From assembly GCA_009839745.1 (NCBI GenBank), contig VXPE01000054.1, positions 52,075 through 98,274 of the forward strand: a stretch of DNA of 46,200 nt, given 5' to 3'. The position numbers were made by a program, and so were the translations under genes. Shown here one piece after another: positions 1 to 46,200 of the stretch. The DNA comes from Candidatus Poribacteria bacterium. GTDB lineage: Bacteria > Poribacteria > WGA-4E > WGA-3G. The stretch's first letter is position 1; the number at the start of each line of letters is the position of its first letter. Under the pieces are notes generated by a model. The model was not told the DNA's origin. It saw only the letters and a program-made list of their open reading frames with translations, and did not search any database.

Positions 1-209
1 AAGGCGGTAACGATTTTTAATAGAAGAGTATGTCCGACTATTCCCAGCGCGCCCAGACGTTCGGTTCCATGTTTTTAACTATTGCTCCTGGGCTGTGCTC
101 CATTACATTACGCACAGGTTTTTGGCTAATTTCATGCTGCATTCAAGGCGGTAACGATTTTTAATAGAAGAGTATGTCCGACTATTCCCAGCGCGCCCAA
201 ACGTTCGGT
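1..209. repeat. 65-bp direct duplication of a PhyH gene 3' end, with spacer
   Basis: Bases 1-65 and 145-209 are the same sequence with one mismatch (position 56 versus 200). The second copy contains the last nine codons and stop of the PhyH gene that starts at 1006; the first copy repeats that gene end as an orphan fragment reading NVWARWE-stop on the minus strand. The 79 bp between them resembles one end of the dispersed intergenic repeat seen elsewhere (compare 30225-30260: cctgtgcgtaa, then gagccca and catagtttaaaa). The duplication may continue left of the window. It is either a 144-bp tandem duplication or the scar of a repeat insertion. Confidence 0.8.
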
Positions 210-1006
210 GTGACATAGCCTTCGTCAATATACGGATCTTCGCCTGCGACAGTAACAACACCGCGATAATTCCGCTGCCCCTTCCAACCTAACCATGATG
301 CCGTTGAACAGTAGTGACTCACCAGAATTCGCCGGAATGTATCGCTTCGATTCTTTTTGGAGCGGTGCAAGAGGTAACCGTTGAAAAAGAGAACGCTACC
401 GGCTGACATCTCAATCGGGATTTCGTCTGTGTCATCAAAGCCAGCGGCTTCATGACAACTGTCGAATTCGTGGCGTTTGTTGTGTGGGAAACGGTCATAA
501 ATTACACCCGAACGATGGCTGTTCGGCAGAACCCAGAGACACCCGTTTTCAATCGTAGCATCATCTAATGTAATCCAGACACCGATTAGCGATCGATCAC
601 GTGTCGGAATCGGGTGCTCGTCCTGATGCCATGGATTCCCCGTATGCCCCGGCACCTTGCCTAACATCATTGACTGCATACATTTCACACCCCCCTCCCA
701 AAACGGGATGTGTGCGCCGACGATCACTCGGAGGATTTCACAAATTGTTGGATGTTCAATGTAACGCCGAACCAATGAGCTAAAGACATGGGGTTCGCCG
801 ACACACATAATTCTATCCAAAACTTCCATTTCACGGGCTGTCTCCGGCATGGGTGGGATCGCCTCACACGGGTAATCTCCACGAAAGATTTTCAGCATCT
901 CTGCTTTCAGGTCATCGCATTCTCCCGGCGTAATGAGATCTGGAAGCAGTAAATATCCATCATTGATGTATGATTTTGCCCAAAGATTGGACTGCTCTTG
1001 TACCAT
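182..1006 (-). CDS. Phytanoyl-CoA dioxygenase (PhyH) family oxygenase
   Basis: Predicted Fe(II)/2-oxoglutarate-dependent hydroxylase of the PhyH superfamily, 274 residues, a usual length. The facial triad is visible: H127-x-D129 in NPWHQDE and the distal H214 in GYLLHRS, followed by Arg residues (about 220-226) suited to binding 2-oxoglutarate. No signal peptide, so cytoplasmic. The start codon ATG at 1006 has an AGGAGG Shine-Dalgarno about 11 nt upstream. It is the last gene of a minus-strand run (ZIP transporter, glycosidase-like protein, lipoprotein, PhyH). It belongs to a different subgroup from the two near-identical PhyH genes at 6620 and 17624. The substrate cannot be told; PhyH paralogues act on very varied small molecules. 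Its 3' end is duplicated at the window edge. Confidence 0.88.
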   Translation of the reverse strand: MVQEQSNLWAKSYINDGYLLLPDLITPGECDDLKAEMLKIFRGDYPCEAIPPMPETAREMEVLDRIMCVGEPHVFSSLVRRYIEHPTICEILRVIVGAHIPFWEGGVKCMQSMMLGKVPGHTGNPWHQDEHPIPTRDRSLIGVWITLDDATIENGCLWVLPNSHRSGVIYDRFPHNKRHEFDSCHEAAGFDDTDEIPIEMSAGSVLFFNGYLLHRSKKNRSDTFRRILVSHYCSTASWLGWKGQRNYRGVVTVAGEDPYIDEGYVTPNVWARWE

Positions 1007-1019
1007 TTTTTACTTCTGT

Positions 1020-1062
1020 CCTCCTGGACATCGTTCCACTTCGTTTCACGATGGTTTCTGGT
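1020..1062. repeat. Short repeat shared with the GMC oxidoreductase start region
   Basis: The stretch containing ggacatcgttccacttcg, then cacgatggttt, recurs at about 16180-16212 with one or two changes. Here it is the 5' leader of the PhyH gene. At the second site it overlaps the start codon region of the GMC oxidoreductase. This suggests a dispersed element placed directly upstream of unrelated genes. The rest of the gap (1063-1194) shows nothing recognisable. Confidence 0.6.
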
Positions 1063-1194
1063 GAAGGTGCAGCCCGGTAAAGAAACCGCTCGGTCTTAGC
1101 AAAAAGCTGCCTAAAAGGAGTGGAAGGCAGTCAAGAAGCGATTATTTAAAGAGCGTTTTCACCCAGTGTCATCGGAGGTTGGAATCGTCGTGGA

Positions 1195-2295
1195 TTATTC
1201 TGCCCGGATAATGCGCCACGTCTCCGCTTCATTCGCGAAAACCAACGTTAATTTGCCAGATGTCTGTTCCACCTGACCGTTCTCTTTCGGTGCATATTGC
1301 AACGTGTAGTCCCCTGTTACAATCGCTGTATCGTCAACAATGTTCGGATGGATGTCAACATCGGTCAGTGTCATGTCAATCTGATGATAGACCTGAAAAA
1401 AGTGTGCCGCCTTTGTTTTAACGTCTTGGTATGTGCGACCATTGGAGAGATACGCTTCCGAAAAACAGGACATAACCTGTGTTAGGTCGGACATGTCGTA
1501 TCCGAGTTCATATTGGTTTAGGACGCGCTGAATAATCTCTTTGATCGTTGGTTCGGTTTGCGGTTCACCTTCCTGTGTCTCTGTTGCTACAGGATGCGCC
1601 ATTGATTCCGGTGGAATCCCTTGTGCGATCTGCTTGAGCGTATGGACCTCTGGAGCGGCATACCCCCAAACCTCCAATTCCATAACACGTGCAATACCGT
1701 CTACTTCATACACAGGTCGCCTGCCTGCCATGTGCTGGTAGTTGCGCACTGTATCATTTGAAGAAACGGGAACGAGCCGTATTTTGCTCGCAATTAGGCG
1801 TTGGTGGACTTCATGAACCCGCTTCCCTTTGGTATTATCTCGCGCTGTATACTGCTTATCTTTGGTATCGCCTGATGGAATAAGCCCCCACCCCGTGCCG
1901 TGCCAATACTCAATTCGATAGTCCTTCAACCCGAATTGCGGTGCGGGATATTCCTCGGAGTCGATTGTCCACATAACAATCTCACGAATATCGACCGGTT
2001 TCGCGAGCGTCACGGACACATAAGGACGCTTATTCAGATCTGAAGTGCGTAGATGTTCTAAACTGCTCCCCCACCCACTCCCTTCATCCCATGTCTCGGA
2101 GTTGGTATCACCATCAATAACCTCTTCTGCGCGATGGTTGGGAACGGATTGTGAGGCATGCGCGGTTGCTCCGTTTCGGTTCAGCGCGAAATTGATGAGA
2201 GGGGGTGGGGGCTTTAAAAGATGTTCTTGAAAAGTTTGTGATTTACAACCCATCACTGAAAGTAAGAGTGTCAGACATACACATATACGAAGCAT
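1195..2295 (-). CDS. Lipoprotein with discoidin-like and NTF2/SnoaL-like domains
   Basis: A 366-residue exported lipoprotein. The N-terminus has a short hydrophobic stretch ending in SVMGC, a good lipobox with the lipidated Cys at residue 17. Residues about 35-210 look like an F5/8 type C (discoidin) galactose-binding fold: ALNRNGATAHASQSV, then IDGDTNSETWDEGSGWGS and SVTLAKPVDIREIVMW. Residues about 250-366 resemble an NTF2/SnoaL-like domain that ends in TLVFANEAETWRIIRAE. The discoidin part probably binds carbohydrate at the outer surface; the role of the second domain is unknown. A perfect Shine-Dalgarno (AAGGAGG) precedes the ATG. It lies 19 bp after the glycoside-hydrolase-like gene, so the two are probably co-transcribed and may act on the same polysaccharide. 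Confidence 0.75.
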   Translation of the reverse strand: MLRICVCLTLLLSVMGCKSQTFQEHLLKPPPPLINFALNRNGATAHASQSVPNHRAEEVIDGDTNSETWDEGSGWGSSLEHLRTSDLNKRPYVSVTLAKPVDIREIVMWTIDSEEYPAPQFGLKDYRIEYWHGTGWGLIPSGDTKDKQYTARDNTKGKRVHEVHQRLIASKIRLVPVSSNDTVRNYQHMAGRRPVYEVDGIARVMELEVWGYAAPEVHTLKQIAQGIPPESMAHPVATETQEGEPQTEPTIKEIIQRVLNQYELGYDMSDLTQVMSCFSEAYLSNGRTYQDVKTKAAHFFQVYHQIDMTLTDVDIHPNIVDDTAIVTGDYTLQYAPKENGQVEQTSGKLTLVFANEAETWRIIRAE

Positions 2296-2314
2296 CTTTA
2301 ACCTCCTTCTTATT

Positions 2315-4882
2315 TCACCGTAACACTGCTAAACGTCCGAATGTCTGTGCTGTCTGGTCTCCGACGACAGCACGTATCCTGAAAAAATAGACACCATTGG
2401 CAAGCAATATACCGTCAGCGTCTCGGGCATCCCACATAAATTCGTTGTAGCCTTCATTCCCAGAAGCCCCTTTCAAGATATTCACGACCCGTCCGGATGT
2501 GGTGTAAATTTTAACAGAAACTTCATCTGCATCCAACGATAATTGATAGGTAAACGTTGTTTCTTCTTTCAGAGGATTCGGATAGTTGTGAACATCCCAA
2601 ATTCGGAAAGGGGTTTCCTCGGGTGAGAAACCCGCATCGTGTTTCTGGAGCGTTTTATAATCGAAACTCGTTAACCAAGCAACTTCTGCGTTTAAGGCAC
2701 TCAGTAACTCTGCTTCAATCGTCCGGTGCGAATACCCGAAGAGCGGGATAAATTCCTCAATCCCTCTAATATGTGGTTGTATAGACTTTGAAAATTCTAT
2801 TGCACTCGTGATTTTTGAACGGATCGTTTCTTCCGTCCCGGGTTCATAGCCGAGTGCTATTGCTTCCACCAACTTGGCTCGACTTTCAAAGAAAAGCACC
2901 CAGAGTTCCATCAAGCGAACGGCATCTCGTAAATCCTCGGTCGCTTCCACATCAAAAGGTTCTGCGATCTCACTCGCTACTCGCATCTCGTTTGCGGCTT
3001 GCTGTTGTGGTGCCAAAAGTGCAGTGAACCGATTTACGGCGAGTCTTGCGATGTCCAGTTCTGGGATAGCCAACGTATCTTCAACAGCCCGCGGTCCAAT
3101 CAAGGTCCAGAACCGTGTTGCGAGTCCAGCAGAGCCGCTGCCATAAGTGCCCCCAACGGTCAAGGATCCAGCATAATCTGAGAAATAACTTGCCATGTTC
3201 CATCCGTTGACTCGCAAGGCGCTGAGAATGTGTGCCGCGGCTTCGGGGTTTCCGTATCGGGCTACCAACTCATTTCGGAGGAGTTGATAATGGTCAAGAT
3301 TGATATCCCAATTGAGACTTGCGCTGACAAGCCGATCAAGGTATCCTAACCCTTGTGTTGCGCCTTGGACAGTAAACCCCCCGAGTCCGACGACTTCGGG
3401 GTTATTGGCAAGTTGTCGGACACCTTGCACGAACAGATCGCTCTCCAGCATCCAGAACGGCATTACCTCCTCTACTTCATGCGAAAGGACTATAAAACGG
3501 TGTCCGATTTCTCCGAGTGCCCTCACTTGTGGGATCGGCACGCCTGCACTTGCGACGGGTTCGCCATCAGCGCCCCATTTCCGCGAGAAAATAGTGCCTT
3601 TCGGTAACTGCTGTGCATAAACGCCTGCGGCATCTTTGAGCCAACTGCTGTCATACCCGGAAATATAAAATTTGAAGTCTGGACGTATCTCCCGTGCAGC
3701 ACTGATAATCGTAAAGTAGACTTGCCAAAGTTTTGCTTGTCCCTGTTCCGTTCTATCACCACATTCAGGACAATCACAGCCGCGGGTCTCATATCCCCAA
3801 GAACGTAGATGAAAACCCGCAAGCGCAGGATAGGTGCGCACGATCGCCTGTGTCAGCTCCCGCGCGAGCGTATGAAACTCGGGTTTAGACCAACAGAAGG
3901 GTCGATAAGATACTTCATTGCGAGACGCACCGTAAAGCACCGCCGGTCCAAGGACATCAGGACGCTGTTGAATCAATGCCTCTGTCGGTTCACCCGTTAC
4001 ATACATGAAAAGATAGGCATCAATCCCGCGTTGTTTGAGTGCCTTAAACCGATCTTGTAGTGTTGTAATGCGTTCTCGCCGTTGTCCTATCGGTTCATCC
4101 TGCAAGGCTTCAAAGGCAGGCGTGTCAACGTATTTAAACGCCGTTCCGAATCCATCTTCAATACCCGTGCCTGTCCATACCCCCTCGCCCCCACTCATGT
4201 TGATACGGTGGCGTGCGAGCCAATCAGGATCCTCTATCTCCAACACAGCACGCACAGGATAAAATGGCGATGAGGTTTCATTCATGAACGGCACGAGCAG
4301 TGCTTGCGCCTTGGCAACCGGTAACTCTGAATGGACAGGTTGTAAACCCGTTAACGCCGTAATACAGTTTTCTATGAAAGCGTAGGCACCATAAATCACA
4401 CCTCTCTCGGTGTGCGCCGTCACAACAATGACGATCTCTCTGCCGACCTCTACTGTTTTGATACGATACCCTTCGTCTCCGAGTTCTTTTGCCAATGTCA
4501 ATTCTACATTCGCCTGTAATCCTGCGATCGTTGGATTCGACTTTGGAGTGCCGATTACAATCACGGTTTGTGTTTCCGTTTGTTGGCGATTGGTCCGGAT
4601 GTCGAGTGTGGCACCTGTGAATTGCTGGATGAAGAATTGGATTTCAGTAGCTGCGAACTGCTCCTGTTCCGAGGCGTTCGCACCCACCTGAAGCGTCGCC
4701 CTCGGTTCACCGGATACTGCAATCGGAATTTGATCACTCCTCGCTGGCAGGACGCACACGACACTACAGAAGATTGCCGTCATTAGAATAGCTATCAGTG
4801 GGCCCGCTGAAAACCGATTGCTAACTGTTGATGGTTTCCAATGCACCGATGGTTTCCATTTAGTGAAAATGTTCACCCTCAA
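2315..4882 (-). CDS. Secreted glycoside-hydrolase-like protein with FlgD/T9SS-type C-terminal domain
   Basis: About 855 residues. After a hydrophobic signal segment (about 27-48) comes a domain like the N-terminal domain of alpha-glucuronidases/GH20 enzymes (about 50-190, including VIYGAYAFIE). A probable TIM-barrel region follows, with the GCDCPECGD cysteine motif seen in DUF4838/GH-like proteins, and a helical region. The last ~90 residues are a FlgD-Ig/T9SS-like module (NYPNPLKEETTFTYQL, then VYFFRIRA). The likely role is extracellular binding or cleavage of glycans; no catalytic pair can be assigned with confidence. The start is uncertain: the longest reading begins at TTG 4882 and overlaps the ZIP gene stop by 23 bp, with GTG 4876 as an alternative, so translational coupling is likely. 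Confidence 0.7.
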   Translation of the reverse strand: MRVNIFTKWKPSVHWKPSTVSNRFSAGPLIAILMTAIFCSVVCVLPARSDQIPIAVSGEPRATLQVGANASEQEQFAATEIQFFIQQFTGATLDIRTNRQQTETQTVIVIGTPKSNPTIAGLQANVELTLAKELGDEGYRIKTVEVGREIVIVVTAHTERGVIYGAYAFIENCITALTGLQPVHSELPVAKAQALLVPFMNETSSPFYPVRAVLEIEDPDWLARHRINMSGGEGVWTGTGIEDGFGTAFKYVDTPAFEALQDEPIGQRRERITTLQDRFKALKQRGIDAYLFMYVTGEPTEALIQQRPDVLGPAVLYGASRNEVSYRPFCWSKPEFHTLARELTQAIVRTYPALAGFHLRSWGYETRGCDCPECGDRTEQGQAKLWQVYFTIISAAREIRPDFKFYISGYDSSWLKDAAGVYAQQLPKGTIFSRKWGADGEPVASAGVPIPQVRALGEIGHRFIVLSHEVEEVMPFWMLESDLFVQGVRQLANNPEVVGLGGFTVQGATQGLGYLDRLVSASLNWDINLDHYQLLRNELVARYGNPEAAAHILSALRVNGWNMASYFSDYAGSLTVGGTYGSGSAGLATRFWTLIGPRAVEDTLAIPELDIARLAVNRFTALLAPQQQAANEMRVASEIAEPFDVEATEDLRDAVRLMELWVLFFESRAKLVEAIALGYEPGTEETIRSKITSAIEFSKSIQPHIRGIEEFIPLFGYSHRTIEAELLSALNAEVAWLTSFDYKTLQKHDAGFSPEETPFRIWDVHNYPNPLKEETTFTYQLSLDADEVSVKIYTTSGRVVNILKGASGNEGYNEFMWDARDADGILLANGVYFFRIRAVVGDQTAQTFGRLAVLR

Positions 4883-5606
4883 ATCCCTGAAAGAAATAGA
4901 TAACGCAAAAGGTTAAGACGAAGCTGATGACGAAAAGCACTTTGGCAAAACGACTCAAACCGGTCTTTGCGGTGGTATAGTTGCCACGAAATCCGTCCAT
5001 TACGACGTGTAAGAGCGTGCCGATAGCGAATGCTGTCAGGTAGTCTGTCAATTCACCGAAAGCCCCACGGAGGAGTTGCTCCCCGAGCGCTGCTCCAACA
5101 ACCGGTCCAAGTATCAGCGGTGTCAGTCGAATGAGTGCCTTAACAAAAGTCTGATTTCGCAGGAGCGCGACGGCGATAAGCGTTCCGACGGGTAAGCGAT
5201 GGATCAATATGCCGAACGCGAGCGCGCCGCCGAGCATCTCCTCTCTCGCAGCGATAACCAAATTAAGTCCATCTGCCAGTGAGTGCAACGATAGCCCAAG
5301 AACGGTTAAGTTGAGGCCCCATCTTTTGTCTGTGCTGTTTGTGTGCCGCTCCGTGTCCGCGTGTTGATGTGTCGTGAGATGTTCTATTGCCGAAATTAAG
5401 AAAAACCCGCCCCACATCACAAGGATCGTGATGTAACCGACCTTGTCGTAAAGGTGTATCATCATCGCTAAGACGATACCGAGTACTGCGCCCGCCGTCA
5501 ATCCAAAAATGTGTCTGAAATGTCGCTGCTGTCCTCGTGAAACAAAAGCGATTCCCGCCCCAAGTGGAACCGTCGCCACCGCAATTGCCAGATAGAATAT
5601 AAGCAT
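4860..5606 (-). CDS. ZIP family divalent metal transporter
   Basis: Integral inner-membrane protein of 248 residues, close to the usual ZIP length, with about eight hydrophobic segments. The two metal-binding ZIP helices are recognisable: HSLADGLNL (family form HNxxDG) and HRLPVGTLIAVAL (family form H-x-x-P-E-G, here with Val for Glu). A His-rich loop (HLTTHQHADTERH) lies between early transmembrane segments, as is common. It should import Zn2+, Fe2+ or Mn2+; specificity cannot be read. The missing Glu is unusual and could alter metal choice. It has its own strong promoter that places the transcription start at or beside the ATG, and it is the first gene of the minus-strand run. Confidence 0.85.
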   Translation of the reverse strand: MLIFYLAIAVATVPLGAGIAFVSRGQQRHFRHIFGLTAGAVLGIVLAMMIHLYDKVGYITILVMWGGFFLISAIEHLTTHQHADTERHTNSTDKRWGLNLTVLGLSLHSLADGLNLVIAAREEMLGGALAFGILIHRLPVGTLIAVALLRNQTFVKALIRLTPLILGPVVGAALGEQLLRGAFGELTDYLTAFAIGTLLHVVMDGFRGNYTTAKTGLSRFAKVLFVISFVLTFCVIYFFQGFEGEHFH

Positions 5607-5612
5607 AATGCA

Positions 5613-5641
5613 AGTATAACAGACTTCAGATCGTAATGCAA
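5613..5641 (-). promoter_or_regulatory. Sigma-70-like promoter of the ZIP gene, probably leaderless
   Basis: On the minus strand, TTGCAT (5641-5636), a 17-bp spacer, then TATACT (5618-5613). Counting 6-8 nt from the -10 box puts the start of transcription at or next to the A of the ATG (5606). No Shine-Dalgarno fits between, so the mRNA may be leaderless. The same hexamers with the same spacing occur at 34803-34831. Confidence 0.6.
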
Positions 5642-5644
5642 TTC

Positions 5645-5850
5645 TTTAATTTTACCTTGCGGTTCGGTCAGGTGCGTTGGGGTCTGAAAGTACCTATCCG
5701 TCCGCCGCTCCGCTTACGGGCTACGCGTTTAGATTTACCGTTTTTCCACTAAAACTTCCAATCCCGTAGCGATGGGGTCCCCCCTGACTGTCTTAACCGA
5801 AAATCCGTAAGGATAATGGACGCAGCGGCTCAGGCACAATAAATTAAAAA
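5645..5850. repeat. Dispersed intergenic repeat, family A
   Basis: Copy of the most common repeat in the window. The left end carries tttaattttaccttgcgg then ttcggtcagg. The middle carries the paired motif ccgccgctccgcttacgggct. The right end reads ccgtaaggataatgg, then cgcagcggctcagg and aataaattaaaaa. Similar right ends occur at 16269-16315 and 20300-20350. Bases 5851-5888 are unremarkable A/T-rich sequence before the next promoter. Confidence 0.75.
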
Positions 5851-5888
5851 TCCACTTTCAAATTGCTGGACGGATTTATTTTTTTTGC

Positions 5889-5917
5889 TTGACGCGTTTT
5901 CACATTAATGTTAAAAT
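5889..5917 (+). promoter_or_regulatory. Sigma-70-like promoter
   Basis: TTGACG (5889-5894), 17-bp spacer, TAAAAT (5912-5917) on the plus strand. It predicts transcription from about 5924, giving a leader of about 98 nt before the ATG at 6022. This argues against an upstream ATG at 5908, which would lie inside the promoter. Confidence 0.65.
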
Positions 5918-5973
5918 TTTCTTCCGATAGATACGACTTAGCACGAACCAAACCCGAAGTAGGTGTTACGTTT

Positions 5974-6004
5974 ATAATTTGCTATATGCATAATTTGCTA
6001 TATG
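5974..6004 (+). repeat. Tandem 15-bp repeat in a 5' leader
   Basis: ataatttgctatatg occurs at 5974-5988 and again at 5990-6004, a period of 16 bp. It lies between the promoter at 5889 and the Shine-Dalgarno of the gene at 6022. Because it is downstream of the promoter, it could bind a repressor or act in the RNA; this is inference. Confidence 0.6.
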
Positions 6005-6021
6005 GTAGAGGATTAATAGAA

Positions 6022-6459
6022 ATGTTAGACAAAATTTTTGATGCTATTATTGGATTTATGCTTAATCGAGACTTGGAAAAAGAGGTCGGCATTCGGCATA
6101 AGTTATTGAAAGGTAAAGTATTACAGATTCCCTCAAAAATCTTAGATAGATTCATTGATTTTATGATAAGTACTCGATACGCTTACTACGTAAAGATGCG
6201 AAGTAATATGCTCGAGGGGGGTGTTGTTGAGATGCCCTCAAATATCTTTGATTGGAAAGCACTTGAACGCACCAGTGGCTATCTACGCGTCTACATGGAA
6301 GACTGCCACGATCAGTTCAAAGAAGAGTATGACGGGAACTTCCTTGATGAAGATTTTAAAGAATGGTTCCATCATTTTCATGTTGAACGTCCAGCGCGTA
6401 AAGCGGCGAAAAAATCTGTTTCCGAGGCTTTACTCGCGGACGATTTGCCGAGGGTTTGA
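6022..6459 (+). CDS. Small protein of unknown function with an internal repeat
   Basis: I do not recognise a family. I chose the ATG at 6022 (145 residues) because AGAGGA lies 6-10 nt upstream and the promoter at 5889-5917 excludes the longer reading. Seen in the protein: two similar blocks about 50 residues apart, LLKGKVLQIPSKILD and MLEGGVVEMPSNIFD, suggesting an internally duplicated unit; an acidic and aromatic C-terminal half (DEDFKEWFHHFH); no signal peptide and no clear transmembrane helix. Codon use is more A/T-rich than its neighbours, which hints at acquisition. It stands alone between two repeats and is followed by a long hairpin. Confidence 0.55.
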   Translation: MLDKIFDAIIGFMLNRDLEKEVGIRHKLLKGKVLQIPSKILDRFIDFMISTRYAYYVKMRSNMLEGGVVEMPSNIFDWKALERTSGYLRVYMEDCHDQFKEEYDGNFLDEDFKEWFHHFHVERPARKAAKKSVSEALLADDLPRV

Positions 6460-6472
6460 AGCTAAAGTTCTA

Positions 6473-6509
6473 AGATGCCGGGAGTCGCGAGAATGTTAAA
6501 CCGGCATCT
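6473..6509 (+). terminator. Long hairpin after the gene at 6022
   Basis: Perfect 9-bp inverted repeat AGATGCCGG (6473-6481) and CCGGCATCT (6501-6509) around a 19-nt loop, 13 nt after the stop codon. There is no T-run directly after it, so it may be a weak terminator or an RNA-stabilising structure. Confidence 0.4.
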
Positions 6510-6619
6510 CATCATAAGTTCGTCCGTTTAGTTTTCTTCCTGTTTTCGATTTACGTTTGCCGCCCCACTGTTTAAAGAAAAACGGCACGTTGGCATCTGC
6601 ACAAAGGAAAATTAAAAGA

Positions 6620-7438
6620 ATGGAATTCGTCCAGTTGACAGACGCACAACGTGAGGAATTTGAGGAGAACGGATACCTTATCGTGCGGTCGGTACTTGAC
6701 AGCGACATGATAGATCGTTTGACTGAGGCAGGAGACCGACTCATGGTGTCGTTTGAATACAATGGCTACTATGCGCATAAGCGGGACGGTTTGGTGCAGG
6801 AGCCTGTCTTCGCAGAACTCACATCGCAGACAACAGCGATTCCCTTAATCATCCAACTGCTTGGCACAAATATCCATATCACGAATACTGCACTCATCTA
6901 CAAACACCCACAACCGCCTGAGCAACTGGAGAGCCGTGGATGGCATCGAGATGCGGGTATATTTTTAGACCTCGGATACAAGAATTGCCCACGCGTCGGC
7001 TTGAAAGTCGGCTACTGTTTGACGGATTTCACCGTGCCGAATTCTGGTGGGACGCTGTTTGTTCCAAAAAGCCATCTATCCGACGAACCGTTGGGTATCC
7101 CTGAAGGCGAAATTGATCCAATCGAACCCTGCGATGAACCCGTCTTGCGTGCAGGCGATGCGTTTTTCTTTGAAAACCGAATCTATCACGCCGCCGGTGT
7201 CAACTTTACGGAGAATGTCGCTAAGGTTGTTATCTACGGATACCACTACGCATGGCTCAAGCCGGAACCTTATTTATTATATTACAACGACACACTGCAA
7301 CCTGAAGCGTCGGTGATGGAGAACCTTGACGATCTTGGCAATCAATTTCTTGGTGGCGGCGGGGGTGCAGCGGCGGCGTGGGCAGCAGCACATAATTTGC
7401 AGTTTGAGGAAGTCCCACACGTCGTGACAATTTTTTAA
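6620..7438 (+). CDS. Phytanoyl-CoA dioxygenase (PhyH) family oxygenase
   Basis: Predicted Fe(II)/2-oxoglutarate-dependent oxygenase, 272 residues, cytoplasmic. The iron ligands are H109-x-D111 (GWHRDAG) and H190 (RIYHAAG). It is a close paralogue of the gene at 17624: the two share the opening MEFVQLT and the block LGTNIHITNTALI. The start at 6620 is set by AAAGGAAAATTAAAAGA directly before ATG, a variant of the leader shared by many genes here. The gene ends ATT-TTT-TAA, where the stop lies in the end of the repeat that follows. Gly- and Ala-rich residues (QFLGGGGGAAAAWAAAHN) near the C-terminus match a less extreme segment in the paralogue. Substrate unknown. Confidence 0.88.
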   Translation: MEFVQLTDAQREEFEENGYLIVRSVLDSDMIDRLTEAGDRLMVSFEYNGYYAHKRDGLVQEPVFAELTSQTTAIPLIIQLLGTNIHITNTALIYKHPQPPEQLESRGWHRDAGIFLDLGYKNCPRVGLKVGYCLTDFTVPNSGGTLFVPKSHLSDEPLGIPEGEIDPIEPCDEPVLRAGDAFFFENRIYHAAGVNFTENVAKVVIYGYHYAWLKPEPYLLYYNDTLQPEASVMENLDDLGNQFLGGGGGAAAAWAAAHNLQFEEVPHVVTIF

Positions 7439-7566
7439 TTTTCCTTGCGGTTAAATGAAGCAGTCTGAACACTGAAGTTTTTCGCCTTAGAGTCGCCCTC
7501 CATTTCATTACGGGCTTAGTTCCAGCTAGTAAAAAAAGATAGAGAGCCCGTTTTCGCTGACTCCTG
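7433..7566. repeat. Family A intergenic repeat between convergent genes
   Basis: It begins tttaattttccttgcggtt at the stop of the PhyH gene and has the central motif gccctccatttcattacggg. It fills the gap to the stop of the convergent amidohydrolase. Confidence 0.65.
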
Positions 7567-8664
7567 TTAGGTGGCTGCCGAGATAGGCATCTTGTAGAGG
7601 GCGCGAGCATTTTCTGCCATGATTTTGCGCCTGAGCGTTGGAGAGAGACTTTTCGGGAGTGCTTGATCGGGAGAATCGAAATCCCAATGCGGATAATCGG
7701 TTGCGAACATCAACCTATCATCCAAGTCGAGTTGCGCGAGCAGTTGATCGAAGTATTCCTGTTTGGGTGGTTCTTCAATCGGCTGTGTTGTAATCCAGAA
7801 GTGTTCCCGGATGTACTCAGAAGGCAACCGTTTCAGCTCAGGTACCTCGTCCCGTAGTTTTTTCCATGCCCGATCCAGTCGCCACATCAACGGGGGTAGC
7901 CACGCGAAACCGCCCTCAATGAGAGCTACCTTGAGCGTCGGGAATTGTTCAAAGACTCCTTCGCAGACGAGACTCGTTACCTGTGTCTGAAATGCCTGTG
8001 TCATTCCGGCGTGGTCTTCAATGTAGTGTGAGGGTCTCCCGACAGCGGTAATCGGTCCGACACCGACACCGGTGAAATGGATACCGATGGGAAGGTCGTG
8101 CTGGACTGCCGTTTCATACATCTTCCAGTATCTCCGTCTTCCTAAAGGTTCCATCGTGCGAGCGAGCAGGAGTATTTGCACGAACCCCGGATGGTCAGCC
8201 ACTCTATTGATCTCGGCAGTGGCGAATTCTGCGTCGTCGCATGCGACGATGATGGAGGCGCGGAGTCTCGGTTCTTTTTCAAGCCATTCCTCAATCTGCC
8301 AGTCGTTCACAGCACTTGCCCACGCCGCGGCGAAGGCGAGATTGGGCATCTCGCAGACCGGAGTCAAGCAGTTGAGGATACCGTATTCGATGTTGAATGC
8401 GTCCAATAACTGCTCACGTAGGAAATCGAGATCGGAGCCGGGACGTTGCCCGGAGGGGGTCCATGCATCGTATCTCGCACCGAAGGGGTGGGCGCGAGGG
8501 ATATATGCGCCGACGCGGTCGGTTGTCCCGACCATACCGTGATGTTTCCGCCACCGTTCGGAGAGATAGGGATACAACACCGTCTCGGAAGCGAGGGTGT
8601 TATGCACATCACAGTCAATAACTGATGGTTTCTGCTGTTGTTTGCGTGCCTCTGTTTTTGCCAT
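7567..8664 (-). CDS. Amidohydrolase-family metal-dependent hydrolase (amidohydrolase 2 type)
   Basis: Predicted cytoplasmic TIM-barrel hydrolase or decarboxylase of the amidohydrolase-2 group (ACMSD/LigY-like), 365 residues. Metal-binding features: D19-x-H21 in IDCDVHN near the N-terminus, a His in GIHFTG in the middle, and an Asp in FATDYPHWDFD near the C-terminus. It has a strong Shine-Dalgarno (CAGGAGGG) before the ATG at 8664. A clear paralogue lies at 12327-13418, and the two bracket the restriction-modification cluster. Family members break or decarboxylate aromatic and lactone intermediates; no specific substrate can be given. Confidence 0.85.
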   Translation of the reverse strand: MAKTEARKQQQKPSVIDCDVHNTLASETVLYPYLSERWRKHHGMVGTTDRVGAYIPRAHPFGARYDAWTPSGQRPGSDLDFLREQLLDAFNIEYGILNCLTPVCEMPNLAFAAAWASAVNDWQIEEWLEKEPRLRASIIVACDDAEFATAEINRVADHPGFVQILLLARTMEPLGRRRYWKMYETAVQHDLPIGIHFTGVGVGPITAVGRPSHYIEDHAGMTQAFQTQVTSLVCEGVFEQFPTLKVALIEGGFAWLPPLMWRLDRAWKKLRDEVPELKRLPSEYIREHFWITTQPIEEPPKQEYFDQLLAQLDLDDRLMFATDYPHWDFDSPDQALPKSLSPTLRRKIMAENARALYKMPISAAT

Positions 8665-8800
8665 CTTTTTCCCTCCTGACAGTTAAATGCCCGGTTTGGT
8701 TATGAGCAGCTTTATCGCCCATTATTCTTTTGGCGTTCTCGGTACTACTGATGCCTTCTAATGAGGTCTATGTATTCCATGTTTCACCATAGTTGACTAT
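8665..8800. other. Intergenic gap, no recognised content
   Basis: 136 bp between the restriction endonuclease stop and the amidohydrolase start. Apart from the Shine-Dalgarno of the amidohydrolase I see no promoter, repeat or small gene. Confidence 0.5.
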
Positions 8801-9520
8801 TCAATGAGAAAAATCAGTGAAATAATCTTCACGGTACTTAGAGAAGTAGTATAGCACAGCGCGTTCTGCAATATCTGTCATAATGTCGAACATTTCATCA
8901 ACGGTCCATTCCTCGGCACGGAAATAGAAACTACCACGATTGAATCGTCCATCTCCCTCATTATGGAGGTAGGTTTTGTTGAGTCTGCCAAACATTGCCA
9001 TAGTTGAGACCCGATCCAAAATTGGGGATGTTTCCTCAAAATCGCAACCATATCCGAAACAAACAAACGGGAAAATACTTTCGCGCAGTAACGCGGTCCG
9101 AAATCCTATTAAGTTCTTGCCAAGACGTTCAATAGCGTTCCCCTGTGCTTGCTTGCGTAAACCTTCCTTTGCCCGTAAATCGTTTGTCCCCTGATTTTTG
9201 ACCTCCGAGATCAGAATTGGATAGGTTAAGTTGTTGTCTTTGATGCTCTTTATTGCGAGAATACCTCCATCCGGTTTCATATGAGTTTTCTCAGAATGAC
9301 AATGTAAGTCAATGTCAGGGAAATCTGGTTTCAGTTCATTGATAATGTCTTTCAAGCCCCACTGTTTTTTATGAATTAAAGTGATTCTTTTCTCAAATCT
9401 GTCTTCCAAGTATTCAACAACCTTGTACAGTGCCTGAATAAGTTCACTTTCTTGCTGTTTAGCCGTTGCGTTGATTACAGTGTCTGTCCGCGCTTCTCGC
9501 AGTCGCTCTTTATTTCCCAT
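8801..9520 (-). CDS. EcoRI-like type II restriction endonuclease
   Basis: 239 residues, similar to R.EcoRI in layout. The PD-(D/E)xK catalytic residues are D84 (KPDGGI), E106 and K108 (SEVKNQG), matching D91, E111 and K113 of EcoRI. The recognition stretch GNAIER (127-132) is the same as EcoRI residues 140-145, which contact the inner bases of GAATTC, so a GAATTC-like target is likely. SIFPFVCFGYGCDF also parallels EcoRI's SHFPYVLFLEGSNF. It should cut unmodified foreign DNA as a homodimer. The start overlaps the methylase stop by 11 bp, with GAGGAA upstream, so endonuclease translation is probably coupled to methylase translation. No truncation is seen. Confidence 0.88.
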   Translation of the reverse strand: MGNKERLREARTDTVINATAKQQESELIQALYKVVEYLEDRFEKRITLIHKKQWGLKDIINELKPDFPDIDLHCHSEKTHMKPDGGILAIKSIKDNNLTYPILISEVKNQGTNDLRAKEGLRKQAQGNAIERLGKNLIGFRTALLRESIFPFVCFGYGCDFEETSPILDRVSTMAMFGRLNKTYLHNEGDGRFNRGSFYFRAEEWTVDEMFDIMTDIAERAVLYYFSKYREDYFTDFSH

Positions 9521-10661
9521 TGAAATTCCTCTCTACAAGAAATAACTGCTCAGTAACATGAATGTTTCGGTTTCTTAGATTCCTCGATCCACGAAATGTA
9601 TTGTACCGAATCTCAAACTCATCAACAGTGCCTATTTTTCGGAGCATAGCACGCATCTCATCTGGCGGAATAAACCCTTCATTATTAAAGGAAATAAGAA
9701 AAAAGCGTGTGTCAAGTGTATGCAGTAGATCCTTAAATAGTTCTTTAGATTTTGTTTGAACATTATAGCCCGAGCGTTTCCAGCCTTTTGGAATACCTGA
9801 TATTCGACTTATCTCTGTAGGTTCTTTATAATGCACAAGTAAATTTAGCATAAAGTAGTTTGAACCATAAGGATGTTGATTGTAAGGGGGATCAATATAA
9901 GTCAAATCAAGTTCCCTTATCTGATTAGCGACTTTATTTGTGTCGTCATGATACACCTCGTAATCACATTCAAATTGGCTTAGGACAGGCGGTTCCAGTT
10001 CAATTTGCCCTTTAATACGACTTAGTGCATCGGAGTTAGTTCCCCCGTATTGCCCAATTCCAGTCATCTTGTTTTTGTAGAAGCCCTTAAATATTCCTGA
10101 AGTGTTTGAGTGGACAGATGCTTTACTAAGCAAAGGTCCTAACAGTGAATCACGAAAGTTTAAGGGGTAGTCCTCAACCATTCTACGATAATTATCCAGC
10201 CGGCGGGCATTATCGCGTGTGTAGAAAACTCGATCGTTTCGCGTAATTCTTGATTCATCTTCAGGGGCATAAAGTCTCTCAATAAATCCTTTAGGAGATG
10301 ATTCATTCACACGGTGATTGAGTTCTGCAATAATTTTGGCAATTGTAGTTAAATCAACTGAACTGCGGTTTTGGAGATAGCATCTTGATATTGATGCAGC
10401 ATAGTCTTCAAAATCATTGCTTGCAAGATACGAGGTATGAGCTTTCATAAACCGGGAGACAATACCAGAACCACTGAAAGCGTCAAATACACGAAGGTGG
10501 GATTTACCTATTCGTTTTTTCACTTGTACAACTGCTCTGCCTATATGACCCAGCAGCGAACGCTTATTGCCTATATATGTAATGAGTTGATTTGAAAGGT
10601 AGTCAATGTCTTCTATTCCAATCATGGAGAGTACTTCCTCAGGAATATAGTGCTTTGTCAT
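9510..10661 (-). CDS. D12-class N6-adenine DNA methyltransferase
   Basis: Modification partner of the EcoRI-like nuclease; it should methylate adenine in the shared site using S-adenosylmethionine. Motifs of the D12 class are clear: an N-terminal NQLITYIGNKRSLLGHI segment, FDAFSGSG (motif I, SAM binding), and DPPYNQHPYGSNY (motif IV, catalytic). I placed the start at ATG 10661 (383 residues, MTKHYIPEEV), because the family begins about there. A longer reading starts at GTG 10757 inside a 19-bp tandem repeat and adds 32 residues with no family look. It is the upstream gene of the pair, which lets protection build before cutting. No controller (C) gene is visible. Confidence 0.87.
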   Translation of the reverse strand: MTKHYIPEEVLSMIGIEDIDYLSNQLITYIGNKRSLLGHIGRAVVQVKKRIGKSHLRVFDAFSGSGIVSRFMKAHTSYLASNDFEDYAASISRCYLQNRSSVDLTTIAKIIAELNHRVNESSPKGFIERLYAPEDESRITRNDRVFYTRDNARRLDNYRRMVEDYPLNFRDSLLGPLLSKASVHSNTSGIFKGFYKNKMTGIGQYGGTNSDALSRIKGQIELEPPVLSQFECDYEVYHDDTNKVANQIRELDLTYIDPPYNQHPYGSNYFMLNLLVHYKEPTEISRISGIPKGWKRSGYNVQTKSKELFKDLLHTLDTRFFLISFNNEGFIPPDEMRAMLRKIGTVDEFEIRYNTFRGSRNLRNRNIHVTEQLFLVERNFNGK

Positions 10662-10747
10662 GCCAAAGTTGGTGGATGGAAACGTCGCGCTTCGGAACTC
10701 GTCCTTATAAAAACTCAGCAAACATCGGAATATCCAGACGCGCTGAA

Positions 10748-10785
10748 TACGTTTCACCCATCATTTTACGTTTCACCCATCATTT
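10748..10785. repeat. 19-bp tandem repeat upstream of the methylase
   Basis: tacgtttcacccatcattt occurs twice in a row (10748-10766 and 10767-10785), in the leader of the restriction-modification operon. On the coding strand each unit holds ATGATGG, giving short out-of-frame starts. It could be an operator or a replication-slip duplication. Confidence 0.65.
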
Positions 10786-10819
10786 AAAGTGGACAAAGCA
10801 TTAGCAACCTTAAAATTCC

Positions 10820-11866
10820 TTAAACAATTTCTACTTTCAGTGGCTCACCGAGATCTGCGGCAATTTCCTCAAGAAGGATTTTTTTCTTCTTAGTGCTATT
10901 GTGAGTCATTATGTAATATCGTCCGGATTCGCGTTGGGTGTATTTGTCATTTTTGTCGGTTGATATGATAGGGATGATGTCTGATTTATTCAGATCCCTC
11001 ACCCGCTCTATTCCAAATTTTTCAATTACTTCAGTGAAGGTAGTTGCTGCAGTGTTATGATCAATTACCTGTCGATCGGGCATAGTAACAACAAGACGTG
11101 TCTGCGGTGTCTTCTGTGTTCTATGCGTACGGGATTGTGTCGATTCTCCAGATGGAGCAGATGGAGAGAAGGCTTCTTGCCGATCCAGTTCGGTTTCTCT
11201 TTCGAGGCTTTTCAGAAAACTTAATACTTGTTCATCGACAGGTCTATATCCACACAGACTTTCCACCTTCTCTGCCACAACATCTAATAAAAACTCATCT
11301 GCTTCTTCTACTAATTTACTCCATGCTTCCGGTAACTGTATTGCAACCCGCCTTTGCTGAACAACCGTTTCATAGTCCTTCTTGATTGCCTCAATAGCTT
11401 CACTCGTCCGTATTGATTCGTAGTTTAGGTATCTGTCAAGACGCGTGGCACTTTCCTCACTATCATTTTTCGTTAGATCGATCCCGTGTACTTTGCGCTC
11501 TTTGTAGTTGCCCTGTCCAATTGGGTAAAAAAAGTGCCATTCTCGTCCATCGGTGAGAATAGCGATCGGTACCCCGCTGCGAAAAGCATATCTAAACAAT
11601 TGATCCTCTGCATTTGCATCAATATGTCCGACTTTCTTAACCTCAATGAAAACGCAGGGCTCCGACGGTGGGTGACATAAGGCAAAGTCAACTTTCCCCC
11701 CCTCAACAGGGTACTGAGGATAGACAATCTGTGATTGGAATCTCGGCCACCCCAATTCATGAACCAGCCTACGCACGATGTCATCACAGACTGCAGCCTC
11801 ATTTGGTGGAAGTTCCCCTTTTTCTAAACTTTCGCATATGTCGTTAATGTGTTCCTTGAGAGTCAT
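10820..11866 (-). CDS. HsdR N-terminal-like nuclease-domain protein
   Basis: 348 residues. Residues about 25-150 look like the PD-(D/E)xK domain of the type I restriction HsdR N-terminal family: D60 in GGKVDFAL, E75 and K77 in VFIEVKKVG, then DQLFRYAF and LTDGREWHFF. A long helical, charged middle (about 165-230) and a low-complexity linker (SPSAPSGESTQSRTHRTQK) lead to a C-terminal domain of about 90 residues (DRQVIDHNTAATTFTEVIEKFG) that I do not recognise. There is no helicase part, so it is not a full HsdR. It directly precedes the R-M pair on the same strand. It may be an accessory nuclease of the defence island or an independent protein. Confidence 0.7.
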   Translation of the reverse strand: MTLKEHINDICESLEKGELPPNEAAVCDDIVRRLVHELGWPRFQSQIVYPQYPVEGGKVDFALCHPPSEPCVFIEVKKVGHIDANAEDQLFRYAFRSGVPIAILTDGREWHFFYPIGQGNYKERKVHGIDLTKNDSEESATRLDRYLNYESIRTSEAIEAIKKDYETVVQQRRVAIQLPEAWSKLVEEADEFLLDVVAEKVESLCGYRPVDEQVLSFLKSLERETELDRQEAFSPSAPSGESTQSRTHRTQKTPQTRLVVTMPDRQVIDHNTAATTFTEVIEKFGIERVRDLNKSDIIPIISTDKNDKYTQRESGRYYIMTHNSTKKKKILLEEIAADLGEPLKVEIV

Positions 11867-12020
11867 TGCTTAACAAATCAGTCCTTTCAATTCTAATGAA
11901 AAATTTGGGGGCATCGCGGATTTACCGAGAACTCTCCACGAACTAATGAATTTAATTTTTCCATTATATAGAATTTTATCCAAATGTCAAGAAAAAATGG
12001 TGAGGCGACATCTATTGGAT
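11867..12020. other. Intergenic gap, no recognised content
   Basis: 154 bp, A/T-rich in part (11945-12000). It separates the nuclease gene from the VapBC remnant. No clear promoter or repeat seen. Confidence 0.5.
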
Positions 12021-12164
12021 TCACCATTCTCTGCGTATCCCGTAAGCCTCAAAAGCCGTGTCGGTCCTAATTATTGGAAGATCTTCAACAAGGGCTTGTG
12101 CAATGATCAATCTGTCAAATGGATCTCGGTGGTGAAAAGGCAAGTTTGAAATCTGGGAGCTCAT
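12021..12164 (-). pseudogene. VapC-like PIN-domain toxin remnant (C-terminal part only)
   Basis: About 47 residues in frame, containing LPFHHRDPFDRLIIAQA and ending DTAFEAYGIRREW, which is the C-terminal third of a type II VapC PIN toxin (family form: HHRDPFDRxLIAQA, then D-x-x-F-x-x-Y). The N-terminal ~80 residues with the first acidic catalytic residues are missing, so it cannot be an active RNase. It overlaps the antitoxin reading frame and was apparently joined to it by a deletion. Confidence 0.75.
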
Positions 12165-12282
12165 CCTCAAAATCTTCACTGACGTGAATAAGCCCTTTGG
12201 CACTCCCAAAGCCGACCTTTAACCAAGGTTCACAGAAAATGCTTTTCCACTCGTATTGATAGGTTGGCATCAACGTGTCCAT
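12115..12282 (-). pseudogene. VapB-like (DUF2281-type) antitoxin remnant
   Basis: The frame from ATG 12282 gives 55 residues that contain GSAKGLIHVSEDFEDELPDF, typical of the C-terminus of DUF2281/VapB-type antitoxins. The normal N-terminal helix-rich part is not seen, and the frame then runs out of register into VapC sequence and stops (SPPRSI-stop). It lies 44 bp past the stop of the amidohydrolase. Together with the VapC piece it marks a dead toxin-antitoxin locus in the defence island. Confidence 0.65.
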
Positions 12283-12326
12283 TGATTCAGCGTGAAAAAG
12301 AAAGTGGTACTTCACATACGTCTGAT

Positions 12327-13418
12327 CTAACAATTTAAGTGATAGAATTCCTTCGCATTTTCGGACAAGATTTTGCGTGCCAACGATTGGGGTAACTGTG
12401 TAGGAAATGCCTCTTCGGGAGAGTCGAAATGCCAGTGCGGATAGTCGCTTGAGAACATCAACATGTCCTCGGAATCGAGTTGACCGACGATCTGAAGGAG
12501 TTCCGCCGCGGTTGGCGGGGCATCGATGGGTTGGAGCGTCATGCGCATGTGTTGACGGATATACGCTGAGGGTGGCTGTTTGACCCAAGGGGTCAGATGT
12601 CGTAAGCCGCGCCACTCTTTATCGAACCGCCACATGAGCGACGGCATCCAAGTAACGCCAGTCTCTATGAGCGCAACACGTAAGTCAGGAAACACCTCAA
12701 AGACTCCCTCTGACACGAGACTCAGCACCTGTGCCTGAAATACCTGGGACATACCGACGTATTCCTCCAGATAGGTCGAGGTCCATCCGACGGAGGTCGG
12801 TGGTAGGCCGGGTGCACCACCGTAATGGATGCCGATTGCCAATCCATGACGCACAGCCGCGGCGTAGATCGGATGATAGCGTCTGTTGCCATAAGGGACT
12901 TGCGATCGGGCGGGTAGCATCACTTGGACGAACCTCGGATGTCCTCCCAAACGCTCAATTTCCCTCGCGGCGAGTTCTGGGTTTTGGCTCGGCACAATCA
13001 AGGAACCACGTAAGCGAGGTTCAGGATCCAGATAGTGTTCAATCTGCCAATCGTTGACTGCCGAAGCGAGTGCCGCTGCGAAATCTTCGTTGTGTACGCT
13101 CTGGACCCGATAGCCACAGGTGAGTATGCCGTATTCGACCTCCCAATAATCGAGTGCATGCTTACGCAGGCGTGCTAAATCCGAGGCGGGATGATCTTCC
13201 GAGGGATGTATAATTTCTGGGCGTGATGAAGTCGGGACACCGTCAGGATAGTCGTCTGCATCGGGTCCGGGGAAGCCGGATTCCTCGCAATAGTCGCACC
13301 AATAATCGGATAGGTAGGGATAGAGCATCTGATGTGACGGGAGCCGATTATGGAGGTCGCAGTCGATGATGGACATACCCGCCTGAACAAAACTGGGTTT
13401 ACCGTTCTCTGTTTCCAT
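12327..13418 (-). CDS. Amidohydrolase-family metal-dependent hydrolase (amidohydrolase 2 type)
   Basis: 363 residues, a clear paralogue of the gene at 7567-8664 over its whole length (shared blocks such as ASAVNDWQIE and DYPHW). Metal ligands: D21-x-H23 in IIDCDLHN, a His in GIHYGG, and the Asp of FSSDYPHWHFD. It should be a cytoplasmic TIM-barrel hydrolase or decarboxylase. It has its own near-consensus promoter (13448-13476) and an AAAGGAAA Shine-Dalgarno. The two paralogues have diverged, so the duplication is old; they probably act on related but different substrates. Confidence 0.85.
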   Translation of the reverse strand: METENGKPSFVQAGMSIIDCDLHNRLPSHQMLYPYLSDYWCDYCEESGFPGPDADDYPDGVPTSSRPEIIHPSEDHPASDLARLRKHALDYWEVEYGILTCGYRVQSVHNEDFAAALASAVNDWQIEHYLDPEPRLRGSLIVPSQNPELAAREIERLGGHPRFVQVMLPARSQVPYGNRRYHPIYAAAVRHGLAIGIHYGGAPGLPPTSVGWTSTYLEEYVGMSQVFQAQVLSLVSEGVFEVFPDLRVALIETGVTWMPSLMWRFDKEWRGLRHLTPWVKQPPSAYIRQHMRMTLQPIDAPPTAAELLQIVGQLDSEDMLMFSSDYPHWHFDSPEEAFPTQLPQSLARKILSENAKEFYHLNC

Positions 13419-13447
13419 ATACTTTTTCCTTTGGCATTTAGGGTCGA

Positions 13448-13476
13448 ATTATACACTACTTTGCTGAGGTTATCAA
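13448..13476 (-). promoter_or_regulatory. Strong sigma-70-like promoter of the second amidohydrolase gene
   Basis: Minus strand: TTGATA (13476-13471), 17-bp spacer, TATAAT (13453-13448). It points at the amidohydrolase ATG at 13418, giving a leader of roughly 25 nt. This is the best match to the sigma-70 consensus that I saw in the window. Confidence 0.75.
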
Positions 13477-13540
13477 GTTTTATGTAGGGCAGCTATAGTT
13501 TAGCCAATGGTGTTTGTTCGGAATCCGGTGCGGTTGCGTT

Positions 13541-14614
13541 TCAGATTGTGCCATACGTATTCCAGAACAGGACGTGCTCGCCTTCGCATCCCTGCTCCTT
13601 TATGTAGTGAGCGAGTCCTGCTAACGTCTTACCGGTGTAGGTATTCTCAAGCGTAATGCCTTCATGCTCACGCATCATCGCGACTGCCTGCGTGCCGGCT
13701 TCCGTTGGAACAGCATACCCTCTTCCAAAATCGTTGTGCCAGAGTTCAATACGGCGTGGATTGATGTCATGAGCGTCCACTGCACCGATGAGACGCAGGA
13801 TACGGCGCACCATACGGGAGATTGCCCATGTGTTTGCAACCACTGCGTCAGCAACACGGACACCGACGATTTGAGTGCGCAATCCCGCAAGTCGCACGCC
13901 GACGATCAAACCTGCTATGGTTCCGCAAGTCCCTACTGGAACGAAGATGAACCGCGGCTCTGGCAAGATATCCGCCTCAATCTGGGCCTTCAATTCCGAA
14001 ACCGCTTTCACATACCCCACAGAACCGAGCGGTGAGGAGCCACCCGCTGGAATGAAGTAGCGTTCCTCTCCGATCCCAAGCACCGTTTTAGCCTGTTGAT
14101 ATGCGTAACGCGCGAACATTGTGCTCATACGTTTCACTTCGTAGACCCGGTAGGCATTTTCACAAATTTTGCGATAGTTTGCCTCAGAATACTCAGTCGG
14201 GGGTTGTTTAAAGAGCAAACATTCTACACGAAATCCCGATGCTTTCCCATAAACCGCTGTCGCCCGGACATGGTTAGAACCTGTCGGCCCGATTGTAAAA
14301 AGATTCTTTTTCTCGTCTCCATCGGGAGATGCCTGTGCTGCTGCGAACATGTATTCCAATTTACGGACCTTGTTACCCCCACCTAACCGACCACTGAGGT
14401 CGTCCCGCTTTATCCAGAGCGACTTTAAACCGAGGGCACGCTCCAGGTTCGAGAGCCGCGCCACCGGTGTTGGAAAGTTGCCGAGTGAAAGGGAGGGAAC
14501 GGCAGATAGAAAAAGCGAAGAATTGGATGAAAGATTTCCGTTCCCTCCTTCTCTCTCATCCACTCCAGTTTTCGCGTCCTCTCTCCTTTCAGCTTTACAG
14601 TCTTTTTGTTCCAT
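13541..14614 (-). CDS. PLP-dependent D-cysteine desulfhydrase / ACC-deaminase family enzyme
   Basis: Fold type II pyridoxal-phosphate enzyme of the D-cysteine desulfhydrase group, 357 residues. The PLP lysine is K82 in GGGNKVRKLEY; GPTGSNHVRA (substrate and cofactor contact), IPAGGSSPLG and VPVGTCGTIAGL (phosphate binding) also fit. It would remove sulfide and ammonia from D-cysteine or deaminate a related amino acid. The first ~42 residues (rich in Asp, Glu, Ser and Asn) are not part of the family and include an 11-bp inverted repeat at 14492-14548, so part of this extension may come from an inserted element. TTGGAAGGATGGGAAA precedes the ATG. It follows the GMC oxidoreductase by 26 bp, a likely operon. 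Confidence 0.82.
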   Translation of the reverse strand: MEQKDCKAERREDAKTGVDEREGGNGNLSSNSSLFLSAVPSLSLGNFPTPVARLSNLERALGLKSLWIKRDDLSGRLGGGNKVRKLEYMFAAAQASPDGDEKKNLFTIGPTGSNHVRATAVYGKASGFRVECLLFKQPPTEYSEANYRKICENAYRVYEVKRMSTMFARYAYQQAKTVLGIGEERYFIPAGGSSPLGSVGYVKAVSELKAQIEADILPEPRFIFVPVGTCGTIAGLIVGVRLAGLRTQIVGVRVADAVVANTWAISRMVRRILRLIGAVDAHDINPRRIELWHNDFGRGYAVPTEAGTQAVAMMREHEGITLENTYTGKTLAGLAHYIKEQGCEGEHVLFWNTYGTI

Positions 14615-14640
14615 TTTCCCATCCTTCCAAAGCGAGAATC

Positions 14641-16203
14641 TTATACCATGTTCCTCTTAATTATCTGACCTGCGACATGTGTAGCGAGCGCGGCGATCGT
14701 CAACGTCGGTGGTATACCGACGGAGTTTGGGAAAAGACTCGCATCAGCAACGAATAAACCTTTCACCGCGTGGGATTCCCCTGAAAGATTAACGACGCTC
14801 CTGTTCGGATTTTCGCCCATCTGAAGTGTCCCCTGGGGATGACTGGAAGCCAACATGATGTCGTTTGGCACGATGCCGCGTTGGCGAATAATCTCAAGAT
14901 CGACCTCTGTTTTGATAGGAAAATGTTGTGTGTAAGGCAGTAGCACCTCTGTTGCCCCTGCGGCGAAAAGGAGGTGCGCGGCGTTGATTATTCCTTCCGC
15001 CAATACCTTCCTATCCGAACGGCGCAGTCGGTATGCAATGTTCGGAGTCCCCTTATAATCTACCGATACCCGTCCGGTTGTTCTGTCATGCAAAAGGACA
15101 AGGAGCGCAGCAATGTGACGATAGCGTTCCATGAATTCTCGATGATTTTTACCGAAACCCGGCAGGCTTGCCGCTACTATCATCTGTGAACCGAAAGCCG
15201 GCATGAGCAGATAACCACTGTCCGGTCTGCGTCTCAAATCCAGAAAGTGATCAATATAGTAACTTTGTGGGATGCCGAGATGTCCATCAATCGTTTCGTT
15301 AAAGACACCACCAACAAAGACAGCAGGATGCAAGTGGAGATTTTTTCCGACCCGTCGGTTCGCGTTAGGCAGTCTGCTTTTTAACCAGAGTTGTGGCGAG
15401 TTGATTGCGCCAGCGGCGAGCACCACTATATCGCTTTGAACATGCAATCTGCCCGATGGCAATCGAGCGGATACACCAATCACCCTGCCTTTCTCCTCAT
15501 GAATTTTTTCAGCCATACAGTCGCTGTGAAGTTTCGCACCTGCGGCACGTGCTAAAGGGATATACGTGACCGCCATGCTCTGCTTGCCTGTTCCTCTCGA
15601 ACCATTTTGTGGGGCTTTGGAAACAGGACACCCAAAAAGACATTGAGCACCACATGCAGCGCATTCGCCGCGATTATGGCTTTGCAATCCACCGCGCCAC
15701 CGCATCGCCTCACACCCATAGCGAACAACAGCGTTCAATAGATTCACGTCTGTTTCCTGCATCTGTGTAACGCCGAGCGTCTGCTCCACTTGATTGTAGT
15801 GGGGCCAAATTTCTGGAACTTGCCACCTGTATAAGAGTGCTTGCGGTGGACGAACGGCATAACAGAGATTATGGACCGTTGAACCGCCAACGCCTTTGCC
15901 TTGCGAAATGACAATTGCGTTGTCCTGTGTGCCCCGTAAACCGCTATCCCAGAAAAGACGCCGCAGCATTTCCGGCTCGTAACTGCCGAAGGTACTTGGA
16001 TCGTGATTTTCCCCTGCCTCTAAAATAATTACCGATAGTCCGGCTTCAGCGAGTTCCTTGGCGACGACGGCGCCTCCCGCTCCAGAACCGATAACGCACA
16101 CGTCGGCACGCTCTGTCCGCTCTATACTTTTTTTATTCAACCATGCGGGTCGAAAATTGGTTTTTAATTTATTAAATCTGGACATCGTTCCACTTCGTTC
16201 CAC
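14641..16203 (-). CDS. GMC-family FAD-dependent oxidoreductase
   Basis: Flavin enzyme of the glucose-methanol-choline group, about 514-520 residues. The FAD dinucleotide fold is VIGSGAGGAVVAKELAEAG, ending in a Glu (ILEAGE). GKGVGGSTVHN is a second FAD contact, and the C-terminal signature is HPQGTLQMGENP with PPTLTIAALA. Four cysteines in CAACGAQCLFGC (about 185-196) could hold an iron-sulfur or zinc site, as in long-chain alcohol oxidase relatives. It should oxidise an alcohol or sugar, passing electrons to an unknown acceptor. The longest reading starts at GTG 16203; ATG 16185 (MSRFNKLK) is more likely. Both lie in the short repeat shared with 1020-1062. Confidence 0.85.
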   Translation of the reverse strand: MERSGTMSRFNKLKTNFRPAWLNKKSIERTERADVCVIGSGAGGAVVAKELAEAGLSVIILEAGENHDPSTFGSYEPEMLRRLFWDSGLRGTQDNAIVISQGKGVGGSTVHNLCYAVRPPQALLYRWQVPEIWPHYNQVEQTLGVTQMQETDVNLLNAVVRYGCEAMRWRGGLQSHNRGECAACGAQCLFGCPVSKAPQNGSRGTGKQSMAVTYIPLARAAGAKLHSDCMAEKIHEEKGRVIGVSARLPSGRLHVQSDIVVLAAGAINSPQLWLKSRLPNANRRVGKNLHLHPAVFVGGVFNETIDGHLGIPQSYYIDHFLDLRRRPDSGYLLMPAFGSQMIVAASLPGFGKNHREFMERYRHIAALLVLLHDRTTGRVSVDYKGTPNIAYRLRRSDRKVLAEGIINAAHLLFAAGATEVLLPYTQHFPIKTEVDLEIIRQRGIVPNDIMLASSHPQGTLQMGENPNRSVVNLSGESHAVKGLFVADASLFPNSVGIPPTLTIAALATHVAGQIIKRNMV

Positions 16204-16315
16204 GATGGTTTTCGGTTAAGTTAAGAAACCTACTTTAGGTTATGAAAGGTCTGTTCGCAATTGGGAATCCGCAAGGACAACGGACGCAGCGGCTCAGATT
16301 CAATCGTTTAAAAAG
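16186..16315. repeat. Family A-type intergenic repeat
   Basis: Contains ccgcaaggacaacgg followed by cgcagcggctcag (16269-16297) and ends tttaaaaag, matching the right ends at 5800-5850 and 20300-20350. The left part is the short element shared with 1020-1062. It fills the gap between the GMC and TPR genes and enters the last codons of the TPR gene. Confidence 0.65.
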
Positions 16316-17445
16316 CGGTAATGCTGATACGCCTGTTCTGCCTTCGCCCGTTCGCCGATTTGACGATAAGCGTTTGCTAAGTTTCGGTAAAGTTGTGGAT
16401 TCGTTGTGCCGAGTCGTGTCGCCGTTTCAAATTGCGTGATCGCCTGTCGAGGTCTTTTCTGCATCATATAGACAATGCCGAGACTGTTCCGGTATATCGC
16501 GCTCTCTGGGTGTGCCTCAACGAGCCCTCCATAGACTTCAAGTGCCTCCAGATACGCCTCTGTTTGCAGGTAAATGTAACCCAGCAGCTCAGATGCTTTT
16601 TCATCGTGCGGTGCAATGGCAAGACATGCTTTAAGTTCCGTCGTCGCGAGTTCCCATTCCGTTCTTTTTATAAGGAGTTCTGCAAGCTCATAACGAGGTT
16701 GAAGGCGTTGCGGATCGTTGCGGACTAAACGTTGCAGCGCTGATAGTTGTTCCTCTTCGCGCATGAGTTTTTCAAATGCGCGGAGTGTCGTGCGCCCTTC
16801 AGCAATTTTACCCGTGCGGAGATAACAATTTCCAAGATTGAAATGCGCTTTGGCGTGTCGACTTTTGCGTTTTATGACGGCTTCAAAATGCGGTATTGCG
16901 TGTGTAAAATCTTCCTTTTGGAAATAGGCAAGACCGAGGAGATACCTGGCTTCACTATCCTGCACCAACTGTTTAAGGTGACGCATCGCATCGTCGATTC
17001 GGTTCTGCCGGAGATATGCCGCGCCTAAAAGTCTTCGTGCGCGCGAGAGATCAGGCTGCAATTGTAGTGCGCGTTCCAAGGGTTCAGTCGCCTCTTTAGC
17101 ACTCGCCATACCGATAAGGTATGCCTCGCCGAGACGAACGTGGGCAGCGGCGAAATCGGGGGTGAGGTTAATCGCAGTCTGGAGTGCATCAATGGCTGGT
17201 TTCCATTGCGATTGTTTACCGTAAAGCACCCCAAGTTGATAGTGTGAGTCAGCGAGCGTTGGATCCAGTTTTACTGCCCGCTGAAACGCTGCAAACGCCT
17301 CACGGTTTTTCCCCTGCGTGAGTGCCTGCAAGCCTGCTTCGTAGGTGCGCGCAGCCTTGTCGGGTTGGTTTCCTTCTTCTGCTGGTGCAAGACACGCTAT
17401 CGATAAGAAAATGAGGAAAGAAAGGCGAAAAAGATTCACTTTCAT
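16300..17445 (-). CDS. Exported TPR-repeat protein
   Basis: About 381 residues when started at ATG 17445 (MKVNLFRLSF); an upstream ATG at 17469 adds eight residues. An N-terminal signal segment (LSFLIFLSIACLAPA) could be cut by signal peptidase I or be a weak lipobox (SIAC). The rest is about ten tetratricopeptide repeats, for example AFQRAVKLDPTLADSHYQLGVLY and HFNLGNCYLRTGK. It is a periplasmic or envelope-anchored scaffold, with no enzymatic domain and no partner that can be named. The upstream promoter at 17482-17510 fits this gene. The leader CGCAATAATTAAAAAA looks like a decayed copy of the shared leader with its AAGG lost. Confidence 0.8.
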   Translation of the reverse strand: MKVNLFRLSFLIFLSIACLAPAEEGNQPDKAARTYEAGLQALTQGKNREAFAAFQRAVKLDPTLADSHYQLGVLYGKQSQWKPAIDALQTAINLTPDFAAAHVRLGEAYLIGMASAKEATEPLERALQLQPDLSRARRLLGAAYLRQNRIDDAMRHLKQLVQDSEARYLLGLAYFQKEDFTHAIPHFEAVIKRKSRHAKAHFNLGNCYLRTGKIAEGRTTLRAFEKLMREEEQLSALQRLVRNDPQRLQPRYELAELLIKRTEWELATTELKACLAIAPHDEKASELLGYIYLQTEAYLEALEVYGGLVEAHPESAIYRNSLGIVYMMQKRPRQAITQFETATRLGTTNPQLYRNLANAYRQIGERAKAEQAYQHYRFLND

Positions 17446-17481
17446 TTTTTTAATTATTGCGATAGACATTGTTTGGCATTT

Positions 17482-17510
17482 ATGATAGCATACTTTTAAA
17501 TGTCTATCAA
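17482..17510 (-). promoter_or_regulatory. Sigma-70-like promoter of the TPR gene
   Basis: Minus strand TTGATA (17510-17505), 17-bp spacer, TATCAT (17487-17482), with the TPR gene start about 15-40 nt downstream. Confidence 0.6.
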
Positions 17511-17520
17511 CTTTCTACAG

Positions 17521-17623
17521 GCTAAAGAAAACGCGCAGCTCGTAATGAAATGGAGAGCAGATATACGGAACGGAACATTAAGGACGAAACCCAGCTGACC
17601 GAACCGCAAGGAAAAATTAAAAA
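17521..17623. repeat. Family A repeat supplying the leader of a PhyH gene
   Basis: Reverse orientation relative to 25163-25308. It contains gctcgtaatgaaatggagagc in the middle and ends in ccgcaaggaaaaattaaaaa, directly followed by ATG at 17624. The AAGGAA within it is the only Shine-Dalgarno for that gene. Confidence 0.75.
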
Positions 17624-18472
17624 ATGGAATTTGTTCAGTTGACAGAGACACAACGCCAAGAATTCGAGGAGAACGGTTACCTCATCGTGCGTTCAGCAAT
17701 CGACAGTGAAATGATTCAACGCTTAACCGAGACAGGTGACCGGCTCATGGAATCGTTTGAGTACCACGGCTACTACGCACATCGGCGAGACGGGTTGGTG
17801 CAAGAACCCGCATTCGCTGACCTTGCGACACAGTCGAAGGCAGTGCCATTGATCCTGCAACTGCTCGGTACAAATATCCACATCACGAACACCGCACTTA
17901 TCCATAAACACCCACAAGCACCCGAAAAACCTGACAACCGCAATTGGCATCGAGATGTCGGTGTGCATCTGGACGTTGGGCACGCAGGGTGTCCGCGCGT
18001 CGGTTTGAAGGTAGGCTACTGCTTAACGGACTTCAGTGTGCCGAACTCGGGTGCGACGTGGTTTATCCGAAAGAGCCATAAACTGAGTAAACCGTTGGGT
18101 ATCCTCGAGGGTGAAGTTGACCCACCTGTATATGACGAACCGCGCCTCCACGCAGGAGATGCGTTTCTGTTTGAAAGCCGTATCTATCATGCCGCGGGAC
18201 TGAATTTCAGAGAGAATATCTCTAAAGTCGTCATCTACGGGTATCATTATCGCTGGATTAAGCCGGATTACTATCTGCGCTATTACAACGATAGCCTGCA
18301 ACCGGATGAAACATTAACGGAAAACTTAGACGATCTCGGCAGGCAGTTTCTCGGTGCTTCCACGGATACACAGGGCAGGCGCGATCCGAACGGTGTCCAC
18401 TGGGCGGGTTCAGAATGGGCAGCAGCGCATAATCTGAACTTGGAACAAGCCCCGCAGATCACCACGATTTGA
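17624..18472 (+). CDS. Phytanoyl-CoA dioxygenase (PhyH) family oxygenase
   Basis: 282-residue Fe(II)/2-oxoglutarate-type oxygenase, cytoplasmic, a close paralogue of the gene at 6620. Iron ligands H109-x-D111 (NWHRDVG) and the distal His in RIYHAAG. It carries about ten extra residues before the final WAAAHN block where the paralogue has a Gly/Ala run. The start is fixed by the repeat-borne leader directly upstream. The following Gfo/Idh/MocA gene, same strand and 134 bp on, has the same leader, so the two may be expressed together although a repeat lies between them. Substrate unknown. Confidence 0.88.
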   Translation: MEFVQLTETQRQEFEENGYLIVRSAIDSEMIQRLTETGDRLMESFEYHGYYAHRRDGLVQEPAFADLATQSKAVPLILQLLGTNIHITNTALIHKHPQAPEKPDNRNWHRDVGVHLDVGHAGCPRVGLKVGYCLTDFSVPNSGATWFIRKSHKLSKPLGILEGEVDPPVYDEPRLHAGDAFLFESRIYHAAGLNFRENISKVVIYGYHYRWIKPDYYLRYYNDSLQPDETLTENLDDLGRQFLGASTDTQGRRDPNGVHWAGSEWAAAHNLNLEQAPQITTI

Positions 18473-18479
18473 GAAGAAG

Positions 18480-18606
18480 AAAACCAGAAGGACAGCGTCT
18501 TGATTGTCCTAAGTACATAGCCCATAACGAAGTGGAGGGCAGATTTTTGAGAAAAGAACATCAAACACCAAACCCACTTCATTTAACCGCAAGGAAAAAT
18601 TAAAAG
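18480..18606. repeat. Family A repeat supplying the leader of the Gfo/Idh/MocA gene
   Basis: Contains tagcccataacgaagtggagggc and ends aaccgcaaggaaaaattaaaag, immediately followed by ATG at 18607. Same orientation as the copy at 17521-17623. Confidence 0.75.
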
Positions 18607-19635
18607 ATGAAAGAAGTCAAGGTAGGTATTGTTGGTTGTGGTGGCATTGCTGGCGGTAAACATCTTCCGGGCCATAAAGGGGTCAAAGGTGTTTCGATTA
18701 TCGCAGCGTGCGACATTGACGAAACCCGAGCGAAAGCATTCGCCAAAGAGCACGACATCCCGCACGTTTTCAGTGATTACGAGGAATTGGCAGCGATGGA
18801 CGAGTTGGACGCCGTGAGCGTTTGCACGCCGAATAATTTCCACGCGGGTCCAACGATTGCAGCGTTGAAAGCGGGAAAACACGTTATCTGTGAAAAGCCG
18901 ATCGCTGCTAATGCGATTGATGGACAAGCGATGGTGGATGCACAAAAAGCGAGCGGTAAAGTCCTACAGATCGGGTTACAATCTCGGTTCCGTGCTGAGG
19001 CACGCACCCTCCGCAAACTCTATGATGAAGGTTTCTTTGGAGACATCTACTATGCCCGTGCGATGTCAATGCGACGCCGTGGTGTCCCTGCCTCACCCTC
19101 TTTTCTCAGCAAAGCTATCGCGGGTGGCGGCCCACTGATTGATATCGGGGTGCATATCCTTGATGTGTTGCTCTGGATGATCGGCTGTCCGAAACCCATT
19201 GAGGCGTTCGGCGTGACGGCAACGAAGTTTGGGCATAAAGAGAATGTCATCAATCCGTGGGGGAAATGGGATCCTGAAGAATTTGAGGTGGAAGATTTCG
19301 CGATGGGCACCATCAACTTCGAAGGCGGCTTGACGGTGACTTTGGAAACGGCGTGGGCATCGCATATCGAGAACATCGGCGGGACGTTCTTCATGGGAGA
19401 TTTAGCCGGGGCGACTTACGAACCGCTTCAGATTTACCTTGATAAAAAAGATGAGATGGTGAATTATACCCCGAAACTGCTCAAAGGATTACCGAGCGAA
19501 TTTGAATCGTTCCACACGGCTGTTCGAGAGGGATTGCCGTCTCCTGTGCCCGCTGAAGAGGTGTTGAACATCGCGAAGATCTTCGATGCGCTTTACGAGT
19601 CCGCTCGAATAGGTCGTTCCGTCCCAATATTTTAA
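18607..19635 (+). CDS. Gfo/Idh/MocA-family NAD(P)-dependent oxidoreductase
   Basis: 342 residues, typical length. The N-terminal Rossmann fold starts GIVGCGGIAGGKH, and the family signature CEKPIA (E96-K97-P98) holds the catalytic Lys. The C-terminal domain has GGGPLIDIGVHILDVLLW, with the usual Asp and His of the active site. It should oxidise or reduce a sugar, inositol or similar polyol in the cytoplasm. It ends ATA-TTT-TAA, with the stop supplied by the following repeat. A second, distant member lies at 41186. PhyH plus Gfo/Idh/MocA pairs suggest a catabolic module, but no substrate can be named. Confidence 0.9.
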   Translation: MKEVKVGIVGCGGIAGGKHLPGHKGVKGVSIIAACDIDETRAKAFAKEHDIPHVFSDYEELAAMDELDAVSVCTPNNFHAGPTIAALKAGKHVICEKPIAANAIDGQAMVDAQKASGKVLQIGLQSRFRAEARTLRKLYDEGFFGDIYYARAMSMRRRGVPASPSFLSKAIAGGGPLIDIGVHILDVLLWMIGCPKPIEAFGVTATKFGHKENVINPWGKWDPEEFEVEDFAMGTINFEGGLTVTLETAWASHIENIGGTFFMGDLAGATYEPLQIYLDKKDEMVNYTPKLLKGLPSEFESFHTAVREGLPSPVPAEEVLNIAKIFDALYESARIGRSVPIF

Positions 19636-19754
19636 GCTTACCTTGCGGTTCGGTGAGGCAGGTTTGAACTTTGAAGTGCCTTTCCGTATATCCGCTTGCG
19701 CCGTTGTTGCAAGCTACGGGTTTGGTGCTAAAGAAACCCTCTCAACCGATAACC
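19631..19754. repeat. Family A repeat between convergent genes
   Basis: Begins ttttaagcttaccttgcggttcgg at the stop of the Gfo/Idh/MocA gene and carries tttccgtatatccgc and caagctacggg. It runs up to the stop of queF. Confidence 0.7.
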
Positions 19755-20147
19755 TTAACCCTGATAGCTTGCACGCACAACCGTTTTGATGCCGCCGCGG
19801 ATGTTAAAATCACCGACGACTTCTGCCTTCCGCGGCTGGCAGGCTTCCACAAAATCCTCAAGCACCTTATTCACGACGTGCTCATGAAAGATACCGACAT
19901 CTCGGTAGAAAAGGAAGTATTCCTTCAACGATTTTAGTTCAACGCAGTACTGGTTTGGCACGTAAGTGATACAGAGGGTTGCGAAATCCGGTAACCCGGT
20001 TTTAGGACATACCGCAGTGAACTCTAAGTTGGTCATCTCAATCGTGTAATCTCGGTGGCTATACTGATTTTCCCATGTCTCGATTTCAGGGGCTTCCAGT
20101 TGACGGATATGGGTTTGTAAATCATCATAGCCGATACTTTGGTTCAT
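19755..20147 (-). CDS. queF: NADPH-dependent 7-cyano-7-deazaguanine reductase (preQ0 reductase)
   Basis: 130 residues, the short unimodular (YkvM-type) form. It reduces preQ0 to preQ1 in queuosine synthesis. The catalytic Cys lies in TAVCPKTGLPDFA, which forms the thioimide with preQ0. The QueF motif ELKSLKEYFLFYRD and the following GIFHEHV (substrate-binding Glu and His) are intact. Cytoplasmic. The start ATG at 20147 follows the shared leader (CCGCAAGGTATAATTAAAAA). The partner gene queG is about 4 kb away, on the same strand but not in the same operon. Confidence 0.93.
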   Translation of the reverse strand: MNQSIGYDDLQTHIRQLEAPEIETWENQYSHRDYTIEMTNLEFTAVCPKTGLPDFATLCITYVPNQYCVELKSLKEYFLFYRDVGIFHEHVVNKVLEDFVEACQPRKAEVVGDFNIRGGIKTVVRASYQG

Positions 20148-20352
20148 TTTTTAATTATACCTTGCGGATAAGCAATAGGATTTGGACTTTAACGGTTCTC
20201 GTGTTCGAGCTGAAGAAACGCCCAAGCAAAAACCCTTCCACTTCGTTTCAGGCTTGTTTTCTTGTAGATACAAGTTTCCAAATCCGTTGTGACGTGACCG
20301 AAAACCTGCAAGGACAATGGACGCAGCAGCCCGGGAGCCCATAGTTAAAAGA
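20148..20352. repeat. Long family A repeat between queF and the FG-GAP gene
   Basis: The left end is the queF leader (ttttttaattataccttgcgg on the plus strand, read on the minus). The right end has ctgcaaggacaatgg, cgcagcagcccggg and catagttaaaagac; the minus-strand stop (TTT-TAA) of the upstream FG-GAP gene is inside it. Both ends of one element therefore touch genes. Confidence 0.75.
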
Positions 20353-23154
20353 CTACTTCAGGATTACCATCCGACGGGTGCGTTGGAAATCGCCCGCAGT
20401 AAATGTGTAGAAGTAGATGCCGCTTGCGACCTTCGTGCCATACTGGTCTCTCCCATCCCAGTACGCGGCTTTTTCTTGACTTCGATACCTGCCCGGTTCC
20501 TGTAACCCAATATTCAATTGACGGACAAGCCCACCACGGACATCGTAGATTTTGAGAGTAACTTCTGCTACCTCTGCAAGATCGTAGGGGAACCACGTCT
20601 CTGGGTTAAAAGGATTCGGATAATTCTGGAGAATTGTTGTCTGTTTGATAAACCCAAGCATCGAGAGCAAATGCGAAGATGGATCCACAGAGAAGGGGAC
20701 ATCCGCAGCACGGAAGCCGAGGTCAATTGGGTTAAAGATAAACGCGGAGCCAGAGTTATCACCGGCATTGTCGCTCCCTGAGGCACCGACGATAGCAAAC
20801 GAGCCTTTGATCGCAACAGCGGCTCCAAACAGATCCGATCGGTTTGTGCCAGCGGCTTCAATTCGGCGCTTCTGTACCCAAGACAACCCGTCGCGTAAAA
20901 AGGAGTAAGCCGCCCCCCTGTCTATTAGTACGTTTGGATCATCATGCGGATCCTGCAGGGGATGGTTATCCTTCCATGCCCCGACGATTGCGGTATCTTC
21001 GTGAATTGCGACGGCTGAGCCGAATTCATCTCCAGCATCGCCATCGGAGGCGGTTAACTTTGCCTGTTGGACCCAAGCATCTCGTGTCTCCACAAAAACA
21101 TAAGCGGCACCGAGGTCATTAAGACTTCGATCCTCTCTGGGGGAACCGATGATAGCAGCCCCGTTCGTTAAACTAATAGAGTAACCGAATCTGTCGCCGA
21201 TACCAATATCATTGGGCAGAATCAGCAAATCTTGTATCCATGTGCCCCCATTGCGTGTAAAGAGATAGACGGCACCCGAATCGGGGCCCGCTGCGTCGCT
21301 CTCATGGGCACCGACGAGGATATTATCGTCATAGACAGAAACAGCAAAGCCAAACTGGTCGCCCGGCACAGCCCCTGGGTGCACGAGTTTCGCCTGTTGT
21401 GTCCAAGAGGCTCCGTTTCGGATAAAGACATAAGCGGCCCCCGAATCCGTGCCAACCTCATCCTTTCCATAGGCACCGACGACAGCAGTATCTCCATGTA
21501 CCGCAACAGCAGATCCGAACTGATCAAAGATTCCGATGTCGCTACCGATTAATCGCGCCTGTTGAATCCATTCATCGCCGACCTGCACGAAAATGTATGC
21601 CGCGCCAGCCTCCGGTCCTGCCTCATCGACCCCAGGTGCGCCAACAAGGACGGTTGTGCCATCCATTGCGACAGCATTCCCGAACATATCGCCCGCCTTT
21701 GCGTCGTCGGTCGTAAGTTTCTTGCGTTGCAGCCAGAGTGTGCCAGCGCGCTCAAAGACGTACACTGCTCCCGCGTTCGGTGCGATGTCATCATCCTGCT
21801 GTGCGCCAGAGATAGCGAAGTTGCCGCTGATAGCAACAGATATTCCGAATTGATCTTCTGAAGCGGTCTCACCATCACTGAGCTTACCGCTCTCTACCCA
21901 CGATCCATCTTCTCTTTGTTCAAAGATATACGCGGCACCGGAGGACAACCCACCCGCATCTTGCAGTGGCGCGCCGGCGATCACTTCATTCTCACCGATT
22001 GCGACAGCGAATCCGAGCTGGTCGCCAGCCTCTCTGTCCCCCGCGACTAACTTTGTGTGTTGATTCCAAAATGGCGGTTCATTTTGCGTAAAGACATAAG
22101 CGGCACCGGTGACATCGTCACCAACATTACCTCCTGTCGCGCCAATAACAGCGGTTTCCCCTTTGATGTCTACAGAAACACCGAAAGTGCTCGCGCCATC
22201 AGGGTCGATGGGAATCATGCGAAAACGAACGCGGTTCCTTTTTTGCTCCCACTCGGTCCCTTCACGCCTATAGATGTAAGCAGCACCAGTCCCTTTGTTT
22301 TTAGGTGAGGCCACAATGGCGAAATCCCCATCAACATCGACTGCGTATCCAAATCTATCTTCCGCTTCGGTGTTGTTTCCAATGAGTTTCGCTTGGGGTA
22401 GCCATCCGAATTGGTTCCGGACGAACACATAAGCAGCACCGGCATCCTGCCCAGCTTCATCATCACGAGTTGCCCCAATAATAGCGGTATCTCCATCGAT
22501 TCCAATGGAAAAACCGAAGTATGCGAAGTTAGATGCATCCGGTGCAGTGAGTTTGGCTGTCTGATTCCAAGTCTCTCCGTTCCTCTCAAAAACGTAGACA
22601 GACCCGCCATCCGCCAAAGGTTCGTTTGTCCGGTGGGATCCCACGAGAACGGTATCTTCATCAATCGCCACCGAGATACCGAAATAGTCCCCACGTGTCT
22701 CCTCAGGCGAGAGGAGTTTGGCTTGCTCTATCCATTCAGTCCCTTGTCGTCTAAAGACATAAGCGGCACCTGAGTTCCTTCCGACTCCATCGTTCATCGG
22801 GGCACCAGCGACGAGGTAATCGCCACTCATCGCGAGTGCTGTGCCGAATCGGTCTCCCGCCTCGGCATCGCTGGCGAACAATTTTTCATGTTGAACCCAT
22901 CCGGTTTCGGTGCGCAAAAAGACCTGAAGCGAGCCCGTGTCCCTGCCGAAGTCGGTATCGTCATTTGGAACCCCCACTACTGCGTAATCACCGCTAATAC
23001 CGACACTCGCACCGAAACGATCCTGGATTACAGCAGCACTCGTGTTGAGTTGCACTCGGTCAGCACTGCTTTGCACAATCAACCCAATTCCGAAGAATAG
23101 GGTTAGCATGGTTATTTGTAATTTTCTCAATTCTCTTCCCCCGCTATTAGACAT
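20353..23154 (-). CDS. Secreted FG-GAP beta-propeller protein with FlgD/T9SS-type tail
   Basis: About 933 residues from ATG 23154 (MSNSGGREL), which places a signal segment (ITMLTLFFGIGLIVQSSA) at the N-terminus; a longer reading to 23271 is less likely. The body is fourteen FG-GAP-like repeats of about 50-60 residues with the pattern FGxAVAIxGDTAVVGAxxDD, GAAYVF, then WxQQAKL. That would suit two seven-bladed propellers. The last ~95 residues are NYPNPFNPETWFPYDL through FYTFTAG, a FlgD-Ig/T9SS-like domain also seen in the protein at 2315. Probable cell-surface or secreted adhesion protein. It ends in a Lys-stop contributed by the repeat junction. Confidence 0.85.
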   Translation of the reverse strand: MSNSGGRELRKLQITMLTLFFGIGLIVQSSADRVQLNTSAAVIQDRFGASVGISGDYAVVGVPNDDTDFGRDTGSLQVFLRTETGWVQHEKLFASDAEAGDRFGTALAMSGDYLVAGAPMNDGVGRNSGAAYVFRRQGTEWIEQAKLLSPEETRGDYFGISVAIDEDTVLVGSHRTNEPLADGGSVYVFERNGETWNQTAKLTAPDASNFAYFGFSIGIDGDTAIIGATRDDEAGQDAGAAYVFVRNQFGWLPQAKLIGNNTEAEDRFGYAVDVDGDFAIVASPKNKGTGAAYIYRREGTEWEQKRNRVRFRMIPIDPDGASTFGVSVDIKGETAVIGATGGNVGDDVTGAAYVFTQNEPPFWNQHTKLVAGDREAGDQLGFAVAIGENEVIAGAPLQDAGGLSSGAAYIFEQREDGSWVESGKLSDGETASEDQFGISVAISGNFAISGAQQDDDIAPNAGAVYVFERAGTLWLQRKKLTTDDAKAGDMFGNAVAMDGTTVLVGAPGVDEAGPEAGAAYIFVQVGDEWIQQARLIGSDIGIFDQFGSAVAVHGDTAVVGAYGKDEVGTDSGAAYVFIRNGASWTQQAKLVHPGAVPGDQFGFAVSVYDDNILVGAHESDAAGPDSGAVYLFTRNGGTWIQDLLILPNDIGIGDRFGYSISLTNGAAIIGSPREDRSLNDLGAAYVFVETRDAWVQQAKLTASDGDAGDEFGSAVAIHEDTAIVGAWKDNHPLQDPHDDPNVLIDRGAAYSFLRDGLSWVQKRRIEAAGTNRSDLFGAAVAIKGSFAIVGASGSDNAGDNSGSAFIFNPIDLGFRAADVPFSVDPSSHLLSMLGFIKQTTILQNYPNPFNPETWFPYDLAEVAEVTLKIYDVRGGLVRQLNIGLQEPGRYRSQEKAAYWDGRDQYGTKVASGIYFYTFTAGDFQRTRRMVILK

Positions 23155-23388
23155 TACCTGATGCACTGAACCGACAAAACAGGCGTGAGTTAAGGTGAAC
23201 TGTTTTGATTGGTAACGTTTTTCTTGAATTCTGTTGTAATGAACCTTCCTTGTCCTTAATTTTAGTGACACAATTTATAGCCCAAAAGGGTGCATAATTC
23301 TGGGAAAATCGTAAAAATCTGGGTTTTACCCCCAAAATTGAACTCACCACCTCATTTGTCGAACACTCCTATCCGTGAACGCCCAATG
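23155..23388. other. Leader region of the FG-GAP gene
   Basis: 234 bp. On the minus strand there is a possible -10 (TATAAA in ggctataaattg, about 23270-23280) but no convincing -35. No repeat of families A or B is seen. Confidence 0.35.
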
Positions 23389-24015
23389 TTACGCCGATAT
23401 ACTGAGGCTACAGATTGTCTTTGCTTTATCATCACCGTACCATAAAGCCGTGCCATCCCAAGTAAGTCCATGTGGTTCGCTTGGACATGCGATTTTATTA
23501 AGCACCTCACCGGATTCGGGGTGGATTCGGTAAACAATATGGTCGTTCGTATCGGCGTTCCAAAGTGCCTCACCATCCCACGCCAATCCGTGTGCGCGAC
23601 CCCCTGGTGTCTGAAATTCAGCAAGGATTTCGCCAGTCTCAGGGCACTGTTTGATGAACCGGCTCGTGTTCATGTCAACACTCCAGAGATGCTCGCCATC
23701 ATAAGCCAATCCGTGTGGTCCTTCCCCAGGCGATGAAAATGTTGTAACGACTTCCAGTTCAGGAATTGTGAGTTTGTAGAAAGTTTGTTGCCATATACTA
23801 TTATACCAGAGATGCTCACCGTCCCATTCTATGCCAGAACTGCCGGGGTAGGGAGGCGTAAGCGTTAGTTCAACTTCGCCGGTTTCAGAGTGGATCTTGT
23901 GGATAGGTCCAACCCCTTCAACACTCCAGAGCGATGTTCCTTGCCATGCGAGTCCATTTGTGCCAGCCCCGGGGGCTGGGATTTGATGTCCAGTTGTCTC
24001 ACGCATTTTTGTCAT
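23389..24015 (-). CDS. Small cytoplasmic beta-propeller protein
   Basis: 208 residues with five repeats of about 40 residues built around G-L-x-W-D-G-x-x-L-W (for example HGLAWDGEALWNADTNDHIVYRIHPESGEVL, split by the repeat register). This resembles the Vgb/SMP-30-like or glutamine-cyclotransferase-like propellers. There is no signal peptide, and no catalytic residues can be assigned. A full propeller would need six or seven blades, so it may dimerise or be open. GGGAGAG sits close before the ATG. It is followed on the same strand by the FG-GAP gene, but a 234-bp gap argues for separate expression. Confidence 0.65.
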   Translation of the reverse strand: MTKMRETTGHQIPAPGAGTNGLAWQGTSLWSVEGVGPIHKIHSETGEVELTLTPPYPGSSGIEWDGEHLWYNSIWQQTFYKLTIPELEVVTTFSSPGEGPHGLAYDGEHLWSVDMNTSRFIKQCPETGEILAEFQTPGGRAHGLAWDGEALWNADTNDHIVYRIHPESGEVLNKIACPSEPHGLTWDGTALWYGDDKAKTICSLSISA

Positions 24016-24048
24016 CTCTCCCTTTTATAGTTGTCAACCGAAGACTCC

Positions 24049-25230
24049 CTAAACTGCTTCGGTGAGTGCGTCCTGAATTTCAGTGATAACCCCTTGATCG
24101 GTTTCAACAGTGAGTCGCGTTTGCAATACCCGCTTGGCGGTTTTGCCTCCGATTTTTCCCAACGCCCAAGCAGCATGACCGCGGATTAAAGGTTCGTGAT
24201 CCGCTAATGCGCCTTCCAGTGCCGGAACAGCACGCCGTGCGCCCCAATTACCGATGGCAACAAGGACATTTCGCAAGAACCCTCGACGTTTCGCACGTTT
24301 GATTGGACTCCCTTTGAATCGTTGACTAAATTCCTGTTGCGTCATACCAACAAGCGAGAGTAACTCGGGAGCGAGGTTTCCATCGCGCGGCTGAAATGCC
24401 CGTTCGGTTGTCGGCACCGCCTTACTGTTCCAGGGACAGACTTCTTGGCAGATGTCGCAGCCAAAAATTAAATTCCCGACCTTGGGGCGCAGTGCCTTCG
24501 GTATACTCCCCTTCAACTCGATTGTCAGATAAGAGATACAGAGCCGAGCATCGAGCAGATTCGGTTCAACAATTGCGTCCGTTGGGCACGCTTCAATACA
24601 ACGCGTACAAGTGCCACAACTTCCACGCAGATCCGGCAGGTTGTATTCGAAGGCAACATCAATGAGGACCTCCGCCAGAAAATACCAAGAACCGGAACGC
24701 CAATGAATCAAGTTCGTATTTTTACCGATCCATCCGATGCCTGCTTTCTGTGCGTACTCCCTTTCAATAATAGGCGCGGTATCAACACATACGCGGGTTC
24801 GTAATTCAGTTTCAGCCGTCTGTTTAATAAAAGTAACAAGTTTTAAAAGGCGTTCACGAATAAGTTCGTGATAATCATCACCCCACGCGTAGCGGGAGAT
24901 CTGGCCCCGTCCGGGATCTTGTGTCAGTGCCTCTGATGGATCAAGTGTATAATAATTCATGGCGAGACTAATAACAGATTTCGCCTCTGCCAACAATCGC
25001 CGGACATCTGTCTTAAGCGGGAGATGCTTTTCAAGATAACGCATCTCCCCGGCGTACCCGCTTTCTATCCACTGCTGATACCGTGTGATCGTTTCACTGT
25101 GCGCTGCGGGTGTAATTCCGACGAGTTCAAATCCAAGTTCGTTGGCGCGCGCATGAATTTGCTTTTTAATTTTTCCTTGCGGATTTTTAATTTTTCCTTG
25201 CGGATCGGTGAGGTGAGTTTGGATTTTCAA
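24049..25230 (-). CDS. queG: Epoxyqueuosine reductase
   Basis: 393 residues; reduces epoxyqueuosine to queuosine in tRNA, using cobalamin and two [4Fe-4S] clusters. The clusters are in CGTCTRCIEACPTDAI and CDICQEVCPWN. The N-terminal cobalamin domain (ELVGITPAAH, then DTAPIIEREYAQKAGIGWIGKNTN) is intact. The C-terminal ~60 residues form a HEAT-like extension (ALGKIGG). Oddity: no ATG lies near the family start. The frame opens at TTG 25230, and the first ~23 residues, including NPQGKIK repeated, are translated from a family A repeat with an in-frame 21-bp tandem duplication. The true start may be the TTG or a rare codon within the repeat. Confidence 0.9.
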   Translation of the reverse strand: MKIQTHLTDPQGKIKNPQGKIKKQIHARANELGFELVGITPAAHSETITRYQQWIESGYAGEMRYLEKHLPLKTDVRRLLAEAKSVISLAMNYYTLDPSEALTQDPGRGQISRYAWGDDYHELIRERLLKLVTFIKQTAETELRTRVCVDTAPIIEREYAQKAGIGWIGKNTNLIHWRSGSWYFLAEVLIDVAFEYNLPDLRGSCGTCTRCIEACPTDAIVEPNLLDARLCISYLTIELKGSIPKALRPKVGNLIFGCDICQEVCPWNSKAVPTTERAFQPRDGNLAPELLSLVGMTQQEFSQRFKGSPIKRAKRRGFLRNVLVAIGNWGARRAVPALEGALADHEPLIRGHAAWALGKIGGKTAKRVLQTRLTVETDQGVITEIQDALTEAV

Positions 25231-25308
25231 GCACCTCTCCGTATATCCGCCCTCCGCTACGCTTACGGGCTACAGGTTTGGGTTAGTCAAGCAGAATAAA
25301 TTAAAAAG
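25163..25308. repeat. Family A repeat overlapping the queG start and the pheA stop
   Basis: A full copy: tttttaatttttccttgcgg is present twice in tandem (25163-25183 and 25184-25204, 21-bp period). It then has cggtgaggtgagtttgg, tccgccctccgctacgcttacgggct, and a right end gcagaataaattaaaaag. The left end is translated as the N-terminus of queG. The right end supplies the stop codon of pheA (ACT-TTT-TAA). Confidence 0.85.
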
Positions 25309-26368
25309 TTCCGCGTGGATAGGATCCGAGAACATTGACGTTCCGACACAATTCCTCAAGTTGCTCAATCGCGATGATGACGCGTTCTTCAGCAATATGC
25401 CCTTCCATCTCAGTAAAGAAGATATATTCCCAGGGTTTGGCTCGGGACGGCAAAGATTCTAAATAACTCAGATTCAATTGTGCCTGTTCTAAAATACCCA
25501 AGGCTTGGTGTAGTGCGCCAACCTTGTCCGGAATTGCGAAAAACAGGGCAGTCCGATCATGTCCGCTCGGATCTGGAATATGCTTTCCGATGACAAAGAA
25601 GCGGGTTGTGTTATCAGGTTCATCCATAATCGAGTTTGCGATGATTGGAACCTCATAAAGTTCACTTGCGAGTTCACTTGCAATGGCAGCTGCTGACGGC
25701 TCTTGCGCGGCGCGCTGTGCTGCCTCCGATGTACTCACAACCTCGATCTGCTCAGCACCACTGAGATGCTGCCTTAACCATGTCTTACATTGTGCGAAAG
25801 GTTGTGGATGTGAATAGATACACCGAACTTCCGCGAGCGGTGACCTTGATAAAAGGTGCTGTTTTATCGGTTGGAATGTCTCTGCACAAATCCACAACGG
25901 TGTCCGTTGAAAGCGTTCTAAAACATCACGAACAGTGCCGTGCGCTGAATTTTCAATAGCCACCACCCCGTAGTCCGCCCTCCCCGCTTCAACCTCAGTA
26001 AAAATTTCAACCTGTGGGTGAACAGGGATAAACTCAGTTGATGTACCGAAATGAGAGAGAGCCGCCAAGTGCCCGAAACTGCCAACCGGTCCGAGGAACG
26101 CCACTCTCTCCAGATCTTGCAAGGAACGGGACGCAGATAAAATCTCGGTCCAGATCGTTTCAAGTGCGGCTTCAGGGAACTTCCCCTGATTCCGTTTCTT
26201 CAAACGTTCAATAATCTGCTTCTGCCGATGCGGAACATAGACCTCCGCAATGCCTGTTTCAGCCTTCACGGCACCGACCCGCTTGGAAATCTCAGCGCGC
26301 TTCTGTAGCAATCCTAAAATTTGGTCGTCAATCTCGTTAATCTGGTCTCGGTACTTTGTTAAATCCAA
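25301..26368 (-). CDS. pheA: Bifunctional chorismate mutase / prephenate dehydratase
   Basis: 355 residues with three domains in order: AroQ-type chorismate mutase (about 1-85, QINEIDDQILGLLQKRAEI), prephenate dehydratase (about 92-275, FLGPVGSFGHLAA, then ENSAHGTVRDVLE and the catalytic TTRFFVIG), and a C-terminal ACT domain (about 280-355, KVGALHQAL and ESLPSRAKPWEYIFF) for phenylalanine feedback. It converts chorismate to phenylpyruvate for phenylalanine. The start is TTG 26368, placed after the shared leader (AAGGAAAATTTAAAAA). It lies upstream of queG on the same strand, separated by a repeat. Confidence 0.93.
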   Translation of the reverse strand: MDLTKYRDQINEIDDQILGLLQKRAEISKRVGAVKAETGIAEVYVPHRQKQIIERLKKRNQGKFPEAALETIWTEILSASRSLQDLERVAFLGPVGSFGHLAALSHFGTSTEFIPVHPQVEIFTEVEAGRADYGVVAIENSAHGTVRDVLERFQRTPLWICAETFQPIKQHLLSRSPLAEVRCIYSHPQPFAQCKTWLRQHLSGAEQIEVVSTSEAAQRAAQEPSAAAIASELASELYEVPIIANSIMDEPDNTTRFFVIGKHIPDPSGHDRTALFFAIPDKVGALHQALGILEQAQLNLSYLESLPSRAKPWEYIFFTEMEGHIAEERVIIAIEQLEELCRNVNVLGSYPRGTF

Positions 26369-26520
26369 TTTTTAAATTTTCCTTATGGATAGATATCGCG
26401 ATCTGTGCAATAACGGTTTCCGTGTTCGAGGCGCCCGCGCCGATGTTGCGGGCTTGTGCCTTCTCACAGATATTACAAAACCCGCCCTCCATTACATGAC
26501 GGGCTATATGAACAAAATTT
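26369..26520. repeat. Family A repeat upstream of pheA
   Basis: Starts at the pheA start codon with tttaaattttccttatgg and carries acccgccctccattacatgacgggct near 26475-26505. It also contains gttgcgggcttgtgcc. Confidence 0.65.
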
Positions 26521-26600
26521 ATCAATCATCAGTTATCAGTTATCAGTCACGAGAGGTAACTTCTAACCGAAAACTGACGACTGACCGTTATTCAGTTAGC
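26521..26600. repeat. Dispersed repeat, family B (TTATCAGTTATCAG type)
   Basis: Carries atcagttatcagttatcagt at the left and accgaaaactgacgactgacc at the right. It matches 33452-33562 at both ends and resembles the insert in the coding region at 31741-31808. Its right end reaches the stop of the small DUF5069-like gene. Confidence 0.7.
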
Positions 26601-26841
26601 TATCCAATTTCTTCATAGCTGCAATCATTTCCTCGTCTGAGGGGTTATTTTTCACCATTTCAGTAAAGGCCTCAGCACTTATCTCGTGTTCCTCCAGGAA
26701 CATCTTATCCTGCGGTCACGGGTAGATATACTCACCGAGGATCCCCTGCAGTTTTGCATTGGCTTTATCACTGATTCTGGCTAACCATGGTATATCTCCA
26801 ATAATCATGTCTCGGTGCCGTGGTTTCCAATCGAGAGCCAT
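26596..26841 (-). CDS. DUF5069-like small protein with in-frame TGA (candidate selenoprotein)
   Basis: 81 codons plus TAA. Codons 1-41 read MALDWKPRHRDMIIGDIPWL, ARISDKANAKLQGILGEYIYP; then TGA at codon 42 (26718-26716); then PQDKMFLEEHEISAEAFTEM and on to KKLDS. This resembles DUF5069 proteins, which as I recall have a conserved Cys-Pro-x-Asp just after the GEYIY-like motif, so the TGA stands where Cys is expected. Homology-like sequence continues in the same frame on both sides. The Shine-Dalgarno AAAGGAGGTGA is essentially perfect. A 6-bp hairpin lies 13 nt after the TGA (loop 19 nt after). I interpret TGA as selenocysteine; a nonsense mutation is the alternative. Function of the family unknown; a redox role would fit. 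Confidence 0.65.
26687..26702 (-). promoter_or_regulatory. SECIS-like hairpin
   Basis: In the mRNA: UGUUCC, loop UGGA, GGAACA; six perfect pairs. The loop starts 19 nt after the UGA and has G at its second position. From memory, bacterial SECIS elements need a 4-16 bp stem, a small loop with G in the first two positions, and 16-37 nt between UGA and the loop; this meets all three. Confidence 0.55.
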
Positions 26842-26883
26842 CTGTTTCACCTCCTTTAATAGTTTTCAGTAAATCAACGGTAT

Positions 26884-26922
26884 GAATGCCGTATGGCATT
26901 CCCCGGGGTTGCTACGCAACCC
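26884..26922. terminator. Two adjacent perfect hairpins
   Basis: GAATGCC-gtat-GGCATTC (26884-26901) and GGGTTGC-tac-GCAACCC (26906-26922), the latter followed by TTTT on the plus strand. They sit between the UPF0182 stop and the small TGA-containing gene. The T-run faces the plus strand, so for the minus-strand genes they are more likely a structured processing or attenuation site than a normal terminator. Confidence 0.5.
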
Positions 26923-26941
26923 TTTTAGTTATCGCCAATAA

Positions 26942-29900
26942 CTATTCAGCCAGTTGACGTAAAGTTTCCTCCAAAAGCCGCTGATACCGTCCATATTCTG
27001 TCCAATTACCAGCACGTAGTGCATCCTGGCCTGCATTGAAATAACGGTTCGCCTGTTCAATGAGTCCTGGCAATGAGGTCTGGTCTGTGCTAATATCGGT
27101 TCCCACGTCAATGTCGTCAGTTGTTTCTGTTGCAGCGGTGGTTTGGAACCCTGTTCCCTGTCCGAACATCTTGACGAGTGCCTCCTCAAGAGTTTCACCC
27201 CATACGACTTCGTTCCCGTATCCGATGACGACGCGCCGTAATTCAGGAATAGCGGTTTTTTCATCTTCGGATTGTATATAGATAGGCTCAACATAAAGCA
27301 GAGAGTTATTCATCGGCAGAATCAACAGATTTCCACGTAAGACGCGGGACCCCTGCGTATTCCAGAGGCTAATCTGCTGTGAAATTTCTGGTTCTTGGCT
27401 AATAAAATTCTCCACCTGCATCGGTCCAGCGATCTGTTTCCCTTTCGGGAACCGGTAAACAAGGAGCTGCCCATATTGGGGCAAATCACATCGGGCAGCG
27501 AGCCATGCAGTAAGATTCGGTTTGTTGAGCGGTGTGAACGGCAACATTAACATGAATTCCGATTGCTCCTGCCCCGGCAGTCTGATAACGACATAATAGG
27601 GTTCAACGGGTTGCCCATTTGCCCCGGAACTTTGGGGGACCTGCTGCGGTGCGAAAGGACTCCTCGGTTGCGGAGGCGCGGAAGCCTGTCGCGTTTGGGC
27701 ATCTGTATTGTCATAAAGCTCCCTGCCGATCTCCCATTTATCTTCACCTGCGTAGAAGGTTACGGGATCTTTCATGTGGTAATCCTGATAAACGCGGGCT
27801 TGGATAAGGAACATGGAGGTCGGGTATCGGATATGCGCCTTTAGCTCCTCCGGCATCTCCTCAAACGACTTGAAAAGGTTCGGGAAAATCCGTCGATAAC
27901 ATTCTGCGATTGGATCCTGCTCCCGCTCCATAACGTAAAAATCGACAGTGCCATCGTAAGCATCAACGACGACTTTAACAGAGTTTCGGATGTAGTTCCC
28001 CCACGGTTCAGCGTTTTGCTGTGTATCAGCAATTTGCCGCCTTCTCTCGCTGACGAATTCTCGCATGGAAACGGAATAAGGGTACCGGTGCGTGATCGTA
28101 TAGGCATCAATCATCCAAACCAATCTACCGTTATGGATAATAATGTAAGGGTCTCCGTCGTATCGTAAGAAGGGTGCGATTTTTTGGATCCGGTTTTTGA
28201 TGTTTCGTTCGTAGAGGATCCGACTTGTCGGTGAAATTTCACCGGGTAGCACGAAGTTAATTTCGTTATCGAACTTAAGCATGTATACCATTTTACGCCA
28301 GAAAGAGTTCAGTTGGACCCCGCCCTTTCCTTGATAGGCGTATTCGGCGTATTGTTGACCTTCCTGCGGATAGTCAAACTCAAGTCCTTGACTGCGTTCC
28401 GGATGAACGATGACATAGCGATCCGTGCGTTCACCATAATAGATACGGGGTCCCGGTGTTTCGGTGAACCGATGTTGCCACTGCTCGTCATAGTCAATTG
28501 GTGGCAATCCCTGAATGTACATGTTAGGTTTGCCATTATCAATTTCGTTGACGGGACTCACAACGGCACCGTAGCCGTGCGTGTAGGTATAGGTCTGCTT
28601 ATACCAGTCATTTCTAATTTCGATTGGGAGTTCGTTGATATTGAGTTCCCGTCCAGAGAGCATTACCTGCCGAATCTCACCATCGACGACATAGCGATCG
28701 ATATCGACATCGTTAAAATCATACTGTGTCCGCAATTCTTGGAGTTGTCGGAAAGTTCTGCGCAAGGGTCGCCAATCCCAGAGACGAATGCTATTGAAAA
28801 CAGAAGCGTTTTCGGGACTTCTTATATCATCATAACTGAGTTGCTCTGTCAACGGGTATTCTTCTTCCGTCACAGTATTCTCAGCCAAACCATACGCCTG
28901 TAGCGTTGCTTTGATGTTGTAGTTGATATAGTCCGCCTCTAACACCTGTTTTCTGGGTTCAACCTGCCATCTCTGTATAGCGACCGGATAGACCTGTCCA
29001 AGGAATCCGGCAATCAGAAACACGGCGAATCCACCAAAAGCGAGGGTGTTGCGTTTTAAGAAGATACTAATGATGAAAATGATGGCACACAGGATTGTCA
29101 GTCCAATCAAGAAATATAAAATAGGAAGTCGCGCCTTCATTGCGGCGTATCCACCACCCCCTCGGACGACATCGTTTGTCGTGTAGAGGAGGTCAAACAT
29201 AGCAAACCGGTAGTTCCATGCTCGGAAGAGGAGTGTCAACCCCACAAGCGTGAACAAATGTGCTTTCACATTGAAAGGTGGACGGAACCGAAACTGACTG
29301 GTATCTCCCGTGATTAGCCCGTGAAAAAAGTAGATGACGATCGCAAATATCGTCACCAACATAAAGATACCGAAAAGCGTTCCGCACACATAGCGTTCCG
29401 CCGGCATTCTGAAAACGTAATAGGCGACATCCTTATCAAAGATAGGATCGCGCGCGGGAGATGTCAAGAATGCTTTCTGTCCGGGTTCAATTTGAACAGG
29501 CGTATTCAAACGGATAGCATCATTCAAAATAGCTTCAACCCGTGCGTCCTGATTTGTCCCGTTTACCTGTAAGCTTATCTGATCTCCGACCCTTATATTT
29601 TTCGCTTGGAGTTCGAGTTGCGAGACAGGAATTTCGGCAGAATTGAGACTTTCTTCTACAACAATAGGCGTAGCGGCAGGGAAAGTGAGACTCTCAGCAT
29701 TGGCATAGCGTAGATAGATTTCCCACCGGTCGCTGGCTGCGTAGCCCATCATGATACTAAAAAGGACGGCAAGCAGTGTGAGTGCCCCGTAAATCATTTT
29801 TCGCGTATCACCGGGATTTTCTGCGCCGCCCCCCATGAAATCCGCACCGCCCATAAAAGCCGGACTGAGATGTGCGGGTGTGAACCGATAGATTAAGGCA

Positions 29901-30109
29901 ATGTTGGTTAGCAGGATCGCTAAATAGCAAACGCCAACAATTGCACCGATCCAGATTTTTGTTGTGAGAATTTTAGTGTAAACGCTGAAATAGTTCACTA
30001 CCTCAAACCATAGGAAGTCGGGATAAAGGTTAACCCAGATGGCACCTAATCCGCCAACGACAGCGAGAATAGCGACAGTGATAATAAAGCGTTTGGTTCG
30101 TGAATCCAT
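26942..30109 (-). CDS. UPF0182 family large membrane protein
   Basis: 1055 residues, in the usual range of the UPF0182/COG1615 family, whose function is unknown. The N-terminal ~390 residues hold about seven transmembrane helices (for example FIITVAILAVVGGLGAIWV and LFGIFMLVTIFAIVIYFF). A large region outside the membrane follows, with the family's conserved text around ETPGPRIYYGERTDRYVIV and FAPFLRYDGDPYIIIHNGRL-like blocks. A Pro/Gln-rich linker (about 800-825) and a C-terminal coiled helix (LIEQANRYFNAGQDALRAGN) end the protein. ATG 30109 follows the shared leader (CCGCAAGGAATAATTAAAAA). The downstream TGA-containing gene may be read in the same transcript. Confidence 0.88.
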   Translation of the reverse strand: MDSRTKRFIITVAILAVVGGLGAIWVNLYPDFLWFEVVNYFSVYTKILTTKIWIGAIVGVCYLAILLTNIALIYRFTPAHLSPAFMGGADFMGGGAENPGDTRKMIYGALTLLAVLFSIMMGYAASDRWEIYLRYANAESLTFPAATPIVVEESLNSAEIPVSQLELQAKNIRVGDQISLQVNGTNQDARVEAILNDAIRLNTPVQIEPGQKAFLTSPARDPIFDKDVAYYVFRMPAERYVCGTLFGIFMLVTIFAIVIYFFHGLITGDTSQFRFRPPFNVKAHLFTLVGLTLLFRAWNYRFAMFDLLYTTNDVVRGGGGYAAMKARLPILYFLIGLTILCAIIFIISIFLKRNTLAFGGFAVFLIAGFLGQVYPVAIQRWQVEPRKQVLEADYINYNIKATLQAYGLAENTVTEEEYPLTEQLSYDDIRSPENASVFNSIRLWDWRPLRRTFRQLQELRTQYDFNDVDIDRYVVDGEIRQVMLSGRELNINELPIEIRNDWYKQTYTYTHGYGAVVSPVNEIDNGKPNMYIQGLPPIDYDEQWQHRFTETPGPRIYYGERTDRYVIVHPERSQGLEFDYPQEGQQYAEYAYQGKGGVQLNSFWRKMVYMLKFDNEINFVLPGEISPTSRILYERNIKNRIQKIAPFLRYDGDPYIIIHNGRLVWMIDAYTITHRYPYSVSMREFVSERRRQIADTQQNAEPWGNYIRNSVKVVVDAYDGTVDFYVMEREQDPIAECYRRIFPNLFKSFEEMPEELKAHIRYPTSMFLIQARVYQDYHMKDPVTFYAGEDKWEIGRELYDNTDAQTRQASAPPQPRSPFAPQQVPQSSGANGQPVEPYYVVIRLPGQEQSEFMLMLPFTPLNKPNLTAWLAARCDLPQYGQLLVYRFPKGKQIAGPMQVENFISQEPEISQQISLWNTQGSRVLRGNLLILPMNNSLLYVEPIYIQSEDEKTAIPELRRVVIGYGNEVVWGETLEEALVKMFGQGTGFQTTAATETTDDIDVGTDISTDQTSLPGLIEQANRYFNAGQDALRAGNWTEYGRYQRLLEETLRQLAE

Positions 30110-30342
30110 TTTTTAATTATTCCTTGCGGTTCGATGAGGTAGGTTGAATAACCAACGAGCCTCTCCGTAGATCCGCCCTCCATTATATTACGGGCTGCTG
30201 AGATCGAGCAAGAACCTGTGCGTAAATGTAGCGGAGCCCAGGTGCCCATAGTTTAAAATATCCGCCTGCGTGTTTTTGTGTATTGTTGCAGGCTACAATT
30301 CAGGTTTCCGACAACGGAGGAAAGCAACCAGCGTTAAACAGC
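30110..30342. repeat. Family A repeat upstream of the UPF0182 gene
   Basis: Starts at the UPF0182 ATG with ttttttaattattccttgcgg, then gatgaggtaggttg, ccgccctccattatattacgggct, and cctgtgcgtaa with gagcccaggtgcccatag (compare 66-144). It ends cagcttaaaaag, where the stop of the minus-strand gene at 30343 (GCT-TTT-TAA) lies. Confidence 0.75.
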
Positions 30343-33300
30343 TTAAAAAGCTTGCCCGAGTCCGAGATGGTACTTCATACCGGGTTCAACGCTCGTCAGA
30401 TCCGTATGCCATGCTGCTGCGAAGTCTACTGAAAATACACCGAGTTGCAAACGCAGTCCAGCCCCGATTGAGGCTTTAACGTCCTTAAGGTGAATACGAT
30501 TTTTATCGCGAACAAATATCTGGAAGGGATTCTCCGGTCCATATTGCCAATCCGACCAAGCCCCTCCCAAATCTGCGAAGGCAATTCCGCGTATCCCGCC
30601 AATCGTCCATTGGACGGGCCATCCGAAATGAAGCACATCTATGAACGGAATACGGACCTCGAAGTTAAGGAGTCCGATGCGTGTTCCGACTAACTCCTCA
30701 TAATTATAGCCGCGTAGTGTATCAATCCCACCGAGATAAAAATAGGATCTATCACCCCCGAAACTACCACCGAGCAGTAACCGTGCTGCAAAGGTAGAAC
30801 GTCTGCTGAACCCGAAATAGCGTCGGGCATCAAAAATAACATTTGTGAGTGACAATTCACTACCGAGTGCGGGGAAGGATTGCTCAAGTTCAATACGATA
30901 CCGCGAACCTGTATACGGTGCCCACTCCCGCCACATCGTTGTATCTCCAACAAATGCAACGGACCCCATCGTGAGCAAGCCTCTATCGTCAAATGGATCC
31001 AAAGGTTCGCGCGTTTGGAAGTTGAAAGAGAACGGCTTCGAGTACATTGAGAACGCAAAGTCAAGTCGATGGTATCTGTCAAACGGATAATTGAGGTATG
31101 CGCCGAGTCCAGTAATCCGCTGCAGAATGCCGCGTCTTCTCTGTATACCCCCCAAGATATGGTATTCATGGTAGTTATAAATCATTGCCCCAACATCCGT
31201 TCGGTGTGTCAAAAAACCGTATTGTGCGATAAAATCCGGTGTCAGGTAGCTGGATTGGTTCATGACGCTAAGCCCGATACGATGGTTCCCTAACATGTCG
31301 CTGCCAACGACCTGGACCGTACTTCTCAGGATGCCATCCGCCCCGAAACTGAAATCCGGGAAGATCGCATCTAAAGCAAAAGAGGAGCTTGTGCTATATT
31401 TTCGTCTGGCAATCCTATAATTTTCTGGTTCTTCTTCCGTTAAAATTGCGGAGGGTTCTGCCACGCTCGAAACCTCGATTTTTTCCGCAATCGCTTTGGT
31501 AATCTCCATGATACAGACATCGTATTTTCCATTCTGGTAGGCACTAAACAGCAGATGTTTACCATCGGGAGCCAAACTTGGATTGAAACAACCTGTCATC
31601 ATATTGGTAAGGCGCGTCAACTCAAGTTCCACAGGTCGAGAACCCACAGGTTCTACACTATCGTCTTCAGCAGAGACGACGGAATGGCTATCAGCGGAAT
31701 CGTTATCGGTTTCCATGTTTGCCTCGCTGTGAGCGTTATCAGTTGAGGGATCTTCTGATTTAACCGAACCCTCTTTTAACTGATCACTGTTAACCGATGA
31801 CGGATGACTCATTTCAAGTTTGTGTATATCGTAAATGCCCTGCCGATCTGAACAGAAAAGGATTGATTTTCCATCGGGTGTCCAACTTGGGCTGATGGCG
31901 TTATAGGTGCCATCGGTCAGCAGGCGTTCTGTCCCTTGATTGCGGTTTATCAGCACCAGTCTATTTTTCGCGCCTCGTTCGGAAGTGTAGACGATTTCGC
32001 CAGTTATTGGATGCCACGATGGATGTGTATCGTTAAATGGGTCGAAGGTAAGTCTGTCCACTTCACCCGTCAACAATTCGATTATATAGAGATCCGACTG
32101 CCCCTCTTTTAGGGCAGAAAAGATTATCCGTTCACCGCTGCCATCGTAGTCGGGTGAAATGACGTTATCGAAATCTAACTCGAAGTATTGGGTCAGTTCC
32201 TCAGTCAAAATATTGACTTCAAGGAGGTAATTTGCATCGTGATGTTTGGCGATGAATGCGATCCTGTCGCCATCAGGTGCCCAGGCGAGACTTCTCCCAA
32301 ATCCACCGAAATCGGTTCGGATTTCCTCGTATTTCTCACGGAAAAACCGCTTGGTGACGCGTTCGATGCGCTTACCTGTCTTTGCGGACATCAGGACGAT
32401 TTCCAGAAACCCTTCGTTTCCTGTGACGTAAGCGATAATATCGCCGCTTGGCGACCAGACAGGTTTAATGTTATGGGAGTATCGAGATTCCTCGGTAAGG
32501 TTCTTTGCGACCAGATCGGGCAATTCCCGATCCTCAATGAGGGGCCAGTAGCGTTTGCGGACTGTCTGCCGCCACGCTTTATCAAATTCCTCGAGTTCTA
32601 CGCCGAGTACCTCTTGGAAAACACGGTTGATGTCCTTTGTGCGACTTTGGCGTAACCCCTGCAAAATCTCAGCGATTTTCTCTCGTCCATACGTTTCTGT
32701 GAGATACGCCACCGCTAATTGCCCTAACTTATATCCAATGTAAGGTGAACTGAGTCGGTTGAAATTGTGAAGTTGCGGTAGTGGCACGATATTGTTATTC
32801 ATGCTGGCATCTCGGACGACCATCTCTCCAATCGCATCATTGTCTTCTGCAAAATAGTCCGCCATTCCCTCCATAAACCAAATTGGCGGGGAATACAGGA
32901 ACTCGCCGCTATAGATACGGGCATGTGGTTTCTGGTAGATAATATCGTATTGAAAAATATGAATGAGCTCGTGAAAAATTACCTCTCGAAACGCTTCCAA
33001 GGATCCGGTGAACGGTATAACGATACGGTGTTTAAATAGCTCAGCGAAACCGCCAATCCCTTCGTGCAGTTCCTGGAGAATTATGTTGGTTTCCTGAAAG
33101 TCTTTATGGGATTTGTAAAGGATGAGGGGGGTCCTGCCTTGCAGCTCATGTTCAAAATCTTCGCTGTGCTTTTCGTAAGCTTCTTCGGCAATAGCCGCCA
33201 TAATAGGCACGAGTTTCGCTTCACTTGGATAATAGTGGATGTCGAAATGCTCTGTCCGGTGAATGTGCCAATCGAAACGTTGTCCGGTAATTTTGTTTTT

Positions 33301-33438
33301 CCCAAAACTTTGCGACCACGCAACGCAAGGTGATAACAAGCTCAGAACAACGAGTATCAACAGGGCATGCCTGCCTACCCATCCTTTTTTCCTGCCTTCC
33401 ACTTCTACCGATGCAGTTCTGTTTTTATCGTCCTTCAC
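30343..33438 (-). CDS. Peptidase MA-like / TolB-propeller / BamA-like barrel fusion protein
   Basis: About 1031 residues; GTG 33438 is preferred because AAAAGG then lies at normal spacing (GTG 33447 is also open). Order, numbering from 33447: signal peptide (about 27-46), gluzincin peptidase domain with HELIH at 159-163 and a downstream Glu in WFMEGMADYF, six or so WD40/TolB propeller units (VWSPSGDIIAYV, AWAPDGDRIAF, SWTPDGKSILF), an acidic low-complexity insert (about 546-600), a last propeller unit, then a C-terminal Omp85/BamA-like beta-barrel (LGGIDTLRGYNYEELVG, ending GLGQAF with a terminal Phe). Predicted outer-membrane protein with a periplasmic protease or chaperone part. Confidence 0.82.
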   Translation of the reverse strand: MKDDKNRTASVEVEGRKKGWVGRHALLILVVLSLLSPCVAWSQSFGKNKITGQRFDWHIHRTEHFDIHYYPSEAKLVPIMAAIAEEAYEKHSEDFEHELQGRTPLILYKSHKDFQETNIILQELHEGIGGFAELFKHRIVIPFTGSLEAFREVIFHELIHIFQYDIIYQKPHARIYSGEFLYSPPIWFMEGMADYFAEDNDAIGEMVVRDASMNNNIVPLPQLHNFNRLSSPYIGYKLGQLAVAYLTETYGREKIAEILQGLRQSRTKDINRVFQEVLGVELEEFDKAWRQTVRKRYWPLIEDRELPDLVAKNLTEESRYSHNIKPVWSPSGDIIAYVTGNEGFLEIVLMSAKTGKRIERVTKRFFREKYEEIRTDFGGFGRSLAWAPDGDRIAFIAKHHDANYLLEVNILTEELTQYFELDFDNVISPDYDGSGERIIFSALKEGQSDLYIIELLTGEVDRLTFDPFNDTHPSWHPITGEIVYTSERGAKNRLVLINRNQGTERLLTDGTYNAISPSWTPDGKSILFCSDRQGIYDIHKLEMSHPSSVNSDQLKEGSVKSEDPSTDNAHSEANMETDNDSADSHSVVSAEDDSVEPVGSRPVELELTRLTNMMTGCFNPSLAPDGKHLLFSAYQNGKYDVCIMEITKAIAEKIEVSSVAEPSAILTEEEPENYRIARRKYSTSSSFALDAIFPDFSFGADGILRSTVQVVGSDMLGNHRIGLSVMNQSSYLTPDFIAQYGFLTHRTDVGAMIYNYHEYHILGGIQRRRGILQRITGLGAYLNYPFDRYHRLDFAFSMYSKPFSFNFQTREPLDPFDDRGLLTMGSVAFVGDTTMWREWAPYTGSRYRIELEQSFPALGSELSLTNVIFDARRYFGFSRRSTFAARLLLGGSFGGDRSYFYLGGIDTLRGYNYEELVGTRIGLLNFEVRIPFIDVLHFGWPVQWTIGGIRGIAFADLGGAWSDWQYGPENPFQIFVRDKNRIHLKDVKASIGAGLRLQLGVFSVDFAAAWHTDLTSVEPGMKYHLGLGQAF
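31741..31812. repeat. Family B repeat inside a coding sequence
   Basis: On the coding strand this segment reads tcatccgtcatcggttaaca at one end and ctcaactgataac at the other. It resembles the ends of the intergenic family B copies (gtcgtcagttatcggttatcag; ctgacaactgataac). It is translated as the start of the acidic Ser-rich linker, about residues 546-569 of the fusion protein, without breaking the frame. Confidence 0.55.
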
Positions 33439-33451
33439 ACTATTCACCTTT

Positions 33452-33564
33452 TTTATAGTTATCAGTTGTCAGTACGCTCACTACGTTCGCTTTCAGTTTT
33501 CAGTTAAGAGGTTTTCGTTTAATAAAGGTTTCCGCTTGTAGCTGATAACCGATAACTGACGACT
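33452..33564. repeat. Dispersed repeat, family B
   Basis: Carries agttatcagttgtcagta at the left and ctgataaccgataactgacg then actaatt at the right, with ttcagttttcagtta within. The stop codon (TAG) of the minus-strand lipoprotein at 33563 is formed at its right end. Its left end abuts the start of the fusion-protein gene. Confidence 0.75.
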
Positions 33565-34279
33565 AATTGACTAAATATCTATCTTCGCTCTCATAATGTG
33601 GAGAGATTTGGCGCGTAAATTCTGATACGGCACGTTTACCGAGTTCCCGAATCGTATTCGCTTGCGGTCCAACCTGTGAGAAAATGAACGATCCGATGGT
33701 ATGTGCCTCAGCGGTGCTCCTCCGGTAGGACTCATCCCAGACGACCTGTCCGGTTTCAACATCAACAATCATTACACGGAGTGAGAGTAGATAGGTTTTC
33801 TGCATGTAATCCTGATAATCCAAGACGTAACGTTGGCGTCTCACGGAGTAGCGTTCTCCATAATAACGCCTTGGACGACTATCGGAATAAAATCGGAAAC
33901 TCCCGATGATAACCGCTTTTACCTCAAAGTACTCACCGAGCTGACGCAAGTGTTTCATATCCGTCAGCCAATCTTCTTCAACGGTTTCCCCAGTGAGCAT
34001 TCTCGCCGTTTCTTGTGAGCTGACGACCTCGAAATGTTTTTGGCGTGCTAAACCTCTTCGGAGTATTGAAGCGATCTCCTCACCAACCTCTGGCGGCAGT
34101 TTTTCGTTCCGTTCCACCTGTTTCTCGCTGACAAACGGTAAAACGGCAAAGTTGGAGTAGCGGGTGATGTCGATTTCAGATTGGACCTTGACCGGAATAG
34201 AGACGCGCGTCACAGCACTGCTACATCCGAAAATCGTCAACATACCTAATAGGATCCCTATCCCTTTCGCTATCTGCAT
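33563..34279 (-). CDS. CsgG/LpoB-like envelope lipoprotein
   Basis: 238 residues. Signal peptide with lipobox (TIFGC, Cys about residue 19). The mature part (NFAVLPFVSE, then EIASILRRGLARQKHFEVVSS, KAVIIGSFRFYSD, VMIVDVETGQVVWDESYR) has the alpha/beta pattern of the CsgG/LpoB/DUF799-type lipoproteins. Members act in the periplasm or outer membrane as assembly or regulator partners. It overlaps the upstream TPR lipoprotein by 59 bp, so it is translated from the same mRNA, and it is followed by the outer-membrane fusion gene on the same strand. Together these suggest an envelope-assembly cluster. Confidence 0.75.
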   Translation of the reverse strand: MQIAKGIGILLGMLTIFGCSSAVTRVSIPVKVQSEIDITRYSNFAVLPFVSEKQVERNEKLPPEVGEEIASILRRGLARQKHFEVVSSQETARMLTGETVEEDWLTDMKHLRQLGEYFEVKAVIIGSFRFYSDSRPRRYYGERYSVRRQRYVLDYQDYMQKTYLLSLRVMIVDVETGQVVWDESYRRSTAEAHTIGSFIFSQVGPQANTIRELGKRAVSEFTRQISPHYESEDRYLVN

Positions 34280-34700
34280 CCTGTGTATCCTCGTCCAGTA
34301 GGTGGGGCGGTTCTTCTAACTGGGGTGCATCTTTATCGTCCCCTCCACTTCGCCGGAGGTGTATCCGGCACCGCCGATAGTTGAGTCTGTAGTATTTATT
34401 ATTGGGTTCTAATTCGGCTGCGCGCTCATACGCCGCAATCGCCTCTTCCATATTTCCGAGTGCCTCGTAAGCGACACCGAGGTTATTATGTGCTTTAGAA
34501 TCCCCTGGATCGATACTAATCACCTGCTTCCACCGGAAGACGGCTTCATTCCAGAGCTGCGCTTGCGCTGCCTTGATTGCGAATCGATTGTAAGCTTCGG
34601 TTCGCGTAACATCTCGCGATATTATAGCACATCCGGATAGCATCAAGCAGAGAAGAATAGCGATAGACGCGAGTTGACTGTATCTTAACACGGTTACCAT
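34221..34700 (-). CDS. TPR-containing lipoprotein
   Basis: 159 residues. Signal segment with lipobox LMLSGC (Cys about 24). Residues about 35-115 form two to three tetratricopeptide repeats (AVFRWKQVISIDPGDSKAHNNLGVAYEALG and the next unit, split by register), then an acidic, Arg/Asp-rich tail (DTQDADSERDRD). Probable periplasmic scaffold anchored in a membrane. The 59-bp overlap with the CsgG/LpoB-like gene is long; a GTG/ATG-type coupling is likely. No other function can be seen. Confidence 0.78.
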   Translation of the reverse strand: MVTVLRYSQLASIAILLCLMLSGCAIISRDVTRTEAYNRFAIKAAQAQLWNEAVFRWKQVISIDPGDSKAHNNLGVAYEALGNMEEAIAAYERAAELEPNNKYYRLNYRRCRIHLRRSGGDDKDAPQLEEPPHLLDEDTQDADSERDRDPIRYVDDFRM

Positions 34701-34802
34701 CCTAAGATTTTGCGATATTTGGTTTGCAAACCACCATCGTATATATTACACCGTATCCGCCTTTTGCGTCAAGGGAAAAATGAGCATCTGACAATTTTCC
34801 AG

Positions 34803-34831
34803 TTGCATACTGTCTACTGATGTGATATACT
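34803..34831 (+). promoter_or_regulatory. Sigma-70-like promoter of the type III R-M region
   Basis: TTGCAT (34803-34808), 17-bp spacer, TATACT (34826-34831) with an upstream TG. It predicts a start near 34838, just before the Shine-Dalgarno of a small leader ORF. The same hexamers and spacing occur at the ZIP gene. Confidence 0.6.
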
Positions 34832-34858
34832 ATCTGAACCTGTTTGAGGAGCACTACC

Positions 34859-35032
34859 ATGAATCGGAACCCATTCTGTTTCTGCCACCCTTCCACCATG
34901 GTAGGTGGATATAGGACTGGGGCTGGGAGATCTGAAATAGATAGTAAAAGTGATCTAAGCGCGAATGTTGCAAAATGGAGTTTTTATGGTACAATCCAGA
35001 CGACTTTTTACTTTGGAGTTAGCATCGTTTGA
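34859..35032 (+). CDS. Possible leader ORF or small protein
   Basis: A 57-residue frame from ATG 34859, preceded by GAGGAG at good spacing and by the promoter at 34803-34831, so it is likely to be translated. It begins MNRNPFCFCHPSTMVGGYRT; no family is recognised. It overlaps the start of the membrane-protein gene at 34986 by 47 bp in a different frame. It may be a leader peptide that couples or limits translation of the downstream gene. It shares a 24-26 bp stretch (gtttctgcc, then cttccacc and tggta) with 36371-36394. Confidence 0.4.
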   Translation: MNRNPFCFCHPSTMVGGYRTGAGRSEIDSKSDLSANVAKWSFYGTIQTTFYFGVSIV

Positions 35033-36323
35033 TCAACTTGTGATAGAGCCCAATTTACTTAAACTCCGCAGTGAATTTGGAATGAGGCAGTATCAACTTT
35101 CAGAGAGCCTGTTGATTCGGAAAAACCAGAGTGCAGTTGGAAGTTGGGTGCTTGCAAATTTTAAAGACAAGAAGATCTATTATATTGACAGAACAAATGA
35201 CCAGGAAGTAGAAGTGTTAGAAGCACGTTGGCAGCCAAGAAATCTGACAAATAATCCCAATGAACAAACTTATGGAACCCATGAAGGTTTTATTGACTGG
35301 CTAAAATTGTGCAGCCTAGCGGAATCTGATCTGGAGTATCTAAAACGCACTGATTTGTCCCCACAACAACTTGACGTTGAAATTGCGCACGCGCCTCTGT
35401 TGGAGGCTTACAAACTATTGCAAGAGATTCTTACATCTCCACGCGAATGGCTTATTGGTTTATCAGAAAACGATGTTCAACAAATTAGGAAATGCTTAGA
35501 GCAGTGGTATATAATAGAAACGAAAATTAATACTATTGAGCAAGATACTGATAGACAGAGCTATATGGATATTTTACAGGAGATTTTTCTATTCTCCAAT
35601 GAAGTTAAGAAATACCTGGGGCAAGTTGCAGTTTATTTACAATCAAAGAAATCGGAACAATTTGAAGCCAAGGTGAATACAACTGTTACTGAAGCTGTGG
35701 AAAACCTTAAGGAGACGACGGATGAATTGCAAAAGCACCGCGAAGAAGCAAAGCAGAATGAAGCCGTGAGGGAAAACGAATTTGCTGAACTGAAAAGCAA
35801 AATGCAGGATGAACTCGCGAAGGAGACAGTTTCAAAACATAAGGCAATCTTTGCCAAACAAGCTGAAGAACATCATAAGGCATCACGGAATTGGCTTTGG
35901 GCAACAAGTGGACTGGTTGTTGCGTTCGGTGCTATTTTCTATTGGTTGTTTTCGGTCTTAAAACTTGATGGAACTGAGTGGATAGGGGTTTTGCAAAATG
36001 TTTTTACGAAAGGATTCTTACTTACCTTAATTTACCTTGTGCTCAATCGTTCCATTAAGAATTATACCGCTCATAAACATTTAGAGGTTGTCAACCAGCA
36101 TCGACAGAACGCTTTGGACACCTTCGATGACTTTGTTGAATCAGCAGGGGAGAACCAAGAAACGCGGGATGCAGTATTATTGGCCGCGACGAATGCAATT
36201 TTTGATGCAAATCAGAGTGGTTATTTACCAACGAAAACAAAGGGAACTGACAACGCCAATCCGATCCAACCAGTAGTTAGAACCTTTCTCTCCGGTTCAT
36301 CATCGACAAAACCTGAAAATTAA
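34986..36323 (+). CDS. Coiled-coil membrane protein next to the type III R-M system
   Basis: 445 residues from ATG 34986 (GGAG five bases upstream); an ATG at 34965 adds seven residues. The N-terminal ~170 residues are soluble, with no family recognised. Residues about 220-310 are a long charged coiled coil (KETTDELQKHREEAKQNEAV). Two transmembrane helices follow (WATSGLVVAFGAIFYWLF and FLLTLIYLVL). The C-terminal helical part has VNQHRQNALDTFDDFVE and RDAVLLAATNAIF, which I have seen as a recurring module in bacterial membrane proteins of unknown role. Upstream of, and co-directional with, the R-M genes; a defence role is possible but not shown. Confidence 0.65.
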   Translation: MVQSRRLFTLELASFDQLVIEPNLLKLRSEFGMRQYQLSESLLIRKNQSAVGSWVLANFKDKKIYYIDRTNDQEVEVLEARWQPRNLTNNPNEQTYGTHEGFIDWLKLCSLAESDLEYLKRTDLSPQQLDVEIAHAPLLEAYKLLQEILTSPREWLIGLSENDVQQIRKCLEQWYIIETKINTIEQDTDRQSYMDILQEIFLFSNEVKKYLGQVAVYLQSKKSEQFEAKVNTTVTEAVENLKETTDELQKHREEAKQNEAVRENEFAELKSKMQDELAKETVSKHKAIFAKQAEEHHKASRNWLWATSGLVVAFGAIFYWLFSVLKLDGTEWIGVLQNVFTKGFLLTLIYLVLNRSIKNYTAHKHLEVVNQHRQNALDTFDDFVESAGENQETRDAVLLAATNAIFDANQSGYLPTKTKGTDNANPIQPVVRTFLSGSSSTKPEN

Positions 36324-36641
36324 TTGGATTAATCATGGACATATCCATATCACGAAGCGAACTTCCCACCGTTTCTGCCCCTTCCACCGTGGTAAAGGAA
36401 TGGGACGAAAGCATCCCACGGATCACTGCTTCCGTTTTCAAAGGGAACGGGAAATCGAGCTCATGGGTGTGTAAGCACCTTACCAGTAACCGTGAAAAAC
36501 AACCGATCCCCTGAGCAAATCGAAAAATTGCGGGAAGGCGTTGCTGACTATGATAAATGGGACAGGGTTTTGGAATATTTTCAGTCCCTAATTCTGTGAC
36601 GAGCAATTTGTGAAGTCACTTTAAAGAGGAGAATTTTTGGT
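36324..36641 (+). other. Gap with possible decayed gene
   Basis: 318 bp without a convincing gene. Two short plus-strand frames lie in it: 36335-36514 (59 residues, MDISISRSELPTVSAPSTVV...) and 36492-36599 (35 residues from GTG, NRSPEQIEKLREGVADYDKW, clearly helix-like). They are in different frames and look like pieces of one gene after frameshifts. A third frame reads RFCPFHRGKGMGRKHPTDHC. The stretch at 36371-36394 repeats 34878-34903. AAGAGGAG at the end is the Shine-Dalgarno of the methylase. Confidence 0.4.
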
Positions 36642-38327
36642 ATGCCAACACTCAATTTCAAAGGAAAACACCACATCTACGCCCACCATCTCTCTGTCCC
36701 GTACCATCCCCTTGAACCTGACGAAAGCCGATCCTGCAACCCATCCGGCGAAGAAGATAACCTCATCATTCACGGCGATAATCTGAATGCGCTTAAAGCG
36801 TTGCTCCCTCGCTACGCGAACCGCGTCAAGTGCATCTACATAGACCCACCCTACAACACCGGTAATAAGGATTGGATCTACAGAGACGACGTAAATAATC
36901 CACCTATGCAGGAATGGTTCAAGGAACACAGTCCCGTTGACAACGAAGATATGGAGCGGCATGACAAATGGCTTTGCATGATGTGGCCCCGGTTGCATCT
37001 ACTCAAAGCATTGCTTGCGCCCGATGGGGTCATCTTCGTTTCTATTGATGATAATGAACAACATCGTTTACGGATGCTAATGGATGAAATTTTTGGGTTA
37101 GAGAACTCCATCGCACAAATAGTGGTCCAGACAAATCCACGTGGTCGTTCTTTGCAGCGACATGTAGCACAAACTCATGAATATGTTCTGATGTATGCCA
37201 AGGATATAAAAACGGTAAAAGTTTATAAAATCCCGAAAACAGAAAAATCTCTTTCAGAATATAATAAACAAGACAAAGGCGGATCCTATCGTCTCTTACG
37301 TTTACGGAATACTGGAGTCCAGTTTTTCAATCGAGAAACTCGCCCGAACCTATTCTTTCCGATCTATGTAAATCCAAAGACCGGAGATACATCTCTTATT
37401 CCCAACCTAAATTTCCCTATTGAAGTTTTACCGACAACTGACGACGGTGTAGAAGGGTGCTGGACATGGGGCAAAGATAAAATCAACAAAAATCCCGGAC
37501 TAATTGTAGGCCAAAAAGTCCGTGGCGGTAAATGGAGGATTTACCGTAAGGATTACTTGAAAGACGAAAGTTTGCTGACCCTGCCTAAGTCAATGTTGAC
37601 TGGCACAGAAGTCAATCATGAGGTTGGTAAAGAGATGCTAACAAAATTATTTTCCGCTGCACCTTTTGAATATCCTAAATCAACAGAACTGATAGCAAGT
37701 TTAGTGAGGATTGCTTGTAAGAGCGATGGGATCATCCTTGACTCTTTCGCTGGTAGTGGAACGACCGCTCACGCAGTTTTAGCACTCAACAAAGAGGATA
37801 GAGGTAATAGAAAATTTATCCTCGTCGAATGCGAAGAGTATGCAGACACCATCACTGCTGAGCGCGTTCGACGCGTCATAAACGGCGTTGAGAACGCTAA
37901 AGATACAACGTTGAAGGAAGGTCTCGGAGGTTCTTTCACTTACTGCACTCTGGGCAAACCTATTGAAATAGAAGCGATGCTCACAGGAGAATCTCTGCCC
38001 TCGTATTCAGTCCTCGCTGCCCACTTGTTGTTTGCTGCTGCCGGTGTTTCTATAGGAGATGAGAAATTGGAGAAGAAAAACGACGACGGGCTTTTTTACT
38101 CCGATGACAAAAACGATTACTACCTGCACTACCAATCCGATCTTGATTACTTGAGCAGCGACGAGGCATTACTAAAGCAGGAGCACGCCGAACGCATCCG
38201 AGACACCAGTCGTCAGAATGGTAAAAAAGCGATCGTCTATGCAGCAGGCAATTACATCGGGCAGCGTGAACTCACAAAAATGGGAATCACATTTTGTCAA
38301 CTCCCTTATGTCCTGCATGAAAGGTAA
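36642..38327 (+). CDS. Type III R-M modification methyltransferase (Mod)
   Basis: 561 residues, beta-class N6-adenine (or N4-cytosine) DNA methyltransferase. DPPYNTGN (68-75, motif IV) comes before the SAM-binding LDSFAGSGTT (about 365-374, motif I), the circular permutation typical of Mod. VIFVSIDDNEQHRL and KFILVECEEYADTITAERVRRV are also family features. The central ~250-340 stretch is probably the target recognition domain, which sets the sequence. It methylates one strand of an asymmetric site and is also needed for cutting by Res. GAGGAG precedes the ATG. The Res gene follows after 12 bp, so they form an operon. Confidence 0.92.
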   Translation: MPTLNFKGKHHIYAHHLSVPYHPLEPDESRSCNPSGEEDNLIIHGDNLNALKALLPRYANRVKCIYIDPPYNTGNKDWIYRDDVNNPPMQEWFKEHSPVDNEDMERHDKWLCMMWPRLHLLKALLAPDGVIFVSIDDNEQHRLRMLMDEIFGLENSIAQIVVQTNPRGRSLQRHVAQTHEYVLMYAKDIKTVKVYKIPKTEKSLSEYNKQDKGGSYRLLRLRNTGVQFFNRETRPNLFFPIYVNPKTGDTSLIPNLNFPIEVLPTTDDGVEGCWTWGKDKINKNPGLIVGQKVRGGKWRIYRKDYLKDESLLTLPKSMLTGTEVNHEVGKEMLTKLFSAAPFEYPKSTELIASLVRIACKSDGIILDSFAGSGTTAHAVLALNKEDRGNRKFILVECEEYADTITAERVRRVINGVENAKDTTLKEGLGGSFTYCTLGKPIEIEAMLTGESLPSYSVLAAHLLFAAAGVSIGDEKLEKKNDDGLFYSDDKNDYYLHYQSDLDYLSSDEALLKQEHAERIRDTSRQNGKKAIVYAAGNYIGQRELTKMGITFCQLPYVLHER

Positions 38328-38339
38328 AGAGGTGGAATT

Positions 38340-40940
38340 ATGATGGAATTAAAAGTATATCAACAGAACGCACTGGACGCTTTTAGCCATTGGCTAGAGG
38401 CACTTGAGGAGACGCAGAACACCTCGAAAACCGCTATAGAGGCATTGAAACAAGCAGGGGTTGATAGCATTCCCGCCGAGTTGCAAAATTATCCCCAAAA
38501 TGCATGGCAGAATTTGAAACAGAACGACAGCGTTGCCCCAACTGCTGGCGAATACGTTACGCGCACCGATGACGCAAAACGTCCCATCCCACACGTCTGT
38601 TTTAAAGTGCCAACGGGTGGCGGGAAAACCTTGCTCGCAGCGGCCGCTTTGGAACGTCTCCATCGGCAGCGCGGGCTAACACTATGGATTGTGCCGACTA
38701 AGGCGATCTACGCACAAACGAAAACAGCCTTATGGAACAAGGAACACCCGTATCGTAAAATGTTGGAGCGGGCAAGTGCCGGTAGCGTCAAAATGCTTGA
38801 AAAGGATGACCCTTTCAATAGGGACGATATTGCTAATTACCTATGTGTTATGCTCCTTATGTTACCCGCGGCGAATCGACAGAAAGGTAGGGAGTTTCTC
38901 CGGATGTTCAAAGATACCGGGAAGTATCCGAGTTTTTTCCCTGACAGTGACGACATCTTCGGCGACGCTCGTATGCGAAATGAATATCCCGATCTGGAGT
39001 GTAAAAGCGAAAGGGAAGGTGGAGTCGTCAAGCAGAGTCTGTTTAACGTGTTTAAAATGCTCCGTCCTGTTATTGTTTTAGACGAAGCACATAAAGCATA
39101 CGGCGCGAGCAGACAGAAAGCAAACGAAGAATTTGCCCGCTCCATCAACCGCCTTGATCCTCGAATGATAATAGAGCTTTCCGCGACCCCTAACCGCGGC
39201 ATCAGCAATTTACTCGTTGATATTGACGGAACCGCCTTAAAAAAAGAAGAGATGATTAAGTTGCCTGTCCAAGTGAAATCCAATTCCAGGAAAAACGCAG
39301 AAACGACTTCTTGGAGAGACGATTGGCAATACACTTTACAGCAAGCAGTGGATGAACTCCAGCGACTCAATGATGCGGCAGAAGCCCTTGAAAACACCAC
39401 TAACCGATATATCCGACCGATCGCTGTCGTTCGCGTCGAGCGGACAGGCAAGGATCAGAGAGATGGCGAGCGTATCCATGCTGAGGATGTGCGCGAATAT
39501 CTCACGCGTTTAGGTGTGTCACCGGAAGCAATTCGCGTCAAATCCTCCGAAAACGATGAACTCCAAAACGAGGACTTGCTTTCTGAAATGTCGCAGGTTC
39601 GCTGGATCATCACAAAATCCGCACTCATGGAAGGGTGGGATTGTCCGTTCGCTTACTTGTTAGTAATGTTAGACAATACACAAGCACAAAAAGCAATCAC
39701 ACAACTTGTAGGACGTGTGATGCGGCAACCGCATGCACAACTTACAGGACAAAAAGCATTAGATCAGTGTTATGTCTATTGCAACAACACCGACGTGGGC
39801 ATCGCCGTCGAGCAGGTCAAAAACGGGTTAGAATCCGAAGGTCTCACCGGTTTAGGAGATGAGGTCGTTGGTGCTGCAGGCATACAGGAAATCGAGGATT
39901 TTCGCACACAAATCGTGAAGCGCCGAGCGCAATTTCAAGATCAGGCGATCTATTTGCCGGTGGTCCTCCATAGGGATGGAGACGCGTGGATTCAACTCAA
40001 TTATCAATCACATATTCTACCACACATAAAGTGGTCAGCGATTCAAGCTCCCACCCCAAATGCTTCTGCATCCGATAGTATGATATGGCAATCTGCAACC
40101 GTTGACGTTGGCGAGGCACCGCCTGTTTACCACCCTGATCAAGAACCCTATGTTGACAAAACAGTTGACATCTCCGATTTTGCGCGGCGTCTGTCAGACC
40201 TTTTGCCGAATCCGTGGCGAGCCGCTTGCATTGCATCGCAGATGCGCGAAAGTCTCAGACAAAGCGGCAAAACTGAAGAAGATATTTACGATAGACGTTC
40301 TTATCTCGTGCATGCGTTGCGGGAGCATGTAAAGCATGAAATCGAACAGCAGGCGGAGTGGGTATTTCGTAGAAAGTTGGATCATGGTGAAATCCGTTTT
40401 GACTTAGAGACAGAGGAACCTAATTACAAACTCCGATATCAGTATGAAATAGAGGTTAGAGCGAATGATAGACCACTCACAAGGTATGGTAGTCCTGTTC
40501 AACTCAGCCTCTTTGAACCCATATTTGAACAACATTTTGATAGCGAGTTTGAAAAGAAATTTGCGTATTATCTTGATGAACGTCGCGCCCTACAATGGTG
40601 GCATCGAATCGCTGTGCGTCAACGCGGAGAGTATTACGTGCAAGGTTGGAAACAGGGACGTATTTACCCAGATTTTGTTGCGATGACCCGCGAAATTGCA
40701 GGTGTAACGCGCGTATTGATTTTCGAGACAAAAGGAGAACACCTTGGAGGCAACCTCGATACTGAATATAAGAAAAAGGTCTTGAAAACTCTTGAAGATA
40801 CATTCAACAACGGCGGCACGATGATGGTCCGCGAAGGAACAACACGGGCAGGTATCTTTCAACTCGTATTCAGCGAGCAGGAGTTTCCAGAAATCACTGC
40901 GCGTCTGGGGGAGCATAACTTGACGGAGGCGGATAACTAA
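38340..40940 (+). CDS. Type III R-M restriction subunit (Res), helicase-nuclease
   Basis: 866 residues, the usual Res size. Superfamily 2 helicase motifs in order: PTGGGKT (91-97, Walker A), LDEAHKAYG (about 248, motif II), ELSATPNRG (motif III), and GWDCPFAYLLVMLDNTQAQ with QLVGRVMRQP (motifs V-VI). The C-terminal PD-(D/E)xK nuclease is YPDFVAMTR with FETKGEH (about 776-797). It translocates along DNA after Mod finds its site, and cuts when two sites meet head to head. Two ATGs (38340 and 38343) follow AAGAGGTGGAATT. It is intact; its stop TAA is formed by the left end of the inserted element that follows. Confidence 0.92.
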   Translation: MMELKVYQQNALDAFSHWLEALEETQNTSKTAIEALKQAGVDSIPAELQNYPQNAWQNLKQNDSVAPTAGEYVTRTDDAKRPIPHVCFKVPTGGGKTLLAAAALERLHRQRGLTLWIVPTKAIYAQTKTALWNKEHPYRKMLERASAGSVKMLEKDDPFNRDDIANYLCVMLLMLPAANRQKGREFLRMFKDTGKYPSFFPDSDDIFGDARMRNEYPDLECKSEREGGVVKQSLFNVFKMLRPVIVLDEAHKAYGASRQKANEEFARSINRLDPRMIIELSATPNRGISNLLVDIDGTALKKEEMIKLPVQVKSNSRKNAETTSWRDDWQYTLQQAVDELQRLNDAAEALENTTNRYIRPIAVVRVERTGKDQRDGERIHAEDVREYLTRLGVSPEAIRVKSSENDELQNEDLLSEMSQVRWIITKSALMEGWDCPFAYLLVMLDNTQAQKAITQLVGRVMRQPHAQLTGQKALDQCYVYCNNTDVGIAVEQVKNGLESEGLTGLGDEVVGAAGIQEIEDFRTQIVKRRAQFQDQAIYLPVVLHRDGDAWIQLNYQSHILPHIKWSAIQAPTPNASASDSMIWQSATVDVGEAPPVYHPDQEPYVDKTVDISDFARRLSDLLPNPWRAACIASQMRESLRQSGKTEEDIYDRRSYLVHALREHVKHEIEQQAEWVFRRKLDHGEIRFDLETEEPNYKLRYQYEIEVRANDRPLTRYGSPVQLSLFEPIFEQHFDSEFEKKFAYYLDERRALQWWHRIAVRQRGEYYVQGWKQGRIYPDFVAMTREIAGVTRVLIFETKGEHLGGNLDTEYKKKVLKTLEDTFNNGGTMMVREGTTRAGIFQLVFSEQEFPEITARLGEHNLTEADN

Positions 40941-41058
40941 TACCATTTCTGATTGAAATTGTAGCATAAACTTCAGTTCGTGCATGCTTGTAGCATAGAC
41001 TGTTAGTCTGTGCACTCAGGGGCTGCTAATGCAATATAAACTTTTAGAAGTGGTATAA
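40938..41058. mobile_element. MITE-like 121-bp element after the Res gene
   Basis: Imperfect terminal inverted repeats: TAATACCATTTCT (40938-40950) and AGAAGTGGTATAA (41046-41058), 11 of 13 matching, with TA at both outer ends. Inside are two related units (tgtagcataaacttcagttc and tgtagcatagactgttagtc), the second with an AGACT-gtt-AGTCT hairpin. No coding capacity. Its left TAA is the stop codon of the Res gene. Bases 41059-41185 hold nothing beyond the AAGGAGAA Shine-Dalgarno of the next gene. Confidence 0.6.
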
Positions 41059-41185
41059 CTTTATAACGTAGGTCGCCGTATTTGTCCAATTGTGAGGATC
41101 GATAAAGGATTGTTTTATAAACCTGAATCTGTTAAACCTTATATCTTGGATATTGTGATAAAATGCGCAATAAGGAGAATATTGA

Positions 41186-42286
41186 ATGTCTAATACGACT
41201 CCACTTCGGACAGTGATCGTTGGATGCGGTATGATAGCGGCGGGAGGCTACCAGCCACGATGCCAAGCGTACCCACACCGTATTGAACTCGTTGGCTATT
41301 ATGACGAAGACGAGAGACGCGCCGCAGCATTGGCAGAACGCAACGGCGGACACGTTTACAAATCACTTGAGGAAGTGCTGAACGATCCAAATGTAGAAGC
41401 GATTGTGAATTTGACAATTCACATCTCCCACTATCCAGTTTCATTGGCAGCACTGAAAGCGGGAAAACACGTTTACTCCGAGAAACCGATTTCCATCCGA
41501 ACCGACGAGGCGAACGAACTCGTAGAAACAGCGGAAGCGATGGGATTAAAACTGGCGTGTGCCCCATCGGCGATTCTCGGTTACGTCCAACAGAACGTCT
41601 GGCAACGGATTCGTGAGGGTGAAATCGGTGATGTGATCTCTGCGATCGGGAACTTCGGGGGTCCCTTGGAACACTGGCATCCGAACGCAGACGCTTTTAT
41701 CATGCATGCGGGTCCCTTCCGAGATGTCGCGCCTTATCCGCTTACTGCGATGACAACGATGATCGCGCCGGTCAAAACCGTGCACGGCTTCGCACGCGTC
41801 GCTGTTCCGAAACGGATGTTGCACCAAGGTCCACGGAAAGGCACCGAATTTGAAGTAAATGAGAAGGATCACGGATTCGCTGTGCTTGAGTTCGAGAACG
41901 GCGCACACGGACTCATCTATCACAGTTTCACTGTCTCTTCTGGGATCCCACCCTACGAAATCCACGGCACGGCAGGTGGATTCTCCCTTCAGGCACACGA
42001 CGATGGACGCGGTATCCAAAAGTTCACGCCCCAAGATCGATGGCAAGCTGAAGTCTCGCCACCGAAAGCGTTTACCGGATTAGATTGGGGCAAAGGCGTT
42101 GCGGATTTCGCGGACGCAATCCGATCTGACCGAAATCCGCGCTGTAACGGCGCACAAGCACGACACGCCTTAGAGGTATGCGAGCGGATCATCGAATCGT
42201 CTGACGCGAGGAGACCTATCGATGTCGAGAGCCGTTTCCCGGCACCGCCGCCTGTCGACGATGTAGCACCGTGGGAAGATGCTTAA
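41186..42286 (+). CDS. Gfo/Idh/MocA-family NAD(P)-dependent oxidoreductase
   Basis: 366 residues. Rossmann start VIVGCGMIAAGGYQ; YSEKPIS holds the catalytic Lys; the C-terminal half has the alpha/beta substrate domain but a less standard active site (HNWHPNADAFIMHAGPFRDVAPYPL region; Asp and His present as RDVAPYP and HAG). Cytoplasmic sugar or polyol dehydrogenase by family; substrate unknown. Only distantly related to the member at 18607. AAGGAGAA lies 7 nt before the ATG. It faces the PIG-L gene, with a small hairpin (42295-42310) between the stops. Confidence 0.88.
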   Translation: MSNTTPLRTVIVGCGMIAAGGYQPRCQAYPHRIELVGYYDEDERRAAALAERNGGHVYKSLEEVLNDPNVEAIVNLTIHISHYPVSLAALKAGKHVYSEKPISIRTDEANELVETAEAMGLKLACAPSAILGYVQQNVWQRIREGEIGDVISAIGNFGGPLEHWHPNADAFIMHAGPFRDVAPYPLTAMTTMIAPVKTVHGFARVAVPKRMLHQGPRKGTEFEVNEKDHGFAVLEFENGAHGLIYHSFTVSSGIPPYEIHGTAGGFSLQAHDDGRGIQKFTPQDRWQAEVSPPKAFTGLDWGKGVADFADAIRSDRNPRCNGAQARHALEVCERIIESSDARRPIDVESRFPAPPPVDDVAPWEDA

Positions 42287-42294
42287 TATGAATC

Positions 42295-42310
42295 GGGAAT
42301 CGGAGTTCCC
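42295..42310. terminator. Small hairpin between convergent genes
   Basis: GGGAA (42295-42299), 6-nt loop, TTCCC (42306-42310), between the stops of the dehydrogenase and PIG-L genes. There is no clear T-run, so this is weak as a terminator. Confidence 0.3.
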
Positions 42311-42312
42311 TC

Positions 42313-45021
42313 CTACCGAAGGGTGAGCATGTTGATGAAAAGGCGGTACGCGCCTCCTACACCTGCTGGGAGTTGCCTATAGAAGGCGTAAGCGGCATAA
42401 GTGTAAGTGCCTTGTCCGTATTTCGCTGTGAGGAACCCGCCGTGTTGTGGCTCTTGCTCACGGTCGTTGCAGGTGAGGAGTGCCTGATAGTTTGCGTCCC
42501 ATTCGGTGAGGAATTTAGAACCACGCTCCTCAACCCATCCCTCGAAATCGGTCTCCGCAATTGGATTGGGATGCTGGAAGATCGGATGGTCGGGCATTAA
42601 AATCGTTACGTGGGCGTCCTCTTCGGAGACTTCCTCGGGTCGTCTGCCCATCGTATACGGATAGGGCCCAAAAGGCGCGGCATCAAATTCCGGGGTTTGA
42701 TATTGAACGATAAGGTTACCGCCGCCGTGCACGTAATCGAGGAGCCTGCTGTTATAGGCGATGAGATCCTGCCGAACGGCATACGCCCGGATGCCAATGA
42801 GGATCGTGTCAAATTGATTCAGATCGCCGGTGCGGAGTTCTTCTCTGTCGAGCATCTCCACGTCAATACCGATCTGCTGCAGTGCTTCGGGCACTCTGTC
42901 GCCTACCCCCATGATATACCCAACACTCACATTCGATGGGACTTTGAGTGGGATACTGTGAAGGGTCATGACAGCAGGGCGATACAGGTGCCGCGGTTCA
43001 AGGTCTGGATGGTCGATTGTCTGATAGCCGGTGGTATATTCCTCGCCATTGTATGCCGCGATTGCCTGGATCGTGTACTTTCCATCAACTTCAACATCCT
43101 TGGCAGATACCTGAAAAGCAAACATTTTGCTCGCCCCTTCGTGCGTAAACGCGAAAGGTGCGTTCTCAGGTGATGATCGCCATCCCTCTGGCAATTTGAG
43201 GGAAAGTGTGCCTTCTGCCACACCCTTTACATTATTTAGCATCTCCACTGTTGCGGTAAATGTTGTTTCTCCACTTGCCACATCGGGTTCGGAGATCGGA
43301 ATCACACCGATATGCGGTGAAACAGATACACTGATAGCAGGGGCGACCGTTAGCAAACGTCGTCTTTCCCCCCACGGTCTATTAATTGAAACGGTTTGTG
43401 CTGGCTGCGTCAGTGTAACGTCCACTCCATCTACGCGATAGGTTACAACGCCATTGACTTCAGGTGATGCGAAAGGGAGGAAGCGAAATTCAGGATGTTT
43501 CAGTGTATAGACAGCATCGTGGTATTCGGACACTCGGGTCCAATACGGTTGCGTGTAATCCACGTTCTGTGGCACTTGCACCTCAAACGCGATAGAGATG
43601 GGACCGTTCGTCCGAATAGGGACTATTTCTGCCCGATCCGAGTCCTTCTCGGCACGATGCACATTCCAACTTTCAGGAGTGTCGAGCCAAGCATTGACGA
43701 GTTCTGTAGCAACGGGACTGGGATTCACCATTCGCATCCCAATTGAAAATTTTTGTCCCGGAATTGCGACAGCGAAGGTTTCAGGAGAACGGAAAAATCC
43801 TTCTTGCGCGCCTTCGGGCTGGACGAGTACCTCCAACGAACAGCCGAGTGCAGTGTTCACAGCATCCATCAATTCCTGTTCTTTATTCTGGAGGAGAAAA
43901 AGCAGATGTGCGCGTATAGCGTCATCAAGGTCTACGCGCTGGAGATTTCCGATTAAGCCGCGAGCTGTTTTTAACCCGTTTGCGAGATGCGGAACGACTG
44001 TCCAAGGCTGGCGGGCATCATAATCACGAACTGCGGCATCAATGCTTTCTTGAAGTTGTGTGAATTCTGCGTCCAAGGCAGATGTGTTTGCCACCTTCGC
44101 CATGCCCTTAAGGGTCGTGTCAATCCCGTCAAAGAGACTCTCTTCGGGTTTTTCTTTTTCGGGGGTTAGGGTCGTATCCACTAAGCGTAATTCCGTAACG
44201 GCAGATCCCTTGGAGGCGCGGGTCTGTCCCATACCTTGTGACCGTTGGAAGCTCAGTCCCTGACGCGCAATTTGGGAGTATGAGAGTCCTAACAAGGCAT
44301 TATATTCACCTGTATCGATTTTTAGCATAGGTGTATCGGGCGTTTCAGTGTTACTGCGGCGCCATCTGGAACGCGAGATATAGAGTTTCTTCGGTTGCCA
44401 CGGGTGTAGCCCTTCAGAAAGGTGTTCCGGGAATCGATTCGCATCGCCTGCGGCACGGAACGCCTCCAGCGTCACGACCCCGGATACCTGATGGTGTCCG
44501 TGTCCATCTTGGCGATTGCCTTGAAACCGAGAGATGATAACATCGGGACGATAGAGACGGATGAGGCGCACCATATCCTCCAACAGCATCTGATAGTCCC
44601 ATTTTTCCAGGGTCTCGTCCAGTCGCTTGGAATACCCAAAATCGACAGCACTGCTGAAAAAGAGGTCGATACCGTAGTAGCGCACAGCGGCGAGATGCTC
44701 CTCGGTTCGGACGATACCCAGCGCGTCAAACAATTCGGGTCCGATAAGGTTTGCACCGCCCTCACCCCGCGTGGTTGAGTATAACCCTGTTCTGACACCG
44801 CGTGCGCGGCTGAGCCACGTTAACAACGCGCCGTTTTCGTCATCAGGATGCGCGACGGTGTGTAGAACGGTAGCAGTTGTCTGTAGACGTTGCAAGGCGC
44901 GCCAGGTTTCTGAAGCGTTTGTTGCTCCCGCCATTTCTCCCGTGTCTGCCATTGTCATATTCCCTCCTACTATTCCGAACAATGCGAAAACTAAAATTGG
45001 ACCTACGATTTTTCTGTGCAT
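42313..45021 (-). CDS. Secreted PIG-L family deacetylase with C-terminal GATase-like domain
   Basis: About 902 residues from ATG 45021 (GGAGAA upstream; TTG 45036 adds five). A signal segment (IVGPILVFALFGIVGG) precedes a LmbE/PIG-L zinc deacetylase domain: AHPDDE (Asp and His metal ligands) and DGHGHHQ. It should remove acetyl groups from N-acetylglucosaminyl conjugates. The middle (about 400-640) is beta-rich with Ig-like modules (FTATVEMLNNVKGVAEGTLSLKL). The C-terminal ~220 residues look like a class I glutamine-amidotransferase-like Rossmann fold (DTILIGIRAY, HGGGNLIVQYQTPEF) without an obvious catalytic Cys. Probably periplasmic or extracellular amino-sugar processing. Confidence 0.85.
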   Translation of the reverse strand: MHRKIVGPILVFALFGIVGGNMTMADTGEMAGATNASETWRALQRLQTTATVLHTVAHPDDENGALLTWLSRARGVRTGLYSTTRGEGGANLIGPELFDALGIVRTEEHLAAVRYYGIDLFFSSAVDFGYSKRLDETLEKWDYQMLLEDMVRLIRLYRPDVIISRFQGNRQDGHGHHQVSGVVTLEAFRAAGDANRFPEHLSEGLHPWQPKKLYISRSRWRRSNTETPDTPMLKIDTGEYNALLGLSYSQIARQGLSFQRSQGMGQTRASKGSAVTELRLVDTTLTPEKEKPEESLFDGIDTTLKGMAKVANTSALDAEFTQLQESIDAAVRDYDARQPWTVVPHLANGLKTARGLIGNLQRVDLDDAIRAHLLFLLQNKEQELMDAVNTALGCSLEVLVQPEGAQEGFFRSPETFAVAIPGQKFSIGMRMVNPSPVATELVNAWLDTPESWNVHRAEKDSDRAEIVPIRTNGPISIAFEVQVPQNVDYTQPYWTRVSEYHDAVYTLKHPEFRFLPFASPEVNGVVTYRVDGVDVTLTQPAQTVSINRPWGERRRLLTVAPAISVSVSPHIGVIPISEPDVASGETTFTATVEMLNNVKGVAEGTLSLKLPEGWRSSPENAPFAFTHEGASKMFAFQVSAKDVEVDGKYTIQAIAAYNGEEYTTGYQTIDHPDLEPRHLYRPAVMTLHSIPLKVPSNVSVGYIMGVGDRVPEALQQIGIDVEMLDREELRTGDLNQFDTILIGIRAYAVRQDLIAYNSRLLDYVHGGGNLIVQYQTPEFDAAPFGPYPYTMGRRPEEVSEEDAHVTILMPDHPIFQHPNPIAETDFEGWVEERGSKFLTEWDANYQALLTCNDREQEPQHGGFLTAKYGQGTYTYAAYAFYRQLPAGVGGAYRLFINMLTLR

Positions 45022-45083
45022 GAGAAGATTCTCCAAGGGAAGACGAGCGTATATTATTCACTGTATGGAAAGATCATGCGCTG

Positions 45084-45947
45084 CTATTTACAGAAATTCG
45101 CGCGGAGCATTTCCACGCTCTGTGGGACACCGATGTGTGCATCGGCTTTTCCTTCAAATTCAATGGATACGTATCCCCGAAATCCAACTTCTTTTAGAAT
45201 ATTGCCTATTTTAGCATAATCTAAATCCAATGTATACCATTCCCCGCCACCGTAATAGGTTTTGGCATGGACAAGCACTGCCTCATCTGCAATTTGTTCC
45301 AGTTTTTGATACGGATCTGACAGGAAATTTCCGCAATCCATTGTCACCTTCAGCCAGTCTGAGTCGATGGCAGCAACGATGCGATTGACCCCTTCAGGTG
45401 TACAGGTGAGTCCCCAATGGTTTTCGAGTCCAAGAACAACCCCGTATTTCTCGGCATCCGGGAGGCATTTTTCGATAGCGGCGATGACCCACGCAAACGC
45501 CTCGTCTTCTGTATGTCCGGGGAGTGTCGGTTCTTGTCCTTCGGTTTTCATCAATTCATCGAAAGAGGGAACAGTGCCCCAACGTCCTGAGTTGAGGCGA
45601 ATTGCGGGGATACCGAGTTCGTGTGCTAATCGGATGCAGTGAATCGTGTGATTTATATTTTTTTGTCGAGTTGCCTCGTCCGGGGAAACGAAGCCTTGAT
45701 GGATGGAGAGTGCGTATAGATCGAGTCCGTGAATGAAGGCGAGCCTTTTCAGTTTCTGCAGATACGGATTCGCTTCCGATGCCATCTGTTGATGTAAAAT
45801 TTCAATGCCATCGAGTTCAAGCCGTGCGGCTTCCTCAATGACGTGTTCAATCGGTACCCGTTCAGGTTTAAAATGCCAATAAGAGTAAGTGGATACACCG
45901 AGTTTGACACTCCCACGTCTAAAGTCATGGGATTCTTGCTTCTGCAT
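45084..45947 (-). CDS. Sugar phosphate isomerase/epimerase-like TIM-barrel protein
   Basis: 287 residues from ATG 45947, preceded by GGGAGG at ideal spacing; a longer in-frame reading to 45989 is unlikely. It belongs to the AP-endonuclease-2/xylose-isomerase-like TIM-barrel superfamily: GVSTYSYWHF at the start, DGIEILHQQ, GLENHWGLT, TMDCGNFL and GYVSIEFEG, with the metal-binding Glu, His and Asp of the family. It should isomerise or epimerise a sugar or inositol derivative in the cytoplasm, fitting with the neighbouring Gfo/Idh/MocA enzyme. Its Shine-Dalgarno lies in a hairpin at the end of the transposon that carries the TnpB fragment. Confidence 0.85.
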   Translation of the reverse strand: MQKQESHDFRRGSVKLGVSTYSYWHFKPERVPIEHVIEEAARLELDGIEILHQQMASEANPYLQKLKRLAFIHGLDLYALSIHQGFVSPDEATRQKNINHTIHCIRLAHELGIPAIRLNSGRWGTVPSFDELMKTEGQEPTLPGHTEDEAFAWVIAAIEKCLPDAEKYGVVLGLENHWGLTCTPEGVNRIVAAIDSDWLKVTMDCGNFLSDPYQKLEQIADEAVLVHAKTYYGGGEWYTLDLDYAKIGNILKEVGFRGYVSIEFEGKADAHIGVPQSVEMLRANFCK

Positions 45948-45953
45948 TTGTAA

Positions 45954-45987
45954 CCTCCCGCAAGTGGAGGAATTACACAAACTCCAC
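45954..45987. mobile_element. Hairpins at the right end of an IS200/IS605-type element
   Basis: CCTCC-N7-GGAGG (45954-45970) and, sharing bases, GTGGAG (45964-45969) with CTCCAC (45982-45987). They lie directly after the TnpB stop, where IS605-family right-end hairpins and the omega-RNA scaffold are expected. The isomerase Shine-Dalgarno falls in the first stem, which could limit translation of that gene. The exact element end cannot be set without the left end. Confidence 0.4.
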
Positions 45988-45994
45988 AAGCGTT

Positions 45995-46200
45995 TTAACT
46001 CTCCGCGTGCCCCGCGGCGAGCGTTCTTAAATTGAGTGCTGCGTTGACATCTCTATCAAGAAACGTTCCACAGCGACTACAATCATACTGTCTATCTGAT
46101 AGGGTTAAGTTGTCTTTCTTGTGTCCGCAACTGCTACAAATCTTTGAACTTGCGAAAAAGCGATCCGCCTGCACAATCGGGATACCCAATGCTTGGGCTT
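45995..46200 (-). CDS. tnpB: TnpB (OrfB) of an IS200/IS605-type element, C-terminal part
   Basis: Partial: the frame runs off the window at 46200; only the last ~68 residues are seen. It shows the zinc ribbon CSSCGHKKDNL, then CSRCGTFLDRDVNAALNL, which is the C-terminal signature of TnpB RNA-guided nucleases; the final RuvC Asp is in DRDVNAALN. TnpB uses an omega-RNA made from its own 3' end to cut DNA at the donor site and keep the transposon. Whether the rest of the gene and a TnpA partner are intact cannot be told here. Confidence 0.85.
   Translation of the reverse strand, partial: AQALGIPIVQADRFFASSKICSSCGHKKDNLTLSDRQYDCSRCGTFLDRDVNAALNLRTLAAGHAES

What the first reader, a model, noticed from the sequence alone, without database searches (positions are those of the whole stretch)
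26596..26841. Candidate selenoprotein: in-frame TGA at an expected Cys in a DUF5069-like gene, with a SECIS-like hairpin
Seen: an 81-codon frame with one internal TGA (26718-26716), coherent protein-like sequence on both sides, a Shine-Dalgarno AAAGGAGGTGA, and in the mRNA a hairpin UGUUCC-UGGA-GGAACA whose loop lies 19 nt after the UGA with G second in the loop. From memory, DUF5069 proteins carry Cys-Pro at this place, and bacterial SECIS rules (stem, loop G, 16-37 nt) are met. Inference: TGA is read as selenocysteine, giving a small redox protein not described to my knowledge. Standard annotation would call two fragments or nothing.
Basis: partly seen in the sequence, partly recalled or inferred. 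Interest (0 to 1): 0.9.

Follow-up and report, generated by a model that had tools for sequence, protein, structure and literature searches.

The report
New bacterial selenoprotein family (DUF5069)
A small gene that ordinary software would cut off at a stop codon almost certainly makes a selenium-containing protein, of a kind missing from current selenoprotein lists; the same stop codon and the same RNA signal recur in over a hundred related genomes of two bacterial phyla, though what the protein does is unknown.

Summary
On the minus strand (26841-26596) an 81-codon frame with one TGA (26718-26716) encodes a short DUF5069 protein. The Poribacteria genome carries selA, selB, selC (anticodon UCA) and selD, and selD itself has an in-frame TGA. 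Among 119 homologues from Poribacteria, Latescibacterota and a few others, this column holds TGA (103) or Cys (16) and nothing else. In the TGA forms the four codons of the predicted SECIS hairpin (TTC CTG GAG GAA) are the only degenerate codons with no synonymous change; the stem shows compensatory changes (G-C/C-G/A-U) and the loop is always UGGA. Every Cys form has lost the stem or the loop G. The sequence after TGA is under purifying selection. DUF5069 is absent from a 2026 table of 119 prokaryotic selenoprotein families and from the open literature searched. The model is all-helical (like PDB 3omd), with a lone Sec at the start of a helix. Redox or nucleophilic chemistry is inferred; substrate and physiological role are unknown.

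The parts
26596..26841 (-). Selenoprotein gene of the short DUF5069 type, 81 codons plus TAA stop; codon 42 = TGA read as Sec
   Evidence: Pfam DUF5069 E 2e-14; 103 homologues with TGA and 16 with Cys at codon 42; purifying selection on both sides
26716..26718 (-). In-frame TGA, predicted selenocysteine codon (residue 42, Y-P-U-P context)
   Evidence: TGA or Cys codon only in 119 sequences
26687..26702 (-). Predicted bacterial SECIS hairpin UGUUCC-UGGA-GGAACA, loop 19 nt after the UGA
   Evidence: no synonymous change in codons 48-51; covariation; lost or damaged in all Cys forms
26847..26857 (-). Shine-Dalgarno sequence AAAGGAGGTGA, conserved in Poribacteria homologues
25301..26368 (-). Downstream gene: chorismate mutase / prephenate dehydratase / ACT (pheA-like); next to the gene in most Poribacteria loci, Cys forms included
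26942..30109 (-). Upstream gene: UPF0182 protein (context only)

Best explanation
The gene encodes a selenoprotein. During translation the UGA at codon 42 is decoded as selenocysteine by SelB carrying Sec-tRNA(UCA), recruited by the stem-loop that starts 13 nt after the UGA (loop UGGA, 19 nt after it). The product is an 81-residue, mostly helical one-domain short DUF5069 protein whose only chalcogen residue of the Cys/Sec kind is Sec42, placed just before a helix (residues 43-51). Decoding as Sec is shown by comparative evidence only, with no protein data. The most likely use of the residue is as a redox-active or nucleophilic selenolate, sharpened at a helix N-terminus and recycled by an outside thiol system, because the protein has no resolving Cys. 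That step is inferred (about 40% for simple thiol/peroxide redox chemistry against other selenolate chemistry or metal binding).
For: Machinery in the same genome: selB 346 bits, tRNA-Sec 78 bits with anticodon tca, selA 600 bits, selD 360 bits with its own in-frame TGA. SelB above cut-off in 33 of 35 TGA-bearing genomes tested and in fragments in one more; tRNA-Sec in 73 of 85 genomes of the phylum. Column 42 is TGA (103) or TGT/TGC (16), nothing else, over two phyla and down to about 47% identity to the latescibacterial query. Codons 48-51 are the only 4 of 57 degenerate columns with a single codon; synonymous difference is 0 there against mostly 0.5-0.85 elsewhere. Stem pair 18-31 is G-C, C-G or A-U, always paired, and in three genomes residue 51 changes (E to G) while the hairpin stays; covariation score 0.297 against 0.102 shuffled and at most 0.107 when slid. 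dN/dS about 0.05 before and 0.07-0.10 after the TGA. In the Cys forms the stem or the loop GG is broken, e.g. L157 keeps the stem but has loop UACA. The solved relative 3omd has Cys at this column. The element meets the published loop, stem and spacing limits (PMC13188914). AlphaFold model pLDDT 86, matches 3omd Z 12.3, rmsd 1.7.
Against: No protein or selenium-labelling data. The isolated hairpin of the window is -6.4 kcal/mol, short of the published -7.5 limit, and another fold has lower energy for this one sequence. tRNA-Sec was not found by the strict search in 8 TGA-bearing draft genomes, and one TGA-bearing contig lies in a genome without selB (G036, probably misbinned). The tree has few columns, so only 1 independent Sec/Cys pair is forced by well-supported branches. 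Gene neighbourhood differs between phyla and does not pin down a function.
Confidence: 0.95

Rival explanations
1. TGA is a true stop: a 41-residue peptide is made and the rest is a decaying pseudogene or a separate small gene.
For: A standard code table stops there; several long open frames in the window end in TGA.
Against: Downstream codons are under purifying selection (dN/dS about 0.07-0.10); the frame is kept in 103 homologues and continuous in 16 Cys forms; Pfam, 3omd and the model align across the site.
Confidence: 0.02
2. TGA is read as another amino acid (Trp, Cys or Gly by a changed code or near-cognate readthrough), not Sec.
For: Comparison alone cannot name the inserted residue.
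Against: The only replacement residue is Cys; the whole Sec system is present; a loop-G hairpin at the right spacing is conserved only when TGA is present; Trp in the same protein uses TGG (W19 in all); four long frames in the window end in TGA.
Confidence: 0.02
3. It is a selenoprotein, but the Sec binds a metal or serves as a structural or regulatory site instead of redox or nucleophilic catalysis.
For: Some DUF5069 paralogues lack Cys here, so the fold does not need it; there is no second Cys; genome contexts vary (pheA, rsmD-like, kinase-like plus FNR-like).
Against: Exchange of Sec with Cys only is the usual mark of a reactive chalcogen; the residue sits just before a helix in the model; some neighbours are redox genes (thioredoxin reductase-glutaredoxin fusion, NAD-binding oxidoreductase, rubrerythrin).
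Confidence: 0.3

Closest known systems
DUF5069 (Pfam PF16798), solved member PDB 3omd (Leptospirillum rubarum)
   Same: Sequence match E 2e-14 and 6e-11 to 3omd with Cys at the Sec column; same fold in the model.
   Different: Covers only profile positions 4-75 of 133 (short form), and Sec replaces Cys; no Sec form was known in the sources searched.
Known bacterial selenoprotein families (119 in the table of PMC13188914)
   Same: Same decoding logic: in-frame UGA, loop-G hairpin 16-37 nt downstream, Cys homologues, SelA/B/C/D.
   Different: DUF5069 is not in that table; the review says most characterised families have a thioredoxin-like fold, while this model is all-helical with a lone Sec and no CxxU or UxxC motif.
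Cys-containing short DUF5069 orthologues (Limnochordia, part of Latescibacterota, one family-level group of Poribacteria)
   Same: Same length and conserved residues; the pheA-like gene is the neighbour in Poribacteria.
   Different: TGC or TGT in place of TGA, and the hairpin is lost or damaged.

Membership tests
Bacterial selenoprotein (SECIS-dependent UGA decoding) | In-frame UGA conserved in homologues and aligned with Cys in non-Sec homologues | tested here: met
   103 TGA, 16 Cys, 0 other
[quoted passage not shown]
   6-bp stem in the window (7 bp in many relatives), loop UGGA, spacing 19 nt (limits from PMC13188914)
Bacterial selenoprotein (SECIS-dependent UGA decoding) | Hairpin energy of -7.5 kcal/mol or lower | tested here: inconclusive
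   Window hairpin -6.4, relatives -5.7 to -10.8; depends on the stretch folded
Bacterial selenoprotein (SECIS-dependent UGA decoding) | selA, selB, selC and selD in the genome | tested here: met
Bacterial selenoprotein (SECIS-dependent UGA decoding) | Selenium present in the purified protein | not testable with these tools
   Needs mass spectrometry or 75Se labelling
DUF5069 (PF16798) | Score above Pfam's gathering cut-off | tested here: met
   54.3 bits against 27; 49 bits from genomic DNA with the TGA read through
DUF5069 (PF16798) | Full 133-position domain | tested here: not met
   Positions 4-75 only; the C-terminal half is absent, as in all its short orthologues
Thioredoxin-fold selenoproteins | Thioredoxin-like fold with CxxU or UxxC motif | tested here: not met
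   All-helical model that superposes on 3omd; no Cys besides Sec42, so neither motif is possible

The most novel reading that the evidence does not exclude
DUF5069 is a new selenoprotein family, nearly phylum-wide in Poribacteria and widespread in Latescibacterota, with an all-helical fold outside the thioredoxin superfamily and a lone Sec at a helix start, and so perhaps a chemistry not yet described for selenoproteins.
Probability: 0.85. Interest if true: 0.7.

Novelty: new member of a known kind. Interest (0 to 1): 0.64.

Why it matters
It adds a selenoprotein family to a list of about 119, in two poorly cultured phyla, Poribacteria (many of them from sponges) and Latescibacterota. It also gives a domain of unknown function a precise testable residue: where evolution pays for Sec, that position is usually chemically active. 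Standard annotation drops the gene, so it is probably missing from most of these genomes' protein sets. The set of TGA and Cys pairs, including a Cys form that keeps the old stem with a mutated loop, is a clean example of Sec/Cys exchange with matching SECIS change.

Tried and rejected
Rfam scan of the window at gathering thresholds found nothing, as expected because general bacterial SECIS elements are not one family. NCBIfam, which holds many selenoprotein models, gave no match at E up to 10. Single-sequence folding did not support the hairpin (z -1.2, different structure); kept as a caveat, with comparative evidence used instead. Searches for DUF5069 and PF16798 in the paper library returned zero; selenoprotein with Poribacteria zero; the papers with selenocysteine and Latescibacter were not opened. 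Foldseek against PDB gave only 3omd as a credible match, so the fold suggested no function; absence of other matches is not evidence of a new fold. Gene neighbourhood was examined for a pathway link and gave none that holds across phyla. GOS_A from the 2008 GOS survey has no sequence in the text held, so it could not be compared. Whole-genome download was not available.

Full report
What was checked. The frame at 26841-26596 (minus strand) was translated with TGA read through: 81 codons, one TGA at codon 42, then TAA. A strong Shine-Dalgarno sequence precedes it and is conserved in the Poribacteria homologues.

Family. With Cys in place of U the protein scores 54.3 bits against Pfam DUF5069 (cut-off 27), matching profile positions 4-75 of 133. 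A search of the window's own genome finds the same place with one TGA inside, plus a 428-aa protein with three DUF5069 domains. NCBIfam has no match. The one solved relative, PDB 3omd, aligns at E 6e-11 and has Cys-Pro at the Sec-Pro position.

Machinery. The genome has selB (C22, 346 bits), selC right next to selB (C22, 78 bits, anticodon tca), selA (C50, 600 bits) and selD (C117, 360 bits); selD itself has an in-frame TGA after CAG, as Sec-containing SelD has. Of 35 genomes that carry the TGA form and were searched, 33 have selB above the curated cut-off, one has it in fragments, and one (G036, labelled alphaproteobacterial, whose contig looks latescibacterial) has none; three of four Cys-form genomes also have selB.

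Homologues. A scan of one genome per species gave 76 relatives: 72 with TGA and 4 with Cys at codon 42. Within the window's phylum, 72 of the 78 genomes with a strong match carry the TGA form and 6 a frame without a stop, which read TGC or TGT. In the phylum of the Latescibacterota genome G027, 43 of 64 genomes have the gene, 36 with TGA and 7 without a stop; fetched sequences confirm Cys in the latter. After removal of known duplicates: 103 TGA, 16 Cys, 0 other.

RNA evidence. Codons 48-51 are TTC CTG GAG GAA. Over 57 degenerate, well-conserved columns these four are the only ones with a single codon; all others use two or more. Synonymous difference in sliding windows is 0 there and mostly 0.5-0.85 elsewhere. 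The stem extends below this core and there it covaries: pair 18-31 is G-C (77), C-G (14) or A-U (1) among 92 distinct sequences with no mismatch; pair 17-32 is U-A, A-U, G-U or G-C in most; the loop is UGGA in all 92. Counted on a diverse alignment, 87.8% of cells pair against 74.3% in shuffles, and the covariation score is 0.297 against 0.102 shuffled and 0.107 for the best slid version (similar on a first alignment). In three genomes (L166-L168) the protein residue 51 changes from Glu to Gly but the hairpin is kept through a G-U pair and G-C lower pairs; in L166 the top pair is open. L143 has one extra codon before the hairpin, so the spacing can shift by 3 nt.

Cys forms. All 16 have a broken stem or a changed loop. 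L157 is instructive: all seven pairs remain, but the loop is UACA and the codon is TGT, as expected if Cys replaced Sec recently and the loop G is no longer needed. A lax script test (at least 4 of 5 upper pairs and GG in the loop) still accepts one Cys form, L133, whose C21 pair is broken. On a protein tree built without the trait columns, Sec/Cys needs 4 changes; few forks are well supported, so direction and number are uncertain.

Coding evidence after the TGA. dN/dS in Poribacteria TGA forms is about 0.05 upstream and 0.07 downstream (hairpin codons left out; 0.10 with them). A stop-terminated 41-aa peptide with a decaying tail is excluded.

Structure and function. AlphaFold on 29 homologues gives pLDDT 86, four helices (20-32, 43-51, 56-65, 69-80); Sec42 lies just before the second helix. 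The only credible structural match is 3omd (Z 12.3, rmsd 1.7 over 79 residues), itself of unknown function. There is no other Cys in the window's protein, so a CxxU or UxxC dithiol mechanism is excluded; a one-chalcogen mechanism recycled by an outside thiol is the simplest guess. Neighbours: UPF0182, pheA-like and queG in most Poribacteria, with pheA-like also beside the Cys forms; thioredoxin reductase-glutaredoxin fusion upstream in three Poribacteria loci (L140-L142; named from its sequence motifs); in part of Latescibacterota a kinase-like gene upstream and an NAD-binding oxidoreductase downstream; rubrerythrin and a kinase-like gene in Limnochordia; an rsmD-like gene (named from its motifs, not by a search) in two other Latescibacterota loci. 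Some neighbours are redox genes, but no context holds throughout.

Novelty. The most recent inventory found (2026, 119 prokaryotic families and subfamilies) has no DUF5069 entry (PMC13188914); the library holds no paper with DUF5069 or PF16798. GOS_A of PMC2398784 (two sequences) and an unread groundwater survey are the remaining places known here where it might already appear; subscription journals and preprints were not searchable. It is a new family of a well-known kind.

Caveats. Everything is comparative and computed. In the window itself the hairpin is weak (-6.4 kcal/mol) and not the best fold of the full stretch, though it dominates when the bases next to the UGA are excluded as if under the ribosome. 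Sequences within Poribacteria are closely related, so counts are not independent; the strength lies in the agreement between two phyla and in the Cys forms. tRNA-Sec was not detected in 8 draft genomes that carry the TGA form.

Noticed in passing
L100 (own genome G000:C117:9834-10757): selD of the same genome is itself a selenoprotein gene: in-frame TGA in KCAG-TGA-ASKL, followed by a possible hairpin GCUC-CGGGU-GAGC with G second in the loop (not the minimum-energy fold of that stretch).
   Followed up: partly
L094 (own genome G000:C52:68051-69298, minus strand): A 428-aa protein with three DUF5069 domains, found in most Poribacteria; at the Sec/Cys site its domains read G-x-S-G-x-D, so this paralogue lacks the chalcogen.
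   Followed up: partly
L157 (latescibacterial relative): A Cys form (TGT) whose downstream stem is intact (7 pairs) but whose loop is UACA instead of UGGA: looks like a fossil SECIS.
   Followed up: partly
L072, L080, L158-L164 and others: Conserved set kinase-like gene / short DUF5069 / NAD-binding oxidoreductase, with argC further downstream in several; the 345-aa kinase-like protein has no Pfam match although it contains phosphotransferase-like motifs.
   Followed up: partly
L081 (contig JAJDWH010000054.1): Contig labelled Alphaproteobacteria carries a TGA-form gene and neighbours about 90-95% identical to Latescibacterota, and its genome lacks selB: probably a misbinned contig.
   Followed up: partly
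window 26519-26547: Short tandem array of TTATCAG (4 copies) just downstream of the gene; similar AACCAGT repeats are seen after a relative's gene (L069).
   Followed up: no
window 25163-25205: Perfect 21-bp tandem duplication (two copies) at the 5' end of the queG-like frame; gives the repeated PQGKIKN/K in the listed translation.
   Followed up: no

Follow-up and report, generated by a model that had tools for sequence, protein, structure and literature searches.

Within the window, by which we mean the whole 46,200-nucleotide stretch of a Candidatus Poribacteria contig that was analysed, one gene encodes a peptidase domain, a TolB-like propeller and an Omp85 barrel in a single chain, and on this Pfam, AlphaFold2 and structure comparison are concordant. 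In Poribacteria the gene belongs to a conserved four-gene block, new here, made up of a TPR lipoprotein, a CsgG-like lipoprotein, the peptidase-propeller-barrel protein and a UPF0182 membrane protein. We suggest that the product is most likely an outer-membrane factor for assembly or quality control that faces the periplasm and places the protease logic of BepA on an Omp85 scaffold. The fuller version of this reading, an outer-membrane-anchored zinc peptidase of the WD40-Omp85 kind with a BepA-like role and a non-proteolytic function of the block besides, is one we hold tentatively.

Three domains in one chain

The features of the gene are as follows.

30343..33447, minus: whole gene of the peptidase-propeller-barrel protein (open reading frame, Pfam, sequence reading, AlphaFold2)
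33310..33438, minus: N-terminal extension and signal-like sequence, hydrophobic LLILVVLSLLSP and then WSQ (sequence reading)
33292..33306, minus: FGKNK motif after the signal-like sequence, residues 48-52 (alignment column counts)
32509..33267, minus: predicted MA-type peptidase domain, residues 61-313 (Pfam, AlphaFold2, domain folded alone)
32959..32973, minus: HELIH zinc motif, residues 159-163 (alignments, motif counts)
32866..32880, minus: WFMEG, residues 190-194, with the presumed third ligand Glu193 (alignments, motif counts)
31477..32508, minus: TolB-like beta-propeller, residues 314-657 (PD40, TolB matches, AlphaFold2)
31642..31797, minus: disordered acidic insert within the propeller, residues 551-602, pLDDT below 50 (alignment, AlphaFold2)
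30346..31377, minus: predicted 16-stranded Omp85 barrel without POTRA, residues 691-1034 (Pfam, AlphaFold2, structure comparison)
30706..30717, minus: LRGY in the position of the Omp85 loop-6 motif, residues 911-914 (alignment columns)

Counted from its first GTG, the open reading frame has 1034 codons. The next in-frame GTG, at 33438, is the likelier start, since it is preceded by an AAGG at a distance of about 8 bases, with which the first GTG itself overlaps. AlphaFold2 modelled the whole protein with a pLDDT of 82.1 and a pTM of 0.81, placing the peptidase at about residues 61-313, the propeller at about 325-657 and, between 691 and 1030, the barrel, whose 16 strands were counted from those listed for the model. 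The Peptidase_MA_2, PD40 and Omp85 profiles all exceeded their Pfam cut-offs. FGKNK is nearly invariant (F48, G49 and N51 each in 64/65 alignment rows, K52 in 65/65), a count biased by the use of FGKNK as one of two scan patterns to collect relatives.

The initial annotation had described a HELIH peptidase motif with a downstream Glu, and both were borne out: the Glu is E193, giving the HExxH plus Glu of clan MA, and Peptidase_MA_2 (PF13485) matched residues 89-296 at E 1.1e-10 (42.1 bits against a cut-off of 32.4). Outside the Poribacteria block clade, 42 of 45 relatives matched the same profile at E 0.001 or better. Whole-chain structure comparison gave no peptidase in its 50 rows, and the domain was therefore folded and searched separately. 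Folded alone, it matched a Vibrio-type collagenase (Z 17.1, 237 aligned, 3.7 A), the M30 peptidase lugdulysin (Z 16.5) and M1 aminopeptidases (up to Z 13.6), so the predicted fold is that of a gluzincin. Conservation of the ligands, which the annotation had proposed as a check, was seen as well, with HExxH present in 74 of the 78 readable Poribacteria block copies. Raw ligand counts from the genome scan are biased, as the HExxH stretch was itself one of the two scan motifs; the bias-free subset comprises the 33 loci that matched the FGKNK pattern only, and among the matches listed all 33 carry HExxH. When six intact block copies were compared with the window, identity was 53-67% in the peptidase, 38-52% in the propeller and 39-58% in the barrel. 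The peptidase is thus the best-kept domain, which fits selection on catalysis, and from these sequence patterns we infer that it is enzymatically active.

The propeller units were correctly recognised as TolB-like: PD40 matched three stretches at E 4.2e-24, residues 386-547 matched PDB TolB chains by sequence at E 5.8e-18, and the structure matched TolB (Z 26.8, 248 aligned, 2.5 A). We take this propeller to be of TolB's type, not BamB's. Within its acidic insert, at columns 561-600 of a 36-row alignment, a gap is the most frequent letter.

The BamA-like barrel ending in Phe also held up. The Omp85 profile covers residues 841-1034 at E 1.1e-12 (it reached E 0.001 in just 23 of 45 relatives), the barrel of Deinococcus BamA was matched in structure (Z 24.6, 307 aligned, 4.1 A), and the last residue is Phe, as in 57 of the 65 rows of that column. 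Being C-terminal, 16-stranded in the model and matched by the profile, the predicted barrel is of the Omp85 superfamily. LRGY occupies what we take to be the position of the loop-6 motif (V/I)RG(F/Y), whose invariant Arg is presumably an Omp85 hallmark; here the R is found in 65/65 rows and the G in 64/65, and Asp959 is likewise invariant (65/65). Pfam found no POTRA in the window protein at E 1, and in the AlphaFold2 model the propeller runs directly into the barrel. Omp85 proteins as described in PMC11116518 have at least one POTRA, whereas PMC4104836 has POTRA-less subfamilies, so that POTRA is not required there.

The gene block and its distribution

The peptidase-propeller-barrel gene was matched at E 1e-30 or better in 81 of 84 Poribacteria genomes, which rejects chance or misassembly as its origin. 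All 55 good genomes gave a match, and the three genomes without one are 78, 88 and 79% complete. Its partners in the window are three.

34221..34700, minus: short TPR lipoprotein gene, upstream (open reading frame, Pfam, loci, alignments)
33563..34279, minus: CsgG-like lipoprotein gene, upstream (Pfam, loci, profile search, alignments)
26942..30109, minus: UPF0182 (PF03699) membrane protein gene, downstream (Pfam, loci, alignments)

The two lipoprotein genes overlap by 59 bases in the window. The order TPR, CsgG-like, peptidase-propeller-barrel was seen in 73 of the 81 block copies, with median gaps of 3 and 59 bases; seven of the remaining eight copies sit at contig ends, and both lipoprotein genes lie upstream in 73 of the 74 copies not cut by one. 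The UPF0182 gene comes next downstream, 10-1154 bases away, in 76 of the 81. The device had been called self-contained, a description that these constant neighbours do not support.

That two lipoproteins lie directly upstream was correct, and the Cys at the lipobox position is invariant in both (73/73 CsgG-like and 73/73 TPR proteins), even if a lipobox regular expression, which was too strict, matched 23/73 and 62/73, respectively. The CsgG/LpoB-like label given to one of them is weak, because the CsgG profile scored 20.1 bits against a Pfam cut-off of 20.8 and a profile of the protein found no relative, and hence no solved one, in the PDB at E 1; four of 20 members matched CsgG at E 0.1. DUF6340 was considered as a fused CsgG-TPR homologue and rejected as weak and a lead only (11/20 members at E 0.1, best 5.8e-4; on the TPR side E 0.025). 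We take the TPR protein to be far shorter than BamD.

Many phyla carry relatives, at least 543 of which came from the two-motif scan of named genomes. The three-domain order also stood when searched for: among the best 80 of the 543, the three parts lie in the same order in one open reading frame in 74, and the other six run off a contig end. Co-occurrence with the lipoproteins, in contrast, is a feature of Poribacteria, and outside the phylum the two genes are mostly not adjacent. In the 65 of 67 non-Poribacteria loci that were readable, 13 of them with less than 1.5 kb upstream, there was no UPF0182 homologue, one weak CsgG-like match (L138, E 1.1e-4, on the opposite strand at a distance of about 5 kb), and a TPR gene directly upstream in the sister loci L109 and L110 only. 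On which side L109 and L110 fall depends on the root, since both trees place the two between the block clade and all other rows. The absence of the block outside Poribacteria counts against the BepA-like reading.

Equally new is one Poribacteria family, f5, that keeps the block in the absence of the catalytic motif. HExxH is missing from the block copy in 4/4 readable genomes, three of which have, in addition, a separate copy that is intact. Loss of the motif with retention of the block suggests that the block has a role independent of the catalytic site, and does not support processing of the protein's own substrate, as first proposed, as the essential job. In one of the four motif-less block copies (L039), peptidase and propeller tie as best-kept domain, at 28% each. 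A single recent duplication giving rise to the f5 copies was rejected (AU p 0.00016 for a single clade of the five f5 rows, and 0.00007 for one of the 11 Poribacteria rows together) in a test on 29 rows under LG+G4, with a quick tree and long f5 branches.

Possible roles at the outer membrane

The BepA-like reading can be set out as follows. The C-terminal 16-stranded barrel would be seated in the outer membrane, with the propeller and the gluzincin-type peptidase hanging beneath it; that these soluble parts are periplasmic is suggested by Omp85 topology and by PlpD as described in PMC11116518. The barrel would be the chain's anchor and might also provide an Omp85 seam, the propeller may dock or gate envelope proteins, and the peptidase would clip or remove clients that fail to mature, much in the manner of E. 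coli BepA at the BAM complex. In Poribacteria it would work, putatively in a physical complex, with the TPR lipoprotein, the CsgG-like lipoprotein and the UPF0182 membrane protein encoded alongside. A non-proteolytic docking or assembly role of the block would then have outlasted the peptidase motif where one lineage lost it. Without POTRA, the protein has no known surface for client handover, which counts against this reading, as do the TolB-type propeller and the shortness of the TPR protein. It does not substitute for BamA, since the genome encodes a separate BamA-like protein with five POTRA stretches; the window protein is thus an extra protein, and there are five further Omp85 matches in the genome besides these two.

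A somewhat doubtful alternative is a second BAM-like machine, in which the one chain, the two lipoproteins and an inner-membrane UPF0182 arm would insert or destroy outer-membrane clients, the functions having been split in f5. Under such a scheme assembly and proteolysis would be separable, as f5 has both a motif-less block copy and a free one that is intact and descends separately.

Rather unlikely, in our view, is a protease dedicated to maturing exported or surface proteins, in which the barrel would serve as translocator or exit gate (TpsB/FhaC-like) while the peptidase processes a passenger. The export reading of the initial annotation points this way, as do the translocators among Omp85 relatives (PMC4104836) and 32 Por_Secre_tail matches, which make it probable that many tail-sorted proteins are exported. 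However, no passenger-like gene is among the conserved neighbours, f5 retains the block after losing HExxH, and three C25 peptidase matches in the genome could serve sorting. These leave no obvious gap for a sorting protease, and we rejected the idea that the window protein is the one a type IX-like system would lack. SprA_N was matched at E 0.001 in 39 of 40 relatives (18/40 over the cut-off; the window's own genome not).

We also think it improbable that this is a plain periplasmic housekeeping peptidase whose barrel is an anchor only, with no insertase or translocase role. The peptidase is indeed the best-kept domain of intact block copies, and a Salinibacter protein has peptidase and propeller with no barrel, but the invariance of the loop-6 Arg and Asp959 goes beyond the needs of a mere anchor, and in f5 the block outlives the peptidase motif.

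There is little to recommend a surface peptidase for nutrition or host contact, its soluble domains brought to the cell surface by the barrel (the type Vd idea). The closest folds of the peptidase domain, collagenases and lugdulysin, are secreted enzymes, yet presence in every good Poribacteria genome and in many phyla is unlike a niche surface enzyme. PlpD, once read as a translocated enzyme (PMC4104836), is now reported to confine its domain to the periplasm (PMC11116518). Least credible is a generally inactive, peptide-binding peptidase domain, as the loss in f5 would suggest, given that HExxH is intact in all the other readable block copies and in the 33 listed relatives not selected by it.

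Comparison with known systems

BepA is not fused to a barrel, belongs to another peptidase family (M48) and has a TPR part in the same chain. The likeness to the window protein as we read it is that BepA is a zinc peptidase of the periplasm, acting in the assembly and quality control of outer-membrane proteins; it promotes as well as degrades LptD, probably on BAM (PMC8423444). Like the window protein, PlpD joins an enzyme domain to an Omp85 barrel, but that domain is patatin-like and is accompanied by POTRA, and no propeller is described for it in PMC11116518. In Salinibacter ruber, the plasmid pSR116 protein WP_118831798.1 ('basic secretory protein-like protein') has the FGKNK start, peptidase and propeller in common with the window protein (30% identity over 532 columns) but, at 633 residues, no barrel. 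The enzyme part can thus exist without an anchor, which counts against the BepA-like reading.

By architecture, the closest likeness is to WD40-Omp85, in which a TolB-like propeller precedes the Omp85 barrel, one of the non-POTRA architectures of Heinz and Lithgow 2014 (PMC4104836), who likened it to a BamA-BamB fusion. WD40-like Omp85 were still named in 2024 among highly conserved subfamilies that are not well characterised (PMC11116518). The main text of PMC4104836 contains no word starting with 'peptidase', while its supplementary tables may list N-terminal domains; set against that main-text description, the N-terminal MA-clan peptidase domain is a new addition to the subfamily. The WD40-Omp85 subfamily thereby acquires a peptidase domain whose ligands are conserved and, in one phylum, conserved partner genes, and f5 offers a natural separation of function, the catalytic motif gone and the gene block retained. 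Both bear on the question of whether a triage protease can be built into an Omp85 protein itself.

The 'Metallo' Omp85 class (Omp85-metalloproteases) was tied to PF00149 (PMC4104836). The window protein falls outside it, carrying PF13485 and having no PF00149 match in Pfam at E 1. PF00149, named Metallophos in Pfam, is a phosphoesterase model, not a peptidase model. This suggests that the Omp85 'metalloprotease' label rests on a metallophosphoesterase model, and that a peptidase-type Omp85 fusion is widespread.

Anatomy and predicted fold

The gene is an open reading frame of 1034 codons counted from its first GTG. The initial annotation began it at the next in-frame GTG, 33438, where the AAGG spacing is better; residues are numbered here from 33447.

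30343-33447, (-): three-domain protein
Residues 89-296, (-): Peptidase_MA_2 (Pfam, above cut-off)
Within the same protein, (-): PD40 repeats (Pfam, above cut-off)
Residues 841-1034, (-): Omp85 (Pfam, above cut-off)

Pfam, AlphaFold2 and structure comparison agree with the initial annotation that protease, propeller and barrel lie in one polypeptide. Sequence searches pair PDB TolB chains with residues 386-547 (E 5.8e-18) and, weakly, a Fusobacterium BamA chain with residues 866-1034 (E 0.028). The NCBIfam matches to TolB, Omp85 and flagellinolysin each fall below cut-off. The whole-chain AlphaFold2 model (pLDDT 82.1, pTM 0.81; 65-sequence alignment as input) places the peptidase first, then the propeller, then 16 long strands spanning residues 691 to 1030; no POTRA separates propeller from barrel. 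An acidic stretch of 52 residues (551-602) is disordered in the model, and a gap is the commonest letter at residues 561-600 of a 36-row alignment. In VIA-align 2 comparisons the model scored Z 26.8 with TolB and 24.6 with BamA. The barrel proposed from sequence is also predicted.

Modelled alone (pLDDT 82.7), the peptidase domain has as its nearest structure a collagenase from Grimontia (Vibrio), with Z 17.1 over 237 aligned residues at 3.7 Å, followed by the M30 lugdulysin (Z 16.5), with M1 aminopeptidases lower (up to 13.6); structures of these same kinds also head the Foldseek ranking. The putative domain is modelled in the gluzincin arrangement typical of clan MA, though sharing a fold is no sign of activity. 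Two other Peptidase_MA_2 proteins are encoded in the same genome, at loci L046 (G000:C36:124238-124942) and L060; one is a 334-residue stand-alone protein, with a Metallophos match just after it, and the other has 385 residues with TPR repeats in front.

The protein extends WD40-Omp85, a group that is known yet unstudied and that Heinz and Lithgow defined and likened to a BamA-BamB fusion (PMC4104836). Words beginning "peptidase" and the name Poribacteria are absent from the main text of that article. Its "Metallo" Omp85 group rests on PF00149, and because PF00149 is named Metallophos in the Pfam copy used, the "metalloprotease" label of that subfamily in section 10 looks mistaken. A 2024 paper still places Omp85 proteins of the WD40-like type with the poorly characterised ones (PMC11116518). 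In the open-licence literature, mostly titles and abstract starts, we found no paper on the three-domain protein, and none there on Poribacteria together with Omp85.

Distribution and the four-gene block

The three-domain protein is real and conserved. Among Poribacteria, 81 of 84 genomes have a match at E 1e-30 or better, including 55 of 55 good genomes and 20 of 21 genera; the three genomes lacking one are 78, 88 and 79% complete. A scan of named genomes' contigs with two patterns, an HExxH stretch and FGKNK, gave at least 543 relatives among at least 588 pattern matches. Record titles among the best 80 of these relatives include Poribacteria, KSB1, LCP-89, Calditrichota, Bacteroidetes, Ignavibacteria, Chlorobiota, Kapaibacterium, Eisenbacteria, Krumholzibacteriota, Neomarinimicrobiota, Chitinivibrionales, Cloacimonadota, WOR-3, Gemmatimonadota, Latescibacterota, Acidobacteria and Rhodothermaceae. 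The same three-domain order, which the initial annotation had proposed searching for, runs as a single frame from peptidase into barrel in 74 of those best 80, the other six being open at a contig end. Pfam, applied to 45 of the 80 at E 0.001, matched PD40 in 45, Peptidase_MA_2 in 42 and Omp85 in 23; where Omp85 was unmatched, the barrel was detected by a Poribacteria-family profile. A Salinibacter ruber plasmid protein, publicly annotated as "basic secretory protein-like protein", shares the peptidase and propeller but lacks the barrel.

Three genes accompany the three-domain gene in Poribacteria.

Upstream, same strand: TPR protein, 159 residues; invariant Cys ending the hydrophobic start (73/73 aligned)
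Upstream, same strand: CsgG-like protein, 238 residues; invariant Cys ending the hydrophobic start (73/73 aligned)
Downstream: UPF0182 protein; six hydrophobic stretches in a simple hydropathy scan

The order TPR, CsgG-like, three-domain gene was seen in 73 of 81 block copies, the copies assigned to this four-gene block, one per genome. Co-occurrence with the two lipoprotein genes is conserved. Seven of the eight copies without the full order lie at contig ends (genomes G007, G022, G042, G043, G047, G055, G073); G030, whose locus is uncut, has its CsgG-like gene on a separate contig. In 76 of 81 copies UPF0182 follows as the next block gene (gaps of 10-1154 bases); the other five comprise three contig ends (G002, G043, G048), G057, with UPF0182 about 1.65 kb away and beyond the piece analysed, and G038, with it on a different contig. 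Median gaps along the block are 3, 59 and 110 bases. The CsgG-like protein is present in 78 of 84 Poribacteria genomes and UPF0182 in all 84, most of which have a further UPF0182 match at another site. Across 91 sequences (the window, 10 loci from relatives and its own genome, and 80 scan loci), the most shared neighbour clusters were the three block partners (19, 19 and 17 loci), the next reaching 10. Outside Poribacteria, 65 of 67 loci were readable, 13 with less than 1.5 kb upstream. UPF0182 homologues were absent from those 65, and the single CsgG-like match was weak (L138, about 5 kb off on the other strand, E 1.1e-4). TPR homologues occurred in four; only two were strong and directly upstream (E about 1e-51), in L109 and L110, sister loci titled Gemmatimonadetes and Latescibacterota respectively, and those in L073 and L096 were weak. 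With two lipoprotein genes and UPF0182 conserved beside the gene in Poribacteria, the description "self-contained" needs amending.

Elsewhere in the window, two proteins have a Por_Secre_tail domain (type IX sorting) at their end, at 2369-2584 and 20362-20622 (-). In the whole genome there are 32 Por_Secre_tail and three C25 peptidase matches and a frame of roughly 2270 residues with an SprA_N match below cut-off, which suggests that Poribacteria have a divergent secretion system of type IX-like character. A DNA methylase (N6_N4_Mtase, Pfam) followed by an 866-residue helicase-like frame (36642-40940) resembles a restriction-modification pair of type III, with a coiled-coil, membrane-like frame ahead of it (34965-36323); judging from translations, three frames at 8801-11866 look like another restriction-modification cluster. 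Translations also suggest two pairs of similar genes, phytanoyl-CoA dioxygenase-like (6557-7438 and 17624-18472) and amidohydrolase-like (7567-8664 and 12327-13418).

The catalytic site and its loss in one family

Ligands were counted in 81 Poribacteria genomes, with a single block copy per genome; in three the motif could not be read (G022 and G047, contig ends; G075, split). HExxH is kept in 74 of 78 readable copies. Because the HExxH stretch was itself a scan pattern, the 33 loci matching FGKNK alone among the best 80 of at least 543 relatives were counted separately, and all 33 have HExxH. A text pattern for the downstream Glu went unmatched in three of them, all rows of an alignment (mixing loci from either pattern) that has Glu at column 193 in each of its 65 rows. 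The peptidase ligands are accordingly conserved in homologues, the block copies of one Poribacteria family, f5, excepted.

The four copies without HExxH are the four readable f5 block copies (L039, L151, L153, L157), reading YFAAR, HGVTH, HAAVH and RSVAR; three are full-length and the one in G048 is cut by the contig start. The family also carries a free copy, apart from the block, with HELVH in all four genomes where it was found (G038, G046, G047, G048). Of the four genomes whose readable block copy lacks the motif, G038, G046 and G048 have this free copy, and none was seen at E 1e-30 in G044 (64% complete). Motif-less copies group with Poribacteria block copies in two trees (SH-aLRT 97 and 93); free copies fall among other phyla. 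A single clade of all five f5 rows was rejected (AU p 0.00016), in a tree with long f5 branches. When block copies are compared with the window, the peptidase is clearly better conserved than the other two domains in six intact copies, a lead that it no longer has in the four motif-less copies (peptidase 24-28%, propeller 23-31%, barrel 16-27%).

The f5 block copies lost the motif yet kept their lipoprotein neighbours, and therefore the block has a job independent of the HExxH catalytic site, which is retained in the rest of the readable block copies of Poribacteria. The proposal that the protein may process its own substrate must be amended, since the f5 block persists after motif loss.

A candidate role at the outer membrane

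The mechanism first proposed is a plausible candidate. With an Omp85-type topology, in which the barrel is C-terminal and its strands are even in number, the N-terminal domains would lie in the periplasm; the domain of PlpD, a tested enzyme-Omp85 fusion, is reported to stay there (PMC11116518). Sequence, conservation and gene order are observed and the fold is predicted, while location, activity, clients and complex are inferred. The best reading is that the protein is most likely a triage factor at the outer membrane. The propeller would dock or gate clients, the barrel would serve as anchor and may take part through its seam, and the peptidase would remove failed clients. A precedent in function is BepA, which either helps LptD to mature or degrades it, probably on BAM (PMC8423444); the two roles have a parallel in f5, where the catalytic motif was lost and the block retained.
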